DNA of 43,613 nucleotides. It comes from an uncultured Bacillota bacterium (GTDB taxonomy: Bacteria; Bacillota_I; Bacilli_A; Culicoidibacterales; ZOR0006). The notes under the pieces were generated by a model. The model saw nothing but the letters and a program-made list of their open reading frames with translations. It did not search any database and was not told the DNA's origin. The DNA lies in NCBI GenBank assembly GCA_945956935.1, contig CAMFJD010000013.1:1-43613 (forward strand). Reading direction: 5' to 3'. Positions 1-43,613 of this stretch are shown piece by piece (within the stretch, counting starts at the first letter, position 1; every line of letters starts with the position of its first letter). The position numbers were made by a program, and so were the translations under genes.

Positions 1-94
1 TGTTGTGGGCTTTTTTTATTTCCACTAGTGCAATTTCATTATACAATTAAGCTAAGGAAAAAGTTCAATAAATCTATAATTTATCAAATATACA

Positions 95-109
95 TGATAG
101 CGATTTCAA
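95..109 (-). promoter_or_regulatory. cre site (CcpA) in the leader of the ABC/mannosidase operon
   Basis: Read on the minus strand the 15 bases are TTGAAATCGCTATCA, which fit the degenerate cre consensus WTGNAANCGNWNNCW at every fixed position. The site lies 39 bases before the first permease start. Candidate -10 hexamers TATAAT (75-80) and TATACT (112-117) flank it, but no convincing -35 is seen, so the exact promoter is unsettled. A site here would block initiation or early elongation when CcpA is active. The T-rich run at 11-20 may be the tail of an upstream terminator outside the window. CcpA control is inferred. Confidence 0.6.
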
Positions 110-147
110 ATTATACTGATGTTAGAAAGTTGAAAGGAGGAAAAAAC

Positions 148-1077
148 ATGTGGAGTAAACAAATGAAAACATTTAAACGAAATCGAACGTTGTTTATGCT
201 CACGTTACCGGCGACAATTTGGTATTTCGTCTTTGCATATTTACCAATGGTGGGGGTACTACTCGCATTTAAGCGTTATCGTGTCAATGGAGGGTTCTTC
301 AATAGTTTATTTACGAGTGAATGGGTTTGGTTTGATAACTTTAAATTTTTATTTTCAAGCAGTGATGCTTGGTTGATTACACGAAATACGGTATTGTACA
401 ATATTGTCTTTATCGTATTGGGGATTGTGTTACCAATCTTACTCGCAATTGGGATTAATGAGTTATTGAACAAACGATTGGCGAAATTTTATCAAAGTAT
501 GTTGTTCTTACCATATTTTATTTCATGGGTAGTGGTGAGTTACTTTGTATACGCGTTTTTAAGTCCAGAATCTGGATGGATTAATGGGTTACTAACGCAA
601 ATGGGATCAGATCCAATTTCATGGTATTCGGAAGCGAAATATTGGCCGTTTATTATTATCTTTATGGGGGTGTGGAAAACACTTGGATATAACATTGTTG
701 TGTATCTCGCAGCCATTTGTGGAATTGATCAGACATATTATGAAGCAGCAATGCTTGATGGTGCGACAAAATGGCAACAAATTCGTTATATTACAATTCC
801 GCTATTAAAGCCAGTTATTATTATTCTCTTTATCTTAGCAGTTGGTCGTATTTTCAATGCTGATTTTGGACTATTTTATCAAGTTACACGCGATTCAGGT
901 GCATTATATTCTGTAACAAATGTTATCGATACCTATGTATATCGTGGATTAATGACGTTAGGTGAAGTTGGAATGAGTTCAGCAGCAGCATTATACCAAT
1001 CAGCAGTTGGATTAGTTTTAATTTTAATTACGAATAAAATTATTAAGAAAATAGATAAAGATCAAGCATTATTTTAG
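148..1077 (+). CDS. Carbohydrate ABC transporter permease, LplB type
   Basis: One of two membrane subunits of a CUT1-family oligosaccharide importer. The start chosen is the ATG at 148, because the ribosome site AAAGGAGG (133-140) sits just before it; an upstream in-frame start would put that site inside the gene. The 309-residue product has a cytoplasmic basic N-terminus, about six hydrophobic segments, and the permease loop EAAMLDGATKWQQIRYITIP that docks on the ATPase. The next gene, 18 bases on, encodes the second permease. The pair resembles LplB/YtcP-type permeases, such as the streptococcal N-glycan importer, which also lack their own ATPase gene. Substrate is inferred from the mannosidase next door. 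Confidence 0.93.
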   Translation: MWSKQMKTFKRNRTLFMLTLPATIWYFVFAYLPMVGVLLAFKRYRVNGGFFNSLFTSEWVWFDNFKFLFSSSDAWLITRNTVLYNIVFIVLGIVLPILLAIGINELLNKRLAKFYQSMLFLPYFISWVVVSYFVYAFLSPESGWINGLLTQMGSDPISWYSEAKYWPFIIIFMGVWKTLGYNIVVYLAAICGIDQTYYEAAMLDGATKWQQIRYITIPLLKPVIIILFILAVGRIFNADFGLFYQVTRDSGALYSVTNVIDTYVYRGLMTLGEVGMSSAAALYQSAVGLVLILITNKIIKKIDKDQALF

Positions 1078-1095
1078 AAAGAGGGGTGTGCGTAT

Positions 1096-2019
1096 ATGGC
1101 ACAAGCAATGACATCACCATTACGTGATATTCATTCAATTAGTAAAAATTCCAATCGAATCTTACATCTGATTTTTGCAGCCTTAGCTTTCTCATGTATT
1201 ATTCCGTTTATCTTTATTTTCATGATTTCGATTTCAGCTGAAGATTCGATTAAAGAATTTGGTTATCAATTTATCCCACAAGCATTTAGCTTAGATGGTT
1301 ATCAGTATGTTATTAGTGGAAGTGATCAATTAGTGACATCGTATATGGTCACAATTACAGTTACCGTACTTGGAACATTAGGAGGATTATTCTTAATTTC
1401 AACATATGCGTATGCATTATCGCGATCAGATTTTGCGTACAAACGCTTCTTTACAGTTATTGCTGTCATTCCAATGCTCTTTGGAGGGGGAATGGTTGCT
1501 AATTATATGATTGTGTCGCGTTTCTTAGATATTAAAGATACAATTTTTGCACTTATTTTACCGATGATGATGAATTCGACGTATATGTTTGTCTTGAAAA
1601 GTTTCATTACATCTTCAGTACCTGATGTGATTATCGATTCAGCGCGAATTGATGGTGCTTCAGAATGGAGAATTTTCTTCCGTATCGTTATGCCAATGGT
1701 AGTTCCTGGGCTCGCAACAATTGCCTTGTTCTTAGTACTTGGGTATTGGAACGATTGGATGAATGCCATGTTATATATTGAAACAGATAAATTAATGCCG
1801 TTACAGTATTTACTGATTCGGATAGAAAACAGTATGAGCTTCTTAGCTGATAATGCCGCACAGATGGGGATTTCTGGTGTAGAGGCGGCGGCAAACCTAC
1901 CAAAAGATTCTGCGAAAATGGCAATCGTTGTTTTATCTACAGTTCCAATTTTATTTGCCTATCCATTTTTCCAAAAATACTTTGTGAAAGGATTAAACTT
2001 AGGAGCAGTCAAAGAATAG
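1096..2019 (+). CDS. Carbohydrate ABC transporter permease, YtcP type
   Basis: Second membrane subunit of the oligosaccharide importer. The 307-residue protein has an N-terminal membrane segment near residues 25-48, further hydrophobic spans, and the conserved cytoplasmic loop DSARIDGASEWRIFFRIVMP (about residues 180-199) expected of MalG/YtcP permeases. A GAGGGGTG ribosome site (1081-1088) precedes the ATG. It lies between the LplB-type permease and a cytoplasmic alpha-mannosidase, 46 bases upstream of the latter, in one operon. No ATP-binding subunit is encoded in the operon, so a multitask ATPase of the MsmK/MalK type must serve it; this is inference from family practice. Confidence 0.93.
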   Translation: MAQAMTSPLRDIHSISKNSNRILHLIFAALAFSCIIPFIFIFMISISAEDSIKEFGYQFIPQAFSLDGYQYVISGSDQLVTSYMVTITVTVLGTLGGLFLISTYAYALSRSDFAYKRFFTVIAVIPMLFGGGMVANYMIVSRFLDIKDTIFALILPMMMNSTYMFVLKSFITSSVPDVIIDSARIDGASEWRIFFRIVMPMVVPGLATIALFLVLGYWNDWMNAMLYIETDKLMPLQYLLIRIENSMSFLADNAAQMGISGVEAAANLPKDSAKMAIVVLSTVPILFAYPFFQKYFVKGLNLGAVKE

Positions 2020-2065
2020 TAATAATAGATATATATGAATAAATAAAAAAGTGAGGAAATAGACT

Positions 2066-5000
2066 ATGCACTATGTATTAGAAAGAATTCAAAAAATTTG
2101 CCATGATCTGAAAGATTTACAGTATCGTGAAACAGTAAAAATTAGTGATTACAAAAAACATGACGGAAATTTTAAAAACCTAACAGATTTAGCAAATCGT
2201 GCAACACAAGCAGGATGGGAAAATTTTACAACCGGTGATTTATGGGGTGGCTACGATAAGCATTGTTGGTTTACGAGTTCGGTTACAGTACCAGAACATT
2301 TTGCTGGGCAACCTTTAGTATTAGAATTTTATACTTTTGATGAAGGTTGGGATGCGACAAATCCACAATTTATGTTATATATTGATGGTGTACATGTACA
2401 AGGTTTAGATATTAATCATCGTGAATATGTATTAACAAATGCAGCAGTTGCAGGACAAACATATACAATTGATTTACATGCATACAGTGGATTAAATGAT
2501 AAACAAGCGACATTACATGGTGTGCTAGCCATTCTAGATCGACCTGTCCGTGATTTATACTACGATTTACAAGTCCCGATTTGGGTATGTGAAAAATTAG
2601 AGAAAGAAGATAAGCGTCGTATTGATATGTTGACAACATTGAATGATGCAATTAACTTATTAGATTTCCGTAAAGTACGTAGTGAAGCATTTGATGCAAG
2701 TGTAGAGGCGGCACATGAATTTTTGGCAAAAAATTTCTATGATGAAATGTGTGGGCACAGTGAAACAATTGCGACATGTATTGGACATACACACATCGAT
2801 GTTGCATGGCACTGGACAGTAGCACAAACACATGAAAAAACTGGGCGCAGTTTTGCGACAGTATTATCACTAATGAATCAATATCCAGAATATAAATTTA
2901 TGTCAAGTCAACCACAGTTATATGAATTCTTAAAAGAAGATTATCCAACACTGTATGCACAAGTGAAAGAACGTGTAGCAGAAGGGCGTTGGGAACCTGA
3001 AGGAGCAATGTGGTTAGAAGCTGACTGTAATGTGACATCAGGTGAATCACTTGTACGTCAAATTTTATTTGGAAAACGCTTCTTTAAAGAAGAATTCGGG
3101 GTCGATAATAAAGTACTCTGGCTTCCAGATGTATTCGGGTATTCTGCAGCTTTACCACAAATCATGAAAAAAACGGGAATCGAGTATTTCATGACGACAA
3201 AAATCGCATGGAACCAATTCAATAAAATTCCATATGATACATTTAAGTGGCGTGGAATTGATGGAACAGAAATTTTAACTCACTTTATTACAACAAAAGA
3301 TCCGTACCAAGAAAAAGATTCGTTCTTTACAACATATAATGGAAATTTACATCCAGGTGCTGTGATTGGGGCATGGGATCGTTATCAGCAAAAAGCGTTA
3401 AATAACGATGTTATGATTAGTTATGGACACGGTGATGGTGGTGGTGGACCAACTTACGAAATGTTAGAAGTAGGTCGTCGTCTTGAAAAAGGAATTCCAG
3501 GTGCTCCACGTGTACAACAAGGTCACAGTTTAGATTATTTCAAACGTCTTGATGAGAAAGTTGGTTCGCATCCAAAATTACCGACATGGGCAGGAGAACT
3601 ATACCTAGAATACCACCGTGGAACATATACATCAATGGCACGGAATAAGCGCGATAACCGTAAGAGTGAGCAAGTGTATCAATCATTAGAAAAAATGAAT
3701 ACATTTGCAATGTTACACGGAAAATCATATCCACAAGCAAAAATTAATAAGCATTGGAAAACGATCTTATTGAATCAATTCCATGATATCTTACCTGGAA
3801 CATCAATTCAGCCTGTATATGAAGTAACGGCAGAACAATACGCAGAAATTTTAGCAGATGGTCGAGAAATGTTGGCTGAGGCGATTGGTTATATTGGTTC
3901 AAATATTTCAACACAAGTACAAACATTATTAGTCACAAATACATTGTCGTTTGTTCGTGATGATATTGTTGAATTTGATGCCCCTGAAGGAATGGAAGTA
4001 TTCCATTTAACTGATGGAGAGACACGCATTGCTTGCCAAAAAACACATAAAGGAACATATGTCGCTTTCGTGCAGAGTATTCCAGCCAATGGATATAAAA
4101 CGCTCGAATTTGCAGCAGGTTTAATAGAAGCACCGATAACGACTGTCGCAACAACAACTCAGCTAGAAAATCAATATTTTGCGATTGCATTAGATGATGT
4201 TGCAGAAATGACATCAATTTTTGATAAAGTAGCACAACGTGAAGTGTTAAAACCTGGACAAAAAGGAAATCAAATTCAAGCATTCGAAGATAAACCAATG
4301 TTCTGGGATAACTGGGATATAGATATGTACTATACTGAAAAAATGTGGCCAGTTACGGATGTAGCATCAATTGAAATCATTGAACATGGCAATGTTCGTA
4401 GCGTACTGCGTATTGAACGTAAGTTTGTCGATTCAACAATAATTCAAGATGTGATCATTTACGCAAATTTACCGAAAATTGATTTTGAAACGTATGTTGA
4501 TTGGAAACAAAGTCAAGTATTATTAAAAGCAGCTTTTCCTGTTGCAGTGAACACAACAAAAGCAACATATGAAATTCAGTATGGAAATTTAGAACGACCA
4601 ACACACAAAAATACATCTTGGGATCAAGCACGATTTGAAGTATGTGCACATAAGTGGGCGGATATTTCTGAAGGAGACTATGGTGTGAGTCTATTGAATG
4701 AAAGTAAATATGGACATGATATTGTTGATGGAAATATGCGTTTAACACTTTTAAAATCAGGGACAATGCCGCATCCGACAACGGATCAAGAAGAACATTT
4801 CTTTACATACTCATTACATCCACATGCACATGGATGGCAAGACGCACAAACAGTTGCATTGGCAGAAATGTTAAATGTTCCGTGCCAGACACAAGTATTA
4901 GCTGCAAAACAAGAAGGAACATTACCACAAGTATTTAGTTTACTTTCAGTTGATCAATCAAACATTTTGATTGAAGTTATTAAAAAAGCAGAAGAAGATG

Positions 5001-5200
5001 ATTCAATTATTGTGCGTATGTATGAAAATAGTAACAAACAAACAACAACACTGTTAACAAGTGGATATGAAATTGTTGAAGCATATGAAACAGATATGTT
5101 AGAACAAAATGAAGCTCGACTTTGTGCTGAAGCATCACAGGTTACTTTAACGTTCAAACCATTTGAAATTAAAACAATTCGTATTCAGTTAAAAAAATAA
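2066..5200 (+). CDS. Alpha-mannosidase, glycoside hydrolase family 38
   Basis: Hydrolyses alpha-mannosidic linkages, most likely in imported N-glycan fragments. No signal peptide is seen, so it should act in the cytoplasm. The N-terminal ~235 residues form the usual beta-rich domain. The GH38 metal site follows in GHTHIDVAW, with H243 and D245 as probable zinc ligands, and the nucleophile is D355 in WLPDVFG. A GHGDGGGGPT motif comes later in the catalytic part, and the C-terminal half is beta-sandwich-like. At 1044 residues the length is normal for bacterial GH38 enzymes. The ribosome site GTGAGGA precedes the ATG. It shares an operon with sugar permeases upstream and the binding protein and ROK kinase downstream. 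Exact linkage preference cannot be read from sequence. Confidence 0.95.
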   Translation: MHYVLERIQKICHDLKDLQYRETVKISDYKKHDGNFKNLTDLANRATQAGWENFTTGDLWGGYDKHCWFTSSVTVPEHFAGQPLVLEFYTFDEGWDATNPQFMLYIDGVHVQGLDINHREYVLTNAAVAGQTYTIDLHAYSGLNDKQATLHGVLAILDRPVRDLYYDLQVPIWVCEKLEKEDKRRIDMLTTLNDAINLLDFRKVRSEAFDASVEAAHEFLAKNFYDEMCGHSETIATCIGHTHIDVAWHWTVAQTHEKTGRSFATVLSLMNQYPEYKFMSSQPQLYEFLKEDYPTLYAQVKERVAEGRWEPEGAMWLEADCNVTSGESLVRQILFGKRFFKEEFGVDNKVLWLPDVFGYSAALPQIMKKTGIEYFMTTKIAWNQFNKIPYDTFKWRGIDGTEILTHFITTKDPYQEKDSFFTTYNGNLHPGAVIGAWDRYQQKALNNDVMISYGHGDGGGGPTYEMLEVGRRLEKGIPGAPRVQQGHSLDYFKRLDEKVGSHPKLPTWAGELYLEYHRGTYTSMARNKRDNRKSEQVYQSLEKMNTFAMLHGKSYPQAKINKHWKTILLNQFHDILPGTSIQPVYEVTAEQYAEILADGREMLAEAIGYIGSNISTQVQTLLVTNTLSFVRDDIVEFDAPEGMEVFHLTDGETRIACQKTHKGTYVAFVQSIPANGYKTLEFAAGLIEAPITTVATTTQLENQYFAIALDDVAEMTSIFDKVAQREVLKPGQKGNQIQAFEDKPMFWDNWDIDMYYTEKMWPVTDVASIEIIEHGNVRSVLRIERKFVDSTIIQDVIIYANLPKIDFETYVDWKQSQVLLKAAFPVAVNTTKATYEIQYGNLERPTHKNTSWDQARFEVCAHKWADISEGDYGVSLLNESKYGHDIVDGNMRLTLLKSGTMPHPTTDQEEHFFTYSLHPHAHGWQDAQTVALAEMLNVPCQTQVLAAKQEGTLPQVFSLLSVDQSNILIEVIKKAEEDDSIIVRMYENSNKQTTTLLTSGYEIVEAYETDMLEQNEARLCAEASQVTLTFKPFEIKTIRIQLKK

Positions 5201-5212
5201 ATAGATTCAAAC

Positions 5213-5245
5213 ATACAAAGCTCGTAGCGAGTACGAGCTTTGTAT
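5213..5245 (+). other. Perfect 14-bp intercistronic hairpin
   Basis: Arms ATACAAAGCTCGTA (5213-5226) and TACGAGCTTTGTAT (5232-5245) pair perfectly around the five-base loop GCGAG. No run of T follows on either strand, so it is not a standard intrinsic terminator. It lies between the alpha-mannosidase stop and the ribosome site of the solute-binding protein gene. Such hairpins often shield the highly expressed binding-protein message or mark an RNase cut, giving unequal subunit amounts. That role is inference. Confidence 0.75.
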
Positions 5246-5264
5246 AAAAATAGGGGGTACTCAT

Positions 5265-6716
5265 ATGATGAATTTTAAAAAAAGTTTTTTTACAACAACA
5301 GCAATCACATTAACTGCCGCAACGTTATTAACTGGGTGTGGATCAAGTACAGGAACAAGTGGGACAGACGCTGATGTGACAAATTTAACGTGGTATGTTA
5401 TTGGAGCACCACAAAAAGATACGGCACTAGTACAAGAAAAAATTAATGAATACACAGCAGAAAAAATTGGAGTGACAGTTGATATTAAATCAGTTGATTT
5501 TGGGGATTATAATCAAAAATTACAAGTTGTTTCAAGTTCTGGAGAACCATATGACCTTGCTTTTACAGCGGCTTGGGCAAATGATTATCTTGTGAATGCC
5601 CGTAAAGGATCATTTTTAGCAATTGATGAGTATTTAGCAACACCAGAAGGTCAAGAGCTTTATGAAGCAATTGATGAACGTTTCTGGGAAGGGGCAAAAG
5701 TAGGCGATGAAACTTATGGAGTTCCAACGCAAAAAGAAATTTCTTCGGCACCGATGTGGGTGTTTACAAAAGAATATGTTGATAAATATAATATTCCATA
5801 TGAAGAAATCCATACATTAGAAGATTTAGAGCCATGGTTGCAAAAAATTAAAGACAATGAACCTGGAGTAACACCATTATATGTTTCACGGGATTTTTCA
5901 ACACCATCATCATTTGATCAACTATTAGAACCACTAGGGGTTGCATTAAATAGTGAAGGTGAATTACAAGTGGAAAATTTATATGAAACACCTGAAAAAA
6001 TAAAAGCGTTAGAAACAATGCGTGATTGGTATAAAAAAGGTTTAATTAATTCAGACGGTGCAACAGCTGGAGATGATAAAACAATTAAACGTTTTGTTAC
6101 TAAAGGTGATGGTCAACCATATGCTGATGTCATTTGGTCAAAAGATCTTGGATATGAAGTTGTAACGTCAGAAATTATGCAACCAGTTATTACAAATGCA
6201 AGTACAACAGGATCATTAACAGCAATTTCTTCAACATCAAAACATCCAGAAGAAGCATTTAAATTTTTAGTGCTATTAAATACTGATGAATATTTACGTA
6301 ATCTTGTTAACTACGGTATCGAAGGAACACATTACGAAAAAGTAAATGATACACAAATCTCACTATTACCTGACCAAAAGAACTATTCAATGCCGTATTT
6401 TGCATTAGGAAATATGTTCATAACATATACGTTAGAAAATGAACCAACGACAAAATGGGATGAATTCATTGAATTTAATGATAGTGGAATTACTTCGCCG
6501 GCGTTAGGGTTCAAATTTGATCCAACACCAGTTCAAACAGAAGTTGCAGCTTTCCGAAATGTACTTGATGAATTTGGTGCACCGTTAAATACAGGAACAG
6601 TTGAAACAGCCGATTATTTACAAAAATTAAATGAAAAATTAAAAGCATCAGGAATTGATAAAGTAAAAGAAGAAATGCAACGCCAACTTGATGAGTGGGT
6701 AGCAGAAAATAAATAA
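5265..6716 (+). CDS. Extracellular solute-binding lipoprotein for oligosaccharides
   Basis: Captures the glycan outside the cell and delivers it to the two permeases of this operon. The first 25 residues are a lipoprotein signal: two lysines, a hydrophobic stretch and the lipobox LLTGC with C25 as the lipidated residue. The mature part begins with a Ser/Gly/Thr-rich linker and continues as a family 1-type sugar-binding protein of the kind paired with LplB/YtcP permeases. Total length of 483 residues is normal. The start is one of two adjacent ATGs (5265 or 5268) after AGGGGGT. Placement after the mannosidase rather than before the permeases is a little unusual, and a strong hairpin precedes it. 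Confidence 0.93.
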   Translation: MMNFKKSFFTTTAITLTAATLLTGCGSSTGTSGTDADVTNLTWYVIGAPQKDTALVQEKINEYTAEKIGVTVDIKSVDFGDYNQKLQVVSSSGEPYDLAFTAAWANDYLVNARKGSFLAIDEYLATPEGQELYEAIDERFWEGAKVGDETYGVPTQKEISSAPMWVFTKEYVDKYNIPYEEIHTLEDLEPWLQKIKDNEPGVTPLYVSRDFSTPSSFDQLLEPLGVALNSEGELQVENLYETPEKIKALETMRDWYKKGLINSDGATAGDDKTIKRFVTKGDGQPYADVIWSKDLGYEVVTSEIMQPVITNASTTGSLTAISSTSKHPEEAFKFLVLLNTDEYLRNLVNYGIEGTHYEKVNDTQISLLPDQKNYSMPYFALGNMFITYTLENEPTTKWDEFIEFNDSGITSPALGFKFDPTPVQTEVAAFRNVLDEFGAPLNTGTVETADYLQKLNEKLKASGIDKVKEEMQRQLDEWVAENK

Positions 6717-6730
6717 GGAGTTCAACTCAT

Positions 6731-7600
6731 ATGGCAATTATTGCATACGATTTTGGTGGAACAGCAATTAAAGTAGGTGTGTTTGTTGAAGATCAACTTG
6801 TCGAGCGAACAAAATTTGCTACACCGAAAGTACAACATGAATGTCTTGAATTATTAATCGAACAGTTACGTAATTTTAGTAAAAACTATCCTATTACTGG
6901 AATAGCATTGAGTGTTCCAGGGGCTGCAAATCAAGCAACAGGAATAGTTGGTGGTGCAAGTGCTATACCCTACTTGCACAACTTTAATTGGTATGAATTT
7001 TTCCAACAGGAATTGTCAGTACCAGTGACAATGGCGAATGATGCGAATTGTGCGGCACTTGGTGAGGTGCACTATGGTGCTGCAAAAGGCTATGATGATG
7101 TCATTTTTGTAGTAATAGGTACTGGAATTGGTGGTGCAATCGTTAAAAATGGACAGGTACATGTTGGGAAAAATTTACATGGTGGTGAGTTTGGATACAT
7201 GATTCAAAATCCCAATACTTTGCAGATATGGAGTGAGCAAGCATCAACATACGCATTAATTCAAAGAGTATGTGCACTCACAGGTGAAATATATACAGGT
7301 GAAGAAATCTTTACAAAAATAAATCATAATGAAATTATTGCTGCTGAAGTAGTACAATGGTATCAAGATCTTGCAATTGGTATATACAATTTGCAATATA
7401 GCTTTGATCCCGAGTGTATTGTCATTGCTGGTGGTGTGAGTGAACATCCGACATTTTCCCAGGAAATAAACGAGGCAATGGAACATGTCTTACAAAGTGT
7501 TGGCATTGCTCAAATAAAGCCAAATATTCAAGTGGCAATGAATGGGAATCATTCAAATCTTTACGGAGCTTATGTACATCATCAACATATGACTTACTAA
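6731..7600 (+). CDS. ROK-family sugar kinase lacking the zinc-binding cysteines
   Basis: Phosphorylates a free hexose, probably mannose or another sugar freed by the glycosidases. The N-terminal phosphate loop DFGGTAIKVG (residues 6-15), the catalytic motif ANDANCAALGE and the GTGIGGA loop are all present. The ROK histidine/glutamate segment appears as HGGEFGYM, but the usual CxCGxxGC zinc cluster that follows is missing, as in some streptococcal and listerial ROK kinases. The protein has 289 residues and no DNA-binding domain, so it is a kinase rather than a ROK repressor. The ribosome site AAGGAG overlaps the end of the binding-protein gene, showing tight coupling. Substrate is inferred from context. 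Confidence 0.9.
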   Translation: MAIIAYDFGGTAIKVGVFVEDQLVERTKFATPKVQHECLELLIEQLRNFSKNYPITGIALSVPGAANQATGIVGGASAIPYLHNFNWYEFFQQELSVPVTMANDANCAALGEVHYGAAKGYDDVIFVVIGTGIGGAIVKNGQVHVGKNLHGGEFGYMIQNPNTLQIWSEQASTYALIQRVCALTGEIYTGEEIFTKINHNEIIAAEVVQWYQDLAIGIYNLQYSFDPECIVIAGGVSEHPTFSQEINEAMEHVLQSVGIAQIKPNIQVAMNGNHSNLYGAYVHHQHMTY

Positions 7601-7643
7601 AAATAATTAACGCAAAAAACTATTCGTTATTCTCTCAAAAAAT

Positions 7644-7723
7644 AAAAAGGGCAGATGTTGTTCAATCTGAAAATATGTGGCTTTGGAGCCAGACGCCCTT
7701 TTTCTGGCTCCAAAGCCACATAT
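7644..7723 (+). other. Structured intergenic RNA with a perfect 20-bp hairpin and a rival terminator fold
   Basis: Arms 7673-7692 and 7704-7723 are perfect inverted repeats of 20 bases around the 11-base loop ACGCCCTTTTT. A rival fold pairs AAAAAGGGC (7644-7652) with GCCCTTTTT (7695-7703), which would give a terminator-like stem ending in five T. Inside that fold CAGAT/ATCTG and TGGCT/AGCCA can make two smaller hairpins. The two folds exclude each other because the 3' side of the terminator is the loop of the long hairpin. It may end the upstream sugar operon or switch expression of the small gene that follows. Function is not known. Confidence 0.6.
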
Positions 7724-7745
7724 GCTGGGCGCACAAATTTAGGTT

Positions 7746-7771
7746 CAACCTTATTCTATAGTATAAGGTTG
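7746..7771 (+). promoter_or_regulatory. 9-bp inverted repeat just before the small ORF ribosome site
   Basis: CAACCTTAT (7746-7754) and ATAAGGTTG (7763-7771) are perfect inverted repeats with an 8-base spacer TCTATAGT. The spacer and right arm contain TATAGT and TATAAG, which could serve as a -10. The ribosome site GAGGAG starts two bases later. It could be an operator overlapping a promoter or an RNA hairpin affecting ribosome access; the sequence does not separate these. Confidence 0.45.
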
Positions 7772-7788
7772 TGAGGAGATGATTACTG

Positions 7789-7917
7789 ATGAAAAACGCA
7801 GTATCACTATTCTTAGAATGGATTATTCCACCAGTAGCAGATGAACAAACACCAAAACCAGTTGTCCAATGGCTGTTGTTTGATGCACATAATCAGTATT
7901 GTGCCTTCCACTTTTAG
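7789..7917 (+). CDS. Small ORF, 42 residues, unknown function
   Basis: An ATG at 7789, ten bases after the ribosome site GAGGAG (7773-7778), opens a 42-codon frame ending in TAG at 7915-7917. The peptide starts MKNAVSLFLEWIIPP and ends QWLLFDAHNQYCAFHF, so the C-terminal third is rich in aromatic residues, with one Cys and two His. There is no signal peptide or clear membrane helix. It is the only candidate gene between the ROK kinase and the shared terminator at 7972-8013, and it converges with two radical SAM genes. That makes a ribosomal peptide precursor conceivable, but the opposite strand and lack of homology evidence keep this a guess. It could also be a leader peptide or not translated. 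Confidence 0.4.
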   Translation: MKNAVSLFLEWIIPPVADEQTPKPVVQWLLFDAHNQYCAFHF

Positions 7918-7971
7918 GAAGTCCGTGCCCAGCTCCTAAGTGGATGACGCAAATTTTGCCGAATCCAAATA

Positions 7972-8013
7972 AAAAAGCGGTTAGAACACGTGAGAGTGTT
8001 CTAACCGCTTTTT
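7972..8013 (+). terminator. Bidirectional intrinsic terminator, 18-bp stem
   Basis: Arms 7972-7989 and 7996-8013 are perfectly complementary (core GCGGTTAGAACAC / GTGTTCTAACCGC) around a six-base loop GTGAGA. A runs on the left and T runs on the right make it work for both strands. It ends the small ORF transcript on the plus strand and the radical SAM operon on the minus strand, whose last stop codon abuts it at 8015. Confidence 0.9.
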
Positions 8014-8014
8014 A

Positions 8015-9265
8015 TTATTTTAAAATAATTTTTTTGGGAAAAGGAGTTTTTCTAGAAATGTTCCACATTTTATCAATATATGCCGTCGTATATGCCTGCT
8101 CTATGAGATGATAATAGTATGCTCCCTTATTTGTTAAGATATAACAGTTGTTTTGTACTTTAATTAAACCAAGTAATTTTGCAATCAATAATTCTAAGCC
8201 ATACAAATCTTCTAATTTGATTGCAAAAAAAGTTTCGAATTCAGCAGGATTGATTTCTGTGCTATAAGCACGCCAAAACAAATAATAGACAGCACGTTGG
8301 CGTAAAGTAAACCTTGTTGTGAGTGCAGTTGGCAGCTGATTAGCTTGAATTCGTTCAATATATGCTGGAATAGAAAAAGTATTGATTTTAAATTGTTCTT
8401 TTAATAATGTTGTTGCTGATACACCAAAACCTAAAAAATTATCCCGCGTCACAGATGAATACTTTTGGGTATTTGTTTCAGCAAAAGTCCAAACGGATGT
8501 TCGTTCGCGCCCAGTTTGTTCACAATAATCTGCAATTGCTGATAACATTTTTTTCTTTTGTTTTTCAGGGAGTGGTTTATATGTATTATGAGCGAAGGTA
8601 AAATCGATAAAAGGGTATGTGGAAATTTGTGTAGCACCGAGTGAAAAAGCTGTTTCGATATCTTTTATTAGCGTTTCATGTGTTTGACCGGGAATTGCAA
8701 AAATGAGATCAACATCAATCACGTCGAAACATGCAGCGCGTATAGTTTGGAATATATATGCATAGTCGAATGGAATTCGTCCGATAGTGTGTAAATGTTC
8801 AGATTGAAATGACTGAATACCGATACTAATCATTGATACGCCAAATGATTTTAATATTGATAAAACAAATGGATTGATATCATTTGGATGAAGTTCGACA
8901 CCGATACCACCATCGATTTCATAGTAGTGTTGTAATGTGTTGATAATACGACCTAAATCATGTAAAAGTAAAGCGGGTGTTCCACCACCAAAATAGAGAC
9001 TAGTTACCTTTTTTTTGCCAATTTGCATACTACCAACAAGTTTAATTTCAGTTAAAAGAGCATCGACATATTGTTTTGCTAAATTTGAATCATACTTCTG
9101 TTTGCAGTATGGGCAGAAGCTACAAAGTGTTCGACAAAATGGAATGTGCACGTATAATCCAAGCTGCTGTGTATCTTCATAGTTGAGGTACTCATCGTAA
9201 TGATCAGTGAAAATGAATGGTTGAAATGATCGTGTTAAATAAGCACGCATAAGTGATGTAAACAT
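8015..9265 (-). CDS. HemW/HutW-like radical SAM protein
   Basis: A radical SAM enzyme of the coproporphyrinogen III oxidase-like group (COG0635). The cluster motif is HIPFCRTLCSFCPYC: C44, C48 and C51 bind the 4Fe-4S cluster, with an extra C54 where HemW has YCDF-type residues. GGGTPAL and a C-terminal HemN-like helical domain (from about residue 330) follow. The 416-residue length fits. Start at 9265 follows GGAGGT (9277-9282). It is the second gene of a two-gene minus-strand operon, 28 bases after another radical SAM gene. True HemW is a heme chaperone, usually near hrcA-dnaJ; this copy is probably a paralogue with another role, for instance in heme or peptide chemistry. Substrate unknown. 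Confidence 0.85.
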   Translation of the reverse strand: MFTSLMRAYLTRSFQPFIFTDHYDEYLNYEDTQQLGLYVHIPFCRTLCSFCPYCKQKYDSNLAKQYVDALLTEIKLVGSMQIGKKKVTSLYFGGGTPALLLHDLGRIINTLQHYYEIDGGIGVELHPNDINPFVLSILKSFGVSMISIGIQSFQSEHLHTIGRIPFDYAYIFQTIRAACFDVIDVDLIFAIPGQTHETLIKDIETAFSLGATQISTYPFIDFTFAHNTYKPLPEKQKKKMLSAIADYCEQTGRERTSVWTFAETNTQKYSSVTRDNFLGFGVSATTLLKEQFKINTFSIPAYIERIQANQLPTALTTRFTLRQRAVYYLFWRAYSTEINPAEFETFFAIKLEDLYGLELLIAKLLGLIKVQNNCYILTNKGAYYYHLIEQAYTTAYIDKMWNISRKTPFPKKIILK

Positions 9266-9293
9266 AGGTGAATATTACCTCCATTAGTTGTAG

Positions 9294-10196
9294 TTAAATA
9301 TAACGCAAATAAGTTTGTATCATTTCAAAAATAATAGGAATATTTCCTTGGAAAAGAAGTGCATACTCAGCGGCGAAAAAATATCCACATTCACTGCAAA
9401 GATTATCAATATCAATGCAGCGACCACAGGTTGATATTATGCCGTTTTCCATTACAACACATTGGTGACAAGGAGTTGGGAAGGTATTATGAATAAGATA
9501 TGGAAAAGCACTCTTTAGATTGAAAATAGGATAACCTTCCTTCATTAAAAGTGTAATTTCATCACAAATTTGTTGTTTGTCTGCTATGGTTAAACGTAAA
9601 CGTTCAGTACCTGGATATGGTGTGTGGAAATTAAATGAAACTGCTCGAACATTTTTGGTTTCTTTTGCAATGGTACTGACTTGACGAATTTCATGTTTAT
9701 TGAGTTGATTAATCGCCATATATAAACAAATGTTATTGCTAGGGGCTTGTGCAATATTATGCATAATCGTATCAAATGTTTTTCCGCGAATACAATCATG
9801 GATATGCTTGCTGCCATCAAGACTAAGTAAGATTAGATCAGCTTCGGGTAGATTAAGTGTTAATGTTCCATTCGTAACAACGTTAACAATCGAAAATCCC
9901 ATAGCTTTAGCCTCTAGAACAAGCGTACGCAGTGAATGTGTGCCATCTTGCCAAAGAAATGTTTCACCGCCACAAAAAAATAAAATACGGATACCCATCT
10001 CGTATAGTATATTCATTTCTTGACGAATTTGTTTGTATGGATGAATAATAGCAGTAACATTATTGACAGCACAGTGTTGACAATGTAAATTACAACGATC
10101 TGTTAAAATAATCGTTCCAAGAATAGGCTGCTTTTTTTTAAAAACAATAGTTTTTATCCCGAAACTGGCGAATTGCATAAAATGATTGAATTTCAT
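9294..10196 (-). CDS. Radical SAM protein with a C-terminal six-cysteine cluster
   Basis: Contains the radical SAM motif DRCNLHCQHC (C35, C39, C42), the glycine-rich segment CGGETF, and LLSLDGS later in the barrel. The C-terminal ~60 residues hold six cysteines spaced Cx2Cx10Cx2Cx6Cx2C, which may bind auxiliary iron-sulfur clusters; this differs from the standard SPASM spacing. The start at 10196 (MKFNHF) is preferred because AAGGAGG lies 11 bases upstream; a longer frame from the GTG at 10217 would put the ribosome site inside the gene. It forms an operon with the HemW-like gene downstream. The reaction is unknown; peptide or tetrapyrrole modification are the two families of options. Confidence 0.8.
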   Translation of the reverse strand: MKFNHFMQFASFGIKTIVFKKKQPILGTIILTDRCNLHCQHCAVNNVTAIIHPYKQIRQEMNILYEMGIRILFFCGGETFLWQDGTHSLRTLVLEAKAMGFSIVNVVTNGTLTLNLPEADLILLSLDGSKHIHDCIRGKTFDTIMHNIAQAPSNNICLYMAINQLNKHEIRQVSTIAKETKNVRAVSFNFHTPYPGTERLRLTIADKQQICDEITLLMKEGYPIFNLKSAFPYLIHNTFPTPCHQCVVMENGIISTCGRCIDIDNLCSECGYFFAAEYALLFQGNIPIIFEMIQTYLRYI

Positions 10197-10226
10197 AGAA
10201 AACATAGCCTCCTTCACTTTGTAATT

Positions 10227-10235
10227 ATTGTAGCA
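10227..10235 (-). promoter_or_regulatory. Extended -10 promoter for the radical SAM operon
   Basis: On the minus strand TGCTACAAT gives an extended -10 (TACAAT at 10227-10232) 31 bases before the chosen start codon. The -35 region is weak, which is acceptable with an extended -10. No operator repeat is seen. The stretch 10236-10319 upstream of it holds no gene. Confidence 0.5.
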
Positions 10236-10326
10236 TTTTTTCGAATGAAAGTAATCTTTTATTAATCTAATAGTTACACAATATAATTTGTACAGCTATA
10301 TATACATTGATTTTAATTGAAAATAA

Positions 10327-10358
10327 AAAGGTTGTATCGATGATTAGATACAACCTTT
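10327..10358 (-). terminator. Intrinsic terminator of the GH85-GH1 operon
   Basis: AAAGGTTGTATC (10327-10338) and GATACAACCTTT (10347-10358) form a 12-bp stem with an 8-base loop. On the minus strand it is followed by TTTTTATTTT. It lies four bases after the GH1 stop codon. Confidence 0.9.
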
Positions 10359-10362
10359 GTTG

Positions 10363-11760
10363 CTATTTGGCTAGTGGTTTAGGAAGAGTATTAGTAGTAG
10401 CTAATTCATAGAACCATTCTCCTGAACGTTTAACTGTTCGCTTTTGTGTGGTTAAATCAAGCGAAATCAACCCATAGCGGTTTTTGTAGGCATTGAGCCA
10501 AGACCAGTTATCAATACCTGTCCAAACATGATATCCAACACAATTACTACCAGCATTGATTGCACGTGCAAGAGCAGTTAAATGATCATAAAAAAATTGG
10601 ATGCGATATATGTCTTGAATTTGCCCTGATTCGTTGGTAAATCGTTGTTCATTTTCCACACCCATCCCATTTTCAGCAACATACCAGCGGGGATTATCAT
10701 ACTCTGTTTTTAAACGCATAGCTAAATCGAAAATCCCTTCTGGATAAATTTCCCATCCTCGGTAAGGATTCATGACACGTTTTGGCCATTCGTAAGGAAT
10801 AAAATATGTGTCTGGCATGAATGAGTGGGTATTTGGTGTGCTTGGTGCTTGGACACGTCTTGGTTGGTAGTAATTAACGCCTAAAATATCAACACGATTT
10901 TGCGCAATAATAGCTAAGTCTGAGTCGGAATACGTAGGTAAGCATGCATGTTTTTTTAGGATATCGACGAGCGGTTGTGGGAATGTTCCTTTAAGTGCAG
11001 GGTCAAGGAAAGAGCGATTAAGAAAGCAGTCAGCAATTAGTGCTGCATATTTATGCTGTGGTTCATCATTTTTTGGGTATGTTGGTGAAAGATTGACTAT
11101 GATGCCAATTTCTCCACTAAATCCTCCAGTACGAAATGTATCAACAGCTAATGCATGAGCAAGTGCTAAATGATAACCAACTTGAGCAGCACGACGGCTG
11201 TCAACAATGCAAGGATAGTGAAAATGATCTAAATACCCACATTCAACGATAACGATTGGTTCATTGAATGTAAACCAGTGTGGAACAAGATCACCAAAGA
11301 GTGTAAAACATGTGTTTGCGTATGTGGCGTATGCATCGACGACATCACGATTTTCCCATCCACCAACATTTTGGAGTGGCATTGGTAAATCAAAGTGGAA
11401 CAGATTAACAAATGGTTCAATTCCAAGCGTGTGCATTGTCGATAAAACATCACGATAAAATATCACTGCTTGTTCATTAATAGCACCTGTTCCCTCAGGT
11501 ATTAAGCGAGACCAACTGATTGAGATTCGGAGAGAATTGAGTCCTACTTGACTAAGCAAGGCTAAATCTTCACGGTAATTTTGTGAAAATGTAGATGTTG
11601 TTTCTGGACCGACTTGATCAAAAAATAATTCTGGATTTTGTTCAAACCAATAATCCCAAATGTTTTGTCCTTTTCCATCTAATGGATGATAGCCTTCACT
11701 TTGTGGGGCAGAGGTCGCACTTCCCCAGTAGAAATTATTTGGAAATGTATAGTTCATCAT
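10363..11760 (-). CDS. Glycoside hydrolase family 1 beta-glycosidase
   Basis: Cleaves a terminal beta-linked sugar. The acid/base glutamate lies in TFNEP and the nucleophile in VAENGMG, both intact. The N-terminal FYWGSATSAPQSEG motif is typical of GH1. The start is the ATG pair at 11760/11757, directly after AAAGGAG; a longer frame from 11796 would include that ribosome site. Near the C-terminus, WSWLNAYKNRYG keeps the serine and tyrosine found in 6-phospho-glycosidases, but the phosphate-binding lysine position is Asn, with a Lys one residue earlier. A PTS is absent from the window, so an unphosphorylated substrate such as Man-beta-1,4-GlcNAc is possible. It follows the secreted GH85 gene, with a hairpin between them. 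No signal peptide: cytoplasmic. Confidence 0.93.
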   Translation of the reverse strand: MMNYTFPNNFYWGSATSAPQSEGYHPLDGKGQNIWDYWFEQNPELFFDQVGPETTSTFSQNYREDLALLSQVGLNSLRISISWSRLIPEGTGAINEQAVIFYRDVLSTMHTLGIEPFVNLFHFDLPMPLQNVGGWENRDVVDAYATYANTCFTLFGDLVPHWFTFNEPIVIVECGYLDHFHYPCIVDSRRAAQVGYHLALAHALAVDTFRTGGFSGEIGIIVNLSPTYPKNDEPQHKYAALIADCFLNRSFLDPALKGTFPQPLVDILKKHACLPTYSDSDLAIIAQNRVDILGVNYYQPRRVQAPSTPNTHSFMPDTYFIPYEWPKRVMNPYRGWEIYPEGIFDLAMRLKTEYDNPRWYVAENGMGVENEQRFTNESGQIQDIYRIQFFYDHLTALARAINAGSNCVGYHVWTGIDNWSWLNAYKNRYGLISLDLTTQKRTVKRSGEWFYELATTNTLPKPLAK

Positions 11761-11784
11761 AAAAACTCCTTTTTTTGTATGTGT

Positions 11785-11817
11785 GAAACGGCCCAATTAG
11801 GCAAACTGGACCGTTTC
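11785..11817 (-). other. Intercistronic hairpin between GH85 and GH1 genes
   Basis: GAAACGG (11785-11791) pairs with CCGTTTC (11811-11817), and CCA/TGG extend the stem beyond one mismatch. No T-run follows on either strand, so it does not look like a terminator. It separates the two genes of this operon, as another hairpin does in the ABC operon, and may set message stability. Confidence 0.55.
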
Positions 11818-11829
11818 GATAGTAGTTAT

Positions 11830-14586
11830 CTATTGTGTAGGTATACCGAAAACATCAATAGAGTAAATGCGTACTGCCGAATCAGCACCCTGACTAGGTT
11901 TGTTTACGGTAATTTTAACGTAGCGAGCTTTATGAGCTGCGAATGTATCAATTGTTTCTGCCAAAGCATTTTTTTTCACTTCAGTAACTGTTTCAAATGT
12001 AACTCCGTCAAGACTTGTTTCAATTGTATAGGACTGAGTGTTCATATCTGCTCCTTCACCACCAGCTTCAGCATGAGCCATATAAACTTGACTAATCATC
12101 ATTTCATTACCTAAATCAATTGTCAAATCATGTGGAGCAGGACCAACAGCACACCATTTAGTTGATAAGTCTTCATCTAATACGAACGGTGGTGCTTCAC
12201 CGTCATGAATGAAACTAGAAGCAGTGGCTGTTTTTCCTTGTGAAATATTAGTTACTTGATTGGCTGCTTCATCAACTGTAATTAATCCGATAATTTCACG
12301 TGTATCTTCACCTTTTTCATTTTTAGCAATAAGCGTTACTGGGTATGTACCAGGTGTACTATATGTTACTATTGGTTCATGTTCAGTTGATGTCTCGATG
12401 TCACTGCCTGGTAAAATCCATTCAAATTCTGTACTTGTTTGAGAACTTAAATTGACAAATGTTACATTGTTTCCTGGAGCAATCAATGTTTGGCTCGCTT
12501 TGAAATTTGCTTTTGGTAATGTATTATCAGGCCAAGTAAGTGTTACAGTTTGTTTATTTCCACGCTGGAAATCATCATTCAGCGCATAAACAGCAAAGGT
12601 TGTTTCATTCCCATTTTCGGCACGTTGTAATGCATTCACGAAGAAAATATTATTAGGTGTAGCTCCTAAAAATGAGAGGGACCCATCAGGATTTTCACGA
12701 TATATTTCATATCGTTTAGCTTGTTCTACTGGTTCAAAATCAATAGTTACTCCGGCAAACATATCATCTTCTTCAAAGAGCGAGTTAGTAATTGTTAATG
12801 TGCTCATGTCAAGTAGCGGGATGTCTTGTTTTGTTTGGAGTGTCAGTTTTCCAAGATTGAAAGTGAGTTTATTGACTGCAGTGTCTGATTGAAGTCCAAG
12901 GCTAACAGAAGTAATCGTTTGACCGGCATAATCACTTAGATCGAATTCAATCGTTGTCCATACGTCACTTGTATTTGTGCCAGCAATTGTGACGGTTTTA
13001 CCATCAGTAAATGTCAATACTAAGTCAACTTGAATTGGATTATTTGATGTCGCAGCAATAGTAGCAACCGCATTTTCAGGTATTGTAGCTTGTGCTGTGT
13101 ACAATGACCAGTAAGAAGGTGTATTAGCATCTAAATTTCCAGTAACTTTTAAGCTGTTTCCACCATAATAAGCATTCGCATAATCTAGTGTTACAGCTAA
13201 TTCATTTGCACCTTCATGTGTGAAAAGCCAACGATATGTTGGTAAGACATCTGCTAAACTACGGTTATTCCAATCAAGTAATGAAACTTGCTCACCATTG
13301 ATAAAATAGTTATAACCGTTTCCAACGTTAAAGTGAGTTTGGAATGGGAAACTCGTTAATACTGAACGTTCAGGAATATATGTTGAAATACCACGCCACT
13401 GTGTGTCTGTTGTTTGCGTTAATTTTGCAGGATTTTGGAATTCATTAACCCAGAAGCGATTTTCTTTCATTTCAAAGTCATCAGGATTATCTGAAGAGGC
13501 ATATGACCAACTTGGACTATATAAACCAAGCGATGTTTGAGTTGTATTTTCACGTTCAAACAAATCCCATTGAACAGGTGTTGAGAATCCCTCAGCTTGA
13601 ACATCAATTCCAGCGTATAATTCATACGGATCGAATTGGATTTGAGTTGCTAATTCATGTGTTTTTTCTAATAGCTTTTCAGGTGCTAATTTATTAGTTG
13701 TCCACCAGAAATTAAGAAACATACTATCAGCGATTTTTTGTTGATTTTCATCCATAATGAAAAATTGATTTTTATCAGTTAAAGCATTTTGCCAATCCAT
13801 CTCACCATCTTTCGTCATTGAATCGTACCACATAATTTCTAATTCAGGCGCTGTAGCTTTAAATGCTTTGATAAATTCACGCATTTTCTGTGCGTGTTCA
13901 GCAGTTAGTTGTGCTTCATCGCTTGATTCAGTTTCTTGATTGATAAACCACCCTTCAAAACCATAAGTATTTGCAACTTGAATAAGTTTAGCAATCATTG
14001 GAAAATCCCCATTTTCATCCTGTGCCAAAAATAAATCAAGCCACTCCATTTTCCCACCATGAGCTGTCATCGGAAAGAAAACAGTTCCTAATACAGGGAC
14101 ACCATTTTTGTGAGCGATATCAATGACATCTGCACTTGGCGGAACAATGATACCTTCTCCAGATGATCCTCCCCAATAGACGAGTTTGTCAACGTATTGC
14201 CAGTAAGAGAATGTATTGGCACGAAATGATGTACTCCCTTGTGCAGGATTTCCACTTGTACTAGTATTCATCATGGAAATCGCAACGAGGTTAGTATCGT
14301 GATTTTGTTTTTCGTGTAGTAACGGTAACTTTGTCTTGTCAATACGTTCGACAAGTGGTTGTGTACTGATGTGGAATGCGTTGTTTTCATCCGTAATTGG
14401 ATCCCACTGGAGAAGTTCATCTGGAAACCAATGTGGAGCTAGTGGTTGGTTACTCATTTTCAATGTGGAACCTTCTTCTGTCATGTTGAATGTAATTGAA
14501 GATTGAGTGTTTGTCCCACTGCAACCACTCAACAGTGCTGCTGCACTTAGTATACAAGCACATGGTAAAAATTTGTTAGTACGCAT
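11830..14586 (-). CDS. Endo-beta-N-acetylglucosaminidase lipoprotein, GH85, with CBM, FN3-like, PKD and F5/8C domains
   Basis: Releases N-glycans from glycoproteins by cutting the chitobiose core outside the cell. It has a lipoprotein signal with lipobox LLSGC (C22), so it should be anchored to the membrane. The GH85 barrel spans about residues 50-350 and carries GFEGWFINQET, with N216 and E218 as the paired catalytic residues. Next come a galactose-binding-like/CBM module (about 430-590), an FN3-like module (600-700), a PKD domain (about 705-790) and a C-terminal F5/8 type C (discoidin) domain (about 795-918) that probably binds glycan. The total is 918 residues. The ribosome site GGAGG lies eight bases before the ATG. 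The GH1 gene follows, and a cre site lies upstream. Protein and glycan type are inferred. Confidence 0.93.
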   Translation of the reverse strand: MRTNKFLPCACILSAAALLSGCSGTNTQSSITFNMTEEGSTLKMSNQPLAPHWFPDELLQWDPITDENNAFHISTQPLVERIDKTKLPLLHEKQNHDTNLVAISMMNTSTSGNPAQGSTSFRANTFSYWQYVDKLVYWGGSSGEGIIVPPSADVIDIAHKNGVPVLGTVFFPMTAHGGKMEWLDLFLAQDENGDFPMIAKLIQVANTYGFEGWFINQETESSDEAQLTAEHAQKMREFIKAFKATAPELEIMWYDSMTKDGEMDWQNALTDKNQFFIMDENQQKIADSMFLNFWWTTNKLAPEKLLEKTHELATQIQFDPYELYAGIDVQAEGFSTPVQWDLFERENTTQTSLGLYSPSWSYASSDNPDDFEMKENRFWVNEFQNPAKLTQTTDTQWRGISTYIPERSVLTSFPFQTHFNVGNGYNYFINGEQVSLLDWNNRSLADVLPTYRWLFTHEGANELAVTLDYANAYYGGNSLKVTGNLDANTPSYWSLYTAQATIPENAVATIAATSNNPIQVDLVLTFTDGKTVTIAGTNTSDVWTTIEFDLSDYAGQTITSVSLGLQSDTAVNKLTFNLGKLTLQTKQDIPLLDMSTLTITNSLFEEDDMFAGVTIDFEPVEQAKRYEIYRENPDGSLSFLGATPNNIFFVNALQRAENGNETTFAVYALNDDFQRGNKQTVTLTWPDNTLPKANFKASQTLIAPGNNVTFVNLSSQTSTEFEWILPGSDIETSTEHEPIVTYSTPGTYPVTLIAKNEKGEDTREIIGLITVDEAANQVTNISQGKTATASSFIHDGEAPPFVLDEDLSTKWCAVGPAPHDLTIDLGNEMMISQVYMAHAEAGGEGADMNTQSYTIETSLDGVTFETVTEVKKNALAETIDTFAAHKARYVKITVNKPSQGADSAVRIYSIDVFGIPTQ

Positions 14587-14631
14587 AAAATATACCTCCG
14601 ATTTTTATGCTCTTTCCCCCCTTTTTGAAAA

Positions 14632-14646
14632 AGAAAACGTTTTCAA
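14632..14646 (-). promoter_or_regulatory. cre site (CcpA) upstream of the GH85 gene
   Basis: Minus-strand TTGAAAACGTTTTCT fits WTGNAANCGNWNNCW at every fixed position, and its core GAAAACGTTTTC (14633-14644) is a perfect 12-base palindrome. It lies downstream of a probable -10 (TACAAT, 14663-14668 on the minus strand) and 46 bases before the start codon, a good place for a roadblock by CcpA. This ties glycan harvesting to carbon-source supply. Confidence 0.8.
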
Positions 14647-14662
14647 GGAAAGGCAGACTTTA

Positions 14663-14686
14663 TTGTATCACAGGTGATTTTGATAC
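14663..14686 (-). promoter_or_regulatory. Probable GH85 promoter -10 overlapped by an inverted repeat
   Basis: On the minus strand TACAAT (14663-14668) is a good -10; the -35 is weak. GTATCA (14665-14670) and TGATAC (14681-14686) are a perfect inverted repeat with a 10-base spacer, and ATCA/TGAT nest inside it. A repeat that overlaps the -10 is a typical place for a specific repressor. No regulator gene lies next to it, so the protein is unknown. The remaining stretch 14690-14876 shows no gene. Confidence 0.4.
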
Positions 14687-14876
14687 GAAAGTGGAGGAAA
14701 TCTAGAAAAAGTGGAGAAAAAACAGGTTTAATCAAAGGTATATGAATAGCATAGAGTGTGTATTTATGATGTGTCAATGCATCCTCGATAAACAGAACAA
14801 TCAAATGGAGTAAACATTGAAAAGAGTTGGGAAAAGATGAATAAATAATTGGAAAAAGTTTTATATTTAAATAAAA

Positions 14877-14909
14877 AGAAAAATGACTCTCATGTAAAAA
14901 GAGTCATTT
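14877..14909 (-). terminator. Intrinsic terminator of the ABC exporter gene
   Basis: AAATGACTC (14881-14889) and GAGTCATTT (14901-14909) form a 9-bp stem with an 11-base loop. On the minus strand it is followed by TTTTCTTTTTATTT, which marks it as the terminator for the exporter gene whose stop lies 105 bases upstream. Two short hairpins lie between stop and terminator (TGGCT/AGCCA and CATGGT/ACCATG). Confidence 0.85.
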
Positions 14910-15014
14910 GTGAGTTATGAGTGTGTGTGGCTTCAGCCAACTATTAATTCTGTGTGTTTTCAGCATGGTGCTACCATGAACATCTTCATCATCTGTCGTG
15001 CCAATGCCAAAAAC

Positions 15015-16736
15015 TTAGTCCCAGAAGCTATTACTTTGTTGCAATTGATAATAGTAACCTTTATTTTCCATGAGTTGATCATGCGTTCCACGTTCTGCAA
15101 TACCTTGCCGTCCTAAGACGATGATTTCGTCAGCGCTTTTTACGGTGCTGAGGCGATGAGCAATAATAATGTTTGTACGACCAATTGTTAAAGCATCCAG
15201 TGCTTGCTGAACTTGATATTCTGTAATTGTATCGAGTGCTGATGTTGCCTCATCTAAAATTAAAATTTGTGGATTTTTTAAAAATACACGTGCAATAGCA
15301 ATACGCTGTTTTTGCCCACCAGATAATTTGACACCACGTTCACCAACGAGTGTATCATAGCCATCTTCGAGTTTACAGATGAAATCATGGATATGCGCAC
15401 GTTTTGCTGCTTCGATTACTTGCTCAGTAGTAGCATCAGGATTACCATAGAGGATATTGTCGCTAATTGAACCCCAGAAAATATATACGTCTTGTTGAAC
15501 GTGTCCAATGCTTGAACGTAAGTCAGCGAGATCTAATGTGCGAATATCATGATTATCAAGTGAGATTGTACCATTGGATATATCATAAAAGCGAGGAATA
15601 AGCTGTGATATTGTCGATTTACCGACACCAGATTCGCCGACTAAAGCTATTTTACGCCCAGCAGGTATATGGAGTGAAAAATTATGTAACACAGGGATTT
15701 CACTTGTAGGGTACGTAAAATCAACATGTTTAAACGTAATGTCCCCCTTCACTTCAGCTAAGTGTGTTGCATTGTTAGGTGAAGTGATTTCTGGTACTAA
15801 TTCCATAACATCGTGGAAGCGTTCAAATCCAGCCCATCCAGTTTGAAATTGTTGCATAAAAGCAATTAGACGTCGAATTGGCTGAACTAAAAAATTAATA
15901 TATAGAAGATACGCTGTAAATTCACCAAAAGCTAATTCACCACGAATAACAAAGATTGCACCAAAAACAAGGACAAATAAATTTAACATATCAATGAGGA
16001 AATTATTTCCACTCGTGAAAATAGCCATTTGTTTGTAAGCACCACGCCATGAATCACGATAACGTTCATTATTTTCACGGAAGCGTTCAATTTCAAAATC
16101 TTCATTTACAAAAGATTGGACGAGCCGAATACCCCCAATACTACTTTCAATCGTAGAATTGATTTCTCCATGAGTTTTACGAATCTCACGGAATCCACGC
16201 ATCATTTTATCACGACGTGACAATGAAAACCAAATAATAATCACAACAATTGGAAAAATGATGAGTGTAAAGAGTGCATTCATCGAAAATAAAATGAAGA
16301 AACTTCCGATGAGCATAATAGTTGAGATGAGTAAGTCCTCAGGTCCATGATGAGCTAACTCAGTAATATCACGTAAATCACCTGTAATTCGTGTCATAAT
16401 TGTCCCAGTTTTATTTTCATCATAGTAACTAAATGGTAGTAGTTGAAATTTCTTAAATAAATCGCGGCGCATATCGTGTTCGATGTTTGTTCCCATAATA
16501 TGACCCCAATAGTTGACAATATAAGAACAACCAAGACGTAATAAAAAGAGTGCGAGTAGGATACCAACAAAAATAAAAATTGCTGATATATTTTGATTTG
16601 GAATGAAATCATCAATGAATCGTGCTGTGAAAGCAGGATAGACCAAATCGATAACTGCCATAAAGAGTGCAGCACTCATATCTAAGATGAAAAGCTTAGT
16701 ATGCGGTTTGTAATAACTAATAAAACGTTTAAACAT
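15015..16736 (-). CDS. ABC exporter, fused permease and ATPase (multidrug/lipid type)
   Basis: A half-transporter that works as a dimer to export drugs, lipids or peptides. The N-terminal ~310 residues contain six hydrophobic segments with the intracellular loops of type I exporters. The ATPase domain follows with Walker A GESGVGKST, signature LSGGQKQR, Walker B ILILDEATSALD and H-loop IIAHRLST. The length of 573 residues is standard. The start ATG at 16736 follows GGAGGG (16746-16751). It stands alone, with its own promoter and terminator, so it is probably a homodimer. No peptidase domain is present, so it is not a bacteriocin-processing exporter. Substrate cannot be told from sequence. Confidence 0.93.
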   Translation of the reverse strand: MFKRFISYYKPHTKLFILDMSAALFMAVIDLVYPAFTARFIDDFIPNQNISAIFIFVGILLALFLLRLGCSYIVNYWGHIMGTNIEHDMRRDLFKKFQLLPFSYYDENKTGTIMTRITGDLRDITELAHHGPEDLLISTIMLIGSFFILFSMNALFTLIIFPIVVIIIWFSLSRRDKMMRGFREIRKTHGEINSTIESSIGGIRLVQSFVNEDFEIERFRENNERYRDSWRGAYKQMAIFTSGNNFLIDMLNLFVLVFGAIFVIRGELAFGEFTAYLLYINFLVQPIRRLIAFMQQFQTGWAGFERFHDVMELVPEITSPNNATHLAEVKGDITFKHVDFTYPTSEIPVLHNFSLHIPAGRKIALVGESGVGKSTISQLIPRFYDISNGTISLDNHDIRTLDLADLRSSIGHVQQDVYIFWGSISDNILYGNPDATTEQVIEAAKRAHIHDFICKLEDGYDTLVGERGVKLSGGQKQRIAIARVFLKNPQILILDEATSALDTITEYQVQQALDALTIGRTNIIIAHRLSTVKSADEIIVLGRQGIAERGTHDQLMENKGYYYQLQQSNSFWD

Positions 16737-16770
16737 ATTGAAAAACCCTCCTGTTTTGATGTTATTTTCA

Positions 16771-16799
16771 ATTGTATTTTAATGGAAGTAAAATAGCAA
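16771..16799 (-). promoter_or_regulatory. Sigma-A promoter of the ABC exporter gene
   Basis: On the minus strand TTGCTA (16794-16799) and TACAAT (16771-16776) are separated by 17 bases. The start codon lies 35 bases beyond. Just upstream of the -35, AGTAC and GTACT (within 16803-16820) form a small inverted repeat that might bind a regulator. Confidence 0.7.
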
Positions 16800-16910
16800 G
16801 AGAAGTACGACAAAAGTACTCACAAAGTAAAAATGAGTATATCACGACTGTTTTTTAATCTTTTTTCGTTGTTTATTATGAAAATAGCATTTTTTTACAA
16901 GTCAACTATA

Positions 16911-16997
16911 TGTTAAAATAGAAAGCGAAGTATAACTTTCATGTAATGATTGCTCAAAAAGGGTTCGTAAGGAATCGATCTTTGAGCGTTTTTTTTG
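16911..16997 (+). promoter_or_regulatory. rlmN promoter and leader with intrinsic terminator (possible attenuator)
   Basis: TGTTAAAAT (16911-16919) is an extended -10. The transcript would start near 16926 and immediately meet an intrinsic terminator: GCTCAAA (16952-16958) pairs with TTTGAGC (16981-16987), followed by eight T (16989-16996). The loop holds a second hairpin, GGTTC/GAATC. A first hairpin, GAAAG/CTTTC (16921-16925, 16936-16940), precedes it. No other promoter is visible between the terminator and rlmN, so expression of rlmN would require readthrough. No leader peptide with a ribosome site is seen. Regulation by attenuation is inferred. Confidence 0.6.
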
Positions 16998-17031
16998 AAA
17001 TTATTGTATGAGAGATTTAAAGGAGAAAAAA

Positions 17032-18087
17032 ATGAAACCAACAATTTATGATTTAACATATGAACAATTAGAGGCTTGGATGCTTGAAAATGGCGAGAAG
17101 AAATTCCGTGCACAACAAATTTGGAACTGGTTATATATCCAACAAGTAAGTGAATTTTCACAAATGAACAATATTTCAAAAGTTTTACTTGAAAAATTGG
17201 CAAATCATTTTATTTTATCGCCGCTTACATTAAAAGTAATGCAAGCATCAAGTGATGGAACACGTAAATATTTATTTACTTTAAATGACGGAACGTTAAT
17301 TGAAACAGTACTAATGCCACACCGTTATGGAAATTCAGTTTGTGTAACAACACAAGTAGGATGTAATATTGGGTGTTCATTTTGTGCGAGTGGGACATTA
17401 AAAAAACAACGCGATTTAACTGCAGGAGAAATCATGGCTCAAGTGATGCTTGTACAACAAGATTTAAACACACTTGAAAGTGATGAACCACAACGCGTGA
17501 GTCATATCGTTATTATGGGAATTGGTGAACCATTCGATAACTACGATAATTTTATGGATTTTATTTGGATTGTGAATCATCCAAAAGGATTGGCAATCGG
17601 AGCACGTCACATTACTGTTTCAACAAGTGGAATTGTACCGAAAATTCGCCAATTTGCACAAGAAGGAATTCAAGTGAATTTGGCAATTTCATTACATGCA
17701 CCAAATGATGAATTACGTTCGTCAATTATGAAGATTAATAACGCGTATCCGATTCCAGAATTAATGGATGCAGTACGTGAATATATTCAAGTGACAAATC
17801 GTCGAATTACGTTCGAATACATCATGATGAAAGGTGTGAATGATCAAATTATTCATGCCCGCCAATTAGTAAAATTAGTTCGTGGAATGAATGCGTATAT
17901 TAACTTAATTCCATTCAATGCCGTAGATGAGCATGGATACCAACGCAGTACCAAAGAAGATGTATCAGCCTTCTTTGATTATTTGAAAAAAGAAAAAATT
18001 CAAGTAATGGTTCGTCGCGAATTTGGTCACGATATCGATGCAGCTTGTGGACAGTTACGTGCAAAAAAATTAACTGAAGAAAACTAA
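17032..18087 (+). CDS. rlmN: 23S rRNA (adenine2503-C2)/tRNA methyltransferase RlmN
   Basis: A radical SAM enzyme that methylates A2503 of 23S rRNA and A37 of some tRNAs. The cluster motif CNIGCSFC gives C111, C115 and C118, and the catalytic C-terminal cysteine is C339 in DAACGQLR. The [11 protein letters not shown] motif is present. The start at 17032 is chosen because TAAAGGAG lies just before it and would fall inside the gene if the ATG at 17008 were used. At 351 residues it is of normal size. It heads the conserved block rlmN-prpC-prkC-rsgA-rpe-thiN. The usual upstream neighbours fmt and rsmB are missing; an ABC exporter is divergent instead. Confidence 0.97.
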
Positions 18088-18107
18088 GAGAAGTGGAGGG
18101 GTGTGAA

Positions 18108-18854
18108 GTGGAAACATTTTATGCAACGAATCTTGGTCGTATTCGTGATAATAACGAGGATCAAGTGAACATTTTCGAAACACAAACATCACTAGTGTTA
18201 GCTGTTGCAGATGGTATGGGGGGACATCATGCTGGAGAAGTTGCGAGCCAAATCGCCATAGAAAGTGTTCAAGCAGCAATGCCATATTTGCCAGTACATT
18301 ATAATAAACAATTAGCCAAAAAATGGTTAGTTGAAATTTTTGAATATGCCAATCAAAAAATATATGATACAGCAAAAGTAGAAGAAGATAAAAAAGGAAT
18401 GGGAACAACGCTCACAATTGCGTTATTTCATAAAGATTTTTTATTGATTGCGAACCTTGGTGATAGCCGAGCATATTTGGTGAATGAAAATGAAATTATG
18501 CAGTTGACTGAAGATCAAACGTTTGTGAATCAATTAGTAAAACTAGGACAACTTTCACCTGAAGATGCTGCAAAGCATCCGCAGCGTAATGTATTGTTGC
18601 AAGCGTTAGGAACAGAGCTGCAAATTGAAGTTGATTTGTATGATATAGATTCTAAAGAAATCCAAGGATTACTCTTATGCTCAGATGGATTAACTGATAT
18701 GGTCACTGATTTTGAAATCTTAGCGATTTTCCAACATTTTAAGAATGCGAAAGCAATTGGTGAAGAACTGATTCAATTTGCGAATGAAAAAGGTGGAAAA
18801 GATAATATTTCGGTGGCACTCGTTCAAACTGGAGGTGAACAACATGCTGAATAA
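18108..18854 (+). CDS. prpC: PP2C-type protein phosphatase PrpC/Stp
   Basis: Removes phosphate from Ser/Thr residues of proteins, reversing the PrkC kinase encoded next. PP2C metal-site motifs are all seen: RIRDNNED, DGMGGHHAGE, NLGDSRAY, CSDGLTD and GGKDNIS. The start is the GTG at 18108, seven bases after GGAGGGG; an earlier GTG at 18093 would include that site. The product has 248 residues. Its last 11 bases overlap the prkC start, so the two are translationally coupled. Mn/Mg-dependent, cytoplasmic. Confidence 0.96.
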   Translation: METFYATNLGRIRDNNEDQVNIFETQTSLVLAVADGMGGHHAGEVASQIAIESVQAAMPYLPVHYNKQLAKKWLVEIFEYANQKIYDTAKVEEDKKGMGTTLTIALFHKDFLLIANLGDSRAYLVNENEIMQLTEDQTFVNQLVKLGQLSPEDAAKHPQRNVLLQALGTELQIEVDLYDIDSKEIQGLLLCSDGLTDMVTDFEILAIFQHFKNAKAIGEELIQFANEKGGKDNISVALVQTGGEQHAE

Positions 18855-20724
18855 AGAAGAATTAATTGGTGGAAGGTACCGCATAAAATCACTGATTGGT
18901 GATGGCGGAATGGCAAATGTCTATCTTGCCTATGATGAAATTTTACAACGTGAAGTAGCGGTGAAAGTACTCCGTTATCAACTGGCGAGCGATGCTGTTT
19001 TTGTCCGCCGTTTTGAGCGAGAAGCACAATCGGTTACAGCATTGAGTCACCCTAACATTGTGAATGTATATGATGTTGGAAGCGAAGGAGACACGCACTA
19101 TATTGTGATGGAATATGTGACAGGAAATACTGTCAAGCAACTGATTCAAGCGCGTGGATATTTAACAGTTATAGAAGCAGTTGAAATTATGCAACAAATT
19201 TTAGCAGCTGTTGAGCAGGCACATGATTTTGGCATTGTACACAGAGATTTAAAGCCACAAAATATTATTGTTCGCCCAGATGGGATTGTTAAAGTCATGG
19301 ACTTTGGAATTGCTTTAACACAAGAGGCAACAAGTTTGACACAAACACATTCAGTCATGGGATCGGTACAATATTTATCGCCGGAACAAGTGCGCGGAGA
19401 AACCGCAACAAATCAATCAGATTTATATGAATTAGGGATTGTCTTGTATGAAATGTTGACCGGTGAGTTACCATTTGATGGTGAAAGTGCTGTGAACATT
19501 GTGTTGAAACACCTTAAAGATGAATTACCAGATATTCAAGTGAAAAATGCTGAAGTACCTAATAGTCTTGTAAATATTATTAATCGAGCAACAGCAAAAG
19601 AAAAAAGTAATCGCTATCCAAATGCTCAAGAAATGCGTCAAGATTTACAGAGTTCATTAAACCCTGAACGTTTGAATGAACCAATAGTTCCAATTGATGT
19701 ATGGGTTGATACGGCCGTGAATGCAATGGCTCAAGAACTTGAAGTAACTCAAGAAGTTCCCGTTCTTGTACGTAAAAAGGTAGATATAACACAAAGTACT
19801 GAAGCAGTTGCTCAAGAAGCTGTACAAAAAATTGCGAACGCACAAGTGCAACCAGAATCAGGAGTAAGTAAAAAGAAAAAGAAAAAACCTTGGTTGCTTC
19901 CAACAATTATTGTTGCAATTATTTTAGCACTTGTGACAGGTGGACTTGTGTATGCAAACTACCAACAAAATCGTAAAATTGAAATACCTAATGTAAGTAA
20001 TTTAACCTTATCACAAGCACAGGAAACACTAACAGAACTTGGCTTACTCGTAAGTCAAAAAGTAAACTATGAGTACAGTGATACAATTGACAAAGGGAAA
20101 GTTATCAGCTCTGATCCAAAGGCGGGTACTTCAGTTGAACGTAATACGAGCGTGACATTGACCGTTTCAGAAGGTATGGAAGTGTATATGCCATATATTG
20201 TTGGAAAAACGAAAGCAGATGCTCTTGCAGCATTAGATAAATTGAAAATTCGCAATCAAACTGTTGAAGAATACAGCGATCAACCTGAAGGTGTAGTATT
20301 AACACAGAGCATTGCGGAAGGCAGTTTTGTTGATACTGTTTCGGATGTAGCATTGTTAACAATCAGCAAAGGTCCAGCACCAATTTATATGGAAGATTTT
20401 ACAGGATTTACAAAAGAAGCAGTTGAGCGATTTGCGAATGAAAATGGTTTAGAGTTGGAAATTGTAGAAGAAGGTTCATCGAGTGCGGTTGGGACAGTGC
20501 TAAAACAGTTTCCAGCGAGTGGATCAAAATTAAATGTCGGTGATAAAATTAGTATTACAATTGCGAAAAAGCAAAGTATTTTTGATAGCTTATTCCCTTC
20601 AACACCGGAATCTGATACAAATACATCAACTGATACGACAACTCCGCCAGAAGATACGACTCCATCAACGGAAACACCGACAACTACACCAGAAGACACA
20701 TCTGGGACACAAACAGGAAACTAA
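18844..20724 (+). CDS. prkC: PASTA-domain Ser/Thr protein kinase PrkC/Stk
   Basis: A membrane sensor kinase for cell-wall growth and division, thought to bind muropeptides or lipid II through PASTA domains. The kinase domain (1-270) has GDGGMANVYLA, the ATP-binding K41, HRDLKPQN with D135, and DFG at 153. After a Lys-rich stretch, a single membrane helix covers about 346-370. Three PASTA repeats follow outside the cell (about 375-575), then a Thr/Pro-rich tail to residue 626. The start is the ATG at 18844 after GGAGGTG. It overlaps prpC and is followed 11 bases later by rsgA. Three PASTA units is within the normal range of the family. Confidence 0.97.
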   Translation: MLNKEELIGGRYRIKSLIGDGGMANVYLAYDEILQREVAVKVLRYQLASDAVFVRRFEREAQSVTALSHPNIVNVYDVGSEGDTHYIVMEYVTGNTVKQLIQARGYLTVIEAVEIMQQILAAVEQAHDFGIVHRDLKPQNIIVRPDGIVKVMDFGIALTQEATSLTQTHSVMGSVQYLSPEQVRGETATNQSDLYELGIVLYEMLTGELPFDGESAVNIVLKHLKDELPDIQVKNAEVPNSLVNIINRATAKEKSNRYPNAQEMRQDLQSSLNPERLNEPIVPIDVWVDTAVNAMAQELEVTQEVPVLVRKKVDITQSTEAVAQEAVQKIANAQVQPESGVSKKKKKKPWLLPTIIVAIILALVTGGLVYANYQQNRKIEIPNVSNLTLSQAQETLTELGLLVSQKVNYEYSDTIDKGKVISSDPKAGTSVERNTSVTLTVSEGMEVYMPYIVGKTKADALAALDKLKIRNQTVEEYSDQPEGVVLTQSIAEGSFVDTVSDVALLTISKGPAPIYMEDFTGFTKEAVERFANENGLELEIVEEGSSSAVGTVLKQFPASGSKLNVGDKISITIAKKQSIFDSLFPSTPESDTNTSTDTTTPPEDTTPSTETPTTTPEDTSGTQTGN

Positions 20725-20735
20725 GAGGATAAGAC

Positions 20736-21623
20736 ATGGCAACAGGATTAATTGTAAAAGCGCTGAGTGGATTCTATTATGTACGTGATGATAAAACACA
20801 TCAAGTGATTGAATGTCGAGCACGCGGTAAATTCCGTAAAGATGATATAAAACCATTAGTAGGTGATCATGTTACATATGAAGCTGAACATTTGAAAGAA
20901 GGGTATATTTTAGCAATCGAGCAACGGCAAAACTCACTTGTTCGACCACCAATTGCAAATATCGATCAAGCTTTTATTGTAATGTCTACAATCATTCCTG
21001 ATTTTAGTACACACCTCGTTGATAAATTTATTTTATTGGCACAGCATCATGGTATTGATCCAGTGATATGCGTAACGAAAATGGATGTATTACTAGGTGA
21101 ATCACGCAGTATTTTAGCGAATACATTGGATGAATATCGAGCAATCGGTTATGATGTGATAGAGTTAGGTACTGATAACCCTCAAGGGTATCAGATCTTA
21201 GCACCATACATTTCACAAAAAGTTAGTGTGCTAGCTGGGCAATCTGGGGCAGGAAAATCGACGCTGTTAAACCAATTAAATGCAGATTTTGAATTGAAAA
21301 CAGGAGAAGTTTCTAAAAGTTTAGGACGTGGTCGGCATACAACAAGACATGTTGAACTGCTAGAAGTGTGTGAAGGTTTTGTTGCGGATACACCTGGATT
21401 TAGTCAGCTAGAGCTCATTGATTTTACAAAACAAGATGTAAGCGAATCATTTGGTATGTTTGAATCATTGAGCCATGATTGTCGTTTTAGGGGATGTTCA
21501 CATATCCACGAACCGAAATGTGCTATTAAAGCAGCGGTTGAAGCCGGTACAATTCCAAAATGGCACTATGAGAATTATGTTACATTTATTGATGAAGTAG
21601 CGCAACAAAAACCAAAGTACTAA
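20736..21623 (+). CDS. rsgA: Ribosome small subunit GTPase RsgA (CpgA)
   Basis: A GTPase that checks late 30S ribosome assembly. The GTPase motifs come in permuted order, as the family requires: TKMD (G4) first, then GQSGAGKST (G1) and DTPGF (G3). An N-terminal OB fold (1-65) and a C-terminal zinc-binding segment with C/H ligands (HDCRFRGCSHIHEPKC) bracket it. Length 295 is normal. It closes the rlmN-prpC-prkC-rsgA transcript: an intrinsic terminator starts right at its stop codon. In Bacillus this protein is also a PrkC substrate; that link is known for the family, not shown here. Confidence 0.97.
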   Translation: MATGLIVKALSGFYYVRDDKTHQVIECRARGKFRKDDIKPLVGDHVTYEAEHLKEGYILAIEQRQNSLVRPPIANIDQAFIVMSTIIPDFSTHLVDKFILLAQHHGIDPVICVTKMDVLLGESRSILANTLDEYRAIGYDVIELGTDNPQGYQILAPYISQKVSVLAGQSGAGKSTLLNQLNADFELKTGEVSKSLGRGRHTTRHVELLEVCEGFVADTPGFSQLELIDFTKQDVSESFGMFESLSHDCRFRGCSHIHEPKCAIKAAVEAGTIPKWHYENYVTFIDEVAQQKPKY

Positions 21624-21651
21624 AAAACGGATCACTTGATCCGTTTTTTTT
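21624..21651 (+). terminator. Intrinsic terminator after rsgA
   Basis: AAAACGGATC and GATCCGTTTT form a 10-bp stem with loop ACTT, ending in a run of T to 21651. It directly follows the rsgA stop codon and separates this transcript from the rpe promoter. Confidence 0.93.
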
Positions 21652-21771
21652 AATACGAACTATGAAATAATGGGGAGCTCATATTAGGTACTGATATTAA
21701 ATTGAAAAATATCTCTTACTCTATTAATAGCTACAAAAAACCTGAAAATATTACGAATATCGGGATTAAAG

Positions 21772-21800
21772 CTGACAATATTAGGAAATACTTGTATAAT
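21772..21800 (+). promoter_or_regulatory. Sigma-A promoter of rpe-thiN
   Basis: CTGACA (21772-21777) and a perfect TATAAT (21795-21800) are 17 bases apart. The start codon of rpe lies 37 bases downstream. The stretch from 21652 to the promoter holds no gene with a ribosome site. Confidence 0.8.
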
Positions 21801-21836
21801 GAAACAAATACATTTGAAGTAAGAAGGAGAATATCT

Positions 21837-22490
21837 ATGAGTCATAAAATTAAAATTGCCCCATCATTATTAGCAGCTGATTTTGGTATGCTTGCCCAAG
21901 AAATCGCAAATGTTGAAGCAGCAGGTGCTGATTTACTCCATGTTGATGTTATGGATGGCAATTATGTGCCAAATATTTCATTTGGACCAGTGGTTATCGA
22001 AGCGATTGCTAAACACGCAACCATTCCTTTGGACATTCACTTGATGATTGAAAATCCTGATCGATATTTAAATGAATTTGCCAAATTTAAACCGAAATAT
22101 CTTGTTGTACATGCAGAAGCAACAAACCATTTACATCGTACTTTACAAGCAATTCATGATTTAGGTATTCAAGCTGGAGTTGCACTGAATCCTGGGACGC
22201 CACTAAGTGCCATTGAAGAAGTTTTACCATATGTTGATTTATTATTGCTTATGAGTGTAAATCCAGGCTTCGGTGGTCAAAGTTTTATTCCTGAAACGTA
22301 CAATAAAATTGAACGTGCTAAACAGATGATTATTTATCAGGGCACGAAAACGAAAATTCAAGTTGATGGTGGGATAAATAAAGAGACAGCAAAACAATGT
22401 ATTGAGCATGGAGCAGATATTTTAGTAGCTGGTTCGAGTGTTTTTGGTGCGGATGATTATACTAACGCAATTGGTATTTTAAAGGAGTAG
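21837..22490 (+). CDS. rpe: Ribulose-phosphate 3-epimerase
   Basis: Interconverts ribulose 5-phosphate and xylulose 5-phosphate in the pentose phosphate pathway. Family motifs are present: LLAADFG, the metal and catalytic site DVMDGNYVPNISFGP, DIHLMI, MSVNPGFGGQSF and the phosphate site VDGGI. The ATG at 21837 follows AAGGAG; longer in-frame reading upstream lies across the promoter and is not used. The product has 217 residues, which is normal. The thiN ribosome site lies inside the last codons, so the two genes are coupled. Confidence 0.97.
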   Translation: MSHKIKIAPSLLAADFGMLAQEIANVEAAGADLLHVDVMDGNYVPNISFGPVVIEAIAKHATIPLDIHLMIENPDRYLNEFAKFKPKYLVVHAEATNHLHRTLQAIHDLGIQAGVALNPGTPLSAIEEVLPYVDLLLLMSVNPGFGGQSFIPETYNKIERAKQMIIYQGTKTKIQVDGGINKETAKQCIEHGADILVAGSSVFGADDYTNAIGILKE

Positions 22491-22492
22491 GA

Positions 22493-23110
22493 ATGAAAGT
22501 TGCATTAGTTGCCTATAGTAATTGGTTTCCCAATTTAAGTACCTATGACTGTGTTGTTGCCGTTGATTCTGGTATTCATCAATTTATCAAAGCAAATGTC
22601 GTTGCAGATTATTGGATTGGGGATTGTGACAGCAGTAATGAACACCTTTTAATAATTGATTATGCAAAACAGATGATTCAACTGCCAACTGAAAAAGACG
22701 AGACGGATACGCATGCGGCAGTGATTTTTGCAATAAAGCAATTACACGCAAATGAAATAACAATTTTCACAACACACAGTGGGCGTTTTGATCATCAATA
22801 TGTACTATTATTGCTATGTGAACTTGGATTACAATATGATATATCAATCCAAGTTATCTCACAAACAAGTAAAATTCAGCTTATGGAGCCTGGAGAATAT
22901 GTAATTCCTAAGAGTACTTATCAGTATATATCTTTGTTTGCATGGCATCAAAAAGTTGAGCAACTCTCTATTACTGGGGTAAAGTATCCACTAGATGATG
23001 TGGTGCTCTTACCTGCTAATCCACTAGGAATTAGTAATGAGATTTGTGAAACATCTGCTAAACTTTCGTTTGGTAGTGGAAAGTTGTTAGTTATTGAGAG
23101 CTCCGATTAA
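22493..23110 (+). CDS. thiN: Thiamine diphosphokinase
   Basis: Transfers pyrophosphate from ATP to thiamine to make the cofactor thiamine diphosphate. Typical motifs are seen: VAVDSGIHQF, WIGDCDSS, the LPTEKDETDTHAA segment and GRFDHQ. The length of 205 residues is typical. The ATG lies two bases after the rpe stop, and its ribosome site AAAGGAG (22481-22487) is within rpe. Here the conserved order breaks: in Bacillus rpmB follows closely, while in this window rpmB is 8.3 kb away. Confidence 0.95.
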   Translation: MKVALVAYSNWFPNLSTYDCVVAVDSGIHQFIKANVVADYWIGDCDSSNEHLLIIDYAKQMIQLPTEKDETDTHAAVIFAIKQLHANEITIFTTHSGRFDHQYVLLLLCELGLQYDISIQVISQTSKIQLMEPGEYVIPKSTYQYISLFAWHQKVEQLSITGVKYPLDDVVLLPANPLGISNEICETSAKLSFGSGKLLVIESSD

Positions 23111-23123
23111 GGTAGTATACAGG

Positions 23124-23166
23124 AAATGATAGGATCTGAGAGATTGGAATAGTACCTATCATTTTT
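23124..23166 (+). terminator. Intrinsic terminator after thiN
   Basis: AAATGATAGG (23124-23133) pairs with CCTATCATTT (23155-23164), followed by more T. The loop is 21 bases long and holds no clear second stem. Confidence 0.85.
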
Positions 23167-23255
23167 TATTTTTATAAAGGGGATAAAATTAGTAGAAGAA
23201 TTTAAAAAAAGAGCGTATAATGATAAAAAATACGATAAAGTGGGAGGACTTTGCT

Positions 23256-23876
23256 ATGGCAAATCTTTTTGGAAAATTAGCAGCAGATACATTAGGACTT
23301 TCAGATATTGGAACAATTATTTCACCACAAGATTTTGATAAAGTAGATGGTGATGATTACATTATGCATGAAGATGGTGAGAAAATATTTTTTGTCATTA
23401 AATCAAAGTCAGATGAGTATGTATTTACAAATTATGGATTACTTCATGTTGATGGGGCGACAGCTGTTAGTAAGAAACGTGTAGTGCGTCGGTATGATTT
23501 TTATACACATGCAGTATCACATGTCACGTTGGAGACAGCTGGAACAGTCGATTTAGACATCGAGATTAAATTCCATTTTGGCGAAGTGTCATTTAGTATT
23601 GATGTTGATAAGAAACAATTGGAACTGCTCAAAGATTTATATAAGACACTATTTGAAATTGGTTTGTTACAACAAAAAAATCAAACAGTTGTAAATGATG
23701 GTTTACTGAGTTTGAAAATGGCGAATGAAGCGTTAGGGCGTAATCATTTAGATGGAGAAGCATTAGATATTATCAAGTCAATAACTGATTATAATTTTAT
23801 GTGGACAAAACAACTACGAGCAACATATCATGTCAAAGACTATACAACTATCTATGAAAAATACTTAAATAACTAA
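23256..23876 (+). CDS. YvbH-like PH-domain protein
   Basis: A 206-residue cytoplasmic protein that resembles Bacillus YvbH. The N-terminal ~115 residues match the bacterial PH-like fold of that family, with the hallmark LGLSDIG, DYIMHEDGEKIFF and LETAGTVDLDIEIKF segments. The C-terminal part is helical. There is no signal or membrane segment. The start at 23256 follows GGGAGGA; an upstream in-frame ATG would include that site. A TATAAT (23216-23221) may be its -10, with a poor -35. It lies at the left edge of the stretch that separates thiN from rpmB. Its biochemical role is unknown for the whole family. Confidence 0.85.
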   Translation: MANLFGKLAADTLGLSDIGTIISPQDFDKVDGDDYIMHEDGEKIFFVIKSKSDEYVFTNYGLLHVDGATAVSKKRVVRRYDFYTHAVSHVTLETAGTVDLDIEIKFHFGEVSFSIDVDKKQLELLKDLYKTLFEIGLLQQKNQTVVNDGLLSLKMANEALGRNHLDGEALDIIKSITDYNFMWTKQLRATYHVKDYTTIYEKYLNN

Positions 23877-23885
23877 AAAAAAACT

Positions 23886-23924
23886 AGAAAACGCTTGCAA
23901 AGGGGGTCGCGTGTATAGTATATT
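23886..23924 (+). promoter_or_regulatory. Promoter with embedded cre site for the tandem pseudoknot RNA
   Basis: The -35 TTGCAA (23895-23900) and a -10 TATATT (23919-23924) are 18 bases apart. The -35 lies inside a cre site: minus-strand TTGCAAGCGTTTTCT (23886-23900) matches WTGNAANCGNWNNCW at all fixed positions. CcpA bound here would exclude RNA polymerase. The promoter begins ten bases after the YvbH-like gene, and transcription would start close to 23930. Confidence 0.75.
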
Positions 23925-23929
23925 ATAGA

Positions 23930-24268
23930 CAAGGCCAGAGCGAGTAAAAGATGTGCTCGCGTAGAGAAGTTGATACATCTCCTGAGGTTAGAGTGGATTC
24001 GAAGTGCGTCCATGTCAAAAAAATGTACTGTTCAAAGGTTATGAGCGGACTAATTGCTATTCGCGTAAACAAATGTAGCAATTGAGTAAGAGCGAAGTGT
24101 AGGAACTTCGTGATTGAAAATAAGTCCTACAGAGTAAAAGCGGAGAAGGGACAATGCTTCGCGTAAATAAAATAACAGTTCCATAGTGAGAGCGGAGATA
24201 GGAAACTTCGTGCAAAAAAAAATAAACGGCCTACTAGAGCATGTTTTGAAAAAAACATGCTCTTTTTA
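23930..24268 (+). ncRNA. Structured RNA of six tandem H-type pseudoknots
   Basis: No ribosome site or reading frame of note lies here. Six units of 47-53 bases follow each other. First stems (S1): GCGAG/CTCGC (23940, 23956), GTGGAT/GTCCAT (23993, 24008), GCGGA/TTCGC (24045, 24060), GCGAAG/CTTCGT (24092, 24106), GCGGAG/CTTCGC (24140, 24157), GCGGAG/CTTCGT (24192, 24206). Each S1 loop pairs with a site further on (S2): AGATGT/ACATCT (23949, 23975), AGTGC/GTACT (24003, 24025), AATTGCTA/TAGCAATT (24052, 24076), GTAGGA/TCCTAC (24099, 24125), GGGAC/GTTCC (24148, 24178), TAGG/CCTA (24199, 24230). The linker before each S2 partner is 11-18 bases and mostly A-rich, as in known pseudoknots. AGGCC (23932) and GGCCT (24228) could close the whole RNA. 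An intrinsic terminator ends it. I do not recognise the family. Confidence 0.85.
24236..24268 (+). terminator. Intrinsic terminator of the pseudoknot RNA
   Basis: AGAGCATGTTTT (24236-24247) and AAAACATGCTCT (24252-24263) form a 12-bp stem with a GAAA tetraloop, followed by TTTTATT. The EEP hydrolase ribosome site starts only about 15 bases beyond, so this terminator may also control that gene. Confidence 0.93.
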
Positions 24269-24298
24269 TTATGTACAGTTAGAAGGAGGAACATAAAA

Positions 24299-25066
24299 AT
24301 GAAAATAATGACTATGAATTTACACTGCTTACAAGAAGCAAATCCGAGAGCTTGTTTACAAACATTAGCAGAGACAATTATCAATGAAGGATATGATTTG
24401 ATTTTTTTACAAGAACTTGTTGAAGTAATAGCATTTGATCTAACAACAGAAATTCATGATACTGGTGCTTACTTAATTGCACAATTGAAACGAGAGAATT
24501 CAGCATATCAATTAGTAAAAAGTTATGCGCATGAGTCATGGGGGAATTGTCGTGAATATGTGGGAATTATCACTCGATTACCAATTATTCAGTCGCAGAC
24601 AGTTGTATTAAGTGAGCGAAGCGATCCAACTGATATCGATCGTCGTGTCGCACAATCAGTACAAATTGAAACAGATGGAAAAATTGTCTGTTGTTTAAGT
24701 ACACATATGAGTTGGCCTGAAAATAATCAGTCAACGAAATTTTTAGAACAACTTGACCAACTCAATCAATATGTGAAGACGTTGAATATGCCAATCATTC
24801 TTGGTGGTGACTTAAATATAACGCCAGATACAAAAGAATATCATGCACTCCTTGCGGCTGGATGGGTTGACGCATACTATACAATGAATCATCAACATGA
24901 TTGGACATGTATTGAATATGAAGGTGAAACGATCAGCTATCAACATATTGATTATATTTTGACGAATCGATCAGTGGTAACGACTGACGTATATCGAATA
25001 TTTACTACTCCAACACAAATGATTTCAGATCATGTAGGAGTAAGTGCTGAGTGTACTATTCTATAA
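24299..25066 (+). CDS. Endonuclease/exonuclease/phosphatase (EEP) family hydrolase
   Basis: A metal-dependent phosphodiesterase of the EEP fold (DNase I, sphingomyelinase and sugar-phosphatase relatives). Visible motifs are TMNLHCLQ at the N-terminus, FLQELVE with the metal-binding Glu, THMSWP, LGGDLNITP with the Asp/Asn pair, and the terminal SDHVG histidine. The product is 255 residues without signal peptide, so it is intracellular; substrate is unknown. The ATG at 24299 follows AAGGAGG. The space between the RNA terminator and the ribosome site is too short for an obvious separate promoter, so the gene may depend on readthrough from the pseudoknot RNA. Confidence 0.88.
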   Translation: MKIMTMNLHCLQEANPRACLQTLAETIINEGYDLIFLQELVEVIAFDLTTEIHDTGAYLIAQLKRENSAYQLVKSYAHESWGNCREYVGIITRLPIIQSQTVVLSERSDPTDIDRRVAQSVQIETDGKIVCCLSTHMSWPENNQSTKFLEQLDQLNQYVKTLNMPIILGGDLNITPDTKEYHALLAAGWVDAYYTMNHQHDWTCIEYEGETISYQHIDYILTNRSVVTTDVYRIFTTPTQMISDHVGVSAECTIL

Positions 25067-25108
25067 AGAATTTGAATTAACGAAGAAGTATGATAAACTA
25101 AAATGAAT

Positions 25109-25143
25109 GCTACTCATAATACAGGAATGTCTGTTTTAGTAGC
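25109..25143 (+). other. Leader hairpin before the first GNAT gene
   Basis: GCTACT (25109-25114) pairs with AGTAGC (25138-25143), and ACAG/CTGT can form a second stem inside. There is no T-run after it, so it is not a terminator. It lies 23 bases before the GTG start. Its role is unclear. Confidence 0.4.
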
Positions 25144-25166
25144 TGTATGAAAGGGAGGAGTAGAAA

Positions 25167-25718
25167 GTGAAGCACAAAGGCACACAGCAATTACAGACAC
25201 AACGATTATGTTTGCGACGCTTTACACATGATGATGCACAGGCCATGTTTAATAATTGGGCATCTGATCCAGTAGTAACACACTATTTAACATGGTTACC
25301 ACATGAAGATATCACAGTGACTCAAAAGGTTTTATCTGACTGGATTGAACAGTATGCGTATAATAATTTTTATCAATGGGCAATTACGCTAAATACTCAT
25401 CAGGAAGAACCAATTGGAACAATTAGTGTTGTCAATCACAATGATATAACACAAGAGTTAGAAATTGGGTATTGTTTAAGTCAGGCGTATTGGGGAGTAG
25501 GTATAATGAGTGAAGCACTTATTGCGGTACGAGAATTTCTTTGTGAAGAAGTTCATGTAACAGCACTTGTATCACATCATGATGTTGCTAATACTGGATC
25601 AGGAAAAGTATTAATAAATGGCGGATTCCAGTATGAATCAACGAAGGAACAGTCAGATTATAATAATCAAGGGTGTGTAGATAGTCATTATTATCGGTAT
25701 AAGAATATGTTGAAATAG
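25167..25718 (+). CDS. GNAT acetyltransferase, RimJ/RimL type
   Basis: A 183-residue acetyl-CoA-dependent N-acetyltransferase of the RimJ/RimL group, which usually modifies protein N-termini or small amines. The N-terminal LQTQRLCLRRF is typical of the group. The acetyl-CoA-binding region is ELEIGYCLSQAYWGVGIMSEAL, where the expected QGxGxxxEA motif is partly changed (WGVGIMSEA), and the HDVANTGSGKVLINGGF motif follows. The start is a GTG directly after GGGAGGAG. A terminator follows the stop, so it is a one-gene unit. Substrate unknown. Confidence 0.9.
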   Translation: MKHKGTQQLQTQRLCLRRFTHDDAQAMFNNWASDPVVTHYLTWLPHEDITVTQKVLSDWIEQYAYNNFYQWAITLNTHQEEPIGTISVVNHNDITQELEIGYCLSQAYWGVGIMSEALIAVREFLCEEVHVTALVSHHDVANTGSGKVLINGGFQYESTKEQSDYNNQGCVDSHYYRYKNMLK

Positions 25719-25739
25719 AGAGAGGAAACTCTCTTTTTT
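25719..25739 (+). terminator. Intrinsic terminator after the RimJ/RimL-type GNAT gene
   Basis: AGAGAG and CTCTCT form a short stem closed by a GAAA tetraloop and followed by five T. It begins right at the stop codon. Confidence 0.85.
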
Positions 25740-25750
25740 GTTTGTACATA

Positions 25751-25807
25751 TTTTTAGTAAAAGTTTTACTAAAAATATAGTAAAACCATATTCAATGTAG
25801 TAAAATG
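25751..25807 (+). promoter_or_regulatory. GalR-like operator region of galK-galT
   Basis: TTTTTAGTAAAA (25751-25762) and TTTTACTAAAAA (25764-25775) are a perfect palindrome around one G. Two further TAGTAAAA half-sites follow, at 25778-25785 and 25798-25805. This resembles the TTTAGTAAA-type operators of LacI/GalR regulators of gal genes in lactic acid bacteria. The last half-site overlaps a possible -10 (TAAAAT, 25801-25806). A leader hairpin TACATGC/GCATGTA (25825-25845) precedes the galK ribosome site. No galR gene lies in the window. Confidence 0.65.
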
Positions 25808-25866
25808 AAAGTGTTACAAAAGAATACATGCTTTTTGTGCATGTAATAGCTAAAGGGGAATACAAA

Positions 25867-27060
25867 ATGCAAACATTACAAGCAACATTTAAAAAGATAT
25901 TTCAAACAGAAGCAACGCTTGCTGTTTTTTCACCAGGACGTGTGAATTTAATTGGTGAGCACACTGATTATAACGGTGGACATGTTTTTCCATGTGCATT
26001 AAGTTTTGGAACATATGCATTGGTGAGTAAGCGAAATGATCAAAAATATCGCTTTTATTCAATGAATTTTCCATCAAAGGGGATTGTTTCTGGAACATTG
26101 GATACACTCATAAACACAAAAGAAGATGATTGGGCAAATTATCCAAAGGGTGTGATTGATGTATTTCAAAAACGATATGAGATATTTGCTAATGGATTTG
26201 ATGTTCTTTTTTATGGTAATATCCCAAATGGAGCCGGTTTATCGTCTTCTGCGTCGCTAGAATTAGCTATGGCTGTTGTTTTGAGAGAGTTATTTACACT
26301 TAAAATAACGATGGTTGATATGGTGAAAATGAGTCAAGAAGCAGAAAATGTTTTTATCGGTGTTAAATGTGGTATTATGGATCAATTTGCGATTGGAATG
26401 GGGAAAAAAAATCATGCGATTTTACTCAATTGCAATACATTAAGCTATCGCTATTCACCACTTCAGTTAGCTAATTATAAAATTGTTATTTCAAATACAA
26501 ATAAGCGTCGTGGACTTGCTGATTCAAAGTATAATGAACGACGTCAAGAAACGACACAAGCATTGACCGCTTTACAAAAAGTAATTGAAATTACGAGTTT
26601 AGGTGACCTAGCACCGAATGAATTTGAAGCAATTGCGGATGTATTAGGCAGTGAGCGTATCCGCCGTCGAGCGAAACATGCTGTGTATGAAAATGCACGC
26701 ACACTAGCAGCTGTTGAAGCATTAGAGCATAACCAGCTCACTACATTTGGGCAATTGATGATTGAATCACATAAATCATTGCGTGATGATTATGAAGTAA
26801 CTGGGGAAGAGCTAGATGTGTTAGTTTCCTGTGCGTTAAAACAACCTGGTGTAATCGGTTCACGGATGACTGGAGCTGGATTCGGTGGGTGTAGTGTGAG
26901 CATTGTGGCAAGTGACCAAATCGTTAATTTTCAACAGAACGTAGCAGCAGAGTATGCGAAAATTATTGGATATGAACCAACATTTTATGTAGCCGATATT
27001 GCGGATGGAACAAAGAAAATTTCATTAAATAGTACAGAAAAAATTGTAGAAGAGGTATAA
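25867..27060 (+). CDS. galK: Galactokinase
   Basis: Phosphorylates alpha-D-galactose to galactose 1-phosphate, first committed step of the Leloir pathway. GHMP-kinase motifs are clear: the galactokinase signature GRVNLIGEHTDYNGG near residue 30, the ATP loop PNGAGLSSSASLE, and the C-terminal GAGFGGC. The length of 397 residues is normal. The start at 25867 follows AAAGGGGAA; in-frame codons further upstream lie in the leader hairpin. galT begins at the next base after the stop, so the two are coupled. No galE or galM is present in the window. Confidence 0.97.
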   Translation: MQTLQATFKKIFQTEATLAVFSPGRVNLIGEHTDYNGGHVFPCALSFGTYALVSKRNDQKYRFYSMNFPSKGIVSGTLDTLINTKEDDWANYPKGVIDVFQKRYEIFANGFDVLFYGNIPNGAGLSSSASLELAMAVVLRELFTLKITMVDMVKMSQEAENVFIGVKCGIMDQFAIGMGKKNHAILLNCNTLSYRYSPLQLANYKIVISNTNKRRGLADSKYNERRQETTQALTALQKVIEITSLGDLAPNEFEAIADVLGSERIRRRAKHAVYENARTLAAVEALEHNQLTTFGQLMIESHKSLRDDYEVTGEELDVLVSCALKQPGVIGSRMTGAGFGGCSVSIVASDQIVNFQQNVAAEYAKIIGYEPTFYVADIADGTKKISLNSTEKIVEEV

Positions 27061-28569
27061 ATGATGGAAATTCAAACAGCAATTAATCGATTATTAGCAT
27101 TTGCGAAGCAACATGAACTGATTCAACCTGAAGATATTATTTACAGTGCGAATCAATTATTGGGTCTTTTGGGATTGACTACCTTTGAATATGAGGAATT
27201 GTCAATCGAACTCTGTGAAAATCCTGCTAAATTATTAATACCAATTCTTGAATTTGCTATTCAACGTGAACTGATAGAGGACACAATCACTATGCGTGAT
27301 TTGTTTGATACGAAGATAATGAATTGTTTGATGCCACGCCCAAGCGAAGTAATTCGGCAGTTTCAACAGTTGTATAAACAATCACCAAATGAAGCAACGA
27401 ATGATTATTATCGTCTGAGTAAAGCATCACATTATATTCGGACGGACCGAACTGATAAAAATATTGTATGGCAGACAACAACGGTTGATGGCGTGCTAGA
27501 TATCACAATAAATTTATCGAAACCAGAAAAAGATCCACGTGAAATTGCAGCAGCCAAACATAGCCAAGCAGCAAATTATCCTAAATGTTTATTATGCTGT
27601 GAAAATGAAGGCTTTTTTGGCAATTTGATACAACCAGCACGAAATAATCATCGGATTATTCCTGTACAATTACAACAAGAGCAATGGTTTTTACAATACT
27701 CACCGTATGTTTACTACAATGAGCATTGTATTGTGTTAAAAGGTGTTCATGAACCAATGAAATTACAAAAAACTACATTTGCTCGTCTCCTAGATTTTGT
27801 TGAACAATTTCCACATTATTTTATTGGTTCAAACGCTGATTTACCTATTGTAGGCGGTTCAATTTTAGCACATGATCATTTCCAAGGTGGGCGGTATACA
27901 TTTGCGATGGAACGTGCAACAACGAAAACATTACATAAATTCAAAAATTTTCCCGATGTGACGCTTGCACAAGTGAATTGGCCGATGAGTGTATTACGTT
28001 TACAGAGCAAAAATAAACATGAGTTAGTATTGGCGGCTGATAAAGTATTCCAAACTTGGTATACATATAATGATGAAACAGTTGAAATACGGGCGTTTAG
28101 TGGTGATACACCACATAATACAGTGACTCCGATTGCACGAATACGAGATGGATATTATGAACTTGACCTCGTCTTACGAAATAATCGTACGAGTGAAGAA
28201 CATCCATTTGGTATTTTCCATCCACATGCTGATGTTCATCATATTAAGAAAGAAAATATTGGATTAATTGAAGTCATGGGATTAGCAGTGTTGCCGGCAC
28301 GTTTAGCGGATGAATTAGTTAAGTTGGAACAAGCATTTACGACTAAGGTGTTAGATACTGAAAGATATCCAGAATTGGTACAACATGAAGCGTGGTTTTA
28401 CGAGTTAGTAGAGAAGCATGCTGATATCAAACAAGCAGATATTTATACAATGCTACAGCAAGAAGTTGGATATAAATTTATGCGTGTACTCGCTGACGCA
28501 GGTGTTTTTAAGCGTGATACAGTTGGACAAGCCTCGTTTGAACGCTTTATTGTAAATTTCATTGTATAA
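27061..28569 (+). CDS. galT: Hexose-1-phosphate uridylyltransferase, type 2 (Gram-positive)
   Basis: Converts galactose 1-phosphate and UDP-glucose to UDP-galactose and glucose 1-phosphate. The 502-residue length and sequence fit the GalT2 family of Firmicutes, not the ~350-residue type 1 enzyme. Visible family segments include ASHYIRTDR, NYPKCLLC with a cysteine pair (LLCCENEGFFG), and the catalytic histidine region GGSILAHDHFQGG. It follows galK without a gap (ATG at 27061, a second ATG at 27064). A strong terminator ends this two-gene operon. Confidence 0.96.
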   Translation: MMEIQTAINRLLAFAKQHELIQPEDIIYSANQLLGLLGLTTFEYEELSIELCENPAKLLIPILEFAIQRELIEDTITMRDLFDTKIMNCLMPRPSEVIRQFQQLYKQSPNEATNDYYRLSKASHYIRTDRTDKNIVWQTTTVDGVLDITINLSKPEKDPREIAAAKHSQAANYPKCLLCCENEGFFGNLIQPARNNHRIIPVQLQQEQWFLQYSPYVYYNEHCIVLKGVHEPMKLQKTTFARLLDFVEQFPHYFIGSNADLPIVGGSILAHDHFQGGRYTFAMERATTKTLHKFKNFPDVTLAQVNWPMSVLRLQSKNKHELVLAADKVFQTWYTYNDETVEIRAFSGDTPHNTVTPIARIRDGYYELDLVLRNNRTSEEHPFGIFHPHADVHHIKKENIGLIEVMGLAVLPARLADELVKLEQAFTTKVLDTERYPELVQHEAWFYELVEKHADIKQADIYTMLQQEVGYKFMRVLADAGVFKRDTVGQASFERFIVNFIV

Positions 28570-28582
28570 TTATAGTAGGAGA

Positions 28583-28609
28583 AACAACATGATAGCATGT
28601 TGTTTTTTT
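28583..28609 (+). terminator. Intrinsic terminator of galK-galT
   Basis: AACAACATG (28583-28591) and CATGTTGTT (28596-28604) pair with loop ATAG and run into T to 28609. Confidence 0.92.
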
Positions 28610-28729
28610 GTCTGAATTTTAGAATATATAAAGAAATTACGGGGAAAAAAAGATAGAAATAATTAAACATTTTCACGATATTAACAAAGCAAGTGTTTTT
28701 AACTTCAAATAAACATAGTATGCAAAATG

Positions 28730-28772
28730 TTAACAAGCTGTAAACAAGAAATACATAATTTTTGTTTATAAT
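28730..28772 (+). promoter_or_regulatory. Promoter with PhoP-box-like direct repeats
   Basis: TTAACA (28730-28735) and TAAACA (28741-28746) are direct repeats with 11-base spacing, close to the Bacillus PhoP box TTWACA-N5-TTWACA. Further copies lie at 28681-28686 (TTAACA) and 28710-28715 (TAAACA). A perfect -10 TATAAT sits at 28767-28772, which puts the paired repeats at about -49 to -33, where PhoP boxes normally lie. The -35 itself is poor, as expected of an activated promoter. Phosphate control is inferred. Confidence 0.5.
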
Positions 28773-28796
28773 CCTATGTAAGGGAGTGTAGTTAAT

Positions 28797-30800
28797 ATGA
28801 CAAACAAAACAAAAATTATTTTAGCAACAATTGCTACAACATCACTTTTTGGGCATAGTCTCATGATTGCAGCACAAGAAATTGTACAGGAATTTCCGCT
28901 AAAAGTGAATAAAATTTCTGGGTATGATACGGGGATTATTAACGCTTATGGAGGTGTAGCAGAAATTGTACAGTTTAACCCAGATAACAATAAATTCTAT
29001 CTAATTAATGGAACAACAAAAACAATTGAAATTGTTGATATGAGTCAAATAGGGGATGGAATAAATCAACCATTATTGAAAGAAAAAGATATTCATTTAG
29101 CAGAACTTGTTAATGACGAAACATTTACATTTGGAGATGTTACAAGTATTGATATTAATACGCAAGCAAAAGTTATGGTAATTGCTATACAAGCAGAAGA
29201 TTATAAGCAATCAGGAAAAGTAGCAGTACTTGACTATGATGGTAATTTGCTTGAAACGTTTACAGTTGGTGTACAACCAGATATGGTAAAAATGACTGAT
29301 GATGGTATGTATATTTTAACAGCTGATGAGGGGGAGCCTCGCCTTGGAATTGATGGTGATGATTGGGATCCAGAGGGTTCAGTCACAATTATTAATTACC
29401 AAACAAAACAGACACAAATTATAACTTTTGATGATGAAAACGTCATTGATAATGATGTGCATATCCGTAATGTAACCGGAGGTGCAAAAATGGATTTAGA
29501 ACCAGAGTATATCGCATTGTCAGCTGATGGATTAACAGCATATGTATCTTTACAAGAAAATAATGCTATTGCGACAATTGATATTCCAACTGGAAGTGTT
29601 GAACGTGTACAATCACTTGGAGTCAAAGATCATTCAATTGCAGGAAATGGATTAGATGCGGCACGGGATGGGGAAATCCTTATTGAAACATTACCGATTA
29701 AAGGTGTTTATATGCCTGATGCAATTACGAGTGTTGTCATCAATGGTAAGGAATATCTTTTAACAGCAAATGAAGGCGATGCGACTGAGTGGGGGAAAAA
29801 AGAAGCTGCCTTTACGAATGTAAGTAGTTTTAAAAAATATTTTGCAGATAAAGAATTAGAAGTGACAGATGAGACATTTGCTGGAATGAGTGCTGAAGAG
29901 GCAAAGTTAAAGTTAGTGGCGATGAAAGAAGCGGGTAAATATGATAAGCTTGAAGTACTAACAGATATGGGTGATGATGCAATCTATGTACTTGGTGGCC
30001 GTTCATTTGCTATTTGGGATGCTGATACAATGGAACTTGTTTACGATAGTGGATCACAATTTGAAGCGATTACTGCCGAATTGCTTCCTGAAGGTTTTAA
30101 TTGGTCAAATGATGATACTGAGTTGGATAAACGTAGCAGCAAAAAAGGACCGGAACCTGAGGGGATTGAGATTGGGATTGTAAATGATAAAATCTATGCC
30201 TTTATTGGACTTGAGCGCATTGGCGGTATTATGACATACGATATTACAAATCCTACCGATGCAAGTATCGCTAATTATATAAATACACGCGATTTTAGTG
30301 GAGCCATTGCAGGAGACGTATCACCTGAAGGGATTGAATTCGTTTCTGCAACGAATAGTCCAACGAATAAGCCACTTGTACTAGTTGGTAATGAAGTTAG
30401 TGGAACTGTGAGTATTTTAGAACTTGAAGTAGAAACTACAGATATAACAGAACAACCAGCTACACCTGGATTTGGTCCAGACGGAGATGTTACACCAGAA
30501 GTTGATTACGAAGTGAGTACAGAAAACAAACCAGCTACACCTGGATTTGGTCCAGACGGAGATGTTACACCAGAAGTTGATTACGAAGTGAGTACAGAAA
30601 ACAAACCAGCTACACCTGGATTTGGTCCAAATGGTGATAGTACACCACAATTAACAGAGAGGCCAAATTTTGAAGATGAGACAGCGCAGACATTACCCCA
30701 AACAGGTAGTTTTACACGAGAATTACTAAGTATTGGAGCAGTAATTACTGGTTTAGGTGGAATTTTGTTTGGTAAATTGAAAAGAGATAAGATACGATAA
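28797..30800 (+). CDS. LPXTG-anchored surface protein, choice-of-anchor I type
   Basis: A 667-residue cell-wall protein. A signal peptide (about residues 1-26) precedes a large domain typical of choice-of-anchor I proteins, which have a beta-propeller-like fold and were described as alkaline-phosphatase-like. Segments such as GVQPDMVKMTDDGMYILTAD, LTANEGDATEWG and SPEGIEF belong to it. Then come 25-residue repeats starting PATPGFGPDGD (two full and one partial), and the sortase signal LPQTG with a membrane helix and positive tail (KLKRDKIR). Start ATG at 28797 follows AGGGAG. PhoP-like repeats upstream would fit a phosphate-scavenging role. Enzyme activity is not established by the sequence. 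Confidence 0.9.
   Translation: MTNKTKIILATIATTSLFGHSLMIAAQEIVQEFPLKVNKISGYDTGIINAYGGVAEIVQFNPDNNKFYLINGTTKTIEIVDMSQIGDGINQPLLKEKDIHLAELVNDETFTFGDVTSIDINTQAKVMVIAIQAEDYKQSGKVAVLDYDGNLLETFTVGVQPDMVKMTDDGMYILTADEGEPRLGIDGDDWDPEGSVTIINYQTKQTQIITFDDENVIDNDVHIRNVTGGAKMDLEPEYIALSADGLTAYVSLQENNAIATIDIPTGSVERVQSLGVKDHSIAGNGLDAARDGEILIETLPIKGVYMPDAITSVVINGKEYLLTANEGDATEWGKKEAAFTNVSSFKKYFADKELEVTDETFAGMSAEEAKLKLVAMKEAGKYDKLEVLTDMGDDAIYVLGGRSFAIWDADTMELVYDSGSQFEAITAELLPEGFNWSNDDTELDKRSSKKGPEPEGIEIGIVNDKIYAFIGLERIGGIMTYDITNPTDASIANYINTRDFSGAIAGDVSPEGIEFVSATNSPTNKPLVLVGNEVSGTVSILELEVETTDITEQPATPGFGPDGDVTPEVDYEVSTENKPATPGFGPDGDVTPEVDYEVSTENKPATPGFGPNGDSTPQLTERPNFEDETAQTLPQTGSFTRELLSIGAVITGLGGILFGKLKRDKIR
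30456..30650 (+). repeat. 75-bp tandem repeats in the LPXTG gene
   Basis: Two 75-base units (30456-30530 and 30531-30605) read as identical, and a third partial unit starts at 30606 and diverges after about 30 bases. They encode the wall-spanning repeats PATPGFGPDGDVTPEVDYEV. Identity at third codon positions suggests recent duplication, so copy number may vary between strains. Confidence 0.92.
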
Positions 30801-30845
30801 AATCTGCAAAATGAACGCAAAGAATGAAGAAATGGGGAGTTTTTT

Positions 30846-31304
30846 ATGCAAATACGAATCATGGAACAAGCAGATTATATATTAGTTGAACAATTATTAC
30901 AGAGAATGCACCAACAACATGTTGATCAACGACCAGAGTACTACCAATCTCAGTCACAGGTGTACTCACAGGAATCATTTCAACAATTGTTAGCGGATGA
31001 GCAAGTGATTGCGACAGTTATTTTATTGGCTGGAAAAGTAATCGGTGTCTGTATTGCACGTTTAGTCATCAAGCAAGGGGACATTGATGTACCAGTTGCA
31101 TATATTGATCAACTATGTGTTGACTATCAGTTACATGGTCAAGGGGTTGGGAAAAAATTATTTCATGATATATCAAATCGAGCAAAAGTGAGGGGAGCAA
31201 AGCGGATTGAACTGGCTGTTTGGTCATTTAATCAACGAGCGTTAGACTTTTATTTAAGTTGCGGTATGCATCCACAACGGTATATTTTTGAACGCGAAAT
31301 TTAA
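30846..31304 (+). CDS. GNAT-family acetyltransferase
   Basis: A 152-residue acetyltransferase with the acetyl-CoA motif DQLCVDYQLHGQGVGKKLF (V-x-x-x-x-x-x-G-x-G-x-x-L type) near residue 95 and the C-terminal NQRALDFYLSCGM segment typical of the fold. ATG at 30846 follows GGGGAG. It lies 45 bases after the LPXTG gene and may be co-transcribed with it, since no terminator lies between. Substrate cannot be assigned. Confidence 0.88.
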   Translation: MQIRIMEQADYILVEQLLQRMHQQHVDQRPEYYQSQSQVYSQESFQQLLADEQVIATVILLAGKVIGVCIARLVIKQGDIDVPVAYIDQLCVDYQLHGQGVGKKLFHDISNRAKVRGAKRIELAVWSFNQRALDFYLSCGMHPQRYIFEREI

Positions 31305-31368
31305 AAAGATTATATTAAAAAGGGTTTGTATCGGAAGAAAATGACACAAACCAACAACAAACAAAAAA

Positions 31369-31396
31369 GGCACCCAAATCACGAGGTGCCTTTTTT
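31369..31396 (+). terminator. Bidirectional terminator between GNAT gene and rpmB
   Basis: GGCACC and GGTGCC form a 6-bp stem flanked by six A on the left and six T on the right, so it can end transcripts from both sides. A second hairpin, GGTTTGT/ACAAACC (31323-31352), lies just upstream. Confidence 0.88.
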
Positions 31397-31447
31397 GTAT
31401 AAGATTATAAATCATCGCTGCAACACAGCAATGGTGCTCAATAAATC

Positions 31448-31636
31448 TTAAACGCGTTCAATCTTACCTGATTTTAAAGCGCGTGCTGATACATAAACTG
31501 TTTTTGGTTTCCCGTCAACAAGAATACGTACCTTTTGAAGATTTACGTTCCAACGACGCTTAGAAGCGTTCATTGCATGTGAGCGTTTGTTACCAGTAGA
31601 TGGTTTTTTTCCTGTAATAAAACATACACGTGACAT
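31448..31636 (-). CDS. rpmB: 50S ribosomal protein L28
   Basis: A 62-residue basic ribosomal protein. It begins [20 protein letters not shown] and contains the conserved [12 protein letters not shown] segment. The start at 31636 follows AAGGAGGA; reading further upstream in frame would cross the ribosome site and promoter. One zinc-ligand-like cysteine remains (C5); the full Cys set of the C+ form is not present. As in Bacillus it is read away from the asp23-fakA genes. It marks the return to core gene order after the accessory stretch. Confidence 0.97.
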
Positions 31637-31721
31637 ATGAGTTCCTCCTTTATTGGCTATTCTCAAACTATAGTTTTCAAGAGTCACTATCACAAATAAA
31701 AAATCTAAATCACAATTACAA

Positions 31722-31750
31722 ATTCTAGCATACTTTCCATAAAATAACAA
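31722..31750 (-). promoter_or_regulatory. Sigma-A promoter of rpmB
   Basis: On the minus strand TTGTTA (31745-31750) and TAGAAT (31722-31727) are 17 bases apart, and TGC before the -10 makes it an extended type. This gives a leader of about 80 bases before the rpmB start. Confidence 0.72.
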
Positions 31751-31810
31751 CTAGGTGCCCGGATTAAAAATCAAAAAAATAACACAATCATAGGAAAAAA
31801 TGAAAATTTA

Positions 31811-31819
31811 TGGTAAAAT
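31811..31819 (+). promoter_or_regulatory. Extended -10 promoter of asp23-fakA
   Basis: TGGTAAAAT gives an extended -10 (TAAAAT at 31814-31819) 31 bases before the asp23 start. The -35 is not clear. It is divergent from the rpmB promoter. Confidence 0.55.
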
Positions 31820-31850
31820 AGGCGATGAATAGATTGGAGGGAATTGTCAT

Positions 31851-32216
31851 ATGGCGATTATTTTAGAAAATGAATTAGGTAAAATCCGCTTCTCAGAAGC
31901 AGTCGTACAATCAATTGCCGGTGGAGCTACTGTTGAGTGTTATGGTGTTGTAGGTATGGCATCAAAACAATTAGTCAAAGATGGTCTAGCAGAGCTTCTT
32001 GGACGTGAAAATTATCAACGTGGAATTATTGTTCGAAATGAAGAAGGAACAATTCATATCGATTTATACGTCATTCTCAGCTATGGGGTGAAAATTTCAG
32101 AAATTGTGACATCGATTCAAAATCGTGTAAAGTATGAAGTAGAAAGCAAACTTAATTTCCCACTAGGAAGTGTGAACGTTTTCATTCAAGATGTGCGTGT
32201 CACAGATAACGTCTAA
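31851..32216 (+). CDS. Asp23/Gls24-family protein (YloU)
   Basis: A 121-residue member of the Asp23/Gls24 family, whose relatives are linked to envelope stress and lie near the membrane. It starts MAIILENELGKIRFSEAVVQSI and includes the IVTSIQNRVKYEVE helix typical of the family. It is the YloU-type copy that always precedes the fatty acid kinase gene. The ATG follows GGAGGG with good spacing, and 15 bases separate it from fakA. It has no membrane segment of its own. Exact biochemical role is unknown. Confidence 0.93.
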   Translation: MAIILENELGKIRFSEAVVQSIAGGATVECYGVVGMASKQLVKDGLAELLGRENYQRGIIVRNEEGTIHIDLYVILSYGVKISEIVTSIQNRVKYEVESKLNFPLGSVNVFIQDVRVTDNV

Positions 32217-32231
32217 GGAGGCCAAATAATA

Positions 32232-33860
32232 ATGTCAAATACATTCATTGATGGAAATCTCTATCGTGAGATGTTTTTAGCTGGAGCAGCAAATCTTACA
32301 AATAACGTTGAATTTGTTAATTCATTAAATGTATTCCCAGTACCAGATGGTGACACAGGGACAAATATGAACTTAACAACAAGCTCAGGTGTCAAAGATA
32401 TCCAACATTTAGCAACTAATGAAATAGGTGAGGTAGCAAAAAAATTATCACGTGGCTTATTAATGGGAGCACGTGGAAATTCAGGAGTTATTTTATCACA
32501 AATTTTCCGTGGAATTGCACGTGGACTAGAAGGGTATGCAACATGTGACATACCGACATTCGCAGCAGCATTAGGACATGGGCGTGATGTAGCTTATAAA
32601 GCAGTTATGAAACCTGTTGAAGGAACAATTTTAACAGTTATTAAGGATACAGCAAATGCAGCAGAACAACTTGCGTTACAACATACAGACTTTATTGTCT
32701 TTATGGAAGCAGTATTAGAAGCGTCAAAACAATCATTGGCACAGACACCAGAGTTTTTACCGATTTTAAAAGAAGTCGGTGTTGTTGATAGTGGTGGTCA
32801 AGGATTAGTAATTATTTTTGAAGGTATGGTCGCAAAACTAAAAGGTGAAACAAATCTTGAAGTATATGAACCAGTACAATTCCAAAATGTTAATACATGG
32901 GATTTTGAGGATGAACATGGTGAAGATGAATTCGGATTTTGTACTGAATTTATCGTTCGTTTAGAAAACCCACAAGCATTTAATGAAGTAACATTTCATG
33001 CAGCATTGGAGTCATATGGAAATTCAATTGTTGTTGTGGCAGATGAGGACATTATGAAAGTTCACATTCATACAGAAACACCATTTGAAGTATTTGCACT
33101 CGCATCAAAATTAGGTGAATTTATTAGTTTGAAATCAGAAAACATGCAAGAACAATTCAATAATAACGATGCAATCGATCGTGAACCTGAAGTGAAAAAA
33201 GTTGAAGGAACAGCAATCATTTCAGTAGCAGCAGGTAAAGGAATTGCACAAATGTTTACTGACATGGGAAGTCATTATGTGATTGAGGGTGGACAAACAA
33301 TGAATCCTTCCACACAAGATTTCTTAGCTGCAATTGAAAAAATGCAACCTGATTCAGTGATTATTTTACCAAATAATGGAAATATTATTATGGCTGCTGA
33401 GCAAGTAAAAGCACTTGTTGATATTCCAGTTGAAGTTGTGTTAACAAAATCAATTCCTCAAGGAATGTCTGCACTGATGAAATACCAACCTGAGCGTGAT
33501 GTGACACAAAATGCAAATATGATGAGTTTAGGGATCACAGATGTGAAAACAGGCCAAATTACATATGCAGTACGTGATACAAACATTGACGGACTAGAAA
33601 TCAAAGCGAATGATTTCATGGGAATTTTCGAAAAAGTAATTGTAGCATCAGAACCGACACTCCAATCGGCATTCGAATCATTGGCTCAAGCAATGATTGA
33701 TGAAGAGAGCGAATTAGTGACAATTTTCACAGGTGAAGAAGCGACACAAGAACAAACAGATGCAATCGTAGAGTATGTTGAATCAACATTCGGTGATGTT
33801 GAAGTCGAAGTTATCAACGGTGGGCAACCTGTTTATCAGTATCTTGTTGCTGTAGAATAA
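32232..33860 (+). CDS. fakA: Fatty acid kinase catalytic subunit FakA (YloV, DhaL-like)
   Basis: Phosphorylates fatty acids bound to FakB proteins to give acyl-phosphate for phospholipid synthesis. The N-terminal DhaL-type kinase domain (about 1-200) has the Mg-binding motif NVFPVPDGDTGTNM and the phosphate loop GARGNSGVILSQIFRG. A middle domain and a C-terminal FakB-binding domain complete 542 residues, which matches the family. The start ATG follows AAGGAGG. plsX, which makes the same acyl-phosphate from acyl-ACP, lies two genes downstream, so the neighbourhood joins both routes. No fakB is seen in the window. An intrinsic terminator follows. Confidence 0.94.
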   Translation: MSNTFIDGNLYREMFLAGAANLTNNVEFVNSLNVFPVPDGDTGTNMNLTTSSGVKDIQHLATNEIGEVAKKLSRGLLMGARGNSGVILSQIFRGIARGLEGYATCDIPTFAAALGHGRDVAYKAVMKPVEGTILTVIKDTANAAEQLALQHTDFIVFMEAVLEASKQSLAQTPEFLPILKEVGVVDSGGQGLVIIFEGMVAKLKGETNLEVYEPVQFQNVNTWDFEDEHGEDEFGFCTEFIVRLENPQAFNEVTFHAALESYGNSIVVVADEDIMKVHIHTETPFEVFALASKLGEFISLKSENMQEQFNNNDAIDREPEVKKVEGTAIISVAAGKGIAQMFTDMGSHYVIEGGQTMNPSTQDFLAAIEKMQPDSVIILPNNGNIIMAAEQVKALVDIPVEVVLTKSIPQGMSALMKYQPERDVTQNANMMSLGITDVKTGQITYAVRDTNIDGLEIKANDFMGIFEKVIVASEPTLQSAFESLAQAMIDEESELVTIFTGEEATQEQTDAIVEYVESTFGDVEVEVINGGQPVYQYLVAVE

Positions 33861-33868
33861 ATCCAGTT

Positions 33869-33902
33869 AAAGCTACTTCTTTTCAAGAAGTAGCTTTTTT
33901 GT
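33869..33902 (+). terminator. Intrinsic terminator after fakA
   Basis: AAAGCTACTTCTT (33869-33881) and AAGAAGTAGCTTT (33885-33897) form a 13-bp stem with a three-base loop and run into T. Confidence 0.93.
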
Positions 33903-33928
33903 GCTTAACTTAATTGAAAAGTGTCGAA

Positions 33929-33957
33929 TTGACAAAAAGATAATTTTTTGCGATAGT
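33929..33957 (+). promoter_or_regulatory. Sigma-A promoter of recG
   Basis: A perfect -35 TTGACA (33929-33934) and a -10 GATAGT (33952-33957, four of six consensus bases) are 17 bases apart. The recG start lies 22 bases further on. Confidence 0.65.
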
Positions 33958-33979
33958 TTAAGATAATGAAAGGAGTGAT

Positions 33980-36007
33980 ATGATGGAAGAAATGTTAGCA
34001 ATACCATTGGAGCAATTACGAGGAGTTGGTCCGAAAACACAACAACGATTGAATGAAGCAGGTTTTTTTACTGTTGGATCTTTGTTGAGCCATTTCCCAT
34101 ACAGATATGGAGATTATACACCAACACCAATAGAACAAATTCAAGATGCTGAGAAGATAACGCTCATTGCTGAAATTGTAAGTGCACCAATTATTAGTCG
34201 TCCACGTTCAAAAATACTTGTGAAATTTAATGTACAAGCATATGGAATTGTTTTTAATGTACAGGCATTTGGCAGACCATATTTAGCAAAACAATTTAGT
34301 TCAGGACAACAAGTACTTGTGACGGGGAAATATACTGCTAAAAACCAAAGTATCGCTCTTGATGAGATTAAAATATACCAAGTCGAACAAATCAATGAGT
34401 TTGTGCCAGTCTATTCACTGCCACATGGAATGAAACAAAGTTATTTTCGTGAGCTAATTGAGCAAGCGTTGGGATTATATAGTCAGCAATTACCAGAATA
34501 TATACCACAGGATTTGCGAGAACGTTATAAGCTTTGTACTTTTGCTCAAGCAATTGTTTGGATTCATTTTCCGAAAACACACCAACATTTAAAACATGCG
34601 GTACGTGAGCTGAAATATGTCGAATTCTTTTTATTTGAATTGAAATTAGCTGCCAAAAGTCAATGTCAAAAACAAAATACATATACGCAACCAAAGCGAT
34701 TAGATATGAATCAAATTGACAAGTTTTCAGCAGAACTGCCATTTACATTGACGAGTGCTCAAGAGAAAGTTGTGCGAGAAATTTTTGCTGATTTACAGGC
34801 ACCTTGGTTGATGAATCGATTATTACAAGGAGATGTTGGGAGTGGAAAAACAGTTGTTGCTGCGTTTGCTATGTTAGCGACAGCAACGAGCCGACAACAA
34901 AGTGCCTTAATGGCACCAACAGAAATACTTGCTCAGCAGCACTTTCAATCGTTACAACAATTTTTTTCATCAACACAATTGAAACTCGCACTATTAACTG
35001 GCTCTACTCGTGTGAAGCAACGGCGTGAATTACTTAATTCACTAAAAATTGGTGAAATTGATATTCTAATCGGAACACATGCATTGATTGAAGATCCAGT
35101 GCTATTTGCAAAGTTAGGATGTGTGATTGTTGATGAACAACATCGTTTCGGCGTGAAACAAAGGCAAAAATTACGTCTGAAAGGTGAGGCAGTCGATGTG
35201 TTATATATGAGTGCAACACCAATTCCAAGGACATTGGCAATGACTGCATGGGGAGATATGGACGTGTCTGTGATTGATCAATTACCTGCTGGGAGAAAGC
35301 CAATTACAACTAAAGTTGTGACTAAAAAACAGTGGAATGAGATGGTTGGATTTGTTGAACGAGAATTAGCGAATGGTCGGCAAGCATACATAGTTTGTCC
35401 GCTCATTGAAGAATCGGAAACGCTCGATGTTCAAAATGCGATGGAACTCCATTCAACACTTGTTCAGACATTGACAAACCGTCGAATTGGGCTGATGCAT
35501 GGACGTTTAATACCAACAGAAAAAGATGAAGTTATGGAGAGTTTTAAGGCTCATGAACTTGATGTGCTTGTTTCGACAACGGTCATTGAAGTAGGGGTAA
35601 ATGTTCCTAATGCGACCGTTATGATTATCTATGATGCAAATCGTTTTGGTCTATCGCAGCTTCATCAGTTACGTGGACGTGTTGGACGTGGGGATCATCA
35701 GTCGTATTGTTTGCTCGTTGGTCCAGGTGGACAAAGTGAGAGCCATGAGCGTTTAAAAGTTATGGAAAAAACGACAGATGGATTTGAAATTGCGCAATAT
35801 GATTTGGAATTTCGTGGTCCAGGTGACTTTTTTGGTGCAAAACAAAGTGGACTACCGACATTTAAACTAGCAAATTTGATTGAAGATCAAGTTATTTTAA
35901 ATTATGCCCGAAGCGATGCATATGCAATTGTGTACGAACAACGTCTCACAAAAGTCTTGCAAATGTATTTAGAACCGTTGTTGAAAGCACATCAACAAAA
36001 CGATTAA
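33980..36007 (+). CDS. recG: ATP-dependent DNA helicase RecG
   Basis: Remodels stalled replication forks and branched DNA. The N-terminal wedge/OB domain (to about 250) includes LRGVGPKTQQRLNEAG. The helicase core has GDVGSGKT (Walker A), the box DEQHRFG, SATPIPRT and the C-terminal TTVIEVGVNVPNA and QLHQLRGRVGRG. At 675 residues it is normal size. Start is one of two nearby ATGs (33980 or 33983) after AAAGGAGTG. The plsX promoter follows within 40 bases, so the two are probably read from separate promoters plus readthrough. Confidence 0.97.
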   Translation: MMEEMLAIPLEQLRGVGPKTQQRLNEAGFFTVGSLLSHFPYRYGDYTPTPIEQIQDAEKITLIAEIVSAPIISRPRSKILVKFNVQAYGIVFNVQAFGRPYLAKQFSSGQQVLVTGKYTAKNQSIALDEIKIYQVEQINEFVPVYSLPHGMKQSYFRELIEQALGLYSQQLPEYIPQDLRERYKLCTFAQAIVWIHFPKTHQHLKHAVRELKYVEFFLFELKLAAKSQCQKQNTYTQPKRLDMNQIDKFSAELPFTLTSAQEKVVREIFADLQAPWLMNRLLQGDVGSGKTVVAAFAMLATATSRQQSALMAPTEILAQQHFQSLQQFFSSTQLKLALLTGSTRVKQRRELLNSLKIGEIDILIGTHALIEDPVLFAKLGCVIVDEQHRFGVKQRQKLRLKGEAVDVLYMSATPIPRTLAMTAWGDMDVSVIDQLPAGRKPITTKVVTKKQWNEMVGFVERELANGRQAYIVCPLIEESETLDVQNAMELHSTLVQTLTNRRIGLMHGRLIPTEKDEVMESFKAHELDVLVSTTVIEVGVNVPNATVMIIYDANRFGLSQLHQLRGRVGRGDHQSYCLLVGPGGQSESHERLKVMEKTTDGFEIAQYDLEFRGPGDFFGAKQSGLPTFKLANLIEDQVILNYARSDAYAIVYEQRLTKVLQMYLEPLLKAHQQND

Positions 36008-36012
36008 CAACT

Positions 36013-36041
36013 TTGCTTCACACCTTAAAAAGTGCTATAAT
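36013..36041 (+). promoter_or_regulatory. Sigma-A promoter of plsX
   Basis: TTGCTT (36013-36018) and a perfect extended -10 TGCTATAAT (TATAAT at 36036-36041) are 17 bases apart. It starts six bases after the recG stop. No FapR operator palindrome is obvious next to it. Confidence 0.8.
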
Positions 36042-36078
36042 GAAGCGTGATGAATACAGAGAATGGAGACGATTTTTT

Positions 36079-37089
36079 ATGAGTCAATATATCATTGCAG
36101 TTGATGCAATGGGGAGTGATCAAGCCCCAAAGACAGAAGTAGAGGCGGTCTTACAACTAGTTGATCAATTTTCTAATGTAACTTTTCAATTGTTTGGAGA
36201 TGAAAATAAAATTGCTCAATATTTACAAAGAGAGCATGAACGTATTCAAGTAGTACATTGTACAAGTGTCATTACCGGGGAAGATGATGCAGCAACAGCC
36301 GTGCGTGTAAAAAAAGATTCTTCAATGGCTCAAGCAATCATGGCAGTTCGTCAAAAAAATGCTCATGCAGTTATTTCAAGCGGAAATACAGGTGCCTATT
36401 TATCTGGATCGACACTCTTACTTGGACGATTAAAAGGGATTCATCGTCCAGCACTTGCATCAACAATGCCTACAACGAAAAAAGGTCAGAATATGGTTTT
36501 TTTAGATCTAGGTGCAATTAGTGATGGAAGTGAAAAAAATATTTTTCAAAATGCAATTATGGGGCAACAAATGGCAAAAATTTTACTAGGTGTAAAACAG
36601 CCACGAGTTGCATTACTTAATAATGGAACAGAAAGTAAAAAAGGGAGCGAAAGTTATGTTGCAGCTCATCAAATGTTAGCAAATGAAACTGCGATTCAAT
36701 TTGTTGGCAATATTGAACCACGAGATATGTTTGATGGCGGATGTGATGTCGTAACATGCGAAGGTTTTGCAGGGAATATTACATTGAAATCATTAGAAGG
36801 GATGCAGAAAGCTTTTATTGAAGTGCTCACACAAGAAGTAAAACAACGGTTTGGGGCGAAAATTGGTTATTTATTAATGAAACCAGCATTACGTGGTTTA
36901 AAAAATCGCCTCGATTATCGTAAAATAGGTGGAGCAATGATGGTTGGTTTAAAGGCACCAGCAATTAAGGCGCACGGAGGATCGGATACGGAAGCATTTG
37001 CAAGTGCTATTAAAATGGCAGTAATGGTTGTGGAAAAAGACTTAACTACATCAATCGCTACAGCGATTACTGAAGCGACACAATCATAA
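36079..37089 (+). CDS. plsX: Phosphate acyltransferase PlsX
   Basis: Makes acyl-phosphate from acyl-ACP for phospholipid synthesis at the membrane. The N-terminal IAVDAMGSDQAPK, ISSGNTGAYLSG and LNNGTESKKGSE motifs are typical. The start at 36079 follows GGAGA; the longer in-frame reading from 36013 runs through the promoter and is not used. The product has 336 residues. In many Firmicutes fabD, fabG and acpP follow plsX; here rnc follows after 18 bases, so the fatty acid genes are elsewhere. Confidence 0.96.
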   Translation: MSQYIIAVDAMGSDQAPKTEVEAVLQLVDQFSNVTFQLFGDENKIAQYLQREHERIQVVHCTSVITGEDDAATAVRVKKDSSMAQAIMAVRQKNAHAVISSGNTGAYLSGSTLLLGRLKGIHRPALASTMPTTKKGQNMVFLDLGAISDGSEKNIFQNAIMGQQMAKILLGVKQPRVALLNNGTESKKGSESYVAAHQMLANETAIQFVGNIEPRDMFDGGCDVVTCEGFAGNITLKSLEGMQKAFIEVLTQEVKQRFGAKIGYLLMKPALRGLKNRLDYRKIGGAMMVGLKAPAIKAHGGSDTEAFASAIKMAVMVVEKDLTTSIATAITEATQS

Positions 37090-37107
37090 AGAAAGGGAGA
37101 TAGCAGT

Positions 37108-37821
37108 ATGGGAAGACCAACAGGTGATCAAATTACCGAGTTTATGAAACAATGGCAACTCGAATTTAAAAATGTTGACTTATTAAAACGTGCTTTTATG
37201 CATACATCATACGTAAATGAAGAAAGTCGTGTACTAGAGAGCAATGAACGACTTGAATATTTAGGTGATGCGGTACTTGAATTGAAAACATCTGAATTTC
37301 TTTATGCGAATTATCCAGATATGGCTGAGGGTGAAATGACAAAATTTCGTGCTCAAATTGTTCGTGAAGAATCACTTGTTATTTATGCACAAAAACTTGA
37401 ATTAGGGAAAATGTTATTTTTAGGCCGTGGTGAAGAGCAGACAGGTGGACGCAAACGACCAGCAATTATTGCAGATGCTTTTGAATCGTTACTGGGAGCG
37501 ATTTATCTTGATCTTGGTATGGAAAAAGTACAGTCTATTTTAGAAGCTATCGTTTTTCCAGAGGTAAGCACAGTACGTGAACGTGAATATCAGGATTTTA
37601 AAAGTCAATTGCAAGAGCTTGTTCAAACGGATGCAAGCCGTAACGTGAAATATGAAATTGCTTCAGAAAGTGGACCAGCTCATGCAAAAGTGTTCGTGGC
37701 AAACGTAATAGTGGATGAAATCATTTTTGGCACTGGAAGTGGCCGTACGAAAAAAGATGCTGAACAGCAAGCAGCAAGAGCAGCACTGGCTAAATTAGCA
37801 GTAAATGAACGTAAAGATTAA
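37108..37821 (+). CDS. rnc: Ribonuclease III
   Basis: Cuts double-stranded RNA, including rRNA precursors. The signature NERLEYLGDAVLEL and the second metal site DAFESLLGAIYLD are present. A C-terminal double-stranded RNA-binding domain (about 160-232) ends in GSGRTKKDAEQQAARAAL. The length of 237 residues is normal. The ATG follows AAAGGGAGA. smc lies 75 bases downstream. RNase III may also process the hairpins noted elsewhere in the window, which is speculation. Confidence 0.97.
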   Translation: MGRPTGDQITEFMKQWQLEFKNVDLLKRAFMHTSYVNEESRVLESNERLEYLGDAVLELKTSEFLYANYPDMAEGEMTKFRAQIVREESLVIYAQKLELGKMLFLGRGEEQTGGRKRPAIIADAFESLLGAIYLDLGMEKVQSILEAIVFPEVSTVREREYQDFKSQLQELVQTDASRNVKYEIASESGPAHAKVFVANVIVDEIIFGTGSGRTKKDAEQQAARAALAKLAVNERKD

Positions 37822-37896
37822 TACGATGATAGCTGTTTTTCAACGCATTTTGAGTGGTAGTCGTATTGAAGTAAATAAAGGAGACATGCTATACAT

Positions 37897-40887
37897 ATGC
37901 GAATTAAACGCTTAGAATTATATGGATTTAAAACATTTGCCAAGCGGACAACAATTGATTTTACCGATGGCATGAGCGCTGTTGTTGGACCGAATGGGAG
38001 TGGTAAAAGTAATATTGTAGATGCCGTTCGTTGGGTGCTTGGTGAACAATCGGCGAAAACATTGCGTGGTGCGAAGATGCATGACGTTATTTTCAATGGG
38101 AGTGACAGCCAACGACAATTGAATTTTGCTGAAGTTACTATCACTTTTGATAACACACAAAAAATATTGCCACTTGATTTTCAGGAAGTGAGTGTCACTC
38201 GTCGTGTATATCGTAGTGGTGAGAGTGAATACTTACTCAACAAACAAAGTGTACGTTTACAAGATATTCATCAACTATTTTTGGATACTGGAGTTGGGAA
38301 GTCTTCATTTAGTATTATCGGTCAAGGGCAAGTGGCACAAATTCTTGATAGCAAGCCACATGAACGTCGAGCAATTTTTGAAGAAGCAGCACAAGTATTA
38401 AAATACAAAACACGTAAAGAGCAGGCTTTGAAGAAGTTACAGCAAACGCAAGAGCATCTTGTCCGTGTCCAAGACATAATGCAAGAATTAGAAACACAGC
38501 TAACGAGTGTTCGCATGCAGGCTCAAACAGCAAAACAATATTTACAGGTGCAAGAACAATTAGATTTTTTACAATTACACGTGTTTGTTGCTGATATTCG
38601 TCAACACAAAGTGCAAATGGATACGTTAACAGAACAAGTTAAGCAATGGCAAGACAGTGATACTCAAGCCTTTATTGCACTGGAAAAATTCGAACAGCAA
38701 GTGAATGAACAAGAACAAGAGCTTACAAAAATCGATCGAGCAATTACACAACATCAAAGTGCTGTTCAACAAGCCGTTGCAGATCTTGAAATGCAGAAGG
38801 CACAACAACAAGTATTAGAAGAACGTCAACAATCAATGGGGGCGATAATTCAGCGACATGTAGAAGATGAAGCACGGATTGCTACACAGCTAGAAAGTTT
38901 TCATCACTCTCTGGAACTATTGCGAAATGAAGGTCAATCATTGAAACGACAAGTTGAAAAATTACAAGCTGAGGAATTAACGAGTAGTCAGGAAGTTGAA
39001 CAATATCAAGAGCAATTACGCGTAGGACAACAGCGCTTGCGAAAGCAACAACAACAATATGAACGAAAACAAGCTGAAATGCAAGCATTACAACAAATTA
39101 ATGATTCATTTCAACATATGCATGCTGGAACGAAGTATGTGCTCTTAGCGAAGAGAAATCAACGGCTATCAGGTATTTGCGGAGCAGTTGTGGAGTTAAT
39201 CGAAGCAGAGTCACGTTTTGATACTGCACTTGAAACAGCATTAGGAAGTGCTTTGCAACACATTGTTGTTGAGAGTGATCAAGATGCAAAACAAGCAATT
39301 GAATACTTAAAAAATGAACGACGTGGACGAGCGACTTTTTTACCACTGAATACGATGAAACCAAGATATTTATCGCAAGATATTATCACAAAAGCAAAGC
39401 AAGCATCAGGGTTTATTGGAATTGGTAGCCAGCTTGTACGATTTGATCAAAAATACACAACAATTATTGAGTATTTATTGGGTCAAACACTAGTAATGGA
39501 GTCTATATCACAAGCAATGACACTTGCTAAGCAATTACAATATCGAGTGAAAATGGTGACTTTAGATGGTGAAATTATTCATGCTGGAGGATCTTTTACC
39601 GGTGGACGTCAAAATCAACAGCGAAATGGATTGCTTAGTCAAAGACATCAAATTGATACACTAGAACAAGAGACACAAACATTAAGCCAGTTTGTTCATG
39701 AAGAAGAGCAACGTTTATATAATGTGAATCAAGCTTTAGCAGCTGCAATGACAGCACTTCAGCAAGTGAAAATTGATGCAGCAAGTTTACAAAGTAACCG
39801 AGTTGCCAAGCAAGCTCAACAAGAGCAACTGAAGCAACAACAGCGACATTTTCAAGAACAACAAAAACGATTGGCAAAAGAAGTTGAACAATTTGATGAT
39901 GAGCGTCAAGCATTAGCAGAATTAGTGAATGAATACCATGAAAAAGTTGCTTATCAAGTGGCAGATCTTGCTACGAAACAAGAATACATACAGCAATTAC
40001 AGCAACAAAAAATTCATATTCAAACAATAATTGCAAACTGCCAAGTTGAAATGAAAGCACTTCGCGTTCAAACAAAAGATTCAAATCAGCAGTTACGAGC
40101 AACAGAAATTGAATTGAGCAAGATCGAAGTGAAATTACAAAATCAATTAACTAAATTGAGCGAAACATATGCTCTGACGTTTGAAGCAGCAGATAAGAAA
40201 ATAGGGGATAGTAACCTCCCTGCTGAAGCGAGAACAACAGTCGTACAGTTGCAAAAAGAATTACAGCAACTTGGTGTTGTAAATATTGGAGCAATTGACG
40301 AATTTGATCGTCTCGACGAACGATACACGTATTTAACGACACAATGCAGAGATTTAGATGAAGCACGTGGAAATTTATTGACTGTCATTGAAGAGATGGA
40401 CGGAGAGATGAAACAACGCTTTGATGCAACGTTTACTCAGATTCAAACAGCCTTTGCGGAAGTGTTTGGACAGATGTTTGGTGGTGGAACAGCACAACTT
40501 GTATTAACTGATGCAGAATTTGATGATCAGCGTGGAATTGAATTACATGTCCAACCACCGGGAAAGAAAATGCAACACTTATCATTACTATCAGGTGGAG
40601 AGCGTGCACTGACAGCTATTTGTCTCTTGTTCGCTATTATACGTGTTCGACCAGTACCTTTTTCAATTTTAGATGAGGTTGAGGCAGCACTTGATGAACA
40701 TAACGTTACGCGTTTTGCATCATATGTTCATCGTTATAGTCAGGAATCACAGTTTATTGTTGTAACACATCGGCAAGGTACAATGGAGACGGCAGATGCA
40801 TTGTACGGTGTAACAATGCAACAAGCAGGTATTTCAACACTCGTTTCAGTACGTTTAGATGAAGCGAAAAAAATGATACAAACATAG
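37897..40887 (+). CDS. smc: Chromosome segregation protein SMC with short coiled-coil arms
   Basis: Core ATPase of bacterial condensin (Smc-ScpAB), which folds and separates chromosomes. All functional parts are intact: Walker A GPNGSGKSN (31-39), Q-loop region, hinge (about 411-570, ending HAGGSFTGG), signature LSGGERAL (898-905), Walker B FSILDEVEAALDEHN (922-936). The total is 996 residues, whereas Bacillus Smc has 1186. Both arms are short: N arm about 166-410 and C arm about 571-805, each some 90 residues less than usual. No stop or frame change is seen, so it is a true in-frame shortening. The arms are rich in Gln. Ribosome site AAAGGAG is 13 bases from the ATG, rather far. Confidence 0.95.
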   Translation: MRIKRLELYGFKTFAKRTTIDFTDGMSAVVGPNGSGKSNIVDAVRWVLGEQSAKTLRGAKMHDVIFNGSDSQRQLNFAEVTITFDNTQKILPLDFQEVSVTRRVYRSGESEYLLNKQSVRLQDIHQLFLDTGVGKSSFSIIGQGQVAQILDSKPHERRAIFEEAAQVLKYKTRKEQALKKLQQTQEHLVRVQDIMQELETQLTSVRMQAQTAKQYLQVQEQLDFLQLHVFVADIRQHKVQMDTLTEQVKQWQDSDTQAFIALEKFEQQVNEQEQELTKIDRAITQHQSAVQQAVADLEMQKAQQQVLEERQQSMGAIIQRHVEDEARIATQLESFHHSLELLRNEGQSLKRQVEKLQAEELTSSQEVEQYQEQLRVGQQRLRKQQQQYERKQAEMQALQQINDSFQHMHAGTKYVLLAKRNQRLSGICGAVVELIEAESRFDTALETALGSALQHIVVESDQDAKQAIEYLKNERRGRATFLPLNTMKPRYLSQDIITKAKQASGFIGIGSQLVRFDQKYTTIIEYLLGQTLVMESISQAMTLAKQLQYRVKMVTLDGEIIHAGGSFTGGRQNQQRNGLLSQRHQIDTLEQETQTLSQFVHEEEQRLYNVNQALAAAMTALQQVKIDAASLQSNRVAKQAQQEQLKQQQRHFQEQQKRLAKEVEQFDDERQALAELVNEYHEKVAYQVADLATKQEYIQQLQQQKIHIQTIIANCQVEMKALRVQTKDSNQQLRATEIELSKIEVKLQNQLTKLSETYALTFEAADKKIGDSNLPAEARTTVVQLQKELQQLGVVNIGAIDEFDRLDERYTYLTTQCRDLDEARGNLLTVIEEMDGEMKQRFDATFTQIQTAFAEVFGQMFGGGTAQLVLTDAEFDDQRGIELHVQPPGKKMQHLSLLSGGERALTAICLLFAIIRVRPVPFSILDEVEAALDEHNVTRFASYVHRYSQESQFIVVTHRQGTMETADALYGVTMQQAGISTLVSVRLDEAKKMIQT

Positions 40888-40902
40888 CGAGGGTGAGTCA
40901 TT

Positions 40903-42054
40903 ATGGGATTATTTAATAAATTTAAAAAGTTCTTTCAAACTGAAGAAGAAAAACAAATAGAAGCAACTATCCAACCAACCGAGTCAATACTTGATGATGA
41001 GCTCGAACAAGCACAAGTAGAATTACAGCAAAATCATGAAGCAGAAGTTGTTGTGCATGATTGGCGTACAGATCGAGAAGATTTTGAGCCAAGTACTGAA
41101 ATACGATCAGAAGCATCTAGTCAAGAAGTATTAGCCAATGATTATCATGATAAAATGGGTAAAACACGTTCTGGGTTACTAGCGGGATTTAATGATCTCA
41201 TGGCACGATTCCGTACAGTTGATGAGGAGTATTTTGAAGAACTTGAAGACATTTTAATCATGGCTGATGTAGGTGTAAAAACAGTGATGGAATTAACGGA
41301 TCAACTGCGTCATGAAGTAAAAGTTCGCAATGTCAAAGATCCAAAAGATTTAAATGAAGTTATTGTTGAGAAAATGTATGAGATTTACCAACGAGACGGT
41401 ATGCAATCACCTGATCTGAATATTCAAGCGTCAGGTCCAACGGTAATTTTATTTGTTGGTGTCAATGGTGTTGGGAAAACAACAACTATTGCTAAATTAG
41501 CTCATCGTTTTAAAAAGGAAGGGAAAAGTGTTATTATGGCTGCTGGAGACACCTTCCGAGCAGGAGCAGTGGATCAACTACAAGTGTGGGGAGATCGTTT
41601 AGGTGTTGAAGTAATCAAAACAAAACCTAATGGAGATCCATCAGCGGTTATGTTTGATGCAATTGATCGAGCAAAAAAAGAAAGTATTGATATCGTTTTA
41701 TGTGATACAGCAGGACGTCTTCAAAATAAAGTGAATTTAATGAATGAACTTGATAAAATTCATCGGATTATTCAACGTGAATTACCAGGAGCACCGCATG
41801 AAACACTGCTGGTTGTTGATGCAACAACTGGTCAAAATGGTTTGAGTCAAGCAAAATCATTTACTGAAGTAACACCAATTAGCGGAGTTGTTTTATCGAA
41901 AGTAGACGGGACAGCTAAAGGAGGAATTGTTTTGGCAATTCGTGCTGAAATTGGAACACCAGTAAAATTGATTGGTTTAGGTGAAAAACCAGAGGATCTT
42001 CAACGTTTTGACGTTGAAAGTTATCTGTATGGACTTTTCGCAGATCTATTTTAA
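40903..42054 (+). CDS. ftsY: Signal recognition particle receptor FtsY
   Basis: A GTPase that docks SRP-ribosome complexes at the membrane. The N-terminal ~95 residues are acidic and variable, with a basic/aromatic start (MGLFNKFKKFFQ) that may bind lipid. The N domain follows, and the G domain has GVNGVGKTTT, AAGDTFRAGAVDQL, DTAGRLQNK, TKVDGTAKGG and the terminal GLGEKPEDLQRFD. The length of 383 residues fits Lactobacillales. It lies 15 bases after smc. ylxM and ffh, which often follow, are not present; decayed mobile DNA begins instead. Confidence 0.96.
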   Translation: MGLFNKFKKFFQTEEEKQIEATIQPTESILDDELEQAQVELQQNHEAEVVVHDWRTDREDFEPSTEIRSEASSQEVLANDYHDKMGKTRSGLLAGFNDLMARFRTVDEEYFEELEDILIMADVGVKTVMELTDQLRHEVKVRNVKDPKDLNEVIVEKMYEIYQRDGMQSPDLNIQASGPTVILFVGVNGVGKTTTIAKLAHRFKKEGKSVIMAAGDTFRAGAVDQLQVWGDRLGVEVIKTKPNGDPSAVMFDAIDRAKKESIDIVLCDTAGRLQNKVNLMNELDKIHRIIQRELPGAPHETLLVVDATTGQNGLSQAKSFTEVTPISGVVLSKVDGTAKGGIVLAIRAEIGTPVKLIGLGEKPEDLQRFDVESYLYGLFADLF

Positions 42055-42129
42055 AAATCTAAGTGCCTGATACCGATTTTTCATAGAAAAGAAATGCAGG
42101 CGAGAACGAAAATCAAGAAATAAGTAGAG

Positions 42130-42170
42130 AAATCCATCATAAAGCCCAAAAGAGGAATTATGGTGGATTT
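42130..42170 (+). terminator. Possible terminator hairpin after ftsY
   Basis: AAATCCATCATAA (42130-42142) pairs with TTATGGTGGATTT (42158-42170), with one G-T wobble, around a 15-base loop. The T-rich sequence after it (TGGTTTATTT) is imperfect. It lies 75 bases after the ftsY stop and is the best terminator candidate there. Confidence 0.5.
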
Positions 42171-42232
42171 TGGTTTATTTCAAGCTTTCGTAGATGGAAG
42201 TTGAGCGTTTGAGTATAGTAAAAAAGTCAAGA

Positions 42233-42273
42233 ATAGCTAGTTTTCATCAGTGTGGCTGATAAAAAATAGCTAT
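42233..42273. repeat. Imperfect 18-bp inverted repeat before the IS remnant
   Basis: Arms 42233-42250 and 42256-42273 match at 16 of 18 bases (ATAGCTA and ATCAG blocks shared) with a five-base loop TGTGG. No T-run follows on the plus strand. ATAGCTAG recurs directly after it at 42275-42282. It may belong to the end of the mobile element or be an unrelated palindromic repeat. Confidence 0.4.
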
Positions 42274-42286
42274 GATAGCTAGTATG

Positions 42287-43028
42287 ATGCTTATTGGAAG
42301 TATCACCACGCTAAGTGAAAGAAAACAAAGAATAACATATAGCCAAGAATTCAAATAATAAATTGTCAGTTTATATGAATCTGGAAAATCGAGATTAGAA
42401 ATCATACGTGAATATGAACTCAAATCATCTGTATTTAATCACTGGATCAAACAAAATAAAGCAACAGGGTCATTGAAAGAAGCAGAAAATAAAAGTTCAG
42501 AACAACTCGAATTGGGAAAACTTCAAAAACAAGTGAAGAATGAAGTTGAAATACTCATACACAAATATTTAAACATTTGATTAAAAACGACCGTTATCAG
42601 TTGTTGTCAGTGACTTAACATATGTCCGTGTAAATAACACTTGGAACTACATATGTCTTTTAGTTGATCTATATAATTGTGAAATTATCGGGCGAAGCGT
42701 TGGAATTCACAAAGATGCAGTACTCGTAAAGCGAGTATTTTCAAATTTCAAAGGAAATTTAGCACCATTTGAATTATTCCATACGGACAGGGGCCAGAGT
42801 TTAAAAACACACTGATTGAAGATATATTGACTACATTTGATATCTAGCGTTTACTCAACTATACAGGTTGTCCGTATGATAATGCCGTAGTAGAATCATT
42901 GTATAAAACACTGAAGGTTGAATTTGTACGTAAGCGAAGTTTTGATATATTAGAGCAATTGCAAATGGAGCGCTTGGTTATAAAATACCAGTTGAGTATC
43001 GTAAGCAAAACTTTATCAATTTTGTCTA
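42287..43028 (+). pseudogene. Decayed IS3-family transposase (orfA-orfB remnant)
   Basis: Translation in pieces gives IS3-family sequence. The orfA part starts near 42287 and includes YSQEFK, two stop codons in a row (42356-42361), then IVSLYESGKSRLEIIREYEL, ending at TGA 42578-42580. The orfB part resumes near 42588 with SDLTYVRVNNTWNYICLLVD, HTDRG, a one-base frameshift near 42795, a stop near 42845, CPYDNAVVESLYKTLKVEFV, then an internal deletion with frameshift and GALGYKIPVEYRKQ. About 110 codons at the orfB start are missing. The D, D and E residues of the catalytic triad can still be picked out. It is inactive. Terminal repeats were not identified. Confidence 0.88.
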
Positions 43029-43098
43029 AAAAAGTGTAGCCATTCCATTAGATATCCGTTGTCGTTGTTTTCTCGTTAATTTTGCCATACAAAAAATA

Positions 43099-43126
43099 CC
43101 CCATTATTTGTGTCCAAATAATGGGG
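43099..43126 (-). terminator. Intrinsic terminator for the broken MFS gene
   Basis: CCCCATTATTTG (43099-43110) and CAAATAATGGGG (43115-43126) form a perfect 12-bp stem with loop TGTC. On the minus strand TATTTTTTG follows, so it serves the minus-strand transcript from the MFS remnant. The stretch 43127-43221 shows no gene. Confidence 0.85.
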
Positions 43127-43221
43127 GCACTGCAAAGGGCCTTTTTTATGCTCTGATACTATTGCATGTTAACTAGTATTAAACAGAATCAGTATTCTTT
43201 TGAAATATCTAATATAACTGT

Positions 43222-43613
43222 TTAATTCATATTAGATAGATTGGTAGACGCTATTTCAGAATGAAATAGCTTTTTAAAACTTAAGATTAAAGCAATAGCT
43301 ATCAAGATAAATATGACACAACTAATATAAATTTTATAGTCTGTAAGTTCGATAAAAAGAGCAGATAAAGGAATTGATAAGGCTACACCACCTTGAATAA
43401 AGGTTGAAAGAACGGCACCAACTCTTCCAAGATATTCTGGTTCAGTGTTATCAATAAAAATAAAATTTACAGCATTATTCACAAGAGTTGTACCAAATCC
43501 AAGGAAAAGAGCAAATATAGCTGATAAAATCCATTGTTTTTGCATAAGTATGAATAAATATATTCGTCAATAAAAAAGTGTACCACTTGCTAGAAAAATA
43601 GTAGGCCACTTTT
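43222..43613 (-). pseudogene. 3' part of an MFS efflux transporter, with internal stop
   Basis: The last 107 codons form three to four hydrophobic segments of a major facilitator transporter of the macrolide-efflux type (ATLVNN-like GTTLVNNAVNFIF and EPEYLGRVGAV segments). The same frame continues upstream to the window edge (WPTIFLASGTLFY) but is broken by TGA at 43567-43569. The gene therefore looks inactivated, although its 5' end is outside the window. It ends at a clean terminator. Together with the IS remnant it marks a decaying region next to ftsY. Confidence 0.75.

Follow-up and report, generated by a model that had tools for sequence, protein, structure and literature searches.

A conserved intrinsic terminator in the rlmN leader, predicted to hold down transcription of an rlmN-stp-prkC-rsgA operon

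In the vmlR and cplR systems (PMC9226507, PMC10201436) and in hflXr (PMC6310831), short upstream ORFs in the leader sense translation-blocking drugs, and alternative RNA structures are involved, as described in those sections of the papers that deal with the leaders. The response of rlmN itself has been followed in Enterococcus faecalis where, in the part of the study concerned with this gene, erythromycin left rlmN mRNA and protein without significant change, and the chloramphenicol MIC was 16-fold higher once rlmN had been deleted (PMC10336011). None of the open-licence PubMed Central matches listed, judged mostly by their listing, describes transcription attenuation of rlmN, which is weak evidence for novelty. 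Here we describe a terminator upstream of rlmN in the window, that is, the whole stretch of 43,613 nucleotides that was analysed. A first-pass annotation had pointed to an attenuator-like leader at this site and had considered its control by ribosome state or antibiotics conceivable.

The rlmN gene (17032-18087, plus strand; 351 amino acids) matches TIGR00048 at 448.3 bits, above the cut-off of 290. Its start codon is the ATG at 17032, preceded by the Shine-Dalgarno site AAAGGAG (17019-17025, plus strand), which pairs with the anti-SD sequence at -9.1 kcal/mol. Downstream on the same strand are stp encoding a PP2C phosphatase (18108-18854; NF033484, 271.8 bits against 230), a prkC-type gene encoding a PASTA Ser/Thr kinase (18844-20724; NF033483, 598.6 bits against 450) and rsgA encoding a ribosome GTPase (20736-21623; domains RsgA_GTPase and RsgA_N). 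The starts of stp and of the prkC-type gene were placed by eye. The stp gene begins 20 nt past rlmN and lies downstream of rlmN in a congener too, at 78% identity; the prkC-type gene overlaps stp. A terminator at 21627-21651 (plus strand; stem 21627-21644, then seven T) is the probable end of the unit. From this layout we infer that stp is on the same transcript as rlmN and that the operon comprises rlmN-stp-prkC-rsgA. Upstream of rlmN, on the minus strand, is a divergent gene encoding an MsbA-like ABC exporter (15015-16736), an ORF with the Pfam domains ABC_membrane and ABC_tran whose best NCBIfam match, MsbA, falls below its cut-off. Its likely promoter, TTGCTA-17-TACAAT (16771-16799, minus strand), reads TTGTTG-17-TATAAT in the congener. 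Since the upstream neighbour is divergent, the terminator in the rlmN leader is not the 3' end of another gene.

The terminator hairpin spans 16952-16987 of the plus strand. Read from its 5' end, it consists of the arm GCTCAAA (16952-16958), unpaired AAG, the inner strand GGTTC (16962-16966), the loop GTAAG, the inner strand GAATC (16972-16976), unpaired GATC and the arm TTTGAGC (16981-16987), followed by a G and a tract of eight T (16989-16996). Sequence and folding confirm both nested stems and the eight T that had been noted before the ribosome site; the structure is not the bifurcated terminator it had been called, being a single hairpin with a 7-bp base stem, an internal loop and a 5-bp upper stem (16952-16996 with the T tract). 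Its folding energy is -13.8 kcal/mol. The leader has what is expected of a 5'-leader intrinsic terminator: a G+C-containing hairpin with an immediate T tract on the sense strand, placed, as judged by sequence only, between promoter and start codon, and conserved in the two of two genus genomes compared. A terminator scan of the window did not list this hairpin because it accepts loops of at most 8. Terminator-type structures are enriched in the window, though any single match could be due to chance: there are 17 (both strands, two bidirectional ones counted twice) where 20 dinucleotide shuffles average 4.35, and at -9 kcal/mol or better 12 where the shuffles average 1.4. Conservation in the congener is stronger evidence for the rlmN leader terminator than is the enrichment over shuffles. 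The d score of the rlmN terminator is 15.0 and that of its congener counterpart 15.5; eight other plus-strand terminators of the window score from -25.1 to 38.1, three of them above it, and its predicted strength is within their range.

The comparison was made with the sole other genus genome compared, in which RlmN is 93% identical, and all inference on the conservation of the leader is limited by its being one comparison of two species. The congener has the same divergent neighbour, an ABC exporter with 83% identity over 396 amino acids, where the locus ends. It also carries the leader, again before rlmN. The borders of the leader segments were chosen after the alignment was seen. The segment ATGATTGCTCAAAAA is identical at 15 of 15 positions and 16981-16997 at 16 of 17, the lone mismatch being the base after the T tract; both arms of the base stem and all eight T are kept. 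Farther upstream, 14 of 15 positions are identical in 16849-16863 and 24 of 25 in 16872-16896, and the ribosome-site region is identical at 9 of 13. The intervening segments have diverged (3/14, 10/26, 8/20 and 7/21 identical), with 38% identity in the 26 nt before and 33% in the 21 nt after the conserved terminator parts; the remaining intergenic region, 16737-16848, is identical at 60 of 112 positions (54%). For reference, the fourfold-degenerate sites of rlmN are identical at 59 of 117, and the segments between the conserved parts have diverged as far as these sites or further. The probability of two identity runs this long in 295 columns is 5e-5 at a background of 50%, 0.001 at 60% and 0.0086 at 65%. 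Pairing of the upper stem is preserved through one two-sided change, from G-U to U-A. Just 5' of the stem, both species have the hexamer ATGATT (16946-16951), though it lies outside the base stem; with two sequences this identity may be due to chance.

The main candidate promoter, P2, has an extended -10 element, TGTTAAAAT (16911-16919, plus strand), that is kept at 9 of 9 positions in the congener, and a T-rich -35 region; we assumed that its RNA starts near 16926. P2 scores 10 in the window and 9 in the congener. Since a score at this level is met about once per kb, the case for P2 rests on conservation and not on score. Upstream of it is a second candidate, P1 (TTTTTA-16-TATTAT, 16852-16879, plus strand; -10 candidate TATTAT at 16874-16879), flanked by conserved blocks, which could equally be read as an UP-like block of P2. 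Both lie upstream of the terminator, and transcripts from either candidate must cross it to reach rlmN and probably also to reach stp, prkC and rsgA. The best promoter-like match behind the terminator is TG-A-AATTAT (TGAAATTAT, 16996-17004), with a score of 9; scores of at least 9 occur at 4.15 per kb on the plus strand of the window, and shuffling yields one in 16.5% of 24-position stretches. In the congener the best score in this region is 7, at a site too near the ribosome site, and neither in the window nor in the congener is there a post-terminator promoter that is conserved or clearly above chance. The statement that only one promoter is seen for rlmN has to be widened to include the conserved candidate P1 and the weak match at 16996-17004. 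A second promoter at 16997-17031 had been named as a finding that would speak against attenuation; the best match there is this weak, unconserved one with a score not clearly above chance, and TGAAATTAT could act as a weak rescue promoter in this species.

We favour the reading, with a probability of about 0.62, that this is a promoter-proximal intrinsic terminator keeping transcription of the operon low, with read-through either fixed or modulated in trans. The hairpin, the T tract, their position and their conservation in one relative are observed; termination in the cell, its efficiency and any regulation are predicted from these. According to this model, transcription from P2, or from the more distant P1, would produce a short leader in which the hairpin forms, and most polymerases would halt at the eight T, some 70 nt downstream of P2. 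Those that read through would be the only ones to yield rlmN-stp-prkC-rsgA mRNA, the terminator setting a low default for the operon. Read-through might be a fixed fraction, or might be raised in trans by an elongation factor or RNA-binding protein acting on the polymerase or the hairpin. These two options follow from no sensor having been found in the leader, and if read-through is controlled, the control is probably in trans. Should the terminator function in this way, the amounts of RlmN, of the PASTA kinase and phosphatase and of RsgA in this lineage would be set after initiation as well as at the promoter.

The same elements could be read as a ribosome-mediated attenuator. In that case a ribosome that initiates or stalls at ATG-TAA (16941) or at ATG-ATT-GCT-CAA-AAA (16946) would mask the 5' arm, the hairpin would be blocked and the polymerase would enter rlmN, such that drugs targeting the peptidyl transferase centre would induce the operon. 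We tested this proposal as far as sequence allows and consider it unlikely. The ATGATT shared by both species outside the stem is where a parked ribosome would cover GCTCAAA, and three-codon upstream ORFs (MIN, MRI) control vmlR and cplR via drugs that stall early translation, according to the passages on these peptides (PMC9226507, PMC10201436). However, neither upstream ATG has a Shine-Dalgarno site in the window or in the congener, ATG-TAA is missing from the congener, and the frame from ATGATT is not kept, running for 21 codons in the window versus 5 in the congener; the two species have just five codons of the candidate peptide MIAQK... in common, and three of these overlap the stem. The anti-SD energies are -1.5 kcal/mol for ATG-TAA and 0.5 kcal/mol for ATG-ATT in the window, and 0.0 kcal/mol for ATG-ATT in the congener; those of five real genes (rlmN, stp, rsgA, rpe and thiN) range from -6.1 to -11.7 kcal/mol. 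Examination of every ATG, GTG and TTG in the leaders detected no ribosome site at the level of real genes save one before a TTG of the congener (-5.1), a value reached by 10% of all plus-strand ATGs of the window; the corresponding codon in the window gives 1.9. A conserved short ORF with a ribosome site was not found in the leader, nor was an antiterminator overlapping the terminator above chance, as 32-77% of shuffled leaders match. The 5' arm pairs with the upstream leader no better than in shuffled leaders, 33-57% of shuffles pairing as well when the RNA starts at P2 (three assumed starts) and 32% and 77% when it starts from P1. The E. faecalis results, as far as that part of the study goes, are of the same kind: rlmN mRNA was not responsive to erythromycin (PMC10336011) and, since loss of rlmN raises the chloramphenicol MIC, drug-induced RlmN would bring no obvious benefit. 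By analogy with another organism that has a different rlmN leader, these data argue against antibiotic induction as the purpose. A minimal ribosome-sensing attenuator working without an antiterminator, in which a ribosome on the ATG would mask the 5' arm and stalled initiation would activate the operon, seems quite improbable to us; if true, it would tie translation stress to cell-wall signalling, joining RlmN and RsgA with the PASTA kinase and phosphatase. Having no ribosome site for an upstream ORF, no antiterminator above chance and no Rfam match, the leader does not support the suggested control by ribosome state or antibiotics; its description as attenuator-like is supported, by a conserved terminator between conserved promoter candidates and rlmN.

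We also considered other roles of the leader. The hairpin may mainly shape the read-through mRNA, through 5' stability or processing, as could be suggested by a 16-bp outer stem (16936-16951 with 16999-17014) that encloses the terminator in the window, by the folding of the leader 16922-17031 at -24.5 kcal/mol (z -2.57; one of 200 shuffles as good) and by the congener too forming an outer helix. We give this little credence: the outer helices of the two species have different sequences and pairing partners, that of the congener uses its T tract, their strands are 33-38% identical, and the kept eight T are what a terminator needs. It is very unlikely that the locus encodes a stand-alone small RNA of ~70 nt with its own terminator and only incidental read-through. 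Promoter, short RNA and terminator would make a complete unit with conserved signals, but the parts that could pair with targets are not conserved (5' part 10/26, upper hairpin 8/20 identical) and rlmN would be left without a conserved promoter. A ligand riboswitch or T-box leader is extremely unlikely, even though 7 of 14 leader terminators in chosen stretches of this genome have a known Rfam family no more than about 105 nt away (T-box twice, SAM, FMN, purine, SQ2397 and sRNA_0030); the seven stretches were chosen among twelve that had leader terminators. The rlmN leader terminator differs from those seven in matching no known family. No Rfam aptamer or leader model matches the rlmN leader at gathering score, and relaxing the search to E up to 1 adds only two microRNA families, far below threshold. 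The stem is preceded by only about 26 nt (from P2) or 66 nt (from P1), mostly unconserved, and the 26 nt from P2, its start being assumed, are too short for an aptamer.

Among 296 genomes of the class, a sample drawn from a larger group, the exact two-arm pattern is present in the two congeners, each carrying it before rlmN, and in none of the other 294. A slightly longer terminator pattern had no match in viral contigs. Two relatives from the order are without the rlmN leader, indicating that the operon does not generally need it. We compared 110 rlmN loci, taken from 30 of 53 matched genomes and from 80 named loci among the matches listed. By a rough ORF caller the upstream gene is divergent in 30, co-directional in 78 and undetermined in 2; an rsmB-like gene, by a loose motif, is directly upstream in 10 of the 110, and in this genome rsmB itself is on another contig. 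A sense terminator-like structure is present within 300 nt at 8 of the 30 rlmN loci with a divergent neighbour, both congeners included. Of the other six, four carry a promoter-like site, with a score of 10 or 11, in the stretch from the terminator to rlmN, and two show just weak hairpins (-7.4 and -8.5) adjoining the start. With this rough calling, no further locus among the 110 had both a strong terminator and a divergent neighbour while lacking a promoter-like site past that terminator. Across the window and a further 400 kb of this genome, sampled as 20 stretches of 20 kb with a rough gene caller, 8 of 66 divergent-start genes have a sense terminator-like structure in the 150 nt before them, meaning that such genes seldom have a leader terminator; together with the seven of 14 near Rfam families, this makes leader terminators a normal device in this genome.

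Elsewhere in the window, 23890-24262 probably encodes a structured non-coding RNA of about 330 nt. It has a promoter-like start (TATAGTATATTATA), recurring hairpins of the AGCGRAG..CTTCGYG type, GGCC at its ends and a terminator, and is located upstream of an endonuclease/exonuclease/phosphatase-like gene (24300-25066). It has no Rfam match but one at chance level. The congener carries it at 72% identity over 332 query positions; in a fold of the two-sequence alignment, none of the 76 pairs is broken and 18 have both bases changed, such a fold favouring pairs that both sequences allow. The window also encodes a GH38 alpha-mannosidase (2066-5200), a GH1 enzyme (10363-11796) and a GH85 endo-beta-N-acetylglucosaminidase with PKD and F5/8 type C domains (11830-14586); with parts of a binding-protein transporter and a ROK protein in 2066-14586, this gene set suggests glycan use. 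Two adjoining radical SAM genes, assigned at Pfam domain level, lie on the minus strand at 8015-10217.

Compared with described systems, in so far as the cited papers set them out, the rlmN leader terminator is an ordinary element in kind, mildly interesting for the operon that it gates. As in vmlR of Bacillus subtilis (PMC9226507), a ribosome-related gene carries an intrinsic terminator within its 5' leader and premature termination would be the default. The vmlR leader differs in its length of 219 nt and in its upstream ORF with a ribosome site, its anti-antiterminator and its antiterminator; no counterpart of these was found at rlmN. A short terminated leader RNA before a ribosome-associated gene is likewise described for hflXr (lmo0762)/rli80 of Listeria monocytogenes (PMC6310831), where, unlike at rlmN, a 14-aa ORF with an RLR motif is translated and alternative structures form; no such ORF was found at rlmN. 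The yxjB gene of B. subtilis (PMC6851288) is, like rlmN, a 23S rRNA methyltransferase gene with control placed ahead of the coding region; it depends on tylosin-dependent ribosome stalling and NusG-dependent pausing, whereas no upstream ORF with a ribosome site was found in the rlmN leader. The rplJL operon of B. subtilis is autoregulated by L10(L12)4 (PMC4538822), and differs from the rlmN leader, in which an Rfam search identified no protein-binding structure; what the two may share is transcription attenuation by a trans-acting factor on the leader.

Follow-up and report, generated by a model that had tools for sequence, protein, structure and literature searches.

A conserved array of six hairpin units with unit-specific inner helices, predicted to form a pseudoknot chain, in a genus of Bacillota

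What kind of RNA, if any, is encoded in the interval that separates a bacterial PH-domain gene from an Exo_endo_phos (EEP) gene on a contig of an uncultured Bacillota bacterium? Within the 43,613-nt stretch of DNA that was analysed (hereafter the window), positions 23930-24268 contain six similar units spaced 47-53 nt apart and starting at 23940, 23993, 24045, 24092, 24140 and 24192. Each unit has a 5-6-bp hairpin (S1), and the inner part of its loop has its complement 10-18 nt 3′ of the hairpin, giving a second potential helix (S2). The initial annotation had described the region as six tandem H-type pseudoknots of ~50 nt; each hairpin with its loop/partner pair was recovered where it had been placed.

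The pairing strands are as follows. Unit 1 (23940..23980) combines S1 GCGAG 23940-44 / CTCGC 23956-60 with S2 AGATGT 23949-54 / ACATCT 23975-80, and unit 2 (23993..24029) combines S1 GTGGA 23993-97 / TCCAT 24009-13 with S2 AGTGCG 24003-08 / TGTACT 24024-29. For unit 3 (24045..24083) S1 is GCGGA 24045-49 / TTCGC 24060-64 and S2 is AATTGCTA 24052-59 / TAGCAATT 24076-83. Unit 4 (24092..24131) has S1 GCGAAG 24092-97 / CTTCGT 24106-11 and S2 TGTAGGA 24098-104 / TCCTACA 24125-31, followed by unit 5 (24140..24182) with S1 GCGGAG 24140-45 / CTTCGC 24157-62 and S2 GGGAC 24148-52 / GTTCC 24178-82. Unit 6 (24192..24233) has S1 GCGGAG 24192-97 / CTTCGT 24206-11 and a possible S2, TAGG 24199-202 / CCTA 24230-33. 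All six lie on the forward strand. S1 is conserved from unit to unit (consensus A-GCGRAG...CUUCGY-G), every unit has an A-rich third loop and the GUA step after S1 is usual; S2 is different in every unit.

The array is framed by signals expected of a transcription unit. Upstream on the forward strand lies a sigma-70-like promoter, TTGCAA-18 nt-TATATT (23895..23924; 9/12 match, ~1 expected by chance), and downstream an intrinsic terminator (24236..24268, forward strand) with a 12-bp stem (24236-24263), a 4-nt loop and a T run, of which 0.2 are expected by chance. The locus is apparently a free-standing RNA gene with a predicted transcript of ~335 nt, and it is present as a single copy in its genome. 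Overlapping the −35 element is a cre-like operator (23886..23900), whose minus-strand sequence TTGCAAGCGTTTTCT has 0 mismatches to the cre consensus, WTGNAANCGNWNNCW. This site suggests, at the level of sequence, that carbon supply may control expression of the RNA; we treat it as a lead only, because matches to the consensus are common by chance in the window, where they occur no more often than expected.

A coding function for the region was considered and rejected. There is no forward-strand open reading frame across the array, and the short gaps that separate the two species compared below are scattered, many of them not multiples of three. A 14-codon frame in unit 3 (window 24035-24085, ATGAGC...TGA, preceded by a Shine-Dalgarno-like AAAGG) was also discarded, because its ATG is missing in the second species.

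Within the window the repeated design scores well above shuffled sequence. A mechanical pseudoknot-chain score reached 164 for the region, compared with a mean of 35.8 and a maximum of 113 among 2000 dinucleotide shuffles. Scores of up to 139 occur in other 340-nt stretches of the window, so the score is not overwhelming by itself, and it was not taken as evidence of homology because a loose scan of GC-rich loci returned many false chains. S1 was also compared across the units: 98% of cells are paired, four of the six pairs show two-sided changes (including C-G to U-A in unit 2 relative to the other units), and the 10 two-sided changes were not equalled in any of 500 shuffles.

The evidence that settles the matter comes from comparison between species. 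A homologue was found in the sole other genome of the same family among those compared (G001), so that the comparative support comes from two species. It lies at G001:C25:34586-34929, is 72% identical over the aligned part (E 2.3e-33) and contains all six units. The promoter retains both hexamers at their 18-nt spacing (TTGCAT-18-TATATT), the spacer itself being just 44% identical; the cre-like sequence that overlaps the −35 element, GAAAACGCTTGCA, is identical in the two copies, and the G001 copy ends in an equivalent terminator. The promoter-units-terminator layout that the initial annotation had proposed to seek in related genomes is present in G001.

The S2 helices differ between the species by 10 double compensatory substitutions, two in unit 3, four in unit 4 and four in unit 5, with most of S2 changed in units 4 and 5. 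Matching the loops of units 3-5 with partners from the other species gives about −3 kcal/mol or weaker, against −6.3 to −10.5 kcal/mol for the native pairs. Elsewhere in the G001 copy, S1 of unit 1 is extended to 6 bp with S2 reading GATGTT/AACATC, two G-U pairs in S2 of unit 2 become A-U, and an A-U pair in S1 of unit 4 becomes G-C. The same S1/S2 topology is found in 12 of 12 units, six per species. The knots are kept in the sister species even though both pairing strands have changed, and therefore the structure is under selection; as judged from the two sequences, this applies to both S1 and S2 of units 3-5. The internal covariation on which the initial annotation had built its case, and which loss of complementarity in a homologue would have undermined, is accordingly borne out between species. 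Its view that units 2 and 6 are the weakest stands for unit 6, which is questionable, and not for unit 2, which is improved in G001.

Specificity of the pairing was assessed by matching loops to partners in all 720 permutations, and in both species the native arrangement had the lowest summed energy. A covariance model of the unit hairpin (R2), another check suggested by the initial annotation, was trained on ten units with the fifth unit of the window (W5) and of G001 (G5) held out. W5 was recovered at 24.7 bits; G5, which has a bulged stem, reached only 11.9 bits. Across the window, R2 matched all six units inside 282 nt, and the sole other notable match was weaker (17.6 bits). These results bear on the simplest alternative, that the complementarity arose by chance in an unconstrained intergenic stretch. 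The chains of up to 139 that the loose descriptor finds elsewhere in the window count in its favour; the double compensatory changes, the native matching being best in both species and the conserved promoter and terminator speak against it, and we consider it refuted by the G001 homologue, leaving it a vanishingly small probability.

Do S1 and S2 form together? Covariation alone does not establish co-formation, and we infer it from the consistent, non-overlapping H-type geometry. Each unit might instead be bistable, folding as the S1 hairpin or the S2 hairpin but never both, with no pseudoknot at all. The covariation supports each helix separately and is compatible with such a switch, as are the nested minimum-energy folds, which form only S2 in the third unit of the window and, in most of the other units, only S1. 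For the window sequence the nested fold has −94.9 kcal/mol (z −5.0); the folds of the two species have the terminator and a helix joining the ends of the array in common and differ in the remainder. However, S1 and S2 never overlap, and first loops (L1) of 0-5 nt and third loops (L3) of 10-18 nt permit the two helices to coexist, fitting H-type geometry; L1 would be 0 in the fourth and sixth units of G001, where dropping one S2 pair restores it. Moreover, the topology is preserved in every unit, and A makes up 58% of the third loops compared with 37% overall. H-type pseudoknots typically have an A-rich third loop, and both this feature and the loop sizes agree with the initial annotation. We therefore regard bistable units as quite unlikely, given these points, and the pseudoknot structure as well supported, with both helices selected in units 3-5 and a reservation for unit 6, whose pseudoknot may be absent once the RNA is closed.

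That reservation arises from the ends of the array. On the forward strand, AGGCC at 23932..23936 can pair with GGCCT at 24228..24232, just before the terminator, and both species have this AGGCC/GGCCU helix in their minimum-energy fold, with AGGCC identical in G001. Folding energies predict that it probably closes the chain. Its 3′ strand overlaps the CCUA partner of unit 6, making unit 6 doubtful as a pseudoknot, since the closing helix (duplex −10.0 kcal/mol) is favoured over unit 6 S2 (−4.0 kcal/mol). Unit 6 could simply be a hairpin, or else contribute an arm to a strand exchange. No difference between the window and G001 is seen in its S1, loop and partner or in the closing-helix strands, and covariation speaks neither for nor against either pairing. 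Complete conservation of the three strands (5′ end, loop 6 and 3′ site) fits a three-way constraint.

We compared the RNA with known families. No Rfam 15 family reached its gathering threshold, as the initial annotation had anticipated, and the weak matches lay mostly on the terminator or flanking sequence. One family of similar general appearance is tmRNA (RF00023), likewise free-standing, ~340 nt long, with several pseudoknots and paired ends. However, the array RNA lacks tRNA-like ends, a tag frame and an RF00023 match, no tRNA or tmRNA was found in the window, and each of the two genomes carries its own canonical tmRNA elsewhere (L237:1501-1850 and L236:1501-1850, tag GNYNTNLAAA), in which the unit model finds nothing. 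Identity with tmRNA was rejected, in agreement with the initial annotation. In the upstream pseudoknot domain of tobamoviruses, consecutive H-type pseudoknots are stacked in a row in the viral 3′UTR. The succession of pseudoknots is alike, but the viral domain is a 3′ element of an mRNA and not a free-standing bacterial gene; the comparison was one of architecture. CsrA-type sponges display GGA in simple hairpin loops, and like CsrB/RsmZ, repeated modules in one small RNA could bind many protein copies, a possible mode of action here. In contrast to these sponges, the loop sequences of the array are not conserved and most G001 loops lack GGA (CGATGATGTT, GCCGAAGTACA, CTGATCGTT, GGCAGATGG and TCTAAGCAAAG), AGGA being kept in unit 6 only, and a CsrA/RsmA sponge was rejected.

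The nearest described design, not mentioned in the initial annotation, is that of the type III antitoxin RNAs (ToxI, CptI, TenpI, antiQ). Their genes consist of a promoter, pseudoknot repeats of 34-45 nt, a Rho-independent terminator and a toxin ORF (PMC5086642, PMC4627078); the CptI unit is 45 nt (PMC4627078). The array resembles them in having a promoter, tandem H-type pseudoknots of similar unit length in one transcript, supported by covariation with unit 6 doubtful, then a terminator and, ~30 nt on, an ORF (24299-25066). This layout would be accounted for by an antitoxin whose toxin, encoded in trans or by the downstream gene, both processes it and is inhibited by it. However, each monomer of a type III array repeats the same sequence (PMC5086642), whereas the S2 strands of the array differ in every unit and a 5′/3′ closing helix is predicted. 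In addition, the protein encoded after the terminator is of the Exo_endo_phos family and not a ToxN/CptN/TenpN-like ribonuclease, and its gene does not adjoin the RNA in G001. The ToxN_toxin profile (PF13958) had no match in either genome, nor in 14 control genomes. Membership of type III is not supported, and we judge a type III-like antitoxin distinctly unlikely.

The genomic neighbourhood bears on whether the RNA acts in cis. The window has an ordinary chromosomal order: PASTA kinase, rsgA, rpe, thiN, the PH-domain gene (bPH_1/YvbH-like, 23220-23876), the RNA, the EEP gene (24299-25066), GNAT, galK and galT. Near galK/galT, at 28797-30800, the window also encodes a protein of 667 aa that carries a choice-of-anchor I domain (PF22494). 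In G001 the RNA is followed by a repeat-containing stretch, rpmB on the opposite strand, asp23 and yloV. The repeats in that stretch (L003:1050-1480, between the RNA and rpmB) are three direct copies of TTTTGTGCGAGCGATGA..., spaced at ~145 nt; two copies have a length of 67 nt and are 82% alike, and nothing similar occurs in the window. Because the order after the RNA differs (EEP-GNAT-galK-galT versus rpmB-asp23-yloV), the RNA sits at a rearrangement breakpoint. On the other side, the PH-gene orthologue of G001 (L101:15-719) ends 14 nt from the end of its contig and the RNA begins at the edge of a different contig, which suggests that the PH gene-RNA order is the same.

The RNA might be read as a cis-acting leader of the EEP gene, attenuator- or riboswitch-like, with terminator read-through as its output. 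The terminator ends ~31 nt before the EEP start codon, a ribosome-binding site follows shortly after it, no clear separate promoter was found between the terminator and the start, and single H-type pseudoknots are known to serve as riboswitches (PMC11625349). The same RNA in G001, on contig C25, is not followed by an EEP gene, the relative of that gene (36% identical) lying on contig C2, and this favours action in trans. S2 is the usual binding pocket; here it is the least conserved part of the RNA. We consider a cis-acting leader very unlikely.

Action in trans could take the form of base pairing, with loops or linkers pairing with mRNAs while the hairpins and S2 control access to the seed. 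The free-standing small-RNA anatomy, the conserved cre-like site and the conservation of linker segments that follow units 1 and 2 are consistent with a regulatory RNA of this kind. The loops of units 3-5 have, however, changed between sister species while still pairing with their own partners, the opposite of a conserved seed, and base-pairing regulation appears unlikely.

To define the distribution of the array, 395 class and 392 phylum genomes were searched, overlapping sets with ~520 distinct genomes. A full-length model (R1) recovered, among the 395 class genomes, the two congeners only, together with one chance match at E 0.066 that lacked any unit. R2 gave single chance matches and no second array in the class and phylum sets, and none of the 14 top-scoring class matches from beyond the genus had a second unit at the locus. 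Loci with shared synteny in 14 other class genomes contained no array. In G003, from the other family of the order, the same locus reads thiN, one further gene, rpmB and asp23, without an array. A chain of four pseudoknots at L111 lies inside a coding gene and was rejected. A DNA search of plasmids and phages returned no related array, and unit and two-unit patterns gave scattered single matches but no arrays in viral contigs. With the queries used, the range is one genus so far among the ~520 phylum genomes and the plasmid, phage and viral sets, and within the scope of these searches, repeated but mutually orthogonal pseudoknots joined in a chain are not known from any described bacterial RNA.

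What might such an RNA do? We tentatively favour, at somewhat under an even chance, a lineage-specific noncoding RNA of ~335 nt that would stand alone and act in trans, presenting a repeated, locally folded module to a partner that is most probably a protein. At least five units would each fold as an H-type pseudoknot with a conserved S1, a unit-unique S2 and an A-rich third loop beside S1, hanging on short linkers in a chain closed by AGGCC/GGCCU. S1, the GUA step that follows it and the A-rich loop would together form the surface that recurs along the chain and faces one partner, for which an RNA-binding protein is the likeliest candidate, and the RNA would be a multivalent scaffold or sponge displaying six copies of one module. 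The unit-specific S2 helices would be address codes, stopping near-identical repeats from pairing out of register. While the gene anatomy, the conservation in a second species and the selection on both helices of units 3-5 can be read directly from the comparison, we infer the function, that is the partner, the scaffold or sponge role and the regulation, and the unit surface might be conserved simply because the fold requires it.

A bolder extension, possible but doubtful in our estimate, is that the RNA represents a new bacterial class, a closed pseudoknot chain in which S1 faces the partner, S2 gives each unit its address, and an exchange among the 5′ end, loop 6 and the 3′ site would open and close the chain. 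Under this exchange the three strands would be fully conserved because any change needs three matching mutations.

For the genus, the array is an orphan RNA, possibly with a site for carbon control, its limited range (one genus so far) lowering its reach. If confirmed, it would offer structural work a set of twelve related pseudoknots made by nature, six per species, and would illustrate how a repeat RNA avoids misfolding, by conserving the module and diversifying the inner helix.
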